Shown here in pieces: positions 1-64,000 of a stretch of DNA of 64,000 nucleotides. Source of the stretch: Alloascoidea africana. Taxonomy: Eukaryota > Ascomycota > Alloascoideomycetes > Alloascoideales > Alloascoideaceae. Position 1 is the first letter of the stretch; each line of letters starts with the position of its first letter. The notes under the pieces are model-generated. The model was not told the DNA's origin and ran no database searches. It saw nothing but the letters and a program-made list of their open reading frames with translations. A program made the position numbers and the translations under genes. The stretch spans positions 186,001 through 250,000 of the forward strand of contig JAKTTT010000022.1 of NCBI GenBank assembly GCA_030581615.1, in the 5' to 3' direction.

Positions 1-558
1 CTAATCCATTTTGGGATGCCCCGGCCAGCTCACCATCGCAGCAGGGTCTTCCAGCCCTCGCGGAGTGGCCTCATGGGCCCACGCCCCGGCCACCACAGCC
101 GTCAGGGCCGTCAGAGCCGTCAGACCTGGAGACGGTTGGGTCTTTCGCGACCCGCTGCTGCCAGCCGATCTGGGATCTGCGATTCGACTATACGAGGAAG
201 CTGGGCTGGCGGCCGCGGAACGTGACCGGCGCGGTGCCTGTTCTCATGAAACGAAATTCACACTCTGTTAGCTGGACCCCAGCGCTAGTGGCAACGAGAA
301 AACCTCCAGCAGGCCAGGTCCAACTCTTCTTCATCTCTGCTCCTGCGAATGCTAAGGCCTCTGCTCCGTCCGACAAGCACATCTCAGCTCTGAATTTCCT
401 GGTGCCCGCGCGCAATCGACCCAGCCAGACCATTTGTCAGTATTTATGTTTTCTTATTTCCCGTTTCGTTCAGCATACCGCTTGGAACCCCCGTCTAACT
501 TCTTCTCTGGCGTAGAACTTTTTTCGAATCTACTGCTGGAAAAGCCACATTTGTTACA
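1..558. other. Region upstream of the giant gene
   Basis: The first about 430 bases are GC-rich, followed by a more AT-rich stretch up to the start codon. A short direct repeat of CCGTCAGRG-type units sits at about 99-127. I see no convincing gene. It presumably holds the promoter and leader of the giant gene. Confidence 0.4.
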
Positions 559-3500
559 ATGGCCCTACAGCTGCTACTACTGCTTAGCACCATATTCACA
601 AACATTATAGTGGGTGTAGTTAATGGAATCATTGGCTACCTACTACTGAGGCACTTGAAGAGAGGATGCCAGATATATCATGGTGATCAGCTAGCCACCT
701 GTAATAAAAATCAACAAGACAGAGTCGTTAGGATAATAAGCGAATTTAAAGAGTCCGAACTCATCAACAAGATTGTTGAGGCGCTAGATAAAAGAGACTC
801 TGAAAAAGACATTAGGGAAAGCGATCAAAAGGATACTTCATTATCCCCAGCAAGCAAGCTCCAAGAAGAATACTCATCGAAGCATGCCTCATCAACTCAA
901 GGCATGGCTGAAGAGCTTACCGAGCCTTCTCTGCCAGATGCCCCGTTCCCTCATGCTTACGATACTGAAGCCTCAATGGGGTTCAGAGACGATAAAGGTA
1001 TGTGAGACTATCTATCAACAATACAAGACACTGATATGCAGTTACAAAATCCAATCTATTCAATTTCATTTTACTAATTCCCAATGTCCATCAATTTCCC
1101 ACTTTTTGTAGATTTCCGTAATGAGAGTCTAGAGAGAGACTCTTTTATGAGTCAACTTTTGTCGCCTTACTCTGTGCCTACCACAAGCATGGGCATCAGT
1201 GCTCAGGCACTTCAATCAAGAACATCTGACCAAGAATACAATTATTACACTTCTAATGAATCAGATACAAATACAAACCAACATTACAACAATATGCAAA
1301 ATGAAAGTGGTAACTATGAAGTGGCTGAAAGCACGTTTAATTATCGGTTTGCTTCAAGTTTAGAGACAATTCTTGAAGAAGAAGAGGATATCAGTGGAAG
1401 CGAAAATGAGCAAAGACCGACTGTAAGATATCAAGGAGATGAATCATCAACTCAAAATAGAAACACTATTCCTGTTCAAGAAGCTTTTCCAACATCATCA
1501 GTTCCTTTTTCAAATCAAATCGACATGGAAAGTCGTATCCCCAATCTAAGCAACACAACGCTAGCAGATTACGTTTCTTCTGAAGATTCAACCGCTGAAG
1601 ATGAAGAAGAATTTTACAGAGATTCGCTAGTTGAAAATGACAACAATAGGCAACAATTTAGCCAACAACAAGATAGTATGTCAGCGGAACAAGGCCAACT
1701 AATAACAGATACAATATCGCCAACCGCAACTCCTGTAACAATAACACCTCCCATACCATCTTTAATTTCAGAAACAAGTGGTATTCCAATTCAAATCACA
1801 TCTGCAGTGCCATCTAATTCGCCTTCCAGCTCTCAGCGGAGCTCTGGTTCTGATATATCGATATCGCATTATCAGTCAGCTACACAAATTGACCAATTGT
1901 CGAATAGAAGCGGCTCACAAGGAGATGTGCACTCATCATCTTCTTCTGAAGTCGATCCTAGCGCATTTCCTTTAAATTCTTCATCACATTCGTCTCTCGG
2001 GGAGTATTCAAGACTGCAACCAACAACCACCCCACAGGACAACATCAGCAGAGTTTCATCTATTGCATTCACATCAATTCGATCACATCCGCAGTCAGAA
2101 GGGGTTTTAGAATCTCCCACAAATTTACTGTCCTTCAACCAAAGAGACCGTCTAAATGAACCCGAATATGGCAATCAATTGTTATATTCATCTCCTACAG
2201 CGGACCTTTTGGATGATTATGACTCCAGCGACTCATCTGATAGTGTGATACACTCACCAGCTAGAGCTCAATCATGTCGAACGTCAACTCTCATGTTTCC
2301 ATCATCGTCTAGACACCCTATACCGGATGTCGATCATAGTATAGAAGAGATTGCAACACTTTTTCATACACCAACTCAAGTTGGTATTTCTCCTTTGGAG
2401 ACAGACTCTCCGTTATGGGCTTCACCTATCAATGAACTTTTGCCAGAATATTCCGAAGAAGAGCCAAATTCTAGAATACCTGAGCCAGAATCAAGCTCAA
2501 TAGAACCTCTTTCATCCAGATTCAGACTTCGGTTCACTGGTGACAACGTTCCTCAAGCCCATATAGAATCACCGACCGCTGACCTATTAGCAGAATATGA
2601 GCTAAAGGAAAACCAGAACCAGGGGGTTGAACTTCCTGGAGTTGATATGCTACATCCATTTAGAGCGAGTCGACTACCATCAGAAGAAAACCTCACAAGC
2701 AGCCTTTCCCCACAATTGAGCCTATCTTTAGGGAAGAGAAAATTCAGCGGTTTAAGCCTACTTCCCTCTCCATCAATCTCAACAAACGAAGCATCTCAAT
2801 TATTAACTTCAACTACCGAGGAATTTAATAAGAGCCAACCAAAACTAAAAGAAGATGTTACTTCTCTTCAACCCACTTTTTATAATCTTCATGATAAAGA
2901 CGTTTCGGCTCCTTATCTCAAAGCAAGTGCCAGTACGGGCGATTTACGGATCACCGTTTCTACACCCACCGCAAAACCGCTTAGAAATGCAGACATGATT
3001 AACCTTACTCCGACAAGAATCACTGAAAGAATTCAGCTAGGGAGGTCCACTCTTATGTATTCGTCGCCAAGTTCGTTTAAAGAGAGTTTGGACATACCCA
3101 AATCTTCCAAATCAATGGGCAGGATGAGATTGAGATCTGAGAGTGCGCTTTTTCTTCCATTTCCTTATCTTCTTCCGAAGAAAACGCCATCATCTCTATC
3201 ATTCCGACGGCATTCATCTGCTGCTGAAAGTTTGAGGTTAATGAGCACGCAAAAAACTTTCAAACAGGTAAACATGTCTAGGGATTGGTCACAGAGCGAA
3301 ATATCCACTTCATCTCCAAATCAATTGGAAGAGTACTTGTCTAGTCCAAATACTTTCCCAGAGAATGCTGCACTTCCTCGTTCTCCTGTATTTACAAAAT
3401 TTAGTTCTAGAAGTCTTCCGAATGTTTATGATATGGATGGATTGGGTTACACGCTACCATGCTTAGAAGGAACTGATGGCAAGAATGATAAATTGATGAA

Positions 3501-6500
3501 CGTTCCAGAAAGCATAACAAACCTTCTACTACCCGAAATAAGTCTGACAGAGAGTAAACCGGTAATTTCTAGTAAAGAACCGCAGTCCCCCGGTGATTAT
3601 GGAAGCGATACACTGAGGCATGGTCTCAGTACGGTGGAAAGCGTTATGGAGTATTCTCATGATATTACTATACCAAGAGCCGAACTAAGAGAGCAGAAAT
3701 CCATTCAGTCTGAAATCAAAAACAAACCTCTTCCTCAATTTCAAAATGAAGAAATTGAACTTTCCTTTAATTCTCTCAAAGACATTTCCACATTGGGAAT
3801 GCATCTTTATGGTGCTACTAGGCCTTCGTTGCCACTGCTTTCAGAACCTTCGGGCTATAATATTCTGCCAGACATCAACCAACGGAAAGTTTTTGTTGAA
3901 GATAACTCGCTTCAAAGATATGCTGACTGTCTTGACAAACAGAGTAATGGAGTTCCTGGTTTAGATTTGGATTTCCTACCTGAATCTCCAATTATGGAAT
4001 CCCTTGAAATGCCTATTTCCCCGACCGATATCCAAAAGTCAGCTTCTTGCGGTGTTCAAATTTCAAACACGGAAAGCCTTAATAAAAAGGAAATTCTTCA
4101 ATTCTCACCAGAATCACCCGTTAAGGAAGCCCTTGAAATGCCTTCTTCACCTATTGACAGCAGAAAGTCAGATTCCAGTCGTATTCAATTATCAAAAAGA
4201 GAAAGTCCGGATAAAAAGGAAAATCTGCAATTCTTACCTGTATCCCCAATTATGGAAACCCTTGGAACGCCTCTTTCTCCGATCGACACCCGCACAGATT
4301 CTAGCAGTATTCAGCTGGCAAAAATGGAAAAACTCAATGAAAATGAGGGTTTTCGATTCTTACCTGAATCTCCACTTAGGGAAACCAATGAAATGCCTAC
4401 CTCGGTTACCGATAGCCGGAGAGATACTAGCGGTATTCAATTATCCATGATGGAAAACCGTAATGAAACAGAAAATCTTCAATTCTTACCTGAATCCCCA
4501 GTTATGGAAACGCTTGAAATGCCCCCTTCACCTGTTGATATCCGAAATTCAGATTATAGCCGTATTCGGTTAGCAAAGAGGGAAAGCTCAGATGACAAGA
4601 AGGATCTGGATGCTCTAGAAATTGAGCCATCCGTCTTCCATAATATGGAAGTAATTGAAGATCAAATTAAGCCAACTTCTCATCTAGAAGGACCATTCAA
4701 TTTGAGCAAAGAAGAATATTTTTCTCATGACAGCAAAATCTCAACATTTACCGATTTTGAGTTAGGGAACGAGTCACCAGAAACTTATAAACTACCAGGG
4801 AGTAGCAGCATGATGCTTCCAGGATCTCCCGAGTTAATAGAAGCCAAGTTACATTCAGCTCAATCTCATCAGGGGTCAGAAAGTGGTGCCGATGCTCCAT
4901 GTCTACCTTTTGATAGTGATAGTGATAATGAGAGTGAGGACCACCAATATGAGGATGCAGTTGAAAATCAAGAAATCTCAATTCATTCGAGCTCACTGGG
5001 GCCACTAGAGTCAACGAGAGAAGAATTTACTGTAGAGAACACAGTGGATTTAGAAAAACAGGTTTTGGCGCCTGAAGATGAGACCATTACAAGTTCTCTG
5101 TCAGCACCCGCTGTGGAAGAAAGACCAATATTAGAAGAGGATCATCAGCTCAAACAGTTTGAACAGAAAACTTCCCCAGCGTCACTTCTAGAACAAAAAA
5201 ATATTTCGCCCAATATCAAGGAATCAGTTCTAACTGGTGATAATCTCGTTTTTCTTGATGATTCGGTGGAGGAAATATCCAGCAATCCGCTGAACCCTTA
5301 CCGGTTGGGCACATCTTTCTCGATTGTTAACGAACCGATAGTGCCATCAGAAACCGGACCTGAACATGAACTAATTAAAGATCTCGAGTCAAATGTCTCA
5401 CCTATGTCTGAAGCTCATCAACTTTTGGAATCTATCCAAGAACCTGAAATTGCATCTTTAGTCCCAGGCTCCTTTCCTAAGGCTGAAACAGTGCCTATTC
5501 CTCAGGAAGAAACAGTTGGCATTAAGTCGCCACCATCAAATAAACTAGAAAGTCCCGTCTTAAACACACCCATTGACTATACTGAACCAGCACAATCTAT
5601 TCCAAATATTGTTAGCCAATTGGATACAATGCCAATTCGAATCGAACAAGAAGAAAATAAACCGGTGCTTTCAAAGCGAAAATGCGAAAAGATGGCGTTA
5701 CCCACTTCTTCACTTAGTTTACCTTCAAAGAGCAAACCTATTGTATCCGTCGTTACAAACGTTCCTCGAGGAAAACAGTCTTCTTTCTTTTCTTTGAAGG
5801 ACATTTTGAATGACCCGGAAACTTTGGATATTGCCATTCCTCCACCTGCTAAGCTGGCGCCAACAAAATCTCTCCAAGATGCAGGTGAAAAGAACAACTT
5901 TTTTGGAGAAGGATTTTCATCTTTGAGCAAGGTTCTAAAACCACTAGAACAGCTACCAAGTATGCCAATCAGGCCAATTTCAGTACATACTACGGAAATT
6001 GAAGAGCAGAAGATAGAAAGATATGAGCGGAATCCTCAAAGAAATGAAATCGACGATATTTTCACTGCTCTGAACGCAGGCGAAGAAGCTATCAACTTTT
6101 TGCCTCCGTTTATATCTTTACCACCATCTCCAGAAGGTGAACAACCACTGTTGACAGCTCCTTCAACTGACATTTCAACTCTCGGGATGTCTATGAGCTC
6201 TTTAAACATTCCAACTCCTGTTGATAATAACATTCACGAGTCGTTTACGTTCTCAACCCCATCTGCCGTGATGACAGAACCAATCAAGGAGATTTATGTC
6301 CCAAGAAAGAGCGAATATGGCAATATGGATAAACGCTTTCTTGATAGCAATGCAAGTCTTGTTCCTTCGGTTTCTGAATCTTCCAAAGATAAACTACCAG
6401 AACAGAAAAGTATGTTACCATTATCATCTTCTGAAGAGACGCTGGCCCTTTATAGTCCCCTAATCAGCTCGAGTAAAGAAAAGCGATATGCTTCGCCCAA

Positions 6501-9500
6501 GGCATCAAAGAAAAGAAAACGTGGGCGCGATGAAGATACAGATGAACGGAGATCTACAGGTGATGCTGAATACTCTATGTCTCCCTTTGAAATACAATTA
6601 AGTGATAAAAAATATCTCGAGACTTCAGCTCGTTTATTAGGTCATACACCAGAGTATAAATGGACCAACACAGATAATTCTCCATTACGTTTCGGGGATG
6701 ATGACACTAATATGAGGCCTTTTAGAATGGCGGAGAATTCAGTTGGAATCGAAACAGAAAGCAATGCGTTGAAGCCTCCCATACTATTTGATGACCTTGA
6801 TGATTATGACATTTGGGAGGAAACTGCAATCCCAACCTATCAAGAAGACACCTCTTCAGCCATTCCAGGACCTTCAAACCAAAGATTGTTCTTTCCTGAA
6901 GAGAACAATTGTGAGATTGGGCTTTTTAACCCGCCTTCGCCTCAATTGTCTGTAAAGATTGCCCAAAGCCCTCCAATGATTAGTTACTCTCCTGAGACTG
7001 TGCCTCTTCCCTTTGCTATTCCTTTCTATCTTTCAGTTTCAGGTTTAGCAAAGGGAAATACTGCCGAGACGCAGGAAGTACATAATTTTCTACCCTTTGT
7101 TCCAAAATTAACAACCAATGATGACAAACCTATGGACACTATAGCGCCAGAGTTTACCGGTTCTGAGTTACACCATAAATTTAGATCATTTGAGGAAAGC
7201 CAAAAAAGAGCACTTTTGCCTAAAGCTTTAGGGGATTCCATCGATGAGGAGATAAGTCTATTGGGGATTACACGGAAATACTCTCAAGGAACCTTGCCTG
7301 TAAAAACGGCTGAGACGATTGATAAGAGCATACTGGCAGATTTTTCAGGAGTCGATCACTCGTTGAGGTCGCTGCCAGTCGAACTAAAGGAAGACCGATT
7401 TGAGGATATTCCTCACACATCTGTCGATAAGTTTGATGGCATGTCTCTTCCGGTTTTTGAAAGTTTTGAGAATTGCCAACTTCCAGCTTCTCCAGGACTT
7501 GATGCTACCGAGGGAATGCAAAGCAGCTTTAACACAGGTATACTTACTGAGAAATCACCAACTCTGGATTCAATGAGGATTACACATCAAAACTTACAAG
7601 AATCTTTACCGAAAACATTTAGGGCCATCGATAAGAACATACTAGCAGATTATTCAATCATTCATCATTCTTTGAGGTCATTAACAGCAGAACAGAAGGA
7701 AGAGCCATTTAATGATATACCATTTCTGTCTTTTGAAAGCTTTGAGGACTGTCAGCTTCCACTTTCTCCGGGATCCATTTCTAATAAGGAAATACAAACT
7801 AGTATTGACCCTGATTTACTCACCGAGAAACCCTCGACATTGGAATCTTTGAGAACTACACGTCAATACTTACAAGAGTCTTTACCAACAAAAATAACAG
7901 ATGATACAAATATCGATCTCTCGTTGGAGTCGTGTCCAGCAGAACAGACCGAAAAGACACTTGATGATATATCTCTTCCGTCTTTTAAAAGTTTTGAGAA
8001 CTATCAACTTCCAGCATCTCCAGAGCATGATGCTATTAAGGGAGTTCCAATCAACTTTAATGCTGATAAACTTACTGAGAAATCTGTGACTCTGGAATCT
8101 ATGAGGATTCCACGGCAATACTCACAAGGATCATTACCAACAAAAACGACTGATAAGAACATACTAGCAGATTTTTCGGGCATTGATAATTCGTTTTTGT
8201 TTTCGGTAGAACTGAGGGAAGACGGATTTGATGATATGCTTTTCCCATCTGCTGAAAGATTAGATACTATGCCTCATCCGTTCTATGAAAACTTTGAAAA
8301 CTCATTACTTCCAGTTTCTCCAGAACTCAATAGCACTGAGGAAATGCAATGTACCTTTAATGCTGATATACTTACTGAGAAATCCATGTCTCTGGAACCT
8401 ATGAGTATTGCACGTCAATATTCAGAAGACTCTTTACCAACGAAAACGTTTGGGACGATTGATAAGAGCATGCAATCAGATTTTTCAGGCATTGATCACT
8501 CGTTGAGGTCATTGCCAGCAGAACAGGAGGAAAAAAGATTTGTCGATAAGCTTTGTACGTCTTTTGAATTTGTTGAGAACTATCAACTTCCAGTTTCTCC
8601 ACCACCTAATGCTGCCACGGGAATGCAAGTTAACTTTGACGCTGATATACTCACTGAGAAACCCGCAACTCTGAAATCTCGGACACCCTCTTCCCCGGAC
8701 TTTATTGGAGCTGGACTTTATTCTCCTAAATTGGTTGTCCATGCTCGTGATATTTCAACCAGTGTGTTATGGGAGACAAAAGAAGCACCGGAACTTGTGG
8801 GACAAAATCCAGAATTGATAGAAACTTGTGAAGAAAAACTTAATACCGAAAAGTTTTCTGACTTGTGCTATGCTCCAATTATGTCTACGATTGAAAAACT
8901 CACTGATGCTTTGCATATTCACGATGGTGATGTTCTATTTCGGCCAGAACAAATGGGCAATAATGATACGCTTCAGATTGATGTGCACCTTGAATTACAT
9001 GACAATCTTGAATTGCCGGAGTCTCCACTTTCACGCGACGTTAAGGACGGCCTTCAATTTAGTGAGACTCTACAGACTGAAAACTCTTTTCGATTAGAGC
9101 GATGCGTGGGCCAGGCGAAATTTGATGATATCCCTCAAACAAAGTTCAGCGAGGCTGTTACCAGAGATGCCTTAAACTTATGCAGCGAGGCAGGAGGATC
9201 TGTATTGGGCAGTAGGGATGTGCTTGCATCGAGCCGGGACAACCCCTTATTCATGCAGAGGTCAACGAATGACGATCTTATTCCTCTACCTCCCTCTCCA
9301 ACCAGCCCTCTCATTTTTGAAGAAAACAACCTCAACCCTATTGACATTCATCTTCAACTGAGTCCTTGTCCGGATAATGAACTTCTAAAGTTCTCAGGAA
9401 AGGGTAAAGAGCTGAATGAGAGCATGCTTTTGACAACAGAAAAGCAAGAGCCAAATCTTACTAGTCCGACCTTTCCTCTCTATGGACCTGACTATGACCA

Positions 9501-12500
9501 ACCTGAGACCACACCTCTTCCTAGACCGTATAATATTGCAAAAGATGCTTATCAGGATTCGTCGCCGTTCTTTGGGTCCTTGAAGGATAAGACAGCCCCC
9601 TTGTCTAAAGAGTTTGATGAATATGCTTCGATACCATTCATCCTCGACCAGTATGACGATGACAGCGTTTACCAAAAATCACTTTTCAGAGAAGATCTAC
9701 AATCAGACTCATTTTCCGATAGTGAACTACATCACCCATCTCCATTGTGTAGCGAACCTGGAAGTATCAGTCTTGGAAAAGGATTATTCCGTCAATCGGA
9801 AACGGGAACGCTTTCGAAACAAGAACATTATGAAGGTTTGATTTTGAAAAATGATTCAGATCTTTCTTTAACAGAGAAAAGGAAACATTTGGAATACCTT
9901 GATTTACCAGAGTCGCCTTCTCAACGTCCTTGTGACATCCTAGAAGAAAGGGGAACTTGCAATAAACCACTAACCAGTGCAACAAATTGCGCTTCGGAGC
10001 TAATTTCTTCACCGGTAGCAGACGACAATCGACAAATAATCTTTGTTCCACAGAATCTTACAGAGTCTGAAAGTACGATTCCAGAACTTTTCGACAATAG
10101 AACGTTTAGCTCTGCTTTAATTTGGAACGAAAGCAAGGAAGATCAACCCATCGCTGGCATGAAACCTGAAGATAGAGAAGAATCAGAATTAGCAATTCTC
10201 ACCAAGTTACCAGAAGAAATTCCAGTCCCAGTTTCCATTGAAAATCTACGACGCGCACAAGACTTGGACATTAAATCAGGCTTCAACATTGTCTTTGAGA
10301 AAGAGTTTCATAATGATCTTCCAATTAGTTTTCCTAGGAGTGCTGAAGTCAAGATTTTGCCATTGCCATTTTTCAAAGTTCACAATATGAAAGCTGAACT
10401 ATACGAAGACCGAAAGCGGGTTGAGAAAGAATGCCTGCAACCTCTTTTGTCAGAATCACAGATTGAAGAAATTACTACAATCCCAAGTTTAGAAAACCAA
10501 GGCATACTGTCCACAATATTACCATCTTGGTCACATTTTAAACCGATGGATGAATTTTTACAGGGGTTAAGATTTGAAATTCAAAGAGATGACAATGAAT
10601 TTTTACCTATACATGAAAAAGTGAAGGAAATTGAGAAAGAAGCATTGAAAAGCTATGACGAATTTGAAACAGCTGATGTACCACGACTTCAGTTTCTGGA
10701 GCAAGAAGACAATGATATTGCACATGAAAAAGTTTCTCTACAACGCTCCAACCAGGTCTCTATTTATTCTGATTCCAATGTTTTGAAATCTTTTGAACTC
10801 TCAAGAATAGCAGAAGGCAGCCAAATATCTCCTATCAAACCTTCCGCGCTGTATAAAACACGCCCGTTAGGTGTCTTACAAGACAGTTTTAATCCTAGAT
10901 TTGGGGGGACGGAAAACCTAAAACACGCGCTGATTGAACTTCAAAAAGAAGTTGGCATTCTGAAAAACCAAAATCTATACAAATCTGCTGGAATCGATAC
11001 TTTACCGTCAAGGCCACAAATTATGGATGATGGGCATGTACTGCCTGGAGAAAGAGAAAGCAGCCAAGTTACAACTCTCCCGATGTCACCCGAGCTTCTA
11101 TCAGAGGTCAGCTTTACTATTCCGAGAAAGGTAACGTCAATGCTAAAAGGAAATGACTTGGTTGATATTGAAGTCCTCAATCCCGTACAAGACAAACATA
11201 TTGCATATACAGGTTCCGAAATGTTGCAAATGTCGAGGGTAACTCCATTACCTAGATCACCGACCTTGGATGTGGCAGAGAAACGTTTTCTATTAGATGG
11301 CTCTGAAATAATCAATGACCCTTTAACGCTTAATCCCATCCACTTTCATGAACCGGTGAAGAGCATGCCTAACTACAACGAAACGATTGTGGTAGATTCT
11401 TTCCCCAAACTAACAAACTTGTCCACAATTCAAGAGGCTCAGCTAAAAAATCGAATGTCCTTTGACAATAAGTTTTGTAGAGAGTTGCTACCATCAGGAA
11501 TCACTACAAGACCAGGCATTAATTCAATTTCAAAAGATATACTTGATCATAAGTTTATTACAACTGATCTTCTACCAAGTTCTCCTATTTCCTCGTGGGA
11601 AAGTGAAGCTGCTTTACGAGAAAGAAGTGGCTTGTCTTTGAACAGTGAAGATGATTTCCCTCGATACATCAGGAATATACCAAAAGAGGAAATTAGCGGT
11701 GAGAGTTTGCTTCTAAACCAAGCGGTCTCAAGCCACAGAATCAGTAAAGCTGACCTAGAAATACCAGCAGTTTCTTTGGAAAGAATGGAAACTATACCAA
11801 ACATTGTTTTTGATTATAAGTCTGATACTTTTGACCGTCTCCCATCTTCTCCTGTGTCAGAGCCTAGAAAGGTGGTGATCAAAAAGAAACTTGACATTGT
11901 TGATGATGATTTCTCTGTTCCTCGATCTATAAAATTGAAACTGAAAGAAAAGATAAAAGAAGAGCATGAATGTCTAGTTCCAGATGCGCCAAGCGAAGAT
12001 TTCAGTGAAGTGAGGTTGGAAAGCCCATTAATTCCATCGAAAAGGACGAAAACTATGCAAGACGTTGTTTCCGATCGGAAAGCTGATATTGCCGGTAAGC
12101 TCCCGTCCTCTCCCATAATCAAACCTACAGATAGAACGATTTCCAGCAAACCGAGTCTCGTAGTTGATCGATATACTATTCCAAGACACATGGATATTGA
12201 ATCAGAAGCGGAAACAACAGTTGGACTCTTGCCTCTCTCAACAGATACTCCAAGTGAAATTTTCATCAAGGATAATCTAGAAAAATCAACAATTCCCTTC
12301 GAAACCTTTGAGACTATCCCAGATTTTCTTGCTTACAAGACTGATTTCATCGACAACCTTCCATCCTCTCCCGTCTCTGAACATCGAAATGAGTCTCTTT
12401 CGCGAACTGCCTTAGATTCCTACGAAATTATCAACACCTTACCTTTAACTAGCAATTATAAAAGTTTACAGAAAAAACTTCTATTTGATCTCAATGATTC

Positions 12501-15500
12501 CCAAGTGCCAAATGAGATTCACCTCCCTGAATCGCCTGCGCCCGAAACAATCAAATTTGAAGAAGTGTTTAGTAAAGGTCAAGCGTCTGTTCTCATTCAT
12601 CCACGTGAAAGCAGCATTCACAATATTATACAAAGCAAAAAGCTCGATATATTAGCTGACCACATTTACTTACCTGAGCAGGAAAATGACATAGAGAAAA
12701 CGATAACAGAGGAAATTTGCTCTCTGTCGTCGCCATTTGTGCATTACCCTGGTGCCCTAGAAAAGACTGCTGAGGTTCAGAATAGAGATCAGTCAGGTCT
12801 GCTGAGGCCCTCTAGAATTTTTGATCTGGAAAACCGGAAACTAGAAAGTGCAACTGAAGAGAAAAGATTTACTGATAAACTTTTCAACCATACAGAGTGG
12901 ATTGTACCACTTGGAGGCAAGAGCCTTAAAGAAATACCTCAATCGAAGGATGTCTTTCATGCTTCTTTACAGGAAATTTTAACCACAGCGATTATAGAGG
13001 AAGTAGAGATAAGAGCAAAATTGGAAAGAGCTGTTTCTTTTCCTGAGTTGTCTTTACCTCTTAGTCCGAAGGTATCAGATGGAAATAATTTATTATGCGG
13101 GCCAAAGATATACGATAGCTCTGGTGGTTATATACCAGAGCTCCCATCAATTTCTCCTCTGGAAAAGACCTTCAAGCATAAAAAACTAAACAAATATACT
13201 GATGATGAAATTCTGCTGCCTCACAAAGATTTTGAACCAAAGACGAACCTCTCACAAGTTCTCAGCTTTGAACAGAATAAAAGCATACTTGACCCCACGC
13301 TAGAACCTTTACGAAATAGACCCGTTTCAGAAGTACCCGAATTTCAGAATACCACCGACGAGGGATTAATTCTTCCCACTTCCCAGATATTTCAATGGCC
13401 TACGAGAAGGGAAGAAGCTCATGCTTTACCTGTATATACAAGCAAGTCGAATGTAGGATCCAAACTTAAAAGAAAGCTTGAGGATGGTTACTACGATAAC
13501 AATCGATTGCAATATGAGATGGAACAGCTCCAAAATAAGGATCTTTTATTTAACGACTTGCGATTAAAGACTACACAATCACTATTTGCTGGACTCAAAG
13601 ATCACCAGAAAATTGGATTGATCGCAGATCCGCTTCCAAAGAGCCCCTCAGAAGTTATACCAATGGTATCGAAAATGGAGCAAAGCCAAGCTTATGTCGT
13701 AGCTGAGAAACTAGATAGAGACTTTTTATCAGGACTCGAAATCAACCGGGAGAAGGCATGTGAACTTTTGAGGGGACCAAGCCACGATCTAACCCTGATC
13801 ATGGGCAATTCATTATCAGGACCGACTTCATTTGCCACTGAAGAAGCAATCCCCAGCCTTGGAGAATCTATAAATTATCACAAGGTGAGCAACCAAGGAT
13901 TGCCATTAGATCAACATGTGGCGTTCAAAACGATAGATTTTATTCCTCTATTGAATCGAGAAGTACGTTTTGAGAAAGGTTTGGACATTTTGGATGAGGC
14001 CACTTTCAAAACTTTTACAGACAGCAACCTGCCTTCTCCTTCTCCGAGGAGCTTGGACATAGTGCTTCAACAGTCACCCATCAACGAAGATGTTTTTACT
14101 CAAGCCCTATCTTATATTCAGAAATCAGAATATGAGAATAAGCGTCTACTCCCAGATCAAGTCGCAGCATCTCTAAGCTACAATGAAGTTGATCTAGAAG
14201 TACCAGCAGTTCCTTTGGAAAGAATGGAAACTATACCGACCATTGCTTTTGATTATAAGCCTGATACCGTTGACCGTCTCCCATTTTCTCCTGTGTCAAA
14301 GCCTAGAGAGGTGGCGATCAAAAAGAAACTTGACATTGTTGATGATTTCTCTGTTCCTCGATCTATAAAATTGAAACTGAAAGAAAAGATTAAAGAGAAG
14401 CTTGCATGTTTAGTTCCAGATATTCCAAGCGAAAATTTCAGTAAAACGAGGTTGGATAGACCATCAATTTCATTGGAAAGGATTAAAACTCTCCAAAGTA
14501 CTGTTTTTGATCACAAAGCGGATATGGTTGACAACCTCCCGCCGTCTCCTATTGTAAGGCCTACAGATAAGACGATTGCTAACGAAAATAGGCTTCAAAT
14601 ATTTCATCATGAAGTTACCGTTCCTCGATCTCTAGAGCTCAAACCGAAAGAGGAAAGAAGCAACGAGAGTTTTTGTTTGAATCAAGCTGCTCACACACAA
14701 AGTTTCAGTGGAACTCTGATGAGATCCCCTGTAATTATAAACTCATTGAAAGCTATTCTAGAGCCTGAACCTGAATTCAACCCTGTTATTGTCAATAATT
14801 TACTGTCAAAACTTTCAAACCTGATGGTTAAATCTGAAGATCGCTTCTTACCAATTAGCATTGAAGGTCCTGGCTATGAAAGCGTAAACCTTAAACCAAA
14901 AGAGGAAATAAATGAAATTTTGCTTCTCGATCAATTGACCTCAAGAGAGGTAGTAATGGAGGCTGAGTTGACAAAGTCAATACCTCCTTTCAAAAGATTC
15001 AAAGATATATCAAGCATTGTACCAACTTATAATCCCCAAGTCCCCGACAAGCTCCCTCCATCGCCAGTTTCTAAACCTAGTGACGAGTTGATCGTAAAAG
15101 AGAGGCCTGATGTTATTAAGGACATATTGACTACTCTTCGTGACATGACCTTTGAACCTGAAAAGGAAATAATTGGTGAGCGTTTGCTTTTAGCCTCTGT
15201 TACCTCAAGCGAAACTTTCAGTGAGGCTACTCTTGAAAGACCAACAATTCCTTTCGAAACTCGAGCAAAAATTGCAGATACCTCTTTCAATGTCAGACCT
15301 GATACTACCGACAATCTGCCGCTCTCTCCAGTTTCTAATCCTAGAGAAATGATAATTCCTCATGAACCTAGTTTAATCTCTGAAAACCAGTATCTTCCTC
15401 TGTCTGTCTTCAACCGAAAACGGGAAGTAACTCAACTAAAACCTTTTATTCCTGTTTGCGAAGAAAATCAAATTCACCTGTCTTTGGCGTCTGATAAAAA

Positions 15501-18500
15501 AGAAGTGTTTTTGCCACGACAAAAGCTTATCTTTGAACCTATCACTTCCTCTTTTGAACTTCCTCAAGCTTCTAAAGTAGCAGTTAAGCAAGGGCTTACA
15601 CCTGTGACTGACAATGGAGTAGCTGTGGACAGGGACCAGCTGTGCCCTATTCTTTCTTCGAGGTCTAATGATGGTATGGCTTTATCGTATGAACAAACTG
15701 GCCGTCTTCAAGATTTGCCTCAGCCATCGAATCATTTGCTGAAATATGGCGATACATTAGAAGAACCTGTCACCGACAGTGAGCACACTGTTAGTCCAGA
15801 TTTCTTGAAGCCTCGACCCTCAAAGAATATTTGCGAGCTCAGTTTGACACCAGACAATACTGATAAAGATATGCTTAGTCCACTCCAACAATATGGCGTC
15901 CAGGTTGCTGATGATTCTAAGGATTTTGATTTGGATCTCTACTTCGAACCGCGTGTATTTCACGATCCTCTTGCTGACATCTCTGATTTGCCTCAATCTC
16001 GATATTTCAACCAAGAAAGTGGAACTACATTAGCAGTAACTCGCTTAGAGACTACAAAAGTCAAATCTTTACCTTATCCTGATTCTGTTCCAGGAAGCCA
16101 CATTCAACCAGAGACATTGGCAGTTCATTCAGTGGAGGTAAGCGAACTTCCTTGTTTAACGCAGCCAAAGTTAGCTAAAGATATTCCCTATTTGAGATCA
16201 GATAGCAACACACCGCTTGACTTTGTAAAGGATACAAGATCACAAGACAAAAGCGTGGGATTACCTGAAACTAGGGATATTGTTGGGCCTACAGCACTGA
16301 GGAATCTAAATTCTTCCTTGCAAAAACAAAGGTGCTATGCAGATACCCTTCAGGAACCTAGGAGCACGAAAGTCTTTGAGTGGAGCTTTTTGAAAAATTC
16401 TCTTCGACAAATTTCTCATGTTGAAAGCGGTTTGGGTCTATCTGTCAATGAGATTGAAAAGCAATACAAAGATGAGAGTGATTCAGCAATCTTGAAAAAA
16501 TCAGATACCAACTATTCAAGTTTAGAAGCGGTGATATTCCCTGAAATTGCTGATTCTAGAAGTATACCTCAGCATCTAAGTTCCAGACACGATGGAATTC
16601 TATCATCCAAGTTTGATCCCCAGTTTAAAACGGCTAGCCTCTATATCCCGAGCTCTATCTCTAAAAAGAAACTTGAGCTGGAGTTCTCAGAAATGTCTAA
16701 TAAGTTGCTTATTCCGGTTGAAGAAGTTCAACACTCCGAAGTTGATCAGCACCAAAAACTTCTGCTAAGAGTGAATGATAAGGTGATCGATGAAGATTGT
16801 CTTCAATCACTTCTGAAAGAAACTTATGGAGCAGTCGAAACAGATTATGCCAGCAATTTGCCAGCGTCACCTAAAATTTCCGAGGTTTTGGAGGAAGATC
16901 TTTATAGCCCACAAAAAGAGATTGGTTCTTCCCTCTCAACACTTTCCGAATCCTATAAAAGCGAAAATGGTTTGATAAACAAAACAACAGAGCTTTCAAC
17001 ATCCCAAATCTCCGATAACAGCACTCTTCCCCAAATTCAAACAGTTAACTTTAAGAAAGAGGACAAATTACAAAGCGTGCTTACTTCAATCTCCCCTGTG
17101 TCAGCGGTATCTGAAGAAGGGAGATCTTACAGAGATTTATACTCTACAGCTAAGATACTGTCAAACTATGATTTACCAGCTGACGCAACAAAAGGAAACG
17201 ATCATTCTGAAAATGTTTGCTTACCTGAAGATTCGATTTATTCTGTAAAAGAAGAAGAAAAGACGCATGGCCTTAGAGACTCCTCCTCTCCAGCAAGTTC
17301 AACCAACCTGGAAAGATTTGAGACAGCCAGTGAGCCGAATGATACTTTACCTCCATCTCCTGTGAGGTTAGATATGCATGATGATAGAAAATCGTTCCCT
17401 ACTACCACAGTTAGTGATGTTGATCGAAAAGATGCTATTGGGGAAAATTTGGAGCCAACTACTAGTTCGCCCTTGAGTTCTCCAATACTTAATACACGAC
17501 TAGCGGAGAAGGATATTTCCAAAACACAAATGCCTAAGATGGAAAAATCTGTTCCTAAGGACCAAGGAAAATCAGAAGTGAAATTGGAGCCTGTAGCTAA
17601 ATCTGAATTACCGCTATCTTTGGTTCATGAGAAACCAATACAATTGGCAGAGCCTAAATACGAGCCAAAACTTCAGCAGGAGGGAACAAATGAAAAGAGC
17701 ACACGAGTTGCTCTCGAGGTACCAGCTGTGCCAGCGACGAGTGTGAAACCGAAAGATCTGATCGAAACGACTTCTAAAGATGATAAAATAAATGACCAGG
17801 ATAAAGAGTCTAAACTGCCAGGATTGCAAGAATTGCCTGGCAAATTAAGAAAAGTTCAGCCAAGAAAGGACCTTGAATATACTGGTACAACTTCTCCCTC
17901 TGAACCGGGATTGGTTTCAAGACCAATCATTAAACCAAGAGCTGAGAAAGATGATATGAAGCCGCTGGTTGATACTAAACCGAAACCAACAATTCGACCT
18001 CCAAGTAGAGAAAAGAGTCTGACTGCTAAAGAAACTGATAAAGGTAACCATAGGGTTTTCCCAGAGATTTGCAATTTTGTTACTGACCTATATCTTCTCA
18101 ACTTAGATTCGAGCGTTAAGGAAGCAGATAAGAAGCATCCAAAGTACAAAAAGAAAATTAGGCCTTTGGTATCGTCTTCAGTTGAAAGTAATCCTCCTAT
18201 CCGGTCGTCTACGTCTCAGACGGCAAATTTGGAGACAGTTGATCAGCAAACCAGTCCAATTCATGAATATATGCCAAATGTGGAAGCATCATCACAAACA
18301 GAAGCGAAATCGGAAAATCTTTTATCACGAGGAAATAGAAGAAAATTAGATGGGAAGCGATCAGAATTATCGACTGGTATGCATTTTAGTATGCCGCTAT
18401 ATCTTTTTCTCATCAAAACTAACGTGTTGATAGATGATGATGATGAAGAGCTATATGAATCAAAGATTATTCAGGAAGAACATTTGCCCATTCCCCTTAA

Positions 18501-21500
18501 TTTGCATAAAGAAGTTCGTCATGGACCAGCACGAGATTTAGTTGACGAAAGATCAGATCAACAAACTGAAACTTCAGTCTCGTGTGTGTTATTGGACTCA
18601 GAAAACGAGGAGGATAACGTTAGAGAAAATGAAGAGTGTATTCACTTAACCACAATAACGGAAGCCGAGTCAGATACAGAAGATTATGAGCTACAATACC
18701 TTTCTGATGATAGTACAAGCACGCTTTTAATTGATTCTGGAACTGAGCCAGCGCCTCAAATTATTCGTCTCAATATACATGACAACGTTCAAGTCGATAC
18801 AACAAGTAGTGAAGATGCTGAGCAGATGCATGGAAGGTCAATGATGGATAAATCAACTTCTATCAACGTGACCGATTCATCAGTTCAAACTGAAAGTCAT
18901 CGGTCTTTTGCAAAAGGTTATAGAGGTATGTTATATCAGCAAAAACGACTGATATCCTACAATTACTAACTAGTTGATAGAACCTGAGATATTTTCAGTT
19001 TCTAGTCTCGGTATAATGCAAAAAAATGAGGTTGCTAAAATGGAAGAGTCTAGAGTAATGAGGATGTCAATTTCTGCAAAAAACACAAGCGAAATGTCGT
19101 CTGACGATAGCGAATTGTTCTACTTTGAGACGCATCAAGGAGACTCAAAACCATTTGTAGGAACGCAACCATCAAAGCTCCCTGAAAAATTGACTGTGGA
19201 AACTGAAAGCTTAATCAAAAAGATTAAGCCAAAGGACGCCAATGATGCCACTCCATTGGAGAATGTTTCTCCATCAACTGTGTTGAACTATCTCGATTCA
19301 AATATGGATCTACCAGTGACACCGCCTCAGCCCAGACAAGGTTTTGAAGAATCCCCTGATACTGTCAGAGAGACCAAGAAACCACCACAAGATCAAGTTC
19401 TAAAGACGCAACCTCTACCAGACGAGTTGATTGTTGTTTTCACTGATGGTTCGTATTCTGATGACAAGCCAATAAAACCAAACGAACTTTTGAAAAAGCG
19501 CGGCACAAAAGGAGATGATAGTGATGCAATCAACGTTGAGATTGGTCCTAGTCTGGCTTTTTCAAGTAAGCAACCAAGTGACAATGTTCACTCGGAAGTA
19601 ACCGTGAATAAGGAAAGTTTAGCCAGAATAATTGATTCACAGCCAGCAATGGATGATGCTCTAAATTTGAAAAAAGTGGCAAGGCAAAAGCGAAAATCTG
19701 ATCTGAAGCGAGTAGACCTCTCGCATCCTCAAGAAAAAGAGTCCAGTGTCTCATTAAAGAGGCCCACATCTCCTTTACGCAACGAATTAAAGATTGATGA
19801 AAATGATGATTTTTCCATGTCTATTGAGATTCCCGTTTCTGGCGCTTCAGCCAAGAAAAAGCTAAAGAGAAAGTCTACAGATATTGTGCCATCATCTACC
19901 CAGCCTATATTGCCTTCTGTTGGCATGAAAGAAAAATCATCTGAACCTCTATTTGTTGTTTCACCATTGTCTACTCCCTCAGGTTCTCCAACCCGAGTAT
20001 CTAAATTGCCCAGCAAGAGGTACGCAGTGTACTATAACCAATCTGCTGAAAGCCTTGTTTCAACAAGCTCTCTATCTTCAGCCGATTCACTATATATTGG
20101 AGTTACAGACTCAAAGGACAATCTAAACTCTGGTATATTCTCGGGTGTTACAATCAAGGAAAGAAAATATAAGGGCAAAAGGATTATCTACAGTGATGAG
20201 AATTTATCACTTGCCTCATTCAAGAGTGCAAATATTCGATCTTTGGACAATTTATCGCAAACCTCCAGTTTAAAAGGCAGAAATATGAATGGAATGGCAA
20301 GTTATAAAGCGGCTAGTTTGTTTGCCGACACTACTGGTGCTTCCAGTGAAGCAGAAAGTGAAGACTATTACGATTCTGATAATGAATATCAATTTTCTTC
20401 AAACTTTTTGATCAGATATGTTTACGAGCACCATATCCTTGACTCACCATCTTGCGATTATGTAGATTACGATGATATTCTGTCGCAAGAAAGCAAAAAT
20501 ACATCGACACTTTCATTGGAAAAGCTTTATGTTGACAACTATTCAGAATCACCGGATGAATCAATTGAAGAGCGTTCGTTGTTACGCTTGGCAAATGGCC
20601 GTAATAACAAAATTAAAAGGCTAAGAGAATTAAACCGCGAGGAGATTAGCCATTTAGGAATCAAAGAACGACAATCTGCTGCTGTTCTCTTTAAGAGCGA
20701 AGGAACAGCAATGATGAGACGAAAACGATATAAGGAAGCTATAAGGAAATACACAGAAGGGCTTCGCTATTATAACAATTCTTCTTTGTATTCAAATCGA
20801 GCAATATGTCATTTATACTTGAAACAATTTGATAACGCCATGGACGATACCTTAAAATCAATTGATTGCGATGGAGTGAACGTAAAGAGCTATATCAGAA
20901 GCTGTGGTCTTCATGTCAGGATTAGAGATTACGAAACTGCTTTCAACCATATTTCAAAAGCGCTTTTCTTGGACAGCAAAAATCAGGACATTATCACAAA
21001 GTTAAAATCTGTCCGAGTTAAGTTAGTTCAAAAATATTTTGCAAGACTAGCAGAAAAAACAAAGAAAAGTGGTGTTGTCACAAAGCCCATGCCTAAATAT
21101 CAAATTGCTTTCAGAATGGACTTTTGGCCATTCATACGATTGCCAAAAGTGCTGCTTCTTGATGAATCTAACGTCGGAACAGTTGGGTATTACTTGAGGC
21201 TGGGAATAGACTTGCTTGAAAGATGTGAAAGCAAGTACCTGACTGAAGCGATAAATTATTTTTCTTGTGCAATCAACATGGGAACAAAATACTCATACAT
21301 TGCTTATGATTATCGTGCCTGTGCAAAGATATTCAATGGACAGCAGGATGAAGGGTTGCTTGATTTTGAAAAGGCTATTGTTCTCAATAACAGAAGTGAG
21401 CGAAGTCAAATCGCCAGTATTGTGAAAAAAGCGCTTTGTGAAACTTTTGATTCCTACTACAAAAAGATTGGCAAGTCACCTTGCAAAGAGTGGTCTGTTG

Positions 21501-22459
21501 TGAATAAACGAACAAAGGTGCTAGAAAGCCACGTTTTCCCGAAGCAGCTGCCTGATGCAATTAGTATTGTTGATGAAGTGAATGCGCTCGATGGATATGA
21601 ACGCTTCCTTGCAGTTCAATATATCAAGGATAATCACTACAGAGAAAGTGTATTCAAAAGCGTCGTGAAGGAAAGGTGGCAGCATAAAGCTAAGGAATTA
21701 GAGTCTCTTGCAAAATTTTACAATCGAACAGAAGATGGCCTAAGGATAGAAGCGTACCTTGCAGTTTTCTATTTTGAAAATGAAGAGTACAGCAAAGCCA
21801 GTGAAATCTTGGAAAGGCTGGTTCTTGAAGAGACCAACGAATCTATCTATTTGGCATTATACGTTCAAGTTAGCAGATGGCAATCAAGCAAACGAATTGA
21901 GCTTGTCGAAAAAGCATTAAAATGCTCTGCGGCAAAGATCGATCCCATGTACCTTGTATCATATGGGGAAGTTTTGTACACTAATAACAGGGACGTTGAG
22001 GCACTCAAAGCATTTGATAAAGCTCAAGATTTGGTAAAGTTTGTGAAGAAAAAGAGTCGGCTTGTCTATATGGTAAATGATATTCTCTGGGGAACTTTGA
22101 CTGCTGCTGGCAGACACTTGAAGAACGTTGTTCCGGAGAATTTTGAAAATTTGATGAAAAGTTTCGTCTCGATTGATGAAGATAATCCCGTTGTATACGC
22201 ATACTTGGGATACTATCGAGCATTAGAGGGCAAGTTCGGTGAAGCAGCCAAGCACTTTGATAGATCTTTGGAGTTGACTATGGAGCCCCGAAGTGGAATG
22301 GGATGGGATATGTTCCATAACAGAGAAATCTGCAGAATGGGAGCTGAGATCATGAACAATTGGGAAATGGGCTCTCATGTTAGTAAGAGCATTGTTGAGG
22401 ATCTTGTAGACGAGGGTATTTTGAAACCCGTACAGAATTATAAACTGAATAAGTTGTGA
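559..22459 (+). CDS. Giant membrane-anchored TPR protein, spliced, about 7,200 aa
   Basis: I do not recognise a named orthologue. Proposed exons are 559-997, 1112-18043, 18107-18376, 18434-18925 and 18981-22459 (last acceptor could be 18998). Together they give about 7,203 residues, and all four introns are phase 1. Residues 5-31 form one hydrophobic segment followed by the basic patch RHLKR, which by the positive-inside rule predicts a signal anchor with the rest of the protein in the cytosol. Residues about 150-6,600 are Ser/Pro/Glu-rich and probably disordered. They hold three internal repeat families and about 30 LPxSP motifs. From about residue 6,610 to the end there are TPR-like helices, the first three close to the co-chaperone class (FKSEG, YSNRA, VKSYIR). 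Basic NLS-like clusters lie near residue 1,945 (KKRKRGR) and in the last exon. The length exceeds any yeast protein I know. The exons are certain as coding sequence; the function is unknown. A membrane-tethered scaffold or chaperone-recruiting tether is inference. Confidence 0.88.
998..1111 (+). other. Intron 1 of the giant gene
   Basis: The donor is GTATGT at 998, a TACTAAT branch site lies near 1073, and the acceptor is TTTTTGTAG ending at 1111. Splicing joins G to AT (phase 1) and fuses the membrane-anchor exon in frame to the giant exon. Unspliced RNA would stop at 1005, two codons past the donor. Confidence 0.9.
3967..4605 (+). repeat. Tandem repeat A in the giant gene, 5 x about 43 codons
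   Basis: Five consecutive units cover residues about 1,099-1,311. Each has the pattern FLPESP, then E-x-LEMP, then SPxDxR, then a short IQL-x-K segment and a charged tail. Units have diverged at many positions but align without large gaps, as expected for an old tandem expansion under constraint on the Pro/Ser core. Confidence 0.85.
7261..8690 (+). repeat. Tandem repeat B in the giant gene, 5 x about 85-115 codons
   Basis: Five units cover residues about 2,197-2,671. Recurring blocks in order are RQYSQxSLPTKT, IDKxILADFSGIDHSL, ESFENYQLPxSP, and a segment ending DxLTEKxxTLESM. Units differ by small insertions and deletions of whole codons. Confidence 0.85.
11751..12011 (+). repeat. Repeat C, copy 1, inside the giant gene
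   Basis: This block (residues about 3,693-3,780) is nearly identical at DNA level to 14191-14442, including long exact runs across the KKKLDIVDD and VPRSIKLKLKEKIKE codons. Copy 2 lacks one GAT codon. The high nucleotide identity marks a much younger duplication than repeats A and B. Confidence 0.85.
14191..14442 (+). repeat. Repeat C, copy 2, inside the giant gene
   Basis: Second copy of the block at 11751-12011, about 2.4 kb downstream in the same orientation and frame (residues about 4,507-4,590). It carries the same ERMETIP start, one LPxSP motif and the same basic KLKLKEKIKE segment. Weaker related segments flank both copies. Confidence 0.85.
18044..18106 (+). other. Probable in-frame intron of the giant gene (63 nt)
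   Basis: The donor is GTAACC at 18044, a TACTGAC branch-like site lies near 18081, and the acceptor is CAACTTAG ending at 18106. The length is a multiple of three with no stop, so the reading frame runs straight through. The 21 residues it would add are hydrophobic and unlike the flanking charged sequence. The junction is phase 1 (G|AT), like intron 1. Confidence 0.65.
18377..18433 (+). other. Probable in-frame intron of the giant gene (57 nt)
   Basis: The donor is GTATGC at 18377, a branch site ACTAAC lies near 18418, and the acceptor is GTTGATAG ending at 18433. It is 19 codons long, without a stop, and translates to a hydrophobic stretch inside an acidic low-complexity region. The phase-1 junction again splits a GAT codon. 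Confidence 0.75.
18926..18980 (+). other. Last intron of the giant gene
   Basis: The donor is GTATGT at 18926 and the branch site is TACTAAC at 18964-18970. The acceptor is either GATAG ending at 18980 or TTTTCAG ending at 18998. Both keep phase 1 and differ by six codons. Without splicing, translation stops at 18969, before the TPR domain. Confidence 0.85.
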
Positions 22460-22887
22460 ATATAGTATAGAATAGCATGATATTGCTAGTAATGAAACAT
22501 TTTTACGATTGATGAATAGTTTGGTCAAGTTCAGATGTGTAAGATTGTAACAATTAACATTAATTTAGGATGTTTCTATCTTCAAAAAGCATAAACGCAT
22601 AATTGTAAAAATCAAGAGTTCTCAACTGTGTCTTCCCTTCCGAATTCCTCCGACTTTCCATTATTGATGTTCAATTTTGATGCTTTTCTGAAGCATAAAC
22701 TGATTAGAAATTCTGCTTCACACGGCAATTTCTTTCATGCATCTTAGAATATCTTGGCACGTAAAAGTCTAGAAAAACTGTTTTTTGCAAAACAAATTCA
22801 CTATAAGCAGAAAATAACTAGACACTGTGAAAGGCAAGCATGTATATAGAAGGAAATGATGTAGTGGAGTATTCGATGATTTAAGGG
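22460..22887. other. Convergent intergenic region
   Basis: AT-rich sequence between the 3' ends of the giant gene and DFM1. It probably contains both 3' UTRs and poly(A) sites. No reading frame or structured element stands out. Confidence 0.5.
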
Positions 22888-24012
22888 TTATTTATCGCCA
22901 AGTCTGTGACCTTTACCCCACTTGAAAGAAGATATAAATCCCGTGGTCGAGCTACTGGATTGTGTTCTATTGTTTCCGAGACGAGATCTCACGCTTCCAG
23001 ATCCACTCTGACCTCCTTCTCTAACAGAAGAGGCAGCAGGCTTGAAAGCTGAACCATATGCACGAGAGGAGGCTCGGTTCTGGTTATAGGAAGGGTCAAA
23101 TCGAGAACCATGCGGTAGTAGTTTATACAAAAACTCTGGGGTCTTGATAAGAGATCTTCGAGATGAGGAGGAGGAGGCAGTTGAAGTAGAAGATCTCAGA
23201 GTTCTCACCGTTCCGCCGTTCCTTGTGTTTGTGGTATTTGAATCTACACTAAGGGGATTCCTACCACCATTTTCTAACCATTGGTAAAACGACGCTGCAA
23301 AGATTCCAATAAGGCATAGCAGAGCATTTGTCCGTCCTTCAACCAATAATCTGAAGAATAAAACGACGTATGGTAAGTATTTGGCCTTGATCTTGATAAA
23401 GTAGAACATTACAATCGTCTCAAGGTTCTCTCTCGACCAAGTATAGGTTAAGGAAGACAGTAGAGGAACAAACAGAGAAAGAGTAGCGTTCGGTTCGAGA
23501 TAAGTAGCCAGAGCACTGAATGAGTGGGTAAAAGTCCCCGTTATCAACAAGTAGTAGGCATAATCTGCTGTGACAGAATTAAATTTTGTCTTTTCCAGGC
23601 TCTTGCTATATGTGTACACTATTGTTAACCAGTTAATTAGTTAACTTTCATTTTTCAAAATATGTCCGGATCAATACTCACTCATGTAAATTTCCATTAA
23701 TGTTTGCAGAGGTTGTGAAAACGACACGAAGAAAGGTGAGACTATAGGAGGTCAGATTCAATATTCTGGGGTCAAAAACTACACAAAAACAAACCTACAG
23801 ATTCTCCAAAGCTGGAGTTTAGATCGTACCAGTTGCCAGTCACCGACAAAGAATCCGAGGCTGGTCAAGCCAAGGGCAGTACTGCACTGGGTCCCAATAG
23901 CTCCACCTACCAAAACCCGAGTAACTTCAGGAACTTGTAATATAAATCTGTTTTGTGCGCAACGTCATTTCAGTTGGTTAGTGTCGGTCGCTCTGCCACT
24001 ATACCCGGACAT
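22888..24012 (-). CDS. DFM1: Derlin family ER membrane protein, Dfm1-like, four exons
   Basis: Derlins are rhomboid pseudoproteases that help move misfolded ER proteins to Cdc48. Proposed exons, in transcript order: 24012-24005, 23947-23799, 23741-23682, 23618-22888, giving 315 aa. Spliced, the start reads MSGFILQVPEVTRVL, typical of Derlins, followed by the family WR motif (LQLWRI) and several membrane segments. The C-terminal tail is Ser/Arg-rich and ends in a clear SHP box (FKWGKGHRLG), the Cdc48/p97-binding signature that Dfm1 carries. The first coding exon has only 8 nt. Its intron (donor GTATAG, branch CACTAAC) removes a stop and fits phase. Intron 2 uses the unusual donor GTAGGT. Each junction was chosen because it restores the conserved Derlin reading. 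Identity as a Derlin is strong; DFM1 rather than DER1 rests on the SHP box. Confidence 0.88.
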
Positions 24013-24238
24013 TGAAGAGAAGCTCTTACTGTTTAAAGTCCGACATTGAGGGATCTATGGTGCTGGAGGATCAGTGCTGGTGGTTTTGTCTGGATAACGC
24101 CAGGTTGGGAAGATGTGGAGGTTTCCCGTACATCCTTGCACCTTGGAATACTCAAGAAATTTCCAACGTTTTAACTGCCAACTAATTCAAATGCTAAATG
24201 ACTAACTTTACAGGCAATATGTGTTTGTGCTCGTGTGT

Positions 24239-27200
24239 TCACGTTATCACGCACTTTTCATTCTTGTTCTTTTCGGTAGAATGGTGCTTTTTTGGGTTCC
24301 TTCGGCTGCCATAAAAGTGACGTGTATGGCCATCCTCGCTTGTTGAATATTCAGCAGCCTTTGTGTCTATTGATTTATGATAGGAAGAGGATGGGAATGG
24401 GATGGGAATTGCTTGTGAACGCTGCTTGCGCTTTATCCGACCCCCAGGAGATTCAGAGAGGCTATTTACTGTTGATATAGATGACGTATCTGCTCGGTGA
24501 AAGTTCCTTAGAAAATTTGAATCGACCGAATAACGACCGAAGCTGTGTTTAGCATCATTCGAACATTCTCTAGATCGTGTAGAGGCAGAGCGTTCCAGTA
24601 CTTCGTCGATTTGGGCTGAATATGGCCCGCTCGCGCCAGCGGTTCCTTTAGTACAAATAGGGGAGCATGTGTAGTCAAATGTAGGAACTGAAGAAGATAG
24701 TTTGTCTGCCTCGTTGATTTCAGGCGATAAATAATTTGAAGACCTTTCGGATGGAGTAGAACACTCTACTGGGGTAATATAGCCACCTGTGGCACCTGTG
24801 GATTTCAAGTCACTAGCGGATTTCGAAAGTGTTTTCCGGTGCAATTTAGAAGTTCGCTTCCAGAACGCTAGTGTCTTTTCTCTTTCTTCCTTTTTTGCCG
24901 ATTTCTTTGGATCAGGGTTATGTGAATCGTATTTTGGCACAATGTCATCATCGCCCTGGATATCCATAGAAGAATCTGAGTTCACAACGGACGTTTTGCT
25001 CCCTTTTTTGTTGTTGAACAAGGAGCTTAAACTGGAAGTAATGGATGATTTAGAAACAGTTTGCTCAAGTGGCTCTTCAGGAATAGCCAGACTCAAATTG
25101 GTATTACCTTTAGCAATGAGGTCTTCTCTCTCATCAGAATCTCTGGCATCAGTTAGGTCAACCGATTCAGGCTGTTCATCGTTCATTATGTATTGCCCGT
25201 CTTCTTTCCATGAATTCCACCAGAACCGATCTCTGATATCGATATAATTTGCAGGCTGAATACTATTTTTGCTTTTCTCTTTTGTTACAAAAAACCTGTT
25301 CTCCATAAACTTGGGTTTCCGCTCCCGAAATCGTTTCCCAGATTTAGTGTTTTCATTTAGTTGCCCATCATTACTGTTAGGAATAGAGATGTCGCTAACT
25401 TCTCGTTCAGACGTTAAATTAGGCGTTTCTAGTTCCTGACTGTCAGTGCACGGTTCATCATTTGCATTTTTTCCCGAGGGTGGTTCTTCTTCAAATTTGT
25501 TCTCGTTAACTGATGATATTGGCGTGCTGTTGTTTAGTGAGACTGGGTCAGAACCCATATCTGTTTCTTCAGTAATATCCACTATTCTGTAAAATAGCAT
25601 ATAGGGCGTTTCTTTCTCCATAAAACTTTCAAAGTCTACTGGCGTGACCTTTTTTTCTTTATCTTGCATATCGTCAAATTTGAGCCAAGTTCGTTCTGTG
25701 ATACTATCTGGGGATTCATTTTTATCTGCAATCAACGATACAAAATGGCCATTGTTAATTGAAGTTCCACGATGGCATATAACTCCTTCTAACACTAGAT
25801 TAAAGTTACCAAATGACGGACCGTCTTCTGAAGGGTTCTGTTCTTCAGCATCATCGGCAATGAAAGAAGGGTGGTTTATAACTCTCGGAATGATCACTTT
25901 TCTACCGTTTCTCTTTGATTCGCCTCCAGAGCTCCATGAATACCTTTTGAGACAAATTATAATCATAGGTCTTGTGGAAGCATACTGTTTTGCAGAGGAT
26001 GAAGCTTCTGATTCAAGATCTGTGTAAAAGGGTAACAATTGTAAAAACATCCAAGCTGGCAATGAGAACTCACGATTCTCAGAGAATATTGTAGAAGATC
26101 GTTTTCTCTTGTCTGATCCTGTGTCTGTTTCATCTTTATTCTGGTCTGGATTGTTGCTGTCTTGTACTCCGTCCTCCTCTGTGGTGCCCATACTTTCTTC
26201 GAATTTCAGTTGTTTACCCAAACTTTTCTGGTCTCCCAACAATGTTGAGGTTATACTAGGCTTTCTGAGAGAAGGTACCAAATTACCAAAGGTAACGGTT
26301 AGTGGACTGATCTCTTCGTCTTGTTCAGTTGCAAGAGTATTAACCCTTTCTAAAGCGGAATCTAAGTTTTCATCTTCCTTCATTCGAAACTCTTGCATTA
26401 CACCAGTTTCAACGTCTTCGTCTTTTTTGTCTTCACTAGGTAGATTTTCATCATACTTCACTGGCTCTACGCATGTTCTGTTTGCTTTCCCCGGATCAGT
26501 AGAAGATTCCCATGTTGGGATCGTTGTGACCGAATCCATCGTCTTTCGTCTTTCAAGCCGCCTCATTACCTCTATTGAATTGGAAAAATATTCTTCCAAG
26601 CAATGTTCCAAATGAACTTCTTCTTCATCTTCCTCATTTTTCTTCTCTGGTATAGGAACATAAAGTAAGCGCTCTTTAACGGTTTTATGGTCGTCCTCTG
26701 TTGCCTCCTTTCCCCCATGTTGTATATCCAGCTTAAATGTCAGCAGCGGCATGTTCAAAACCTCTGCCAAAAAGTTGAAAGCTATCACAACATCCTGTTG
26801 CTCGTGCGAAACAGCTTCTGAGAATCCAACCTTGGACATAAGTTTGCACAAGGCCTCTGTAATATCATCAGGTATCAGCTTGCCGGATCTCAATAAACTA
26901 ATGTAAAATCGGAGCATGATGATTAAAGAGTTCTTATCCTTGGTAAAATCGCTTTCTGGGTTGGACTCTTGGAGGCATAGAGTAAGCTCAAAGAAATCGA
27001 GACGACCAAACATAACAAAAAGAAGGGAGTCCAAGTAGCACATTACTTTGCCCCAGTTATTTGGACCTATGAGAGTGATCTTTTCACTGTTTTTATCTAA
27101 CGACTTGGAGTTCACGATATAGCCTTGTTCAGATAAGTGATAGTACCTGAGAAGTTCATAGGCCTTCTCTGGATCATTATTTGCGTACTTGGATGACAAG

Positions 27201-27373
27201 GCTGTGGTAAGAACGCTCATGTCTCTAGAAATGGGATAATCTTTTCTCTCATTTCCAGCTAATCGAACCAAAGTAGATATGTTTAACTTTTTGGTTACAT
27301 CTAAAGTTAGTAGAGGCTCGGATGGTCACCTAAAAGTTAACTAGACACTCACATTTAAAGCCTTCTCTGCCAT
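24239..27373 (-). CDS. USP-family deubiquitinase with C-terminal CaaX box
   Basis: Ubiquitin-specific cysteine protease. The Cys box GPNNWGKVMCYLDSLLF puts the nucleophile at about C90. The His box ICHRGTSINNGHFVSLI and the WLKFDDM segment complete the catalytic core, and about 300 acidic residues separate the two halves. The C-terminal half is Ser-rich and probably disordered, and the protein ends CVIT, a CaaX prenylation signal. Conservative model: exon 27373-27353, intron 27287-27352 (donor GTGAGT, branch TACTAAC), exon 27286-24239, giving 1,022 aa. The acceptor AAAAAG was chosen because it keeps frame; TTTAG, five bases after the branch site, would lead to a stop. A further upstream exon starting near 27613 and ending in a weak GTAATT donor is possible. 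From memory, similar USPs exist in filamentous fungi, but I assign no yeast UBP number. Confidence 0.85.
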
Positions 27374-28317
27374 GCCGTCTTTGGAAAACTTGTGCTTGAG
27401 ACTAGCACCGAAAGGTAACTATTTTCTCCGAAGAATGTCAGCAGCAGTCAAACGTTTCGTACCACGCTTACGATAAAGGCTGAACTGGCATTGTGATAAA
27501 TCAAAGTGGGATGCAGAACCTAATAAACAATTACCTTCTTCTCTGCCGCGTCAGATCTCTTATCGTTCTCTAGCTGTGGCGGGAGATGTGCCGCTAACAT
27601 ATCCATCTTGTACCTGAATAGCGCACGCTATCGAGACGAATAAGCTTCTTTTTTCGAGAAGAAAAAAGGTTGGGACTAATACCAAGGGCAAGTCCGAGAG
27701 AAGACACAAACTCTTTGATTGTGAGACATGCTGCAGCAGCTCTGTCACGTGGCTCAGTCTGTCAATGAACTGATCACGTGACTTCATCGCCCGATCAGGA
27801 CAGCTGCTGAGTCTCTCAAGATACTCATTTCGTTCTAGATCTGTTCTTTTCTCAACTGAGGATCCTAGCACTTCTCTCACTGCTTGATTTGCAGAGAGGA
27901 TTTGGAACCAGACAAGCTCAAGCAACCTTTACTGTTATGGGAAGAGAATCTGGGGGAACGCAGAGATTGCAGCCATCTGTTTCCAGATTCGTCTGTTTTG
28001 TTGATCTTTGTGTTCAATTTAAAGCATATCGGTAGTAAATTACACTTTGAAATGCGTTTCCACCTCTTCTGGAAAATATGTGTGAGTTGTTCAAGAGCCG
28101 AGTTTCCCTTTCTGGCGCCCGTGGGTGAATGGGTGTTACAGGTTCCACCTCTCCCGCCCAGAAGCAGTACATCCGTGCACCCCCTTTTCCTGACCCAGCC
28201 TGCCCCTTCTCGAATCTCCAGATCAGCCACCAAATAGCCTCAGGTGCCAGCCGTTGTCAACTACACTTTCTTTATCGTCGTACAAATACCACTACTTCCT
28301 GTTATTAATATTTTGAA
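27374..28317. other. Divergent promoter region, deubiquitinase / RVS161
   Basis: About 0.94 kb between two divergent start codons. It contains the paired CACGTG boxes and a possible extra 5' exon of the deubiquitinase on the minus strand near 27542-27613. A plus-strand frame at 27884-28237 has no protein-like features. Confidence 0.5.
27746..27780. promoter_or_regulatory. Two CACGTG boxes (Cbf1/Pho4-type)
   Basis: GTCACGTG (core 27746-27751) and ATCACGTG (core 27775-27780) both match the RTCACRTG consensus of Cbf1. They sit 29 bp apart in the region between the minus-strand deubiquitinase and RVS161. Which gene they serve cannot be read from sequence. Confidence 0.55.
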
Positions 28318-29173
28318 ATGAGCTGGAATGGTTTCAAGAAGGCAATTAACAGAGCCGGAACTTCGGTATGGGAACCCGCTTGCGGCTGCAGCCTGAGTTT
28401 TGACAAAGACGTATCTAATTCTCAGAATATTATAGGTGATGATGAAAACCGGCCATGTTGAAAAAACTGTCGATAAGGTGTATGAAGCAGAAGAGCGAAG
28501 ATATAGAACTATGGAATCTGCCGCCACCAAGCTGGGGAAGGAGGCAAAGGGCTATTTGGATTCGTTGCGTGCTATGACTGCCTCCCAAACCGCTATTGCC
28601 GAAACTATAGATGCTTTTTATGGAGATGCTGGAACTAGAGATGGTGCTATTCAATACTATCTCCAAGCAGTTAGAGAGTTGGATTCGGAAACTGTAAAGG
28701 CTCTCGATGGCCCTTACAGAGAAACCGTGCTTGAGCCAATCACGAAATTTGTCAACTACTTTACAGATATAAATGAGGCAATTAAGAAGCGAAGCCACAA
28801 GATGATGGATTATGATGCCATTCGAGCAAAAACCAAAAAGCTGGCAGAGAAGCCCAGTGACGATGTCGCCAAGCTTCCAAGGCTGGAAAAAGAACTTCAA
28901 ATGGCGAAGGAGGTCTATGAAGACTTGAATTCACAGCTCTCCACCGAACTACCCCAGCTGATTGACTTGAGAGTTCCTTACCTTGATCCATCATTTGAAG
29001 CACTGGTCAAAATCCAACTTCGATTTTGTACAGAATCGTATACAAGGTTGGCTCAGGTTCAACAATACCTAGATGCTGAATCTCGAGATGCATATGCCAA
29101 TGGCCAGCTGGATGTGAAGGTAGATCAGGTATTACAGCAAATGAGAGAGTTATCTATTACTCAACTTGGTTAA
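28318..29173 (+). CDS. RVS161: Amphiphysin-like BAR protein Rvs161
   Basis: BAR-domain protein that pairs with Rvs167 to tubulate and pinch endocytic membrane at actin patches; in Saccharomyces it also acts in cell fusion. Exon 1 (28318-28365) encodes MSWNGFKKAINRAGTS. The intron 28366-28435 has donor GTATGG, branch region TATCTAAT and acceptor ATTATAG. Exon 2 continues VMMKTGHVEKTVDK. The spliced protein is 261 aa, close to the yeast length, and follows Rvs161 almost end to end (EERRY, KEAKGYLDSLRA, LDGPYRETVLEPITKF, DPSFEALVKIQLRFC, ending ITQLG). It has no SH3 domain, as expected for Rvs161 rather than Rvs167. The nearer CAG at 28425 would break the frame. Confidence 0.97.
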
Positions 29174-29780
29174 TAACTAGGGCATTTCTTTTTATTCTTT
29201 TTGTTTTTTTTTTTTTCTTTTTTTTTTTATTTTTGTTGTCTTTTATGTTGTGCTTTTTGTTAGATCCAGAGACTGAGGTCTATCCCCTTGTGTTGTGTCC
29301 AGCATATATTGCCAGTCTCTGTTTGAACATCAAGTGGAAAAACTTGTGTTCTTTTACAGTTCTATATTAGGTATTTCCAATTTTTCGAGAATGAATATAT
29401 GTTTTCCTAACCCTTAAACACTCCAACTTGTGCTCAGTATTTCGAAAATTTGGGTGTGCCACCGACCCCTGAGTCAACAAGGACTGTTGTCTCTAGTACC
29501 ATTGGCTTTGAACACGACCTCAAGATTCGACCCGATACTCAAGCTGTCAGTTTGCGTATCGGGTTTTAGCCTAAACTCCTATTAACTGGATTCTAATAGA
29601 ATAGGACTTTTAGTTCCTTGTCCCTTGAAACCCAATATTGTAATATATTCCTATCGATAAAGCAAAATGAGTTACTACCAAACCGTACATGGATCTCCAT
29701 AAAACAAGGTTATACTATACAAGAGAAAAATAAATGGCAAACGATCAAAAGTAAAAGTAAAAGGCATTGTTACTCTCTGT
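29174..29780. other. Convergent intergenic region, RVS161 / F-box gene
   Basis: It starts with long T-tracts (about 29190-29235), probably RVS161 3' UTR and termination sequence. Beyond this I see no gene or structured element. Confidence 0.5.
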
Positions 29781-31571
29781 TTATCGTATAAGTGTTTCAA
29801 CCATCTCATCGTTGAAAGCACAAACAGACAGATCATTGAAAACTACCCAGCCAACGTTCCCCACAAGTTCATCTGTTGAAAGAGAATACTTTTTGCGATT
29901 CAAGCCGCCTCGATAGAGGTCCACAATAAACAAATCAGAGCTGTTGTTTGCATAGGCGACAAAATTCTGATCAGAGGAAACGCCAACAAAAATCGAGGGT
30001 GCGAGTAATTGAAAGTGTTTTCTACTAACACTATTCTTCTTTGGTTTTATCTTGTTTCCGAATTTATGGAACAGGTTGTTTTTAACGTTCTCTTTTGGCC
30101 CTTTAAGTGCAGACAATTCAACGTTTGGCTCTAACGGAGGAAACTGATGGTTGAAGTTTATAGACGACCAGGATAGCCTTCTCCCAGATTTTCTAGCATT
30201 CCTTTCATTGTTTAAAAAATCTATGATATCAAGAGTTTTGTTCGAATCCAGCGAAGGTTCCTCTGGCAATGACTCTCCCTTGGATCTAATAGTGACCAAG
30301 CTTTTAATCTCGATAAACTCAAACTTGAGTTTGTCTCTGATCAAGAAAATATGGGTATCAGTGACAGCCAGTTTCACATCATTGTTAATTTCGGTATAGG
30401 TGTTGAAAAAATCAGATGAAGAACGAGACCTTGCAGTGTTCACCGAAGATGGAGAAGATTCGAGGGAAGATGTTGAAGACAGGCTCCACTCAGTGACCAA
30501 CCTTCCGTCTTCCTTCAGCAAGATCAAAATGGTTGGAGCGCCTTGTTTCCAAGCCATGACAAAGATGAAAAAATGGTTTACCGTGATTTGCGAAACAGTG
30601 TAAGCGCCAATCTCTGCTTTAAACAATCTTTGATTAACAGAGTTGTAGCACTCGATGTATGTACAGTCACTCTGATTCCCAAAGACCATGATGTCATCAG
30701 CGATAGAATATGTCTCTACCTGTTGATTTTGATTTGGGCTCCTGAACTTAACCGTCGCAACGTATAGCATCCCCTCATGGATGAAAACGGCCGGATCATT
30801 TCTGTGTCCCGGTCGGATTGCCAATATAGTGGTGGTTTCCAGTTTCCAGAAAAAAGCATCCCCAATTGGTGGATGAACCTCATGCAGAAGGAGAGCATGT
30901 CTAGCGTTTCCCTTTTCATTATCGTAATTGGACACTATGAGTTTAATAGCACCATTTCCTGCATTTAATTCAAAGTACTTTCTGTCCTCGTACTTGTAAT
31001 CCGGGATTAAAAGCGCTTCTTTACGTGAAAAATTAACCAAAACACTGTCATTCGAACGCCCAAGACCCAGGATAACCGATTCTTTCTTACTCTTTTGCGT
31101 GATGTACAACGCGGCATGATCGCCAAAGGCGATGACTGGGGAAGGCGAATCAGAATCAGAACCAGAGGTGGATTTTGATCGTCTTTGAGAAGCAATTGAA
31201 TATCTGGTACCATCCGAAACATGCTTGTTTTTTTTGTAGTTATGTGATGGGCCTCCAGTACTGTAGAGGGTGGACATTAATCGACAGTACCTGATTCCAG
31301 CAGCTCTCCATGGGTTCTTATAACTCTCTGTTGTAATATACGGAAGAATGAAAGGATCCAATTTGAATACAGCCTTTTCATGGATCGATTCAGTTTCTGA
31401 ACTATTTGTTAACCAATATCGAAGTTGTTGGCATGTTTGAGAAACATTTATCAGGTCTTGAAACTCCAGATTGAGATAGATTAGAGTTTGAAGCTCTATA
31501 GGTAAAGTTGCCAAACCAAATTTTTGTTGAGAAAGATTTGAATCAGTAAGCTCATTCTCAATAATGTTCAT
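29781..31571 (-). CDS. F-box protein, 596 aa
   Basis: Residues about 16-55 form an F-box (LATLPIELQTLIYLNL, then DLINVSQTCQQLRYWL), the Skp1-binding module of SCF ubiquitin ligases. The remaining about 540 residues look beta-rich, with repeated short strands and loops and Ser-rich inserts, which would fit a propeller-like substrate-binding region; this is inference from pattern only. The ATG at 31571 is chosen because the frame upstream of it has no ATG and the F-box follows soon after. I do not recognise an orthologue or substrate. Confidence 0.8.
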   Translation of the reverse strand: MNIIENELTDSNLSQQKFGLATLPIELQTLIYLNLEFQDLINVSQTCQQLRYWLTNSSETESIHEKAVFKLDPFILPYITTESYKNPWRAAGIRYCRLMSTLYSTGGPSHNYKKNKHVSDGTRYSIASQRRSKSTSGSDSDSPSPVIAFGDHAALYITQKSKKESVILGLGRSNDSVLVNFSRKEALLIPDYKYEDRKYFELNAGNGAIKLIVSNYDNEKGNARHALLLHEVHPPIGDAFFWKLETTTILAIRPGHRNDPAVFIHEGMLYVATVKFRSPNQNQQVETYSIADDIMVFGNQSDCTYIECYNSVNQRLFKAEIGAYTVSQITVNHFFIFVMAWKQGAPTILILLKEDGRLVTEWSLSSTSSLESSPSSVNTARSRSSSDFFNTYTEINNDVKLAVTDTHIFLIRDKLKFEFIEIKSLVTIRSKGESLPEEPSLDSNKTLDIIDFLNNERNARKSGRRLSWSSINFNHQFPPLEPNVELSALKGPKENVKNNLFHKFGNKIKPKKNSVSRKHFQLLAPSIFVGVSSDQNFVAYANNSSDLFIVDLYRGGLNRKKYSLSTDELVGNVGWVVFNDLSVCAFNDEMVETLIR

Positions 31572-32941
31572 TTTTTGAAATAAAGAAGATTGTCGATTTT
31601 GTTCGAAGTGAGAGAGTGGATACAACAAGATATTTATCTTCTATTCTATTCTATTCCAAAATATGGTTAAGTTAGGGCGCACAAGTACAGAACAGACACC
31701 GTTTTCCTCAAAACTGAGATGCATGCCGCATATGAAGGAAGGGGTTGAGGGAAAAGACAACAGCTGCTATTAAAAAAACTGAAGCATGTTTTGTAATATA
31801 CGCCCTTCTTTGCAAAGTTGCCTATTCCTTATTGGGGCATCATTTGTAGGATAAAATAGTCCCCAGTTTTGAACAACAGAGGAGGCGTAAAACTGACTTG
31901 TGAATAGTGTAAGGCTAGAGTTGAACGAGACACCAATAGACGTTTTGGCATGCACATCTCTTTTTATGGTTAATTCAATAACGTCTGGTTTTTACAATTT
32001 CCACGGTTATAGTGGTGGGTGGTATTACAATATGAACCTAACGGAAACACGGGGCGGTTACAACATCAAGTGGATGATCTAGCTATGAACTTTTTGTACC
32101 TGCTTCGCCAACTAGAAAAGGGCGTTATTTTTTAAACCAGGCTTGTTAGTATCATTCAAGTTGAATCTTGAACAGTGACAAAGAAGATGGTTTTTCCCTC
32201 GAAATCATCTAATGACGGGGTGAAAACACGTTTTCCAGTACTAGCTCAGATGCATATCAACAGATTATGTAGAATTTGATCTAGCAATCTCAGTCGGTAT
32301 GATTGTAAAACCTAGAGGACACGCAACAACTCTTATCGGAGAAACATCAATTTGATTCTTGGAGGGAAATGTATAAAATCGACGGAACAAATCCAACTTC
32401 ATCAGGGGTTTTGTATTGATTTTTTTCGGTTTCATCAAAAAGTAAGTTTATGCTTTCCTGGAGAGATGTATCTGCCTTAATCTGCACAAAGTCTATCGGA
32501 TTTGACATTTGGGCCAGTAACAAATGACTAGAGTGAGCACACACTCTTTCCAAATCTGCAATCAGATATCAACCTAATCTTAAATTTTTATTGTTTGTGT
32601 TTATTTATTGAAGGGGAATAGCATAATTTGTGTACTCCAACCGAAGGAAGCATGTGCAAAAATATATATGTCACTAAGTAATATTAAAAAAAACGATTAA
32701 CCCATAATTCAAAATACAAGCTGCGAATGTTTAGTGTTGGGCAAAGCTGGTTCTGGTTCTGGTTTTGATATGGTCTGCATAAATAGGGTATCTGTCGAAT
32801 GTTTCTGTTTCGACTTTTATAGCTTGCGAGTCCCAAAGCAAAAAAACATAAAAAGCAAAAAGCAAAAAGAAAAGAAAAGAAAAGGATAATGATGCTTGAA
32901 GCAAAAACATCATGATGATGATGGAATTGTAAATCAACTTT
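31572..32941. other. AT-rich region between F-box and coiled-coil genes
   Basis: About 1.4 kb holding the F-box gene promoter, one short minus-strand open frame (annotated separately) and the presumed 3' UTR of the gene that ends at 32942. A plus-strand frame at 31900-32082 has no protein-like features. No RNA gene is evident. Confidence 0.4.
32347..32508 (-). CDS. Possible small protein, 53 aa or longer if spliced
   Basis: The frame from ATG 32508 encodes 53 residues with an amphipathic, helix-like composition (FVQIKADTSLQESINLLFDE). The same frame stays open upstream and reads LERVCAHSSHLLLAQ directly after a candidate acceptor (TGATTGCAG near 32557), so it could be the last exon of a spliced small gene. 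I found no convincing first exon. Composition is more protein-like than surrounding AT-rich sequence, but the call is weak. Confidence 0.3.
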   Translation of the reverse strand: MSNPIDFVQIKADTSLQESINLLFDETEKNQYKTPDEVGFVPSILYISLQESN

Positions 32942-34279
32942 TCACTCTGATAAAGATATGCTGGTACTGATGACCGAGGGTTCCGGTGGAATTGCACTAT
33001 TAAGAAGACTTCTTCTTCTTAGCGCTTTAGATTTGCTAGGGTCATGTTTGGAGAATCCGAGTTTCAAATCATCCAACACGTTAATTGACACAGCCTTGCG
33101 ATGATTTGATATTATAGAAGTATTTTTTTTGTTGGGGGTTTGGTCATCTATGCTTTCATCAAAATTATCAAGCCATAGTTGTTTAGTAGCGTAGAGAGGC
33201 TTTGGAAAATGTTGGGTGTCCAAAGGCGACGTAATCTCCAGGTCATGGAACCGTTTGCTCTCAGACTTGGACGAGACCGATGTCGAGTGACCCTGGGGAT
33301 GGGCATGAGCATATTGCTGTTTGCGAAACGATCCATGGCGCACCTCTGTCCAAACCTCCGAGTCGCTAAAATCCGGGGAAAACGGCTGGCTCAGACACAA
33401 AGGCGAGGACGGCTTTGACGGGATTGAAATGGACTGAGGCCGAGAGCCTGGGAACCGGAACGCTTTTCTGCTGCCGCTAGCGCTTCTCGCCAGACCTTTG
33501 CCCTTTGGCCGCAAGCTTTCATATGAATCCTGCTTGGGGCTGTTTTGGCTATATCCTTTACCGTCTAGGCGATCCTGGTACCTTCGCTGTACTGCAAACT
33601 CAAACGTTTCGAGTTGCTCCTCGATGTTGTCGGGCACCGAGATCGATAGCGAGTGCTTTTTGAACTGGGAGCTCACGGCCCTGTCCTTTCGCAGAGCTGA
33701 CAATGAGGAAGACGACGACGATGACGATGAAAAAGACGAGGCAGTGGAAAACGTACTGCTACATGTCCGTCTATGCTTTTCGAATTCCGACTTGGGTATC
33801 AGCAAGTACTCTGATCCGGTCGAAATGTCATACGCCATTGCCTGGTTACAGGATTTGCACCGTAGCAGCGAGGCATTTGACGACAGGGAGTCCAAATCAT
33901 AGGCGCAATTCCTAGGACTGCAAGGAAACGGCGAGGTCTCGAGCTCGTCGCTGGCCGAGCGGACCTGAACAGCTCTTGTCGAGACCGAAGCCGAGCTGGC
34001 GTGGGAGCCGGACGTTGATCTGTGTGCCAGGCTCAGGTTCTGGCGTTTGGCCTGTTCTCTGGCAAGATGCTCCAGAATCCACATTTCCAGAAAGTTGATC
34101 CGGCTCTCAAGCTGCTGTTTTTCGTCCTGGAGCGTTTCGACCTTGATTTGGACGGCCCTGGACAGAATGTCGAGCTGGCCGTTCCACATGACGATTTTGG
34201 ACAGGGGTACTGGGACCAAATCGTCCTCCGCGGCGGTTAGCTGGAAGAGCACCCTCAGGAACCAGTAGAACAGAGACAT
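32942..34279 (-). CDS. Unknown coiled-coil / Ser-rich protein, 445 aa
   Basis: I do not recognise a family. From ATG 34279 the product begins with a short hydrophobic, aromatic stretch (FYWFLRVLFQL). A heptad-like helix follows at about residues 35-85 (KVETLQDEKQQLESRINFLE), consistent with a coiled coil. The remaining about 350 residues are Ser/Arg-rich and low in hydrophobics, with one FDLEITSP-like segment and a basic C-terminal patch (KALRRRSLLNS). There is a CxxC pair (RCKSCNQA) but no second pair nearby. It lies 144 bp downstream of RRN10 on the same strand. The coding strand is GC-rich, as in RRN10. Confidence 0.7.
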   Translation of the reverse strand: MSLFYWFLRVLFQLTAAEDDLVPVPLSKIVMWNGQLDILSRAVQIKVETLQDEKQQLESRINFLEMWILEHLAREQAKRQNLSLAHRSTSGSHASSASVSTRAVQVRSASDELETSPFPCSPRNCAYDLDSLSSNASLLRCKSCNQAMAYDISTGSEYLLIPKSEFEKHRRTCSSTFSTASSFSSSSSSSSSLSALRKDRAVSSQFKKHSLSISVPDNIEEQLETFEFAVQRRYQDRLDGKGYSQNSPKQDSYESLRPKGKGLARSASGSRKAFRFPGSRPQSISIPSKPSSPLCLSQPFSPDFSDSEVWTEVRHGSFRKQQYAHAHPQGHSTSVSSKSESKRFHDLEITSPLDTQHFPKPLYATKQLWLDNFDESIDDQTPNKKNTSIISNHRKAVSINVLDDLKLGFSKHDPSKSKALRRRSLLNSAIPPEPSVISTSISLSE

Positions 34280-34423
34280 CGGGGACGGCGGACGGAACAG
34301 GAAGAATGGCAAGGAGAAGAAGAGCAGAAAGAAGAAGAGGAATGGGCACAGATATCGCCCCGGTGCATGACCTACTAGGCAACCTTCTAACTTGTTATTA
34401 TGGGTGGTGGTAGCTATTTGCTC

Positions 34424-35089
34424 TCACGCGCTCTTTTCGTGCCGGTGCGCGAACATCAGATGCTCGGCCTCGCCAGCCGTCCGCTTGACCTCCTCCTCCA
34501 CGACGACCCCGAGGCCCAGCAGCGCCGTCTCGTCCAGGATCCGGTACAGCACGCGCGAGCGGCTGGCCGGGAACTTGGTGGCATAGTACTGCGCGGCGTA
34601 GAAGTGGAGGGCCCTCAGCAGGTCGGAGTTCGGCAGGTCTTTTTCTCCTTCGATCGGGAACTCGCGCATCAGTTCGTACTCGATGTCGCTGTCATCGCTG
34701 TTGTCTTCTTCTTCATCTGCTGCTGCGGCTGCTTCTTCTTCTGGTTGTCGTTCTTCAGCGCGCTGGCGGCCGTGCTGCTCTGATCTCTGCCGTTCCCGTT
34801 TCCTCTTCTTCACCTCCCGCAGAAACTCCTGTCCTTCACTGGTCGCCCGGAATCTTTCGGCCAGGATCTCGTCTGCCGAAATCGGCTGTCCCATAGATCT
34901 CAAATCTCTGTCAGGATCCGGCTCAGAGGCGCTGGCTGTGCCCTCTCCGGAGAAGAATCTGTGGAACGGCTTCAGCTTCGTCGACACTCCTCTTCGAAAC
35001 TTGTCGTCCACAGCCTCATAGACCGTGGCGTGCAGTAGGTCGTATGGTCTAGCATTCTCAACTGTGCCCGTCGGCAGTTTGCCCTCCAT
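34424..35089 (-). CDS. RRN10: RNA polymerase I upstream activation factor subunit Rrn10-like
   Basis: In yeast, Rrn10 is a small subunit of UAF, which binds the rDNA upstream element with Rrn5, Rrn9, Uaf30 and histones H3/H4. The 221-residue product shares two blocks with yeast Rrn10 in the same order: ISADEILAERF (yeast VSADEVLAEKI) and LRALHFYAAQYYATK followed by LDETALLGLGVVVEEEVK (yeast LRVVHYYATQ and FDETSLITLGLLIEKWVK). Between them is an added acidic and charged low-complexity insert rich in Glu, Ala and Arg, which explains the length above the yeast protein. The start is the only ATG near the first conserved block. Only 177 bp separate it from NCL1. Confidence 0.75.
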   Translation of the reverse strand: MEGKLPTGTVENARPYDLLHATVYEAVDDKFRRGVSTKLKPFHRFFSGEGTASASEPDPDRDLRSMGQPISADEILAERFRATSEGQEFLREVKKRKRERQRSEQHGRQRAEERQPEEEAAAAADEEEDNSDDSDIEYELMREFPIEGEKDLPNSDLLRALHFYAAQYYATKFPASRSRVLYRILDETALLGLGVVVEEEVKRTAGEAEHLMFAHRHEKSA

Positions 35090-35266
35090 TATATATACAC
35101 GTAGTGGCTGGAATCGTGGGAGCGTAGAAATGTTCTGCTCGAGTGAGTGGTGTGGAAGGTTTCAAGTCTCAAAACATCCATCGGTCCAATAATGTCAAAT
35201 ACTTCTATTAGTTGAGTTGACTACTGTAACTATTCTACGATGACAGACTCACTATTTTACATGCCT

Positions 35267-37512
35267 TTAGGCTTGGTCACTTTCATTCTCGGGCTCCTCG
35301 GTCGAGGTCTGCTCAGACTCCTTTTTCTGAGCGGTCTTATCCTTCCCATTGCCCTTCTGCTTCACATTCTCAACCTTGAAAATTCGGTGCAGCAACTCCT
35401 GAGTGTCTTTCTTGGGGAGCATCAAATTGATAGAACTTATTCCTCTCCACATGGGCAACCGCAAGTCTTCGGCATCTTTAGTGTCTCTTTGCACTTTCAA
35501 AAAGACACACCCCTGGGGCAATTCTTTGACCCGATTTAAAAACTTTTCATCTTCCACCTTTTCCAACTCTTCAAACCGAGGGAATGTCGTTTCACACAAG
35601 AGAAGAAGAGTGTTTTGAGAACATTCAATCTTTCTCTTTTCAGAGACAAATGGATACAGCAAAGAAATAGATTCTGATTGTACTCTCCACCCACATTCTC
35701 CATCGTTCTTTTGAGAAGTAAATGCTTTGATTCCAGCGTGTACAAACTTCAACTTGGTCTCATTAAACGTCAAAATACGTTTAACACTCGGGGAGACGTA
35801 GTAAATCGTTCTTATAGGTTCTCCAGTTGCGTTTCTCACAAGTAAAGTGTCTCTAGGGAAATCAGAAGAGATTCCATAAAAGTCCCAGCAGAGCTTTAAC
35901 GTATCATTGTCAGGAGACAAAAACTTGAATGGTTCTTCATTTGCATCACGGGGCAGCTTCGCCTTTTTGGCAGCATTGTCTTCTATCCTAGCCTTCTTCG
36001 CTGACAAGTCACTTTCAGTATCCGAAGTTTCTGGTTCCGTTAGGTCGCGCTTACCATTTGTATTCTTATTCGCGCCCTGCTTCTTTTCCGCAGTGGTGGT
36101 CTGAGCCTTTTCAAATACAGTGATGAAGAAACCGCCGGTATCCTGTAAATGAGGATAAACTCTTATACAATTCTCCAATCCAAATTGAGCAATCTCCTCT
36201 TCAGTTGGGGGGAACGCAGAGTTTGGAACTTTCTCAGCACCGAGCTCTTTATAGGTATAATCCTTACCAAGGACTTTCCAACTCGTCATGCCCTTGACCC
36301 GTTTCAAGCCATTGAGCCTGTCATCGCAGTTGACCAGCTTTGCAACGCCCTTAGACTGTCTCAAAGCCTCTGCCACAACAGCCTCGTTCTCAATTGGGTT
36401 GAGAGAACAGGTCGAGTAAACCAGTCTGCCACCGGGTTTCAGCAACTGGATTCCTCTCATTAAAATATTCACCTGTGTGGTGTGAAGTCCAAGAGCATTG
36501 CCTGGTCGCCAATCTTTCCAAACGTTCACGTTTTTCCTCATTGTGCCATCTCCAGAACAAGGAACATCGCAAAGAACACGGTCGAATTTGATGTATTCAT
36601 TTCCAGCTTCGTTGGACCTGACTCTGGGGAAAAACTGGGCGTCGTGATTGGTGACGATCAAGTTCGGAGAGTTCAACCGCTTCACCTGGTGAATTAAAAG
36701 GTGCGATCTTCTGTAATCCGAGTCATTGGCAACCACACATCCGGTAGCAGGTTTGGAGGGATCTGAATGTAGGGCCTCTATCAGTTGCGCGGTTTTCGAT
36801 CCGGGGGCAGCACATAGGTCAATAACGTTATGATGGGGTTCAATATCCAGTAGCAAAGGCGGAATCATCGAAACTGCTTCTTGTCTACTGATATTTCCAA
36901 CATCCGTTTCAACCACCAAAAATCTCTGGAATCTCGCAAATGGTTGGTTTTTCCTAATTACTGTTTTGCTGACGGACAATTGCCAGGCGAGATTATCGGG
37001 ATAGAAAGGTAGTGGTTTGGGAGTCTCGACATCCTCGCCTTCCCATTTTATACCGGTCAAATGTGGAATGTATTCATTGATCAGATTTTCACGAACTTCG
37101 ATTGCATGACTAACATCACCAGTTAAATTTGGTCCTTGAAAAAAAAAAGTGCTTGCAAGAAATGCTTACGTTCTTGAACCAGTGATTCTAAACGTCAAGG
37201 GAAGCACAGTTTGACAGGCTTTTTTAAAGTCCTCAAACTCTTCCTCAGGTACAATCTTTAAATCTCGATAGTAACTTTCCCATTTTTCATTTCTATATGG
37301 AGGAACCCCAGTTAGCGAAAATTTTGACTTGTCAATGCTTCAAATACAGTATTTAGCATACTTTTTTTCAACAGAAACCCAGTCTCTATGAACCCTTGGT
37401 GCTCTGTTCTAAAGATCACGACGACAGGTTAGCTAAAGCAAACAGACAATAAGCTCTTAAAAAATCATACTCCAAAGCCAGATTTGCCTTTTCGAGAGTG
37501 TCTTGCGCCCAT
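35267..37512 (-). CDS. NCL1: tRNA (cytosine-5-)-methyltransferase Ncl1/Trm4, four exons
   Basis: SAM-dependent RNA m5C methyltransferase of the NOP2/NSUN family that methylates several positions of nuclear tRNAs. Exons in transcript order: 37512-37471, 37408-37362, 37292-37170, 37109-35267. The spliced product is 684 aa, the same length as I recall for yeast Ncl1. Key motifs: SAM-binding DLCAAPGSKTAQ, the catalytic-cysteine motif DVPCSGDGTMRKN, and STCSLNPIENEAVVAEAL. The C-terminal half also follows yeast (RLPRDANEEPFKF-like, CWDFYGI, LVRNATGEP). The three 5' introns (57-70 nt) have donors GTATGA, GTATGC, GTAAGC and CTAAC-type branch sites. The first exon encodes MGARHSRKGKSGFG. Junctions restore NEKWESYY and LPLTFRITGSRTH. 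Confidence 0.96.
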
Positions 37513-37914
37513 GGTCCTTCCTTCCCAAATGAAAGAGAGAAAAAAAAGTTCAGTTCTTTTTTCTTTCCTCCATCGAAGAGCCAGCATCGGTTACCCGGCC
37601 CCATATGCCATTTAGGTAAATTTTGGCAGCATCACGGGCAAACGCATCGATAAATCGACTTTTTTTTTTTATATTTGAACAAGCGATCTGGAAATCAGAG
37701 CAATTTGAAGCATAATTAGATTCTGCTTGTATATATTCCACCCTGTGTGACCTTGTTTTTGTTTCTCCTGAACTGAACTGCTCTTCGCACCACCGCCATC
37801 GCCCTATCTTCCTGTTTGGAGGCAACTCTGATTGATTAGACACCAACACAGATTACAGTACAGTACAAAGTACCGACCACAGATCAAACTGGATCTGCTC
37901 TACGAAAGAGCCTT
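37513..37914. other. Divergent promoter, NCL1 / HRD1
   Basis: About 400 bp between the two start codons. It contains a Reb1-type site at 37591-37598 and a TATATA-like stretch near 37731. No gene is seen in it. Confidence 0.6.
37591..37598 (+). promoter_or_regulatory. Reb1-type site TTACCCGG
   Basis: Exact match to the Reb1 consensus TTACCCG, in the divergent NCL1/HRD1 promoter, 79 bp upstream of the NCL1 start. Reb1 is a general regulatory factor that clears nucleosomes. The same octamer recurs at 41622, 52503 and 61281. Confidence 0.6.
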
Positions 37915-39080
37915 ATGAAACTCTTCAAGTATAGCGCTGTAAGTATCATCGACACCGATCTCGCCTCTGCTTCTGCTCTTGGTCCCTGACTAACTGGCGC
38001 TGACAGATTGGAACACTTTTTTGTGCCTCACTTTACCGCCAAATTCAATATGATAAGGCCACCCTCTTCTCCAACCTGGTGTACCAGTATCGTCCCACGT
38101 CGCCCCTTGGAATTCTCCAATCAATGATAGTGGGCGTGCTGTTTGTGGGCCGGGTGTTCCAGCACATTTGCTTTGGCCCCTTGCGGATAAACGAGAGGAG
38201 GAAATTACGCGAACGAGCTTGGTACACGCTGACGGAGTTTGCCATCGTGCTGGCCATGTTTCGACAGGAGGTTACTGTTCGTCTCGTATGTGTTGCTTCC
38301 TCAATCCTGTTTCTCCGATTTTTCCACGCCCTGAGCACGGATCGGGTCGATTACATGTTCTACCTCAACACCAACCAATCTGCCCTTTTCCACATCAGAT
38401 TCTCATTAGCTATAGTACTGCTCCTACAGGTCGATGTCATGCTCCTATATACATGCCTTGCACAGATAGTTGCCGGACAGAACAATGCTTTTGTCTCATT
38501 ATTTGGCTTCGAGCTGTGCATTCTATTTATCGAAATTATAACAACTTCTTCAAACTATGTCATTGGCTATCTGGAATACTGCTATTTGCTAAACCATTCT
38601 CAAGAAGTGCGATGGCCAAAGAGAAGATTGGCCCTATTTATAACAAAAATCGTTTCTCATTGTTTAAAGCTATTTTTGTTTGCAGTCTTTTCCGTCTTCT
38701 TACTTGTCAACTATTGCTTCCCCTTACACATCATCCCTGAAGCCTATACCACCCTGCGTATCTTGATTTCAAGATCCAGAGATTTCATCCGGTATAAGCG
38801 GATTCGATCGAGATTTTCCCACTTGAAAAGCCTGCCTCTTGCGACAGATGACGATCTGGATAAGAATGACCGGATTTGTATAATATGCCGAGATACATTG
38901 GAATTGGACGACCATAACAGCAATAACCAAAAAATGAATCGGCGAAGAGATCCAACTTCTCCCATATTACTCCCCTGTTCCCATGTTTTACATTTCGACT
39001 GCTTACAGTGTTGGTTTGAAAAATCAACATGTTGTCCTCATTGTAGAGGCAGCACTTGGAAACGGAGAAACGAGAGATGA
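37915..39080 (+). CDS. HRD1: ERAD ubiquitin ligase Hrd1, short C-terminal tail
   Basis: Multispanning ER RING ligase that forms the ERAD channel and ubiquitinates misfolded proteins. Exon 1 (37915-37938, MKLFKYSA), intron 37939-38006 (donor GTAAGT, branch CTAAC, acceptor GACAG), exon 2 38007-39080; 365 aa. The N-terminal about 240 residues contain several membrane segments and Hrd1-specific blocks (FGPLRINE, ERAWYTLTEF, LRFFHALSTDRVDYM). The RING-H2 follows: CIICRDTLE, then LPCSHVLHFDCLQCWFE and CCPHCRG, all C3H2C3 ligands present. The protein ends about 9 residues after the RING, whereas yeast Hrd1 (551 aa) has a long cytosolic tail. The stop codon is followed by clear non-coding sequence and I see no obvious further exon. 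Confidence 0.93.
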
Positions 39081-39687
39081 AAATTCTTGTATAAAGTGCA
39101 TTGATGAAATTTTCTTTTCTTTTCTTTTTTTTTTTTGTCTTTTCCAGACTGAGAGTGATACTCCCTTGATTGATGTTTTTTATGTCCTGGTTTTATTTGA
39201 TTTATGTCGCTTATACTTTTTATCTTACGGGTTCTACATGTTCGGTAATTCCACATCCTTTTTCTTATCTTATTTTATATTATCATGAAGTTTTTTTTCT
39301 TTTTTTGGTAATTTTGTCTCGTTCCATAGGGGGATTGCGATAATGGACCTGACCGTTTTCCGTTTTCCGTTTTCCGTTTTCCGGTTTTCGTTTTCTTCTT
39401 AATGTCAATTGAACACATAGAAATAAAATTAACCCTATCACCATTGAACAAAAACTATCCGAATCATGCATATACACCAGGCAGTATAGTATGTATTGAA
39501 AGTAAGAAGAAAAAATTCATGCAAAAATCTAGAACGTCAAGCTTTTTTCCCCCCGCAAAAAATATGTAGATAACACAAGAGAGGCACGATAACATCATAA
39601 TATAAAAGACAAATACCCTCAACCACAAACAACAACAGTTACAAGTACCAAAGCACGCTTCCTTTAGCAGTGCATCGTCTAATAAGT
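39081..39687. other. Convergent intergenic region, HRD1 / RFT1
   Basis: T-rich 3' UTR sequence with several homopolymer T runs and the short tandem repeat listed separately. No gene is seen. Confidence 0.5.
39353..39394 (+). repeat. Microsatellite, (CCGTTTT) about 5-6 units
   Basis: Four perfect CCGTTTT units are followed by CCGGTTTT and CGTTTT. It lies in non-coding sequence between convergent genes; no function is implied. Confidence 0.9.
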
Positions 39688-41514
39688 TTAGGATTTCAGC
39701 TTCCGCTTGAACTTGCTGATTAAAGGACGGATAAGAGTTCGTTCTTCAAGCATGATTGCCAATAAACTTGCTATGCCCAGTAAAACAGGTGTTATCAAAC
39801 TGCTCCAACTCTGAACTTCACCAACATATGTAAACATAACAAGGGATATCACACTCATGACAAGAAGAACCGGCCATCTCGGTAATATTCCAAGTAAAAT
39901 GGTTTCAGGGTTGACTGATTTGGATTGGAAATAATTCGCAGTAAAACTAGCTGACCAGAAAATGCGCATAATCATGTTCAAGATATTTGCAAATACAAAG
40001 CTTTTCGCTCCAAGACTGAACCACCTGATAAATACAAATGTTGAAGATATGAAAACTGCAGAAAACGCCGTCATTGCATAACTTTGCTTGATGAGATCGG
40101 ATCCAGTTGCAACTGATTGTACAAACGCTTCAAGTGCTCCATTGACTCCAAGAAATGGAATGTAAAAAGTGTATAGTCCAAGCACAACGGGCGCTTCACT
40201 GTTGGCCCAATGTGATGCAACGATACTTTTGAATAAAAAGGGAGCAGCCAAGGACCCAAACACAACAGAGTAAAAAGAAAGATACAAATAGCATCTTAAC
40301 AAGACTTTCAACACGTCACTGGCTGTATTCAGATTGGATTTGCTGAGAGTAGGAGAACTTATCGAAGAACTTAGTAACTTTGTAAACAACATTCTAAGTG
40401 ATTCTTCAATAGGGTAGAAGATTAGTCGAGCCACCAATGAGCCATAGTTCACCACCAACGCGTATATCCCTTGGTCAGTAAGCGAACTGAAATAACTGAT
40501 TAAAATTCGATCACCCTCCGTTAGCAAGTGTTTAAAAGTTAGCTGAACCCAAACTTTTTTCCAGTGGTTGAGGATGACTGGATCAAGCATGAACTTTGAT
40601 CTAACATCCGAGTCTCGCCATATAAACTGGGGTCGTAGAGAAAATTGTGTCTTCTCAGGCATCTTGGATGCAGAAATCCAATACAGCGTCGCCAATGTAA
40701 TAGCATAGGCAAATTGCCCCATTGCATATGCCATAACAGAGACATCATGTCGAATATTTACATATAGCACCGTGACTAGAAATGTTGTAAAACACCGTAT
40801 GGTAACGGCTATCGATTCAATCTTGGCTCTGTTTGTGAATTTAAGCTCGTACTGCATCAGGGAAAACAAAGGTTCAGTCAGCAATTCCACCATTATCGAA
40901 ACCCATATAACAATTAAAGATGGGGTAAAATCGGTAAAGTAGCGAATTTCAGTTCCAGTTTTGAGATAATACCACAGTAGCACAATTACAGAAAGGGGAG
41001 TACCGACAAGTAGGGGCAGATATCCAAAATTAATGACAGCTTGCGCTGTCCCACTGATAGTGCCCTCTACAACGCCACCGTCCACTCTGTACTCATCTGG
41101 TTTCTTGCTTATAGTGACACGTTGAGACGCTAGCCTTTCCGACTCACGCGAAAAAAACAGGACAGTTGTGACAATCAACTCAAATAATGATCCAACGCCA
41201 AAAACTTTGGGGGCAACGAATCTGAGCAACGCTTGGTTCAGGGCAAAAGTAAGCAGCCTTGAAAAGAACTGTGACACTATCATAAACGTGGCACCCTTGG
41301 CGGTATCTTTCAACAGGGGAGCGCTAGACTTTTTCTCGTCTTCGTCTTTGTTAACAGGTTGTAAAGGCGTAGACGCTACTACCCGCGAAGAACCTGACCC
41401 TCGCCTTCGGTGTCCTAAGCTGCCTCGTCGCTTCATGGTCACTGGGCTTCTGGGAATCGGCTCCAGGTTCATGGGCGTGAAGGGCCCGTATGCTGGGTCC
41501 ATTCCGGATGACAT
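39688..41514 (-). CDS. RFT1: Rft1, ER lipid-linked oligosaccharide flippase-related protein
   Basis: Rft1 is a polytopic ER protein of the MOP superfamily needed for Man5GlcNAc2-PP-dolichol to become luminal in N-glycosylation. Its direct flippase role is debated. The product is 608 aa with about 11-13 hydrophobic segments. Conserved stretches include KGATFMIVSQFFSRLLTFALN at the first membrane segment, FKHLLTEGDRILISYFS, and YALVVNYGSLVARLIFYPIEE. An ATG further upstream (41718) would add 68 low-complexity residues that overlap PIM1 on the other strand. ATG 41514 (MSSGMDPAYG) is preferred and leaves a 202-bp divergent promoter. About 50 N-terminal residues are Ser/Arg/Pro-rich with SP sites, a cytosolic extension. 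Confidence 0.95.
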   Translation of the reverse strand: MSSGMDPAYGPFTPMNLEPIPRSPVTMKRRGSLGHRRRGSGSSRVVASTPLQPVNKDEDEKKSSAPLLKDTAKGATFMIVSQFFSRLLTFALNQALLRFVAPKVFGVGSLFELIVTTVLFFSRESERLASQRVTISKKPDEYRVDGGVVEGTISGTAQAVINFGYLPLLVGTPLSVIVLLWYYLKTGTEIRYFTDFTPSLIVIWVSIMVELLTEPLFSLMQYELKFTNRAKIESIAVTIRCFTTFLVTVLYVNIRHDVSVMAYAMGQFAYAITLATLYWISASKMPEKTQFSLRPQFIWRDSDVRSKFMLDPVILNHWKKVWVQLTFKHLLTEGDRILISYFSSLTDQGIYALVVNYGSLVARLIFYPIEESLRMLFTKLLSSSISSPTLSKSNLNTASDVLKVLLRCYLYLSFYSVVFGSLAAPFLFKSIVASHWANSEAPVVLGLYTFYIPFLGVNGALEAFVQSVATGSDLIKQSYAMTAFSAVFISSTFVFIRWFSLGAKSFVFANILNMIMRIFWSASFTANYFQSKSVNPETILLGILPRWPVLLVMSVISLVMFTYVGEVQSWSSLITPVLLGIASLLAIMLEERTLIRPLISKFKRKLKS

Positions 41515-41621
41515 CTTGCGGTTCTCTGAGAAGAGGAATTCTGATGTGAGTTGAGCTGAGCGAAAATGTACTGTCCCAACACAACATCCGTACACCCGAG
41601 GCCTGGGAGGGTGTCGTGCCG

Positions 41622-41629
41622 TTACCCGG
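41622..41629 (+). promoter_or_regulatory. Reb1-type site TTACCCGG in the RFT1/PIM1 promoter
   Basis: Exact octamer near the middle of the 202-bp divergent region, 107 bp upstream of the RFT1 start and 87 bp upstream of the PIM1 start. Confidence 0.6.
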
Positions 41630-41716
41630 CCGGAAGACGGATCCCACCCCCAAAACAAAATCCACCGCCACCAACAACAACTCCGTTGCCTTGTCCAGTG
41701 GCTCTGAATCTCCATC

Positions 41717-44700
41717 ATGATACGGCCCCGTCAATGTCTCTCTAGCGTATCGAAGCACCGCAGTCTGGTGCGCTGTTTGCCGTCATGGCCGTCTCGGACG
41801 CAAGCCCGAGCTGCGTCCGCAATTTCATTCTCAAAGTTGTCCCCCATTGCCAAAGCAGGGTTGTTGGACTTTAAGAAGAGGGAGATACTACAGGCATTAA
41901 AGGAGCTTAATGGCGATTACAAAAATGGTCATTGGGAGGCTCTTGAGAACGCGGAAAGATATCAAGTCAAGGAGCACCAATCTTGGACTTCTTTTCTATC
42001 TGCTTCCAATTCTCCAGCCAACTCAAAGACGATGAAGCTTAAAAAGCAGCCGAGCAAGGACGATCTTCCGCCACCCGCTCAAGACACGACCGACGAAAAG
42101 CCTCCATCGGAGGAGCCGAATAAGGATAATGAACCAAAGGTGCCCGATCAGGAAACTCCGGAGAAGGATAACATTGATACTCCAGACCCAATAGATCACG
42201 ATGTTAGTAAGACCAAGAGATCTAAGCGATCCACAAAATCCGGTGCAACCACCTCTGGCGCTGCTCCGCCGTCCGGAAACGATGGCGATGGGAAGGATCC
42301 TAAGTCCAAACCAAAGAAATCCAAGGCACCCTCGACCACCACTGTGCTGCCAGAGGTTTATCCACAAGTTATGGCGCTCCCTATATCCAGGCGACCCTTG
42401 TTTCCCGGATTTTACAAAGCGGTGGTTATCAGTGACCCTGCAGCAATGAAGGCTATAAGAGAAATGCTTGAAAAAAGACAGCCATATATTGGTGCATTTC
42501 TGTTCAAGGACGAAAATGCCGAGGCAGATATTATTACTAATGTGGACGAGGTCCACCCAATCGGAGTCTTTGCCCAGATTACAAGTGCTTTCCCCTCCAA
42601 AGATGAGAAAACAGGTGTTGAAACAATGACAGCTTTGCTTTATCCACACAGAAGAATAAAGATTGATGAACTTATCCCAGCAGCTGAAAAGAAAGCAGAA
42701 GAAGACGGTGCTGTTGAGGAGAATACCAAGGAGTCGAAGCAAGAAGACCTGGATTCAGATCAAGATCTTGTCAGTTTTGAGAAACCAGACGAAATTGAGC
42801 AACAGGAAGAGGATGTTGGAGATGCAGCATCTAACCCAACCGCGTTTTTGAAGAAGCACGCTGTTTCTCTTGTGAATGTGTCCAACTTGGAGGATGAACC
42901 TTTTGATCGTAAATCGCCCGTTATTAACGCACTAACCTCTGAAATTCTCAAAGTTTTCAAAGAAATTAGTCAGCTTAATACTATGTTTAGAGAGCAAATT
43001 GCGACATTCTCTGCTTCAATTCAAAGCGCAACTACTAACATTTTCGACGAGCCTGCGAGACTTGCAGATTTCGCGGCTGCTGTGTCTGCCGGTGAGGAAA
43101 ACGAGCTTCAGGAAGTTTTGGATGCATTGAACATTGAAGAGCGTCTAGAAAAGTCTTTGGTAGTTTTGAAGAAAGAACTGATGAATGCTGAGCTACAGAA
43201 CAAGATCAGTAAAGATGTGGAGAGCAAGATCCAAAAGCGACAACGAGAGTACTACTTGATGGAGCAGCTAAAGGGTATCAAAAGAGAATTAGGAATAGAC
43301 GATGGAAGAGATAAGCTGATTGCAACATTCAAAGAGAGAGCAAACAAGCTTGATATGCCCGAATCAGTTCGAAAAGTTTTTGACGATGAAGTTAATAAAC
43401 TGGCCACTCTGGAGACTGCGATGTCGGAGTTTGGCGTTATTCGAAACTACCTTGATTGGATTACATCTCTGCCATGGGGAATTACCTCCAAAGAGCAGTA
43501 TGACATTCCGAAAGCTTTGAAAGTTTTGGATGAAGATCATTATGGTTTGAAGGATGTGAAAGATAGAATTCTGGAGTTCATCGCGGTAGGAAAGCTGTTA
43601 GGTTCTGTTGATGGCAAAATTTTGTGTTTTGTTGGCCCCCCAGGTGTTGGTAAAACCTCTATTGGAAAGTCAATTGCCCGGGCTTTAAATCGAACTTTCT
43701 ACAGATTTAGTGTTGGAGGTGTTTCTGATGTGGCCGAGATCAAAGGTCATAGACGAACGTATATTGGTGCGCTTCCAGGAAGAGTTATCCAAGCTTTGAA
43801 AAAGTGTCAAACCGAAAACCCACTGATACTGATTGACGAAATCGACAAGATAGGGCATGGTGGAATTCATGGTGACCCAGCAGCTGCTTTATTGGAACTT
43901 TTAGATCCGGAACAAAACAATTCGTTCCTGGATCACTACATGGATGTGCCTGTTGACCTCTCAAAAGTATTGTTTGTTTGTACGGCAAATGTTACCGATA
44001 CCATTCCAAGACCTCTTTTGGATCGAATGGAAGTTATTGAGTTGTCAGGATATGTTGCTGATGAAAAGTTGGCCATTGCGGAAAACTACCTAGTTCCTGC
44101 AGCCAAAGAACTCTCGGGTTTGAAGGAAGCGAATGTTACTATGGAGAAGAGCGCCATAGAATCACTCATCAAGAACTATTGCCGTGAAAGTGGTGTTAGA
44201 AACTTGAAAAAGCATGTTGAGAAAGTTTATAGAAAAGCTGCTTTGAAAATTGTTAAAGATTTGGGTGCTGAGAGCGTTGAGGAGGCCGAAGAAATTCCAA
44301 CGAAAGAGGCTCATGAAATTAATTCAAACACTTCTACTGGAAAGGAAGAGCCTCCTGTTGAAACCGAAAAGGCAGAAGAGAAAGTTGCTAAATTGCATGT
44401 GCCTGATTCAGTCATTGTCGATATCACATCAGAGAATCTGCCGGATTATGTTGGTCCTCCAGTATACACAGCTGACAGGCTTTATGAAGTCACTCCACCA
44501 GGTGTTGTTATGGGTCTGGCTTGGACACAGCTCGGCGGTACCGCGATGTACGTTGAATCTATACTAGAGCAACCAATTACCGCCGAGTCTCATGCCGGAA
44601 TTGACAGAACTGGTCAACTTGGAGACGTTATGAAAGAGTCTAGCCATATCGCATATTCCTTCTCACGAATGTTCCTTGGTAGAACATTCGCAGGGAATAG

Positions 44701-45145
44701 GTTTTTCGAGAGGGCTAAGATACATCTACACTGTCCTGAAGGTGCTGTTCCCAAAGACGGTCCTTCTGCTGGTGTTACCATGGCCACTTCATTTTTGTCT
44801 TTGGCCTTGAAGCATCCATTAGAGCCTACAATTGCCATGACAGGTGAGCTCACATTGACAGGAAAAGTTTTACGAATTGGTGGACTGAGGGAGAAGACTG
44901 TAGCTGCCAAGCGCTCGGGTGCCACAACTATCATTTTCCCCAAGGATAATCTCGCTGACTGGAAGGACCTACCTGAGAATATCCGTGAAGGAATAGAAGC
45001 AGTTCCGGCAGAATGGTATCAGGACGTTTTTGATAGAGTGTTTAGGGATGTCGATCCGGAGACTGCGGAGAACGCCTGGAAGGAAGAATTTACCAAGATA
45101 GACCAAGAGAAGAAAAAGAAAGGACAGAATGAGGATGAGAATTAG
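41717..45145 (+). CDS. PIM1: Mitochondrial Lon protease Pim1
   Basis: ATP-dependent Lon protease of the mitochondrial matrix that degrades misfolded and oxidised proteins and supports mtDNA maintenance. 1,142 aa. The N-terminal about 40 residues are Arg/Ser-rich with few acids, a matrix-targeting presequence. A charged linker (about 100-205) precedes the Lon N domain. Walker A GPPGVGKT lies at about residues 640-647, Walker B (LILIDEIDK) near 702, and sensor/arginine-finger sequence around RPLLDRMEVIEL. A low-complexity acidic insert sits between the AAA+ and protease domains, as in yeast Pim1. The catalytic serine lies in KDGPSAGVT (about S1017), and the lysine region is AAKRSGATTIIFPKDN. 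All key residues are intact. CUG codons fall at conserved leucines here (GKLLG, GGLREK). Confidence 0.98.
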   Translation: MIRPRQCLSSVSKHRSLVRCLPSWPSRTQARAASAISFSKLSPIAKAGLLDFKKREILQALKELNGDYKNGHWEALENAERYQVKEHQSWTSFLSASNSPANSKTMKLKKQPSKDDLPPPAQDTTDEKPPSEEPNKDNEPKVPDQETPEKDNIDTPDPIDHDVSKTKRSKRSTKSGATTSGAAPPSGNDGDGKDPKSKPKKSKAPSTTTVLPEVYPQVMALPISRRPLFPGFYKAVVISDPAAMKAIREMLEKRQPYIGAFLFKDENAEADIITNVDEVHPIGVFAQITSAFPSKDEKTGVETMTALLYPHRRIKIDELIPAAEKKAEEDGAVEENTKESKQEDLDSDQDLVSFEKPDEIEQQEEDVGDAASNPTAFLKKHAVSLVNVSNLEDEPFDRKSPVINALTSEILKVFKEISQLNTMFREQIATFSASIQSATTNIFDEPARLADFAAAVSAGEENELQEVLDALNIEERLEKSLVVLKKELMNAELQNKISKDVESKIQKRQREYYLMEQLKGIKRELGIDDGRDKLIATFKERANKLDMPESVRKVFDDEVNKLATLETAMSEFGVIRNYLDWITSLPWGITSKEQYDIPKALKVLDEDHYGLKDVKDRILEFIAVGKLLGSVDGKILCFVGPPGVGKTSIGKSIARALNRTFYRFSVGGVSDVAEIKGHRRTYIGALPGRVIQALKKCQTENPLILIDEIDKIGHGGIHGDPAAALLELLDPEQNNSFLDHYMDVPVDLSKVLFVCTANVTDTIPRPLLDRMEVIELSGYVADEKLAIAENYLVPAAKELSGLKEANVTMEKSAIESLIKNYCRESGVRNLKKHVEKVYRKAALKIVKDLGAESVEEAEEIPTKEAHEINSNTSTGKEEPPVETEKAEEKVAKLHVPDSVIVDITSENLPDYVGPPVYTADRLYEVTPPGVVMGLAWTQLGGTAMYVESILEQPITAESHAGIDRTGQLGDVMKESSHIAYSFSRMFLGRTFAGNRFFERAKIHLHCPEGAVPKDGPSAGVTMATSFLSLALKHPLEPTIAMTGELTLTGKVLRIGGLREKTVAAKRSGATTIIFPKDNLADWKDLPENIREGIEAVPAEWYQDVFDRVFRDVDPETAENAWKEEFTKIDQEKKKKGQNEDEN

Positions 45146-45492
45146 AGCGGATTATATGACTACAAATATGTGCGATAGCTTGAAAGTAGCAGATACTCAA
45201 ATTTTTGGCATTTGCATTTTGTATATATATTAGTTCAAAAATTGATAATGCAATTTAAAGAAAGTGTAGCGTCAAAGAATTGTTTGTGGTACAAACCAGA
45301 CCAGTTGATCTCATGTTCCTGTATCATCGTAGTAGCGATTACATAGTCTTGTTTTGTTCAATTCTCGCATATTGTTCGAGAAGTGAATTCGATCTTGTCC
45401 CTATTGTGCGCTTTGCTGCTTCTCGGAGGGAGGGAAGAAGAAAGCGATACGAGACAACAGCCAACCTGTTCTTCCGTGCTCACCTCCTCCTC
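45146..45492. other. Intergenic region, PIM1 / TRS85
   Basis: PIM1 3' end and TRS85 promoter. The TRS85 frame stays open upstream to an ATG at 45280, but that extension looks like translated non-coding sequence. Nothing else is seen. Confidence 0.45.
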
Positions 45493-47430
45493 ATGCCTTT
45501 ACAGGAATTCCAATCTCCCAAGGCAGACTCATTCTCACCAGAACATATAGCACACACGTCCAATTCCAAGGCTCTTCAAAATAACGGTGGCAGCAGCTGG
45601 AAAAATGATACACCCTCAAAGTATAGCATACCTATCGCAGACATTGCGGAGGCATCGGATTCAGATTGCTCTTCGCTCGCGTGTCTCTCTGGAGCCTGTA
45701 AACAGGCAGTAGAGACCTCTTATGCCCCGTCCATAGCGGTAATAACGTCCAAGAGTGTAGAGGAACTGCTTGGAGAAACGGGGAGCGGGTTCCCATCGCT
45801 TTTGAGCTTGCTCAGTTTCTTTGAAGATTCCGTGAAGGGCAAACTAACGATAAAAGACTCGCGTATGATTTCACGGCTCCATGATAACATGATAATGCGA
45901 TTCACAGAATTCCCAACAGAAGAATACGCAAATGCCAGCAATCAGCTGTTTGATGGAAAGGAGGTGAAAAAGTTGATGGTATCAATGGCTCAAGAAACCG
46001 CTGGTCCCAATGCGGCAAAAGAAGACATCCCTCGACACAATTCTCTATACTTTGACTACTTCCGCAGCACTTGTACCGTTTTCAAAACCGTTCCTTTTGA
46101 AAGCTTCAAAGATCCAGTAGGCGTGGTAATCGCTGTTTCTAGCCATGACCCCCAACCTTTACAGGCGGCTCAAGATATTTCACGCCAAGTTCAAACAGAG
46201 ATGCAAATACCGCCATATGTCAACAGAGAATTCTTGAAAACCTATCTGCTAATTCACGATGAGCAAAAACATGACATTGAAAAATCTCAGAAAGATTTGG
46301 ACGAAATTAAGAAGAGTTGTGGTAGAAACTCATTCATCCTCAGGATTAACCGAAAGCTAGATGACGAGGTAAAGCAAAACAATAGGCGAGTAGTAAAAAG
46401 ACCAGCAAATAGACCAATTGCCGAGAAACATTTACGAGCGGAACTTCATATTGAAGATGTTGTGGCATTACAGACCTATATCAAGGTGCTGTTTATACAA
46501 GCGGTAATTCCCTTTATGGAGCAGCGTATCTTCCAATGGGATAATGAAGTTGTTCCAAGCCGAAGGAGTTTAACAGGAAGATTCAAAACGATATTTGGAG
46601 GCCCTAGATCTCAATCGAAATCCGAGTTTGATGGAGACAAGGGTTACTATCCTTATAAAAGCTCGGTAGCTACTCTTAGAAGACTGGCCGATTACTCTTT
46701 CATGTTACGAGATTACAGATATGCCTATGAGATGTACGGACTATTAATCAAGGACGCGACGAGAGACAAGGCATGGGAATATTTGGCCTCATCCCAGGAA
46801 ATGGCTGCAGTCAGCTATCTGCTGAGCAATCCTGCGCTTACATCAAAGGGTTTCGGTACGGTTCTGGTCCCACTGATAGATGGATGTCTTTCATCTTACC
46901 TATCAAAAGCTCAGAAACAGACGTATGCGGTCCGATGTTTGCTGATCTGTTCAGAGTTATTATGTGCTTTTAAGAATAAGAACGGTCGGTTAGTTCCTGA
47001 GCATCTTAATACAAGGTTGTTGTTGAAGATTCTACAATCAAACACAGAAGGTGAAAGCACCAGCTTAGTAAATGGAATAGGGCGGGCGTTAATTTGGGAA
47101 AGAATTGCCGGATCTTTTGAAACCCATGGCAAAAATGGTGTTGAGGAAGAAGACACTAAAAGTGAAGAAACAAAGACATTAGAAACTGATGAGAAAATCT
47201 TTGATCATAAAATACGGTTTACAAATAGTGCTGATGTGGCTGGCTTTCAGAGAAGTCGGAAAAGAACGTTTTCGTTATTATTAGCTGCAAAGGAATGGTT
47301 GGGAATAGACCTACAACCTGAAGCAGAGTATTGTGTCAAATCTATTCTTCCAATATATAATGCAGTTGGATTGGATGCAAAACTTGAGAGTGCTTTAAAG
47401 TTTTTTTCCACCACGTCTGACGATTGCTAA
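45493..47430 (+). CDS. TRS85: TRAPPIII subunit Trs85
   Basis: Trs85 (TRAPPC8) is the specific subunit of TRAPPIII, which activates Ypt1 in autophagy and the Cvt pathway. The product is 645 aa from ATG 45493 (MPLQEFQSPKA). Matching family features are the N-terminal APSIAVITS block, a hydrophobic core with DPVGVVIAVSSHDP, and the ...ADYSFMLRDYRYAYEMYGLLIKDA... region (about residues 395-425). That region and the following WEYLASSQEMAAVSYLL are characteristic of TRAPPC8. The upstream ATG 45280 would add 71 residues of poor composition and is not preferred. The N-terminal about 60 residues are Ser-rich. Confidence 0.88.
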   Translation: MPLQEFQSPKADSFSPEHIAHTSNSKALQNNGGSSWKNDTPSKYSIPIADIAEASDSDCSSLACLSGACKQAVETSYAPSIAVITSKSVEELLGETGSGFPSLLSLLSFFEDSVKGKLTIKDSRMISRLHDNMIMRFTEFPTEEYANASNQLFDGKEVKKLMVSMAQETAGPNAAKEDIPRHNSLYFDYFRSTCTVFKTVPFESFKDPVGVVIAVSSHDPQPLQAAQDISRQVQTEMQIPPYVNREFLKTYLLIHDEQKHDIEKSQKDLDEIKKSCGRNSFILRINRKLDDEVKQNNRRVVKRPANRPIAEKHLRAELHIEDVVALQTYIKVLFIQAVIPFMEQRIFQWDNEVVPSRRSLTGRFKTIFGGPRSQSKSEFDGDKGYYPYKSSVATLRRLADYSFMLRDYRYAYEMYGLLIKDATRDKAWEYLASSQEMAAVSYLLSNPALTSKGFGTVLVPLIDGCLSSYLSKAQKQTYAVRCLLICSELLCAFKNKNGRLVPEHLNTRLLLKILQSNTEGESTSLVNGIGRALIWERIAGSFETHGKNGVEEEDTKSEETKTLETDEKIFDHKIRFTNSADVAGFQRSRKRTFSLLLAAKEWLGIDLQPEAEYCVKSILPIYNAVGLDAKLESALKFFSTTSDDC

Positions 47431-48037
47431 TTGATGAATGTTGGCTTGTTTTTGTTTTTTTCCTCTTATGTCTTTATTTTGATAGATAATTCCTTTGATT
47501 TTAGTCATAACGAAGTGAATCTGCTTGTCACCAAATATGAATACATGAATCCACAACAAAATTTAGAATGCGATTATCCGAATAAGAAATGTTCCTTGTC
47601 TCTGGTGATTGGGGCTTTTCAAAATCAAATTTTATAATGATGTTCCTTCCCACTTTGTTAGCAGTGTAGTGGTTATAACATTTATGCAAATAGTACTTTC
47701 ACATTAAAACGATGGTACTAACATCAAGGCATCTACTGTAATATGTGACCGACATGCTTACATCCTATTTACTTTTATTCACCTAAAAGTACCCTATTTC
47801 CTATTATTATGCTCTTAAACCTCATAGAGCATAGGGGCTTCTTGAATGATCATCATGAATAATCTATCGTTAGCACAAGTAGAGTTACTTAAATAGTGCA
47901 TTCATTCCTTAGATAGAAAGAACAACAAATCATATCCATATTTTCCTTGAATTAAACCTTTTATGGACTTGATGTTCATGTTATTCCACATCGCAAAACT
48001 GGCAACACGCTACGCCTACATAAAAAATTCTTATCTA
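47431..48037. other. Convergent intergenic region, TRS85 / FRA1
   Basis: AT-rich sequence with no convincing gene. A short tRNA A-box lookalike at 47657-47688 lacks a B box. A frame directly downstream of TRS85 (47431-47637) is compositionally random. Confidence 0.45.
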
Positions 48038-50293
48038 TTACAATGGGACTGTTTCTCGCCTTAACCATTCTAAAGCTCTACCCCTGACTGAATCTTTCAG
48101 AGTTTGATATACTCTTTCATGATAACGGTTAATCCAATTTCTCTCATTGGTTTCGAGTAAATTGATGTTGATCAATTTGCGACAATAAGGAACAAGAGTC
48201 AAGGTCTCAAAGGACAAAAAATCTTTACCGTCAAATGTGTTTTCCGGAATCCCATCATTAATATGTCTTTGCACTGCAATAAGATTCTCAATACGGATGC
48301 CAAATGTTCCCCTTTCATAATATCCTGGCTCATTAGAAACAATGTTTCCTACTTTAAGAGGAATTGAGCCAACTGAAGAGGCAGGAGAAATGCCAACTGG
48401 TCCCTCATGAACGTTTAAAAACGATCCTACCCCATGGCCTGTTCCATGTCTATAATCCTTCTTATGTTCCCAAAGGTACTGTCTTGCCAAAGCATCCAAC
48501 ATCATTCCAGTTGTACCTTCAGGAAAAACGGCTTTGGCAAGAGCAACGTGACCCTTAAGTACCAAAGTATAGGCTTCTATTTCTTCCTTTGTCGGCGTTC
48601 CAAAATGCAAAGTTCTGGTGATATCAGTGGTACCATCTTTATACTGTGCGCCCGAGTCATTCAGGTATATTTTGGCAGGATCAATTATGGAGCAAGTTGA
48701 AGGAGATGGGGCATAGTGGATAATTGCTGCGTTCGGGCCCGATGACGAAATTGTCTCAAAGCTGAGTCCCACAAACAAACTCTGTTCTGCTCTAAACTCT
48801 TTCTGTTTTTCAGCCGCAGTAACCTCATCAATAAATACGCCGTTCTCTACCAGTTCCTCTTCAAGCCAAGCGAAAAACTTGACTTGAGCAACTGCATCTT
48901 TAAAATGGGCGTTTCTAGCACCTTCCAACTCAATATCATTTTTAATAGATTTGGAGATTTCCAGTGGCGATGGAACTTCCAAGGTTTTGGCTCCCGATTC
49001 TTCAAGAGTGGTTACCAGCGCCCAGGAAGTAGAAAACTTTGAGACACAAATGGTCTTCTCGTCGTGTTTCTTGGTACGGCTAGTGATTATTTTCTGTACA
49101 TTTTTCGCATCTTCCCAAATCTCATTGTAGTCCTTTGCAATAATTCCTTCTTGGCTGAAATAATCCCTAATCTCCGTGGTTACCTTTAAAGGATCTATGT
49201 ATAAGAACGACTCATCAAGAGTGATCAACGCATATGCGAAAAACACGGGGTTGAAATTGATATCGTGGTTACCACGAAGGTTGAAAAGCCACGCGATTTC
49301 ATCCAGGGACGATACGACAATGCCATCTGCATTCAGCGATTTCAAAGTTTGTCTCAGAGCAGCCACTTTTTCAGAGAAAGATGCGCCGGCATATTTCTGA
49401 TTGTGTATAAATATTGGACTTTGAGAACGTTTGGGCACAACCTCAAAGTCTTTCCAGATCTGGTCAATCAGATTGTCGAATACAGGCACCAGTTCCACTT
49501 TTGGCAGTTCATTATCTGGACATTTGGATATCTGTTTTTCAATCTCCTCTTTCAAGTCAACAGCGAGACTATTTGAGATTAGTCGTGGGTCAACACCAAT
49601 CTTGGCTATAGATCCGGTATCTAGAGAGTTTTGAATAGCACTCTGGATGCTCCACTCTTGCCAGGTTGGGTCTTTGTTTACGCCTTTCCTCAGCATGAGC
49701 CAGTTGAAATCCAACTCGTTCTGTGCCTGAATGAAATACCGGCCATCCGTGCTCAGAGCAGCAGACCCGCATTCGCCTCTATCGCTCATGTTGCCCAAGT
49801 CTCTTGTGACTATCGCAACGCCTGCAGAGCCGGTGAAACCGGAGATGAACTCGCGGCGTTGGTCAGATGCGCTTGTATACTCGCTACTGTGCTCATCTTC
49901 CGAGGGTACTATATAGACAGCCAGATCGTAAGTTTTCATCAGCCGTCTAAGCTCTCCCAGTCGTTTACTTGTATTCATCTCCTCTTGCTCCTTGGAATCC
50001 ACGTTTGTTTTGTCCGTTTCGGGTTCTGGTGTGCTACGAGTTGAAAAAAATCTGGTTCCAAAAAGGCTGCTGGTCTCATCGGACAAATTGGCCTTCCTGT
50101 TCACGAGTCCAGGGGAACAGGTGCAGTTTTTGCACGGCCTTTCTCTGATGAACAGACGATTGGTACTGTTCTCGGTCAGCGAGTACTGTGTAGCAGGACT
50201 GAAAGCCATTTTCGACAGGTTTGTTCTGGATCTCGAGGTAGAGAAGAAAGACCGTAGCTTCGGCACCTGTAAAAGCGTCCTGGATCTTTTCAT
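48038..50293 (-). CDS. FRA1: Fra1-type Xaa-Pro aminopeptidase
   Basis: Metallo-aminopeptidase P family (M24). In yeast, Fra1 acts with Fra2 and Grx3/4 to signal iron status to Aft1. 751 aa, close to yeast Fra1 (749). The N-terminal RPCKNCTCSPGL block is specific to Fra1 rather than Icp55 or human XPNPEP1. Domains follow in order: SKRLGELRRLMKTYDLAVYIVPSEDEH, QRREFISGFTGSAGVAI, then the catalytic domain with LNDSGAQYKDGTTDITRT (two metal Asp), YRHGTGHGVGSFLNVHEGP (His ligand), NEPGYYERGTFGIRIEN (metal Glu). The C-terminus WLRRETVPL matches WLKRETSPL of yeast. The first 28 residues before an internal Met are Arg/Ser/Leu-rich without acids and look like a mitochondrial presequence; yeast Fra1 is cytosolic. 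Confidence 0.94.
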   Translation of the reverse strand: MKRSRTLLQVPKLRSFFSTSRSRTNLSKMAFSPATQYSLTENSTNRLFIRERPCKNCTCSPGLVNRKANLSDETSSLFGTRFFSTRSTPEPETDKTNVDSKEQEEMNTSKRLGELRRLMKTYDLAVYIVPSEDEHSSEYTSASDQRREFISGFTGSAGVAIVTRDLGNMSDRGECGSAALSTDGRYFIQAQNELDFNWLMLRKGVNKDPTWQEWSIQSAIQNSLDTGSIAKIGVDPRLISNSLAVDLKEEIEKQISKCPDNELPKVELVPVFDNLIDQIWKDFEVVPKRSQSPIFIHNQKYAGASFSEKVAALRQTLKSLNADGIVVSSLDEIAWLFNLRGNHDINFNPVFFAYALITLDESFLYIDPLKVTTEIRDYFSQEGIIAKDYNEIWEDAKNVQKIITSRTKKHDEKTICVSKFSTSWALVTTLEESGAKTLEVPSPLEISKSIKNDIELEGARNAHFKDAVAQVKFFAWLEEELVENGVFIDEVTAAEKQKEFRAEQSLFVGLSFETISSSGPNAAIIHYAPSPSTCSIIDPAKIYLNDSGAQYKDGTTDITRTLHFGTPTKEEIEAYTLVLKGHVALAKAVFPEGTTGMMLDALARQYLWEHKKDYRHGTGHGVGSFLNVHEGPVGISPASSVGSIPLKVGNIVSNEPGYYERGTFGIRIENLIAVQRHINDGIPENTFDGKDFLSFETLTLVPYCRKLININLLETNERNWINRYHERVYQTLKDSVRGRALEWLRRETVPL

Positions 50294-50540
50294 AAACTAA
50301 TTAGAGAGCAGAATCGCAAGGGATATCTAGGAGAAGGGAATTTGTGAACGTGAGATCTGGTGTAAGCGAGCTGCGACCGTGGGGGGAGAATCCAGCGCGG
50401 AACGGCGGGACGTGGTACAATTAGTACAAGGCTACAGATCTGTTAGCAAAAACCATGTCGAGCTCCTATTTCTGTAGGTACAGAACGAATACTACCATAA
50501 AAAAACACGTAAACACATTTATATATTTATCACACAAGAT

Positions 50541-52388
50541 TCAGAGCATTTTCTGGATTTGGTCGGCAAGCGACTCTGCCTCCGCGGCGTAATTCACAGG
50601 CATGGCCGAGGTGACCTGGTATCGCACTCTCATCTGATTGTTATAGTTGTCCTGCTTGGCCCGGATTCTGAAAATGTACTCCTTGCCCAGGGCCTCCGAC
50701 ATGACTGCCGAGAACATGGGAGATTCCTCTTCGCGGTACCTGGTGAGCTCGCTGGCCTCGGTTCCGCCAAAAATCAGCTTCCCGGTGTCGTCAAAGCACG
50801 TCACCCACATCTGATCCGTGGCATCGAGAACGCTGGCAGTCGTAATATAGCGGTATCGGGGGCTATCGTACTCCTTGTCCATCGTCTCGCATCGCCATCT
50901 CCCATTGCCGACGTCGATGACCTTCCGGTTGCAGTTCTCTTCAGGGCATGCCGGGTACGCAAATGTCTGGTCTCTGATGAACTTGATGGTGGCTTTCAGA
51001 GAAAAGTAATCGGGCTTTTCGCTGCTGCCCAGGTGCTCTTCTTTCGCCTGTCGGATGGTTTTGCGGTTCTCCGGTCTGGTGCTGGATCCCATATCCGAGG
51101 TGGCCATGGATTTGAACGACTCATTTAGACCCTGGGTGTCGTACCAGCCCTTGATCGTGTGGGCTTCAGGAGTATCTGGGTTGATCACGATGGAGCCTCC
51201 TTGGGTCAGGCTCAGGCTCTTGCCGCCAAAATCGCTGACTTTGGCCCCTTTGCAACCGACCACGTCGCCTGTCGAGCTGCTGAACTCGGTGGCGGTTTTG
51301 TTCCAGAGCGTGACTTTGATGGAAAACTGGGACTTGTCCACTATTGTCACATCTCGGCGGTCGTAAGCTCGGCCAGATGCTCTGGCCGTGAGCTGATGGA
51401 CCTCGCCGACCTCCTTGATCACGCCAAGCACGTCGATGATGCTGTTGGCCTCGATCTGCTGGATCTTGTCCAGCGGAACAAAGTTAAACATGATTTTGGG
51501 AACGTCCTCTGTGTCGACACAGGGCTCAATGGTGGTTTCGCGGTCGAAAGACAGCTCATATGGATGGGGCAGCGTGTTGAAGGGCTTGCGAGCCATGTTG
51601 ACTCTGCATTTCGAGATGAGGTAGACTTTGCCCTCTTGCAACAGATCGTAGAAACTGTCCACGGCCTCGTTGAATCCAGTTGCCTTGATTTCGGCAGACT
51701 CGTCCAGCAAGTTGACGTTGAAGAGTTTCCCTTCTCCACGGGCATTCTGCCATGTTCGAACCTCCGATTTGAACGAAACGCGGGCTTTGATTGTCCATTT
51801 GTTCTGGTAAGGAGACAGAGCCTCAATTGGATAAATAGTGGGCCCGCCATGGAACGATCTAGAGCTGTGGCCGATCGGCTGGTAGGGCTCTTTCTTTGCG
51901 ACCGGTTGCGGTGCCACAGCAGTGTTCACAGCAGTGTTCATAGCACTTGTAGCAGTGGTAGTGGGTGCAGCAGTGGGTTCATTTAGGGCAGGAGTAGGAG
52001 ATTTTCTACTGTTTCCATCGTCCTCTCCTTCGTTAAAGTGAACAGGATTGCCAATGCGTGCTTCGGCCTGGTCGACGATTCTGTAGGAGTGGACCAGCAG
52101 AATTCTCTTTCCCTTGAACAGGTGTTTCGCGTAGCTGGTCAGCTCCACAATCGAGTGCTTTCTCAGGTTCGTCAGCTCGTCTCCGAAATTCACGTTCTGG
52201 GCTCCGAATGAGAGAATGATGTTGAGACCGTCGCTGAAGACAAATCTGGGACGAGGGTTTTCCATCGTCGGGTTCTGCGGAAAGTAGCGTGCATTGAGGA
52301 CCTGGAGACGCAGATTGGGCAAGTTTTCGTTATCTTCGGAATCCCACAGGGCACTGAGACAGCCTTGCGATATGCCGTGGGCGCTCAT
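50541..52388 (-). CDS. RFA1: Replication protein A large subunit
   Basis: Largest RPA subunit, binding single-stranded DNA in replication, repair and recombination. 615 aa, near the human and yeast lengths. Layout: N-terminal OB fold (about 1-120), Ser/Thr/Ala-rich linker (120-170), then DBD-A (IEALSPYQNKWTIKARV), DBD-B and the C-terminal DBD-C (about 430-615). The DBD-C zinc ribbon reads CPEENC (C481, C486) then RWRCETM (C500, M503). In human RPA70 the four zinc ligands are Cys at these same four positions, so the fourth is Met here. The gene is clearly GC-richer than most of the window. An MCB box lies 44-51 bp upstream of the start. Confidence 0.97.
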   Translation of the reverse strand: MSAHGISQGCLSALWDSEDNENLPNLRLQVLNARYFPQNPTMENPRPRFVFSDGLNIILSFGAQNVNFGDELTNLRKHSIVELTSYAKHLFKGKRILLVHSYRIVDQAEARIGNPVHFNEGEDDGNSRKSPTPALNEPTAAPTTTATSAMNTAVNTAVAPQPVAKKEPYQPIGHSSRSFHGGPTIYPIEALSPYQNKWTIKARVSFKSEVRTWQNARGEGKLFNVNLLDESAEIKATGFNEAVDSFYDLLQEGKVYLISKCRVNMARKPFNTLPHPYELSFDRETTIEPCVDTEDVPKIMFNFVPLDKIQQIEANSIIDVLGVIKEVGEVHQLTARASGRAYDRRDVTIVDKSQFSIKVTLWNKTATEFSSSTGDVVGCKGAKVSDFGGKSLSLTQGGSIVINPDTPEAHTIKGWYDTQGLNESFKSMATSDMGSSTRPENRKTIRQAKEEHLGSSEKPDYFSLKATIKFIRDQTFAYPACPEENCNRKVIDVGNGRWRCETMDKEYDSPRYRYITTASVLDATDQMWVTCFDDTGKLIFGGTEASELTRYREEESPMFSAVMSEALGKEYIFRIRAKQDNYNNQMRVRYQVTSAMPVNYAAEAESLADQIQKML

Positions 52389-52431
52389 GACGGTGGAAAG
52401 AGTAGCTGGAGAGGTTGGAGTGGACAGAAAC

Positions 52432-52439
52432 GACGCGTC
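52432..52439. promoter_or_regulatory. MCB box GACGCGTC upstream of RFA1
   Basis: Palindromic GACGCGTC contains ACGCGT, the binding core of MBF (Mbp1-Swi6), 44 bp upstream of the RFA1 ATG. DNA-replication genes including RFA1 are MBF targets in yeasts, so G1/S control is expected. Confidence 0.6.
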
Positions 52440-52502
52440 GCTGCTTTTTTCGAATAAATTCTGGCGTGGCGTTCTTTTCGCGGCCAGGGGTGTGATTGGG
52501 GG

Positions 52503-52510
52503 TTACCCGG
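52503..52510 (+). promoter_or_regulatory. Reb1-type site TTACCCGG in the RFA1/RAX2 promoter
   Basis: Exact octamer about 115 bp upstream of RFA1 and about 255 bp upstream of RAX2. Confidence 0.6.
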
Positions 52511-52601
52511 CCACAGTGGAAGCTGAGGCGGCTCGTTCTCGATTTCTCGTCTTTTTCACAGCTTCGCCAGTTCCAGTTCCGTTCACCGTTCACCGTTGGC
52601 C

Positions 52602-52713
52602 TGTTTCGCTGTTTCGCTGTTTTCTGCTCGCTGTTTGCTGTTTGCATTGCCGCTGTTTCGCTGTTTGCACTTTGCTTTCACCCTCGCTTTCGCTTTCGCT
52701 TCCGCTTTCGTCG
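52602..52713 (+). repeat. Simple repeat of TTTCGC/TGTTTCGC units
   Basis: Degenerate short units (GTTTCGCT, GCTGTTTG, GCTTTC) fill the RAX2 leader. The tract is pyrimidine-rich on the plus strand and ends about 50 bp before the start codon. Confidence 0.75.
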
Positions 52714-52765
52714 TTGTTGTCTCAGAAGCAGTCTCCTGCTGAGCTTATTCTCCCATATCACCATC

Positions 52766-55700
52766 ATGGCAGGCTTTTCTCTCCAACACATGCCTTTCTT
52801 TCACTTTTGGGTCCTGCTGAACGCCCTCATACTCTCCTTGCCCGGCCACGGGGCCCTGGCTCTCACGATAGCCGAGGTGGAGCAGCCGGCTGTAGATCTC
52901 GAGTCCTTCGGTGACCTGTTCCTCGTCGGCGACTTTGACGGGGCGTCTGTTTACAAATACCAAGGGCAGCAGAACTTCACCTACACCACCAATCCAGATG
53001 CGTCCACCGACGACATCATTCTCAAGTTTAACGATACTGATATCTTATCCTCGCTGGGCGCATCGGACGGTATCATCTCTGCAGTGTGCCAAATCGACAC
53101 CACGCTGTACCTGGCTGGCAACTTCTCGCAGATCGGGAATGTTAAGGACCTGCCGAGCCTGGCGAAGCTGGACCTGGCTTCTGACAACCTCCAGGTCGAG
53201 TCCCTGGTTCCAGAAAGCCAGACTGGGCTTCTGGATATCGACACAGTCTCTGCCATTTACTGCGACTCTGCCGACAACTTAGTTTACGTTGGCGGAAGTC
53301 TAAAGTTTAACACCTCCTACGCTGCAGTGGTCTACAATGTGTCCGGAAAGGCCCTCCAGAGCCTGGACTTCAAGGGCTTTGGACGAGCCAGCAAAATCTA
53401 CTCGATCTCAAAATACTCATCCGATAACGTCAACTCAATAGTGTTTGGCGGCGAATTCCAAAAGCTTGGAAACAACACTTTGCTGCAAATGTCCAGTCCC
53501 GAATATGAATCTTTCTTGAAGAACCAGACAAAGTCCAACAACACCATTAGCGCCTACCAGCAGCTCATTAGTCTGAATCCCGCTCAAATAGCCATCACCT
53601 CAGGCACGGGGGGAGACAACCTCAACTGTCCCCTGGAGTCCTCGTGGACCCTTCCTGATACAGGCGCAGGGACCTGGACTGCGACTCTGCCCTATGCCTT
53701 CACTCCTTCGAAAATCAGAATCTACAACCTGCCCTCGTCGGCTAATGGCAATGGCGCGAAATCCTTCCGTTTGACAGTGTTCCCACTAAACGGTATAATG
53801 AATTTGACGTACATTAATATCGAAACGGGCGAAAAAGTCCGGTGCGATGAATACTGCCCCTTGTACGATGCTGCCACGTTAGCATCCGCTGCTTCAAACC
53901 TCGCGGATGAGAACGAAGACACTTACAAATCCGACATTCTGGGATGGTCTGAAGACTACCAAGAGTTTGGATTTGTGAACAACATCAGCATGTATTCTTT
54001 CCAGATTTACGTTACTGACTATTACGGCTCGGCCGCTGGTCTTTCTGGTGTCGAGCTGTTCCAAACCAGTATCGTAACATATGCTAACCAGACCTATAAC
54101 CAGCTGCCATCCTGTTTCGATGGTAAAGCCACTGTGGGTGCATCCAGTTCTAGCAATTCAGACTGGTACTCTCCGACTCTGGACAGCGATGGTTCTTCTG
54201 CTACTTACATTGCTCTTGATGTGCCTGTTTCCAACGGTGTTCCGCAAGCTGAAGCAGCCATGACTTTCAAACCCAATATCACCGCAAACGGTAACTATAC
54301 CATCTATCTCTACACCCCTGGCTGTTCCAACGACGGCACCTGTGATTACAGAGGACAAGTGGATCTTTCCATGACCACCAAGGACGGAGAGTATGCAAAC
54401 TTTACCCAGTCTCTGTTCCAAGTCAACGATGAGGTCAAGTACGATACCTTGTATTCAGGATACATTAGCGCGGATGATGAGAATCAACCCGAGGTTAAAA
54501 TATCCGTCAAGGGTACGGCATTGGGCAAAAACGACGGCATGATCAAATTTGTCGCTGATAAACTGGTTGCCATTCTAGAATCGCTTGATTCTTCTGCCAA
54601 TGTCACAAACTCCACATCTGATGAAAGTTCCCTTGAACAGGATGACGAGAGCACCAAATATGTTTCAGGCCAAGTGGTATTGAATGGTCTTTTTGAATAT
54701 AACCGTGAAAATTTCACCAAATGGGCCGGTAATGACTCTTTTGCCCCCATTGGAAACAGCTCTTTGAACCAAGTTTTTTCAGGTCTCGAAAAAGTCTCTG
54801 TTAAAGGTTTAGATACTTTTGAAAACGATGACTCCAATATGCTCCTAGTTTCAGGAAAATTCGATCACCCAGCTTATGGCTCTGGTCTTTTAAAGCTGGA
54901 CAAGGTGGGGAATGACGAGGGTTACCGGTGCATCACTGGAGATTTGAGCAGCGTTAAAGCTTTTGGTGTCAATGGATTTGTTAATCACACATTATTGATC
55001 AACAATTCATTAATCCTAACAGGAGACTTTTCAGACACAAAGAACACCTCAGGAACCTCTTTGAAGAACGTTGTGGCCTACAACATTGAGGATGATTCGT
55101 GGTCTAGATTCACCGATGGAATTAACAATACAGGAGCAATCATCTCACCATTTATTCTAAACTCGGATAACTTTTTGATTTTTTCTAGTGGTGCCGGGAA
55201 CGTTAGTGACATTTGGGCAGTTGGTGAAGCCAAGTTTCTTTCCGCAATGGCCGCCAATGGTAATCAAAGCCATGCTGGATTAAACGCCAGATTTTCTTCT
55301 TACTTGGTCAACTCAGCAAATAACTTTACGGTGTATAACGGACAGTTGAACTATCAAGATGTTGAAAGTTCCGGTATACTCAAAGTTAGTGCAGGTGTAA
55401 ACAGTTTGAACATTCAAACTCCTGTGAATTTTGTGGCATCCAGCAATTCGTCAAATGGTACCAGCACTACACATGCTTTTTATGCTGGTTGGTATTTAAA
55501 CTCGACAATGGCGATTATTGGAGGAGATTTCACCGCACAAAACTCCGATAAAGAATATGAAAACGTATTGGTAATTTCTAATGATGGATACTTTGGAATC
55601 AACAGTGTTTCGTTCTCAAATACTTCAGTTGTTAAAGCCCTGTACGCAAAGGATGAGATTCTGTTTGTTGGTGGCAATTTTATGGCCGCCTTTGATGGCG

Positions 55701-56839
55701 ATACAGCACAGTACAGTAGTCTTTTCTTCTATGACTTGAACAAGAGAGAAAAATCCTCTATTCAACCTCCTGGAATATACGGTGGTCGACAAACTGTTAA
55801 TGCCTTAGCAATGAGGAAAAGCTCAAATGATTTGGTAGTCGGTGGGAACTTTCAAACAGTTGGAAGTCTTCAATGTCCGTCGTTCTGTCTTTACTCTTTA
55901 GACTCAAAGCAATGGAACAATCCAGCCCAATCCACAGAGTTTACAGGAACAGTTAATGCAATGACTTTCCTAACACAAAACAAGTTGCTCCTTGTAGGAG
56001 ATATGACTACAGGTGGAAATCATAGTTACATCACGACATATAATTTCAAAAGTAAGTCTTTTACCCCAGCAACCACAATTTCAAAGGGTCTTCCTGGAGA
56101 AGTAACGAAATTTGTGCTTTCTGGTACTGATATTGATGATGGAGAAATGTATGTTATTGGGAAAGCTGATGGAGATAATTACCTTGCCGGTTGGAATGGA
56201 TCTTCTTGGAGCAGATACGATTCGGATTCAGGGTTAATTTCCGGCTCTACTTTTGACGATCTGGAGTTGCTAGAGATAAGCTCTACCAGCTCTTCAAGTG
56301 CATCTGCCTCGGAGTCTTCCACTATTGAAGGACAGGGCAAAGCCGTTGCCACGGGTTCTACTTCAAATTCAAACTCGGCCTCCAGCTCTGCTCTTGAAGA
56401 ACACAGCCAAGTCCTACTTGTTTCCGGAAACCTTAGATTTGAAAAGTACGGCAACGTCTCCACTGCCTTTTTCGATGGCAAGGAATGGACACCTTACATT
56501 ATCACCTCTATTGAAAATTCAACCAATTCAAACGTGTCTCCAGGCTCTCTAAACATCATGTTCAATACCAAAAACACAAAGACGTTAAGTGATTTACTGT
56601 CTGGTGCAGGTCACATGAAGAAAGGATTTGTTGTTTTGATTTGTCTCGCAATATCCCTAGCGCTTATGTTCCTCATCATTGCCGCTGGAGCTCTTTGGTC
56701 CAGATTCGCTAAACAGCGGAGTGGTTACAGACCTATGCAAAGCCGAATATCAGAGCAGGCTATGACGGATACCGTACCACCAGATACGCTTTTCGAAGGT
56801 CTTGAGAATTATGGTGCAAGACATGAAAAATCCTATTGA
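52766..56839 (+). CDS. RAX2: Rax2, bud-site selection membrane glycoprotein
   Basis: Rax2 is a large single-pass membrane protein marking division sites for bipolar budding or polarity. 1,357 aa from ATG 52766 (MAGFSLQHM). A signal peptide covers about residues 1-34 (hydrophobic core WVLLNALILSLPGHGALA). The lumenal region has many N-x-S/T sites and Kelch/propeller-like repeats with the recurring GGxF and xVGGNF motif (LYLAGNFSQIG, FGGEFQKLG, LVSGKFD, VGGNFMA, VVGGNFQTVG). Near the C-terminus a Ser-rich stretch is followed by one transmembrane segment (about 1,291-1,314, ICLAISLALMFLIIAAGALW) and a short cytosolic tail containing GYRPMQ. Codon choice is GC-rich in the first about 1.5 kb and AT-rich after about 54.6 kb. 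Confidence 0.95.
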   Translation: MAGFSLQHMPFFHFWVLLNALILSLPGHGALALTIAEVEQPAVDLESFGDLFLVGDFDGASVYKYQGQQNFTYTTNPDASTDDIILKFNDTDILSSLGASDGIISAVCQIDTTLYLAGNFSQIGNVKDLPSLAKLDLASDNLQVESLVPESQTGLLDIDTVSAIYCDSADNLVYVGGSLKFNTSYAAVVYNVSGKALQSLDFKGFGRASKIYSISKYSSDNVNSIVFGGEFQKLGNNTLLQMSSPEYESFLKNQTKSNNTISAYQQLISLNPAQIAITSGTGGDNLNCPLESSWTLPDTGAGTWTATLPYAFTPSKIRIYNLPSSANGNGAKSFRLTVFPLNGIMNLTYINIETGEKVRCDEYCPLYDAATLASAASNLADENEDTYKSDILGWSEDYQEFGFVNNISMYSFQIYVTDYYGSAAGLSGVELFQTSIVTYANQTYNQLPSCFDGKATVGASSSSNSDWYSPTLDSDGSSATYIALDVPVSNGVPQAEAAMTFKPNITANGNYTIYLYTPGCSNDGTCDYRGQVDLSMTTKDGEYANFTQSLFQVNDEVKYDTLYSGYISADDENQPEVKISVKGTALGKNDGMIKFVADKLVAILESLDSSANVTNSTSDESSLEQDDESTKYVSGQVVLNGLFEYNRENFTKWAGNDSFAPIGNSSLNQVFSGLEKVSVKGLDTFENDDSNMLLVSGKFDHPAYGSGLLKLDKVGNDEGYRCITGDLSSVKAFGVNGFVNHTLLINNSLILTGDFSDTKNTSGTSLKNVVAYNIEDDSWSRFTDGINNTGAIISPFILNSDNFLIFSSGAGNVSDIWAVGEAKFLSAMAANGNQSHAGLNARFSSYLVNSANNFTVYNGQLNYQDVESSGILKVSAGVNSLNIQTPVNFVASSNSSNGTSTTHAFYAGWYLNSTMAIIGGDFTAQNSDKEYENVLVISNDGYFGINSVSFSNTSVVKALYAKDEILFVGGNFMAAFDGDTAQYSSLFFYDLNKREKSSIQPPGIYGGRQTVNALAMRKSSNDLVVGGNFQTVGSLQCPSFCLYSLDSKQWNNPAQSTEFTGTVNAMTFLTQNKLLLVGDMTTGGNHSYITTYNFKSKSFTPATTISKGLPGEVTKFVLSGTDIDDGEMYVIGKADGDNYLAGWNGSSWSRYDSDSGLISGSTFDDLELLEISSTSSSSASASESSTIEGQGKAVATGSTSNSNSASSSALEEHSQVLLVSGNLRFEKYGNVSTAFFDGKEWTPYIITSIENSTNSNVSPGSLNIMFNTKNTKTLSDLLSGAGHMKKGFVVLICLAISLALMFLIIAAGALWSRFAKQRSGYRPMQSRISEQAMTDTVPPDTLFEGLENYGARHEKSY

Positions 56840-57624
56840 TTGCTTTTTTTTTTTACTCTTCAGTTGTCTATTATGCGCCATTTTTTTTTTTTTTTTTGCA
56901 TAAAACTCCCTTTATAATAATGACTTGAATTCATGCTCACGATCAGAATTGTTAAAGACGGACACCAGTTTTTAATTGCCTAATTATCATGATAATTGAT
57001 ATCGACTGACTGCATTTTTTGGTGTTTTTAATGGTCTTCTCAGATCATAGGCATTCATTTTCTTATGTTTTATTTTCCTATTTCTTTCTCTTTCGTTTTC
57101 TATACTGTCATATCCATCCAAATCGTATTTGTGCTTTCTTTTTATTTCATTGTCCTTTTTGTTTGAGTTCTTTTTATTTCTCATCCTGTTGTTGATTAGT
57201 AGGCCTAAAGCTTAGCTTCATGCATTTTGTTTTTGTTATTATTCTGGAGATATTTATACAACAATGCGATAAGAGGAAGAAACCAGTGCGTGAAAAAATT
57301 TAAAAAAAAATAGACTACAAATTGTATCTCTTTAGATGTTTGAATTTTTACATTCAATTGTTCTCTTCCTCTTATTATTAATTCTATACTGAAATTGTTT
57401 ATTTTTTGAGAAGAAATTGAAGATTCTTCAAGTGATGTAAAAGTCTTAAAAATTTGGGGAAATGTTTATCAAAACCATGCGCAAATTATATCAATTGAAT
57501 TGGTTAAGTTAATGCTGATACTATCATAGAAAAAAAAAATGTGTACAATCCTCATCATTGAATAGATAAAACCATAAAAATAAAACATGTTAAACATTGT
57601 AAAATAACTTGAGATTGACAAAAA
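56840..57624. other. AT-rich region between RAX2 and INH1
   Basis: 3' flanks of both genes, with T runs just after RAX2. It may hold one small spliced minus-strand gene (annotated separately). Nothing else is supported. Confidence 0.4.
56987..57185 (-). CDS. Possible last exon of a small spliced gene
   Basis: A minus-strand frame encodes about 65 highly basic, polar residues (rich in K, N, R, E). It is preceded by a textbook branch site and acceptor, TACTAAT (57195-57201) then CAACAACAG (ending 57186). An unrelated frame of about 80 codons lies just upstream on the same strand without an ATG. I could not build a complete gene with a start codon and donor. Purine-rich composition alone can give such frames, so the call is weak. 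Confidence 0.25.
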
Positions 57625-57951
57625 TCATGTTCTTCCAGCCTCCTTTAACTTTGGCTCGACATTTTCATCTTGTTCCTTTGTCTTACGCAAAGAATCCTTC
57701 AAACTGGCCAATTTATCCTGTTCCCGTCGTCTCACGTAATAATCCTCTTTGGCCTTTTCCATTCTGTTAAAAGAGTCGTTATTCTGCTCACTACGGTATG
57801 CACCTGTAGATCCCTCGCTGTAATGTCTAGTTGATGAAATGGCTTTTGCAGCTCTTGGGAGTAGAATCCTACTTGAGCCTACTAGCAGAGAAGCCGACAC
57901 GGTAGATGCGAGAAGTGGCTTTGTGGATGAAAGAATAAGAGATGTATTCAT
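57625..57951 (-). CDS. INH1: Mitochondrial F1Fo-ATPase inhibitor IF1
   Basis: IF1 proteins block ATP hydrolysis by F1 when the proton gradient collapses. 108 aa. Residues 1-about 43 are a presequence rich in Ser, Leu and Arg without acids. The mature part begins near YSEGSTGAYRS, matching yeast Inh1 (YSEGSTG). The inhibitory helix SFNRMEKAKEDYYVRRREQDKL corresponds to yeast SFVKRERATEDFFVRQREKEQL. A charged coiled-coil tail follows. It could equally be the Stf1 paralogue, but the YSEGSTG match favours Inh1. Confidence 0.92.
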   Translation of the reverse strand: MNTSLILSSTKPLLASTVSASLLVGSSRILLPRAAKAISSTRHYSEGSTGAYRSEQNNDSFNRMEKAKEDYYVRRREQDKLASLKDSLRKTKEQDENVEPKLKEAGRT

Positions 57952-58800
57952 TCTTTAGAGTGTGTTAATGCAGTAATAGATTGTTAATGCGTTCGTTTGC
58001 TTGTTTGAATGTAGATAATTGTTGATCTTGATAATTGATTTGGAAATAACAGTCGTTTAAATAGGCAAGCCCTTAATTGAACATGTTGATCCAAACAGAG
58101 AAGTATCAAGGCCACAAACGGAGAGAAGCACAATGTTCGAGAATCATGTCATTGGTGACGGTGTGTTTGTGTGGGGAGCTGTGGATGGTCACTGCCATAA
58201 TCATCTCGTCATGGCGATGATGGTGATGATCATCATCAATATCAGGCCAACCTTTAGTGTCTCCATTCTCTCGATTGTTCCAAGACACAATTCTTCTTCG
58301 GAGTACCATACCCCCTCTTTCAATTCATGGGGAAAGGGTTTGTGGAGAGTTACTTGATCGATTTCGGTGTTGGGAGAGAATACAGACGCAATTAAAACAT
58401 CTCGAATCGTACCATGATGGCCAACTCCACGAACAAACAAACGGCGGACTCCAGCAAATTAAGTCGGTCTTCCGATGACAGAAAGCAGATTGAATTGAGT
58501 TGTCTCTGATGACGGAGATTTAATGGTCTGACCGTCATCATACCAATGCATCAGATATCTCGCATTTCTTGATAGTGATCACCCACAATCCAGTTTCTCA
58601 ATTGCAACAATAGCTTTACTTCACTTTTACCTTCATCTTAAACACACTTGGAACTACTGGCTAATAATAATTACACATAAATACATAACTTAAGGCACCA
58701 AAACTGAAATATGTAACAAAAAAACAAAACAGAACAAAAAACTAAGCAATCGGTCAAAAAAAAACAAGGTTTCTTCTCACCTTTTTCTTTTCAGACACGT
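57952..58800. other. Region between INH1 start and PTA1 end
   Basis: INH1 promoter plus PTA1 3' flank. Overlapping open frames lie at 58106-58440 on both strands, none matching a family I know. They are noted under rejected items. Confidence 0.4.
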
Positions 58801-61173
58801 TTAATAATCTCCTGATGGTCTATGCTTTTTCAGAATTGGAAGACAGGACGGTGCAACTTCTTTGTGATTCTTGTAGAGATCCTCCACGACATTAAGGCAA
58901 ATGTCTCGAACAGGTGGTCTATACAAGATTAAAAACTTTAGAGCTTTAAAGCCAACATCGAATCGACCTGGATCTAGACATAATGATTTTAACTTTGAGA
59001 TCAGAAACCCATCGAGCTCCGGTAAATCGCTTAGTAGTCGAATAAATGATTTCCAATCGGTGGTTTCAAGAAAAGGAATCAATGTATCAAGAACTCTGTA
59101 TGCCCAGTAGTAGTATATGGAATTTGCTTTAGGTAAAGGGGAACCGTTTTCTTTTTTTGTTGCTGAAGCTCCGTTTCCATTTGCTTCTAAAGTCCCTTTT
59201 CCTTCAGCTTTCTTAGATTCTTCATCTTCTTCTCTGCCAACATATTCATTATACCATTCTTCATTTAGCCAGGTAACAACTACATCTATCCGTCCTCTAA
59301 AATCTTGAGTGAAGAACCCAAATAAAGCTTCGCGGGCAAGATTACTCAATTTTTCAGAATCTCCGTCCTCAAGACTACCCAATCCTCCTTCGATTCCTCT
59401 CGTGATAAGCCTTGTAAACAGAACGACCCATGACTCTTTAGTCCATTCGCTTATAGACACACCGAATAACCCTTTCATCCCTTCTTCATTGGAGAGAGAA
59501 TTACTGCCTACCGCATCGGTCGAGAAACTATAACTAAGGGATGAGATTTCTTTAGGATTAAGTTCGGCCAGTTTGAAAAACCTGGCAATAATCTTTACCA
59601 TTTGAGATTTTGTTTCTTCTGTTGTTAGTAGATTTGGTGCTGGCAAATTGAAATCGGCGGATACAAGGTATTTTTCCTCGTCGTCATCTTCGTCATCTTC
59701 TTCGTCATCATCATCTCCATCATCTGCATATTCAAGTTTATCGTCATTAGATTTCCCATTACTGTTTGTTGCACCATTGGAATGGTAAGAAGTGCTTGTT
59801 GATAGCGTATCTGGATCATAATCGTCGTCATCATCTGATGTTTGGGCCTCTTTCGAGCTTGGATTTCTAGAAAGAATGCTATTATATCTTTTCATAACAA
59901 TTTCAAGAGCCGAGGTCAGTCTTTGAGTATCGGCAGCGGCAAGGCCGGTTAAAGCAATATTCACAAGAATTTCATGAGGTATTGACGATACATCAAATTC
60001 AGCCAGTTGATCATTAGGACTGATAAGCGTAAAAAGAGAGGAATATGAAACATCTCCCGGAGGTAGCGTGGTAGAAGGATTGAAAAACGTTGTTTCTGGA
60101 GGAGGCACAGGGGTTGAATCTCGAACCACTGGGGTAGCTGGTCGATGCCGTTTAAGAACAGGTTCTGAGTCGCTTGTTGAGAGAAGCCCGCGTTTCTTGG
60201 ATTCTTCAGCCCTACGGGCCAAATTCTGAGCGTATCGATGGATTCTAGAAACGTAAGCAGTTGCGAGGTTGTTTCGAAGAATGTGGTTGAAAAATATCCG
60301 TAATGTTTTTTCAATAAATTTTGTTTCCATATTTTTGCGTAATATTGAGTTTTCTGGTGTTAGGCCGGGGGTCACAACAACAACTTGGGCATTCGTGATG
60401 TCAAATGCTAAAACAGTATTCATGACTTTGGGAACTATGCTTGGTCTTCGTTTTAGGATTGGAATTAAGCAGTTAAGAATTGCAGTGATGATAGCAGAAG
60501 GTTGAAGTCTTTTATCGAGAAACACGTTAAGTAGTCTGTCTAGAAGACCCTGAGCTTCTGATTCTAGCACACTCTTTAATAAAGGATGATCAGAGGGGAC
60601 AAGGGCCATCGAAATGTCTGAAGAATCGAGCAGCCGAGGGTCCCTATTGCCAAACAACTGGACGATAACAACGGATTGGATGAACTTAATGGCGGCTAGT
60701 CGCACCCCAGTGCAAACACGCGTTACATTGCCACCCTCGCCATATTCTTTTTCTTCGGAGAGAGGGAGGAGTTTGTCCTTGAGAGCAACTAGCTTTTCCC
60801 ACGTCTCTGAATCCTTCTCATTATACAATATATGAGTAAACACCAAGGGATAGACCAAAGCAGAAGCGCTGATCAAATGTTTCAACACGACTGTGTCGGG
60901 CTCGGTCTCCAACAACTGCAATATTGTAGGGATGGCATTAATAGCCATTGACGTCCTCTCGTCCTCTTCGATCCCATCAGCTGTAAAACTGTCCATAATG
61001 AATTGGGAACACCATCTCCTAACTGGTAACTGCTCCTTAGCTTGTACCGCGACTGGCAATAGATCTCTCAGGATTGTCGGATAGAGTGAATGGTCTGCTT
61101 CGGCATAACTACGTGCCAGGTTAAGTTTACTCAGAGGAAAGCCCGTATTGGAGCTATCAGCATCACCAGTCAT
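58801..61173 (-). CDS. PTA1: Pta1/symplekin, pre-mRNA 3'-end processing scaffold
   Basis: Pta1 is the symplekin-like scaffold of the cleavage and polyadenylation factor. It binds Ssu72 and other subunits and links 3' processing to transcription and snoRNA termination. 790 aa from ATG 61173 (MTGDADSSNTG). The N-terminal half is helical HEAT-like repeat sequence (RRWCSQFIMDSF, AINAIPTILQLL, ITAILNCLIPILKRRPS). The middle has a long acidic low-complexity insert (about residues 485-535). The C-terminal helical region is symplekin-like and ends LPILKKHRPSGDY. An upstream ATG at 61329 would add 52 residues that do not fit the family and overlap the Reb1-type site. Confidence 0.9.
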   Translation of the reverse strand: MTGDADSSNTGFPLSKLNLARSYAEADHSLYPTILRDLLPVAVQAKEQLPVRRWCSQFIMDSFTADGIEEDERTSMAINAIPTILQLLETEPDTVVLKHLISASALVYPLVFTHILYNEKDSETWEKLVALKDKLLPLSEEKEYGEGGNVTRVCTGVRLAAIKFIQSVVIVQLFGNRDPRLLDSSDISMALVPSDHPLLKSVLESEAQGLLDRLLNVFLDKRLQPSAIITAILNCLIPILKRRPSIVPKVMNTVLAFDITNAQVVVVTPGLTPENSILRKNMETKFIEKTLRIFFNHILRNNLATAYVSRIHRYAQNLARRAEESKKRGLLSTSDSEPVLKRHRPATPVVRDSTPVPPPETTFFNPSTTLPPGDVSYSSLFTLISPNDQLAEFDVSSIPHEILVNIALTGLAAADTQRLTSALEIVMKRYNSILSRNPSSKEAQTSDDDDDYDPDTLSTSTSYHSNGATNSNGKSNDDKLEYADDGDDDDEEDDEDDDEEKYLVSADFNLPAPNLLTTEETKSQMVKIIARFFKLAELNPKEISSLSYSFSTDAVGSNSLSNEEGMKGLFGVSISEWTKESWVVLFTRLITRGIEGGLGSLEDGDSEKLSNLAREALFGFFTQDFRGRIDVVVTWLNEEWYNEYVGREEDEESKKAEGKGTLEANGNGASATKKENGSPLPKANSIYYYWAYRVLDTLIPFLETTDWKSFIRLLSDLPELDGFLISKLKSLCLDPGRFDVGFKALKFLILYRPPVRDICLNVVEDLYKNHKEVAPSCLPILKKHRPSGDY

Positions 61174-62039
61174 CACTATATAGGAAGGGCGGGCCAGTAT
61201 GGCTTCTGTGACATGGAGGAAGAGAAGAGAAGGGGAGGTTTGAGTGAAATTGTGAAGGGCAAAACAGAACAAAAAGTGTGTTACCCGGACAACAGTGCTT
61301 GGGCCATGGTAGAAGGGCATAACTGTCATGTAGTATTGGACATAGAGTGACTTTCAATAGTTGACAATACTCTGCAGATGAGAATCCCACTAGAGTCTGA
61401 GGCCTGACATTTCAATGGGTAGAGCTTTTCGGTTGATTCGATGATAAATTGAAGAATTTAAAGACACACAGGGTGTTTTTGTGTGAGAGTAGAGATGAAT
61501 CTATTTGCAATTGGAAGAGGCAGGTTGTGGTTGGCTATTGAGGTCACAAAAGAGTGTCCAAAGAGAGAAAGCACAATCTCATTTTTGAATATTCCTGAAG
61601 CGATTTAGTGATCCGATGAAAACCGATCCTACTATATAGAGTGAGGGCAAAGTTTTTTTCATTAAATCTGAAGAGTGAGAACTGATTCTGAGCTTGTGGT
61701 CCTAAACAGGAAGCACTTTCTCTTCATCCGCCTCCACAAAAATCGGTCTTTATAGACATAAAAAAGACTCTATAAATCTTTGTTTCTTGGGTTTTTACAA
61801 GCTGTAGAAATGCACACATTATGCTTGTCTTGTTGGTATGTGGCAGCACCACCCAGAGTTGACTGCTCTCTTTTGTCTCTGCTGAACAGCAGCAAAAGCA
61901 CATATAATAGATGGATGGGCTGATTGCCAATTATCTCCTGCTTCTCCTTCCTGCCTCTGATTCCGTCTCTGTTTCTGGTTTCTGCCTCCCCCTGATTTCC
62001 CGGCTTACAATTGGCTCTTGCTTTTGCTCCTCCAGTTAG
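61174..62039. other. Divergent promoter, PTA1 / TFS1
   Basis: About 0.87 kb containing one Reb1-type site near PTA1 and pyrimidine-rich sequence close to TFS1. No gene is seen. Confidence 0.5.
61281..61288 (+). promoter_or_regulatory. Reb1-type site TTACCCGG upstream of PTA1
   Basis: Exact octamer, 107 bp upstream of the PTA1 start. Confidence 0.6.
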
Positions 62040-63108
62040 ATGATGTTTGCCCGTCTAACCACAGGTGCGTCTTTGTATAGCGGTGTTGGTCGTTCGTTGC
62101 TGGCACGCACTGCGAGACAGGCAACTCTCAAAGCAGGGGTATCGACTCCCGTTTATTATAACTTTAGACCTTTGGTATGATGTCTTTTTTTTGGGGTTTT
62201 TCACTCTCGAAGTTCTTACTACTTTTGATCATACCCTTTTTATTGAATTAAGCTAGCTAGATCATGGTGTTAAAAGTGTACTCCTTTGACCTCAATAGAT
62301 TGAAGATCCCCTCCAACAAGGTACTGCTAAAGAGACTAACCCACAAGTCAGGTCACAATTAGTTCGTCCATAATTGATGCACTTAAGAAACATGAGATAG
62401 TCCCCGATGGTAAGTGATTTGAATTGATCCACAGTTGCTAACCCCTGCTAACTCTTTCTTATCTAGCACTCGAAAAAGTTAAACCAAAAGGGTAAGCTGA
62501 TTACGAAAATTTATCAAAAGATAATCCCCGACTACATAAATGTATTGACAAAATTCAGTCTTCTCTCGATTTCTTATGGGAAAAAAAAGGAAGTAACCTT
62601 GGGAAACACTTTGAAACCAGAGGATGCTCAAAATATCCCGGAAGTTTACTTTACACTAGATTCTGATGTTTTATCCGAGAATGATTCCTATACATTTGTC
62701 CTTACGGATTTGGATGCTCCTAGTCGGACAGATAAAAAATGGTCTGAATTTTGTCATTATATAGTGACAGGGTTGAAAATCAAGCCAGTTAGTGAAGCCA
62801 ATTCTGAATTAAAACAGGAAAGTGGTGCTGATGTTGCTTCTAACAGTATCAAGTTGGAGTTTGATAATGGCAAAACCTTGGTGGAGTATATGGGTCCTGG
62901 TCCACCTCCGAAAACGGGCAAGCACAGATATGTGTTTGTTCTGTTGAAAGAGCCCAGCACAAGCGCGAGTACGGATATTAAAGCACCCTCGGATAGACCT
63001 ACTTGGGGCACTGGAGTTCCATCTTCGGGGCTTACGGATTGGGCTTTGAAACATAATCTGTCGCCGATTGCTATTAACTTTTTTTATGCTCAAAATGAAC
63101 AACAGTGA
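62040..63108 (+). CDS. TFS1: PEBP family protein, Tfs1-like, four exons, with mitochondrial-like leader
   Basis: Phosphatidylethanolamine-binding protein family; yeast Tfs1 inhibits carboxypeptidase Y and the Ras GAP Ira2. Exons: 62040-62174, 62352-62409, 62467-62491, 62559-63108; 255 aa. Donors are GTATGA, GTAAGT, GTAAGC, and branch sites include GACTAAC and GCTAAC. Spliced, exons 2-4 read SSIIDALKKHEIVPD, ALEKVKPKG, LLSISYGKKKEVTLGNTL, as expected for the family. The PEBP core follows: VLTDLDAPSRTDKKWSEFCHYI, VEYMGPGPPPKTGKHRYVF, and a C-terminal INFFYAQNE. Exon 1 encodes about 45 residues rich in Arg, Leu and Ser without acids, a plausible mitochondrial presequence not found in yeast Tfs1. 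Exons 2-4 are firm; exon 1 is less certain. An alternative ATG at 62264 would need a 31-nt intron. Confidence 0.85.
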
Positions 63109-63634
63109 TTGTGCGTTTTCCTTGGCAAGATCAAACAACAATTGACAGTATTGTCTCTCATCCCTTATTATGAAGTAGTAATAGTAATAGCTAATGCATC
63201 GTCGTTTAATACATATATATGGCATAAAAAAAAAAAAAGAACCGATCTACTTTAACTTTTTCACTGATTATGAGCATAATTTGAAATTATTAGGATAGTT
63301 ATTGAACATTAAAGAGCAAATGAACTTTGTCCAAAAAAAGAAAAAAAAAGATATACATATGCAAGAAAAGGATTATATATGTTTTAGTGCTAAATCGAAA
63401 AAGGAATGCGCCGCCGGTGCCAGTAACAATGCCAAAAAGATCAATAACAAAAAATCAACATAGAAAAGAAAAAAAAAATCAAATCAAATCAGTAATGGTT
63501 TTCTTGTACACCTACATTATAGCGTCTGCTTTTCGTGTTTCACAATCCCCCTTTCGACGCTGAGAATTCCTCCCCAAAAAGAATATCTATGATTTGTTGT
63601 CATTTAAAAATCAAACACTTGAATCATTTGTTTT
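63109..63634. other. Convergent intergenic region after TFS1
   Basis: A/T-rich with several A runs. It holds the 3' flank of TFS1 and of the partial gene. No gene is seen. Confidence 0.45.
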
Positions 63635-64000
63635 TCAGTATGAGTTGTAAACTTCGTTTAATTCTGAAGGATAGGCGTGTAAGTAATTTGTAGAATTGGC
63701 AACTGGTCTTTCATAGTCTTCACCTAGTGAATGTAATCTCACATTCTGCATTTCTTGGGTTGGAGGTGGATGACGTGTTCGGTTACCATTCACTTCATCA
63801 GGTGAAGAAGAGGAGACACCACTGTCAAGTCTATTTTCCATGCCATTTTCGTTCTGGTGAAGTTTTGATCTGGAGGGATACAATTCCAACTGATCAGAAG
63901 ACTTGTTTCTGAGATCTGTGTTGGAATCCGTGTCATGATGAAGAGCATGATAATTCATCTCTGGCGTCACCCCAACCTGCTGCTGCTGAACATACTGCTG
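63635..64000 (-). CDS. 3' part of an unidentified gene, cut by the window edge
   Basis: The last 121 codons of a minus-strand gene that enters from beyond 64000. The visible C-terminus starts with a Gln-rich run (QQYVQQQQ), is polar and low in hydrophobics, and ends LNEVYNSY. It holds short motifs such as PPPTQEM and several SSS runs. It is probably a disordered tail; I cannot assign a family. Confidence 0.6.
   Translation of the reverse strand, partial: QQYVQQQQVGVTPEMNYHALHHDTDSNTDLRNKSSDQLELYPSRSKLHQNENGMENRLDSGVSSSSPDEVNGNRTRHPPPTQEMQNVRLHSLGEDYERPVANSTNYLHAYPSELNEVYNSY

Follow-up and report, generated by a model that had tools for sequence, protein, structure and literature searches.

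A predicted 7,203-residue protein of Alloascoidea africana that may carry a Tom70-type TPR domain on a long, membrane-anchored linker

Does the plus strand between positions 559 and 22459 of a 64,000-nucleotide stretch of the Alloascoidea africana genome (contig JAKTTT010000022.1; referred to here as the window) encode a single giant protein, and what might a chain of such dimensions do? A sequence-only reading of the window had proposed a protein of about 7,200 residues whose exons are joined in phase and which contains an uninterrupted frame of nearly 6,000 codons. Both proposals were borne out: the spliced model of the gene, which we call C22, places five exons in one frame closed by a single stop and yields 7,203 residues with a predicted mass of about 809 kDa, and its giant open frame (positions 1084-18969) runs over 5,961 codons. 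To our knowledge, no Saccharomyces cerevisiae protein described so far reaches the size that C22 would have if made as one chain. The gene content, which includes Rrn10, Trs85, and Pta1, points to a budding yeast.

Five exons in one reading frame

The exons of C22 occupy positions 559-997, 1112-18043, 18107-18376, 18434-18925, and 18981-22459 of the plus strand. Exon 2, the giant linker exon, is open throughout its 16,932 bp; exons 3 and 4 are supported by their open frame and codon score; exon 5 comprises the end of the linker, a segment conserved in the gene family, a TPR domain, and the stop codon. Not a single stop is present in the used frame of any exon, whereas the other two forward frames contain between 1 and 291 stops per exon, and the codon score of the used frame was the best of the three forward frames in each of them. 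This also held within the giant exon, where the in-frame score ranked first in all 11 windows of 1.5 kb (with stops penalised). Synonymous codon bias, also tested on the C22 exons, was uninformative.

The terminal TAA of the giant frame (positions 18967-18969) is that of the TACTAAC branch site of intron 4, and the break between this frame and the TPR-side open frame (positions 18974-22459; 1,161 codons) is therefore best read as an intron. Without intron 4 (positions 18926-18980; 55 bp; GTATGT, TACTAAC, TAG), the giant exon and the TPR exon would not connect. A fusion created by an assembly or frame error was rejected, since the giant frame ends at the branch-site TAA and a consensus intron restores the frame. 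Intron 1 (positions 998-1111; 114 bp) has the signals GTATGT, TACTAAT, and TAG. Introns 2 (positions 18044-18106; 63 bp; donor GTAACC) and 3 (positions 18377-18433; 57 bp; donor GTATGC) contain no in-frame stop and are optional; retention of both, as chosen by a simple gene finder, gives a C22 of 7,243 residues, while three other choices of acceptor give 7,190-7,197 residues.

By themselves, the splice signals are weak support for the gene model: the window contains five donor-branch-acceptor signatures, where first-order Markov sequences contain 2.0 (maximum 6). One of the five lies within the giant exon, and two are other donors paired with the intron 4 branch site. Enrichment near introns of the motif QT[EQ] (2 vs. 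0.8 expected in C22) and of QTE (5 vs. 1.5 in C22; 5 vs. 1.7 in its paralogue C8) was likewise weak. Taken as a whole, the five-exon gene model is confirmed.

The two ends of the protein and its relatives

C22 is one of at least four related genes in this genome (the family C22, C8, C36, and C3), whose linkers range from several hundred to 6,400 residues, a roughly ninefold difference between limits set by hand. As modelled by the gene finder, C8 shares the layout of C22: it has a 3,294-codon exon and short introns of phase 1, and its last exon comprises 1,122 codons, compared with 1,159 in C22; nine phase-1 introns were counted over C22, C8, and C36. In the C3 region, the gene finder adds two upstream introns (phases 0 and 1), which we set aside as unsupported. 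An alignment of the four family genes with two database proteins (P0001, P0002) revealed a conserved segment immediately before the TPR domain (positions 20060-20659 in C22), in which the motifs SADSLYIG, SSxFLxxYV, and SxDExxxExSL were recognized by eye, the first of them being poorly kept in C36. P0001 and P0002, both members of the family, together with one remote TPR protein, were the three matches obtained when the TPR region was searched against 8,000 candidate database proteins of about 638-2,030 residues. In a phylogenetic tree the family forms a clade (support 100/100) in which C22 groups with P0002 (88/87); two of the 11 inner branches are well supported and seven are open. No description of such a protein was met among the titles and abstract openings listed from openly licensed PMC papers.

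Exon 1 (positions 559-997) contains the start codon, a membrane segment, the basic flank RHLKR, and an acidic tail. Its used frame has no stop, compared with 8 and 14 stops in the two remaining forward frames, and it ends at the donor GTATGT at position 998 in phase 1. The predicted membrane segment (positions 565-651; approximately residues 3-31, limits set by eye) reaches a Kyte-Doolittle value of 2.2 over 19 residues. It is the sole membrane-like stretch in the 7,203 residues of C22, so that the single N-terminal membrane segment claimed in the sequence-only reading stands at this level of prediction. We modelled chance occurrence by requiring an exon that starts with ATG, comprises 100 codons or more, and stops in phase 1 at GTATG[TC] upstream of exon 2; such exons arose in 7 of 20,000 Markov sequences, and in none of the 20,000 when a membrane segment was also demanded. 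Exon 1 is thus the least secure piece of the C22 model, yet above chance. A search for a second copy elsewhere in the genome found none, nor was an equivalent anchor exon detected near C8 and C36 under the criteria used, in upstream spaces that are limited by divergent gene models. These findings indicate that the anchor is either specific to C22 or a mistaken exon. That exon 1 represents a separate small gene is unlikely, since it terminates at a donor of the right phase.

These considerations bear directly on an alternative that we regard as unlikely but still as the most serious competitor, namely that C22 is a soluble giant scaffold translated from a start downstream of exon 1. The ATG at position 1084 lies inside intron 1, in frame with the giant exon, and an unspliced transcript would yield such an anchor-less product. 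The linker would then serve as a platform for multi-site phosphorylation and docking, attached to a Tom70-like domain that binds peptides, as is the case in the paralogues without an anchor. In keeping with this, no anchor exon was seen near C8 and C36, none of the five relatives (C8, C36, C3, P0001, and P0002, as modelled or as open frames) contains a membrane-like stretch (maximum hydropathy 0.76-1.16), and the SP dipeptide is enriched in the linker (98 vs. 67). However, exon 1 is open, coding-like, and furnished with a perfect donor in the right phase, and a branch site and an acceptor precede exon 2.

At the opposite end of the protein, the earlier reading had noted a TPR domain of unspecified class. 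The domain stands (positions 20660-22366; residues 6605-7173), and its class can now be given. TOM70 was its best curated profile, the profile match with the Tom70s of this genome covers 451 columns, and the first eight fold matches of the modelled domain are all Tom70 or Tom71, albeit at 14-16% identity in the fold alignments. Two of the five fetched TPR loci served as controls (L029 and L030, as opposed to L028, L031, and L032); L030, which we take to be Sti1-like, matched in the same way over 89 columns, and L029, presumably Cns1-like, over 115. A generic TPR protein was rejected on the basis of these match lengths. As judged from the profile and the structural model, the C-terminus of C22 is a full-length Tom70-type TPR superhelix; a Tom70-like fold alone proves no function.

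The five positions of the dicarboxylate clamp, which we placed by hand on the genome's own Tom70 from what we take to be their location, read K-T-N-K-R in C22 instead of K-N-N-K-R. Four of the five residues are kept, including an arginine presumed to correspond to Arg171 of yeast Tom70 (a mapping made without alignment to that protein). The first asparagine is lost in all six family members and kept in both Tom70s of the genome, and the chaperone-docking mode of Tom70 may therefore be gone. This weighs on the idea that C22 derives from Tom70 and serves as a long-reach receptor for mitochondrial import or for chaperones, with a TPR domain that would fish for Hsp70/Hsp90-bound precursors far from the outer membrane. 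The Tom70 fold, the signal-anchor-like N-terminus with its basic flank, and the four retained clamp residues fit such a role; the replaced asparagine, the presence of two ordinary Tom70 genes already available for the job, and a 6,400-residue spacer of no evident use for import speak against it, and we consider it improbable.

The linker, its LPxSP motif, and its repeat arrays

Over 6,364 residues, the linker is composed most commonly of S (12.6%), L (10.2%), E (9.4%), and P (8.3%), and has a net charge of -354. The disorder attributed to it in the sequence-only reading is supported by TOP-IDP, while FoldIndex gave only a borderline result (36-65% of windows unfolded over residues 148-6560); the linker is probably flexible. 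A micrometre span, as had been suggested, would be attained only at full extension, for which we calculate a contour length of 2.3 µm; the relaxed coil would measure about 45-95 nm.

The linker is long, as claimed, but it is not merely of low complexity, since it contains 30 copies of LPxSP and three repeat arrays. LPxSP is its most enriched four-residue pattern (0.5-0.57 copies expected; 1.6 under a stricter null). Seventeen of the 30 copies lie inside the arrays; the 13 outside compare with 0.42 expected (maximum 4 in 1,000 shuffles), or with 1.1 when the dipeptide make-up is kept (maximum 5 in 500 shuffles). The form LPASP accounts for three of the 30. Only two copies are present in C8 and none in C36 and C3, so that the LPxSP code is not a family trait.

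Array A (positions 3922-4563) consists of five units of about 42 residues, four with LPxSP and the other with SPESP; Tandem Repeats Finder detects positions 4214-4523 within it. Array B (positions 7267-8703) has five units of about 92 residues, each with LPxSP. Array C is split into a first block (positions 11527-12489) of three full units of about 87 residues plus a partial one, with LPxSP, and a second block (positions 14143-15447) of four full units with LPxSP. With the motif masked, the mean pair scores were 71 for array A (at most 22 in 200 shuffles), 152 for array B (at most 30), and 94 for the seven units of array C (at most 29); the partial unit, which was outside the seed set, was found with a profile i-E of 1.7e-5. 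The array boundaries were drawn from profiles built on the arrays' own units, and the conservation of the motif columns (0.9-1.0 vs. 0.30-0.46 elsewhere) is biased in that units were chosen by the motif. When the linker was compared with itself by Blast, no off-diagonal pairs appeared at an E value of 1e-4, although the arrays do emerge from the profiles and from the motif-masked pair scores. Lag scores along the linker peak at 84-92 and 170-172 residues, as computed without a shuffle control.

The LPxSP motif resembles the LPASP core of a published consensus, PEEVELPASP, derived from the 33 repeats of regions R2/R3 of the Neurospora leashin linker (PMC2690989); the comparison is with that consensus and not with the sequences themselves. 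One might imagine that budding yeasts evolved a leashin of their own by placing a Tom70-type receptor on an elastic PELS leash, and that it shares with the mould protein an LPxSP docking code that an ascomycete-wide partner reads on giant organelle leashes, be it a kinase, a phospho-reader, or a septal or cortical scaffold; the missing clamp residue would then point to a new ligand, in place of chaperones, for the TPR end. We give this scenario little credence.

Improbable, too, is the view that the linker is a product of ordinary drift, in which the disordered N-terminal tails of Tom70-like paralogues grew by slippage and duplication without acquiring a tethering role. The arrays do reveal duplication, and linker length varies about ninefold among the four genes. 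Three linker segments had no homologue elsewhere in the genome, a fourth (from exon 5) gave matches to C8 and C36 that are confined to the conserved segment preceding the TPRs, and residues 1-5000 of the giant exon found no relative among 4,644 candidates of the protein database. Yet LPxSP also persists in other contexts beyond the arrays (13 vs. 0.4-1.1), dN/dS between repeat units is 0.55-0.58 (about 0.56), and the frame has stayed open over 5,600 codons, all of which argues against mere drift.

A possible leash and its counterparts

That C22 might be a tether, as was conceived from the sequence, stays plausible and can be sharpened. Our leading, though tentative, reading is that C22 docks at long reach from a membrane anchor, as a "Tom70 on a leash." Its N-terminus would be embedded as a signal anchor in the membrane of an organelle, either the mitochondrial outer membrane or the ER, with the remainder of the chain in the cytosol. 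The linker would form an entropic, elastic leash, and the TPR superhelix at its tip would catch a peptide or a membrane partner on another structure, so that C22 would tether or position organelles. The repeated LPxSP sites may be used for docking or for proline-directed phosphorylation, either recruiting a partner along the leash or adjusting how stiff it is. C22 would work like leashin, with different end domains.

If C22 is a single chain, the giant organelle leash of moulds would not be confined to the Pezizomycotina, and a yeast would have come to a linker of the same composition as in leashin, with LPxSP at the core of its repeats, but tipped by a Tom70-type domain. Two questions could then be tested: which partner reads LPxSP on giant leashes, and to what extent the spacing of organelles is set by an elastic disordered linker. 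With its four members, the family offers a natural series of linker lengths.

Like Tom70/Tom71, the receptor of the mitochondrial outer membrane, C22 has a predicted N-terminal membrane segment and a complete TPR superhelix; unlike Tom70, where the two are joined directly in about 600 residues, some 6,400 residues separate them in C22, and the first clamp asparagine is absent. The soluble Tom70-like proteins L019 and L020 of the same genome share the profile match (over 510 and 207 columns), but their open frames of 586 and 588 residues contain no long linker and the clamp asparagine is kept. Tom70 is described as joining mitochondria to the ER via Lam6 (PMC7583919).

In size, C22 is extreme for a yeast, but leashin (LAH/Lah), the Woronin body tether, is a fungal precedent (PMC2690989), running from 5,936 residues up to a predicted 10,821 and weighing 600-800 kDa (PMC2690989, PMC5345055). 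As described for Neurospora, the leashin linker is PELS-rich, acidic, poorly conserved, and proposed to be elastic, and an analogy has been drawn between this region and the PEVK spring of titin, likewise an extended elastic segment (PMC2690989); C22 matches this description as a giant with an acidic, PELS-rich, poorly conserved linker, and A. fumigatus Lah also has a membrane span (PMC5345055). That C22 is a true leashin homologue of a budding yeast, which connects the cortex with a peroxisome-like or septal organelle and whose ends have diverged too far to be recognized, is very improbable despite the match in size class, composition, and LPxSP core: leashin is reported from Pezizomycotina only, and no leashin-sized protein with a C22-type TPR domain was found among 1,572 candidates of 2,378-7,565 residues in a search of limited sensitivity that needs shared five-residue words. 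The ends differ as well. The membrane span of leashin lies near the C-terminus after a coiled coil (PMC5345055), in an end that also has a putative outer domain, whereas the predicted span of C22 is N-terminal and its C-terminus is the TPR superhelix; the leashin N-terminus binds WSC on Woronin bodies, while that of C22 is a predicted membrane segment. Set beside these published descriptions, C22 would share the plan of leashin but have different end domains.

Gene model and predicted anchor exon

We searched the assembled A. africana genome (23.2 Mb, 138 contigs), in which the 64-kb window corresponds to positions 186001-250000 of contig C22. The two long reading frames that the sequence-only reading had assigned to the giant gene (559-22459, plus strand) were borne out; they run from 1084 to 18969 (5,961 codons) and from 18974 to 22459 (1,161 codons). 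Trying combinations of donor and acceptor sites yielded four models with one terminal stop codon, encoding 7,190 to 7,203 residues. In the 7,203-residue model, donor and acceptor testing places the introns at 998-1111, 18044-18106, 18377-18433, and 18926-18980 (all plus strand), and the TAA ending the giant frame is part of the intron 4 branch site (TACTAAC). Introns 2 and 3 are optional because the frame stays open across both; a simple gene finder retained them, giving 7,243 residues.

In every exon, the frame used contains no stop codon and has the top codon score among the three forward frames. Synonymous codon bias in this genome is too weak to support the model, and the five donor-branch-acceptor signatures in the window do not exceed the number in Markov sequences (mean 2.0, maximum 6). 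All nine modelled introns (four in the giant gene, four in its paralogue on contig C8, one in that on C36) are in phase 1, a count that omits two questionable introns which the gene finder placed upstream in the region of the C3 paralogue. A phase-1 ATG exon like exon 1, with at least 100 codons and ending in GTATG[TC], occurred in 7 of 20,000 Markov sequences, and in none of 20,000 when a membrane segment was included. Intron phase and the Markov test of exon 1 help to support the predicted giant gene beyond chance. Most introns of the C22 and C8 genes cluster immediately before the TPR exon; since all are in phase 1, exons at this place could be duplicated or lost with the frame intact.

Upstream of the C8 and C36 genes, in the space left by divergent gene models, no anchor exon was seen, and a genome search found no second one elsewhere. 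A membrane-like stretch is likewise absent from the sequences of all five relatives (C8, C36, C3, and the database proteins P0001 and P0002).

Relatives of the TPR part and neighboring genes

The TPR part has three strong paralogues in the same genome (41-45% identity). The C8 paralogue (L012-L014; G000:C8 389932-374902, minus strand) was modelled as a 4,919-residue protein with a Tom70-type C-terminus, and its layout matches that of the giant gene as modelled: it has a 3,294-codon exon and four short introns, and its last exon, carrying the TPR domain, has 1,122 codons versus 1,159 in the giant gene. Long N-terminal tails are also present in the C36 paralogue (L011; modelled, 2,226 residues) and the C3 paralogue (L015; an open frame of 1,620 whose start is not fixed). 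A protein database search, which detects only relatives with common five-residue words and within length limits, added P0001 (50% identity), which by eye has an N-terminal segment in common with C3, and P0002 (63% identity), which groups with the giant gene at 88/87; both fall into the same clade, whose support is 100/100. Most members have the motifs SADSLYIG, SSxFLxxYV, and SxDExxxExSL in the segment preceding the TPRs; linker length and composition differ strongly between them. The genome also contains two ordinary Tom70 genes (L021 and L022, 65% identical to each other) and two soluble-looking Tom70-like TPR proteins (L019 and L020, 586 and 588 residues) with no anchor at their start, as judged by eye.

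Two ERAD-type genes lie within the window: a Der1-like gene (22891-23619, minus strand), convergent to the giant gene, and, about 15 kb beyond it, an Hrd1/synoviolin-like RING gene (38079-39077, plus strand). Further genes are Rrn10-like (34427-35089, minus strand), Trs85-like (45280-47427, plus strand), Rax2-like (52496-56836, plus strand), and Pta1/symplekin-like (58804-61329, minus strand); gene content of this kind points to a yeast, probably a budding yeast. ARAGORN (bacterial code setting) found no tRNA genes in positions 1-64000, and no Rfam match in the window exceeded the gathering threshold.

Composition and repeats of the linker

The linker of the giant gene is acidic (net charge -354 across 6,364 residues), and its most frequent residues are S (12.6%), L (10.2%), E (9.4%), and P (8.3%); that of C8 is led instead by S, E, T, and K. 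TOP-IDP scores the linker as disordered, FoldIndex as borderline. SP is enriched (98 to 67), and LPxSP ranks first in enrichment among four-residue patterns, with 30 copies versus 0.5 in shuffles and 1.6 (maximum 8 in 500) under a dipeptide-preserving null; C8 has only two. Seventeen of the 30 copies fall inside three repeat arrays: A (5 units of about 42 residues), B (5 of about 92), and C (7 full units of about 87). The 13 copies beyond them compare with 0.42 expected (maximum 4 in 1,000 shuffles), or 1.1 (maximum 5 in 500) with dipeptide make-up preserved.

Because the units were selected by LPxSP, the high conservation of the motif columns is partly circular. Masking the motif does not abolish the arrays: A, B, and C then have mean pair scores of 71, 152, and 94, while 200 shuffles did not exceed 22, 30, and 29, respectively. 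Array-to-array profile matches were no better than shuffled controls, and dN/dS among units is 0.55-0.58. One unit or more seems to have lost its motif: by eye, LPISI can be read in the gap of double length that separates units 4622 and 4794.

A possible tether and its comparison with leashin

The N-terminal segment, followed by basic residues, would suit a signal anchor that leaves the bulk of the protein in the cytosol. For a chain of 6,364 residues, simple polymer formulae give a contour length of 2.3 µm and, in the relaxed state, a span of about 45-95 nm. The TPR superhelix may bind a peptide or membrane partner; Tom70 itself is described as serving in ER contact via Lam6 (PMC7583919). The LPxSP sites might bring in a partner or act as targets of proline-directed kinases.

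Among the closest known systems is leashin, the Woronin body tether. Neurospora leashin was predicted to have 10,821 residues and then shown to be two proteins; its linker is poorly conserved, acidic, and PELS-rich, with 33 copies of PEEVELPASP in repeats R2/R3 and an R1 repeat around LPVDEDLDLLPALPES; homologues have 5,936 to 7,480 residues (600-800 kDa), and the authors proposed a tether that is elastic and bridges about 200 nm (PMC2690989). The giant-gene product, predicted at 809 kDa, belongs to the same size class, its leading residues agree with those of leashin, and LPxSP, its most enriched motif, equals the core of the leashin repeat when compared with the published consensus. The ends differ: in A. 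fumigatus Lah, a coiled coil and a predicted membrane span lie close to the C-terminus (PMC5345055), whereas the giant-gene product has its predicted span N-terminally and a Tom70-type domain at the C-terminus. Leashin is reported only from Pezizomycotina (PMC2690989, PMC10023807). Given the shared size, composition, and motif core, the differing ends, and this reported taxonomic restriction, the giant-gene product would, on present evidence, be a leash that works like leashin yet is not a member of the leashin family.
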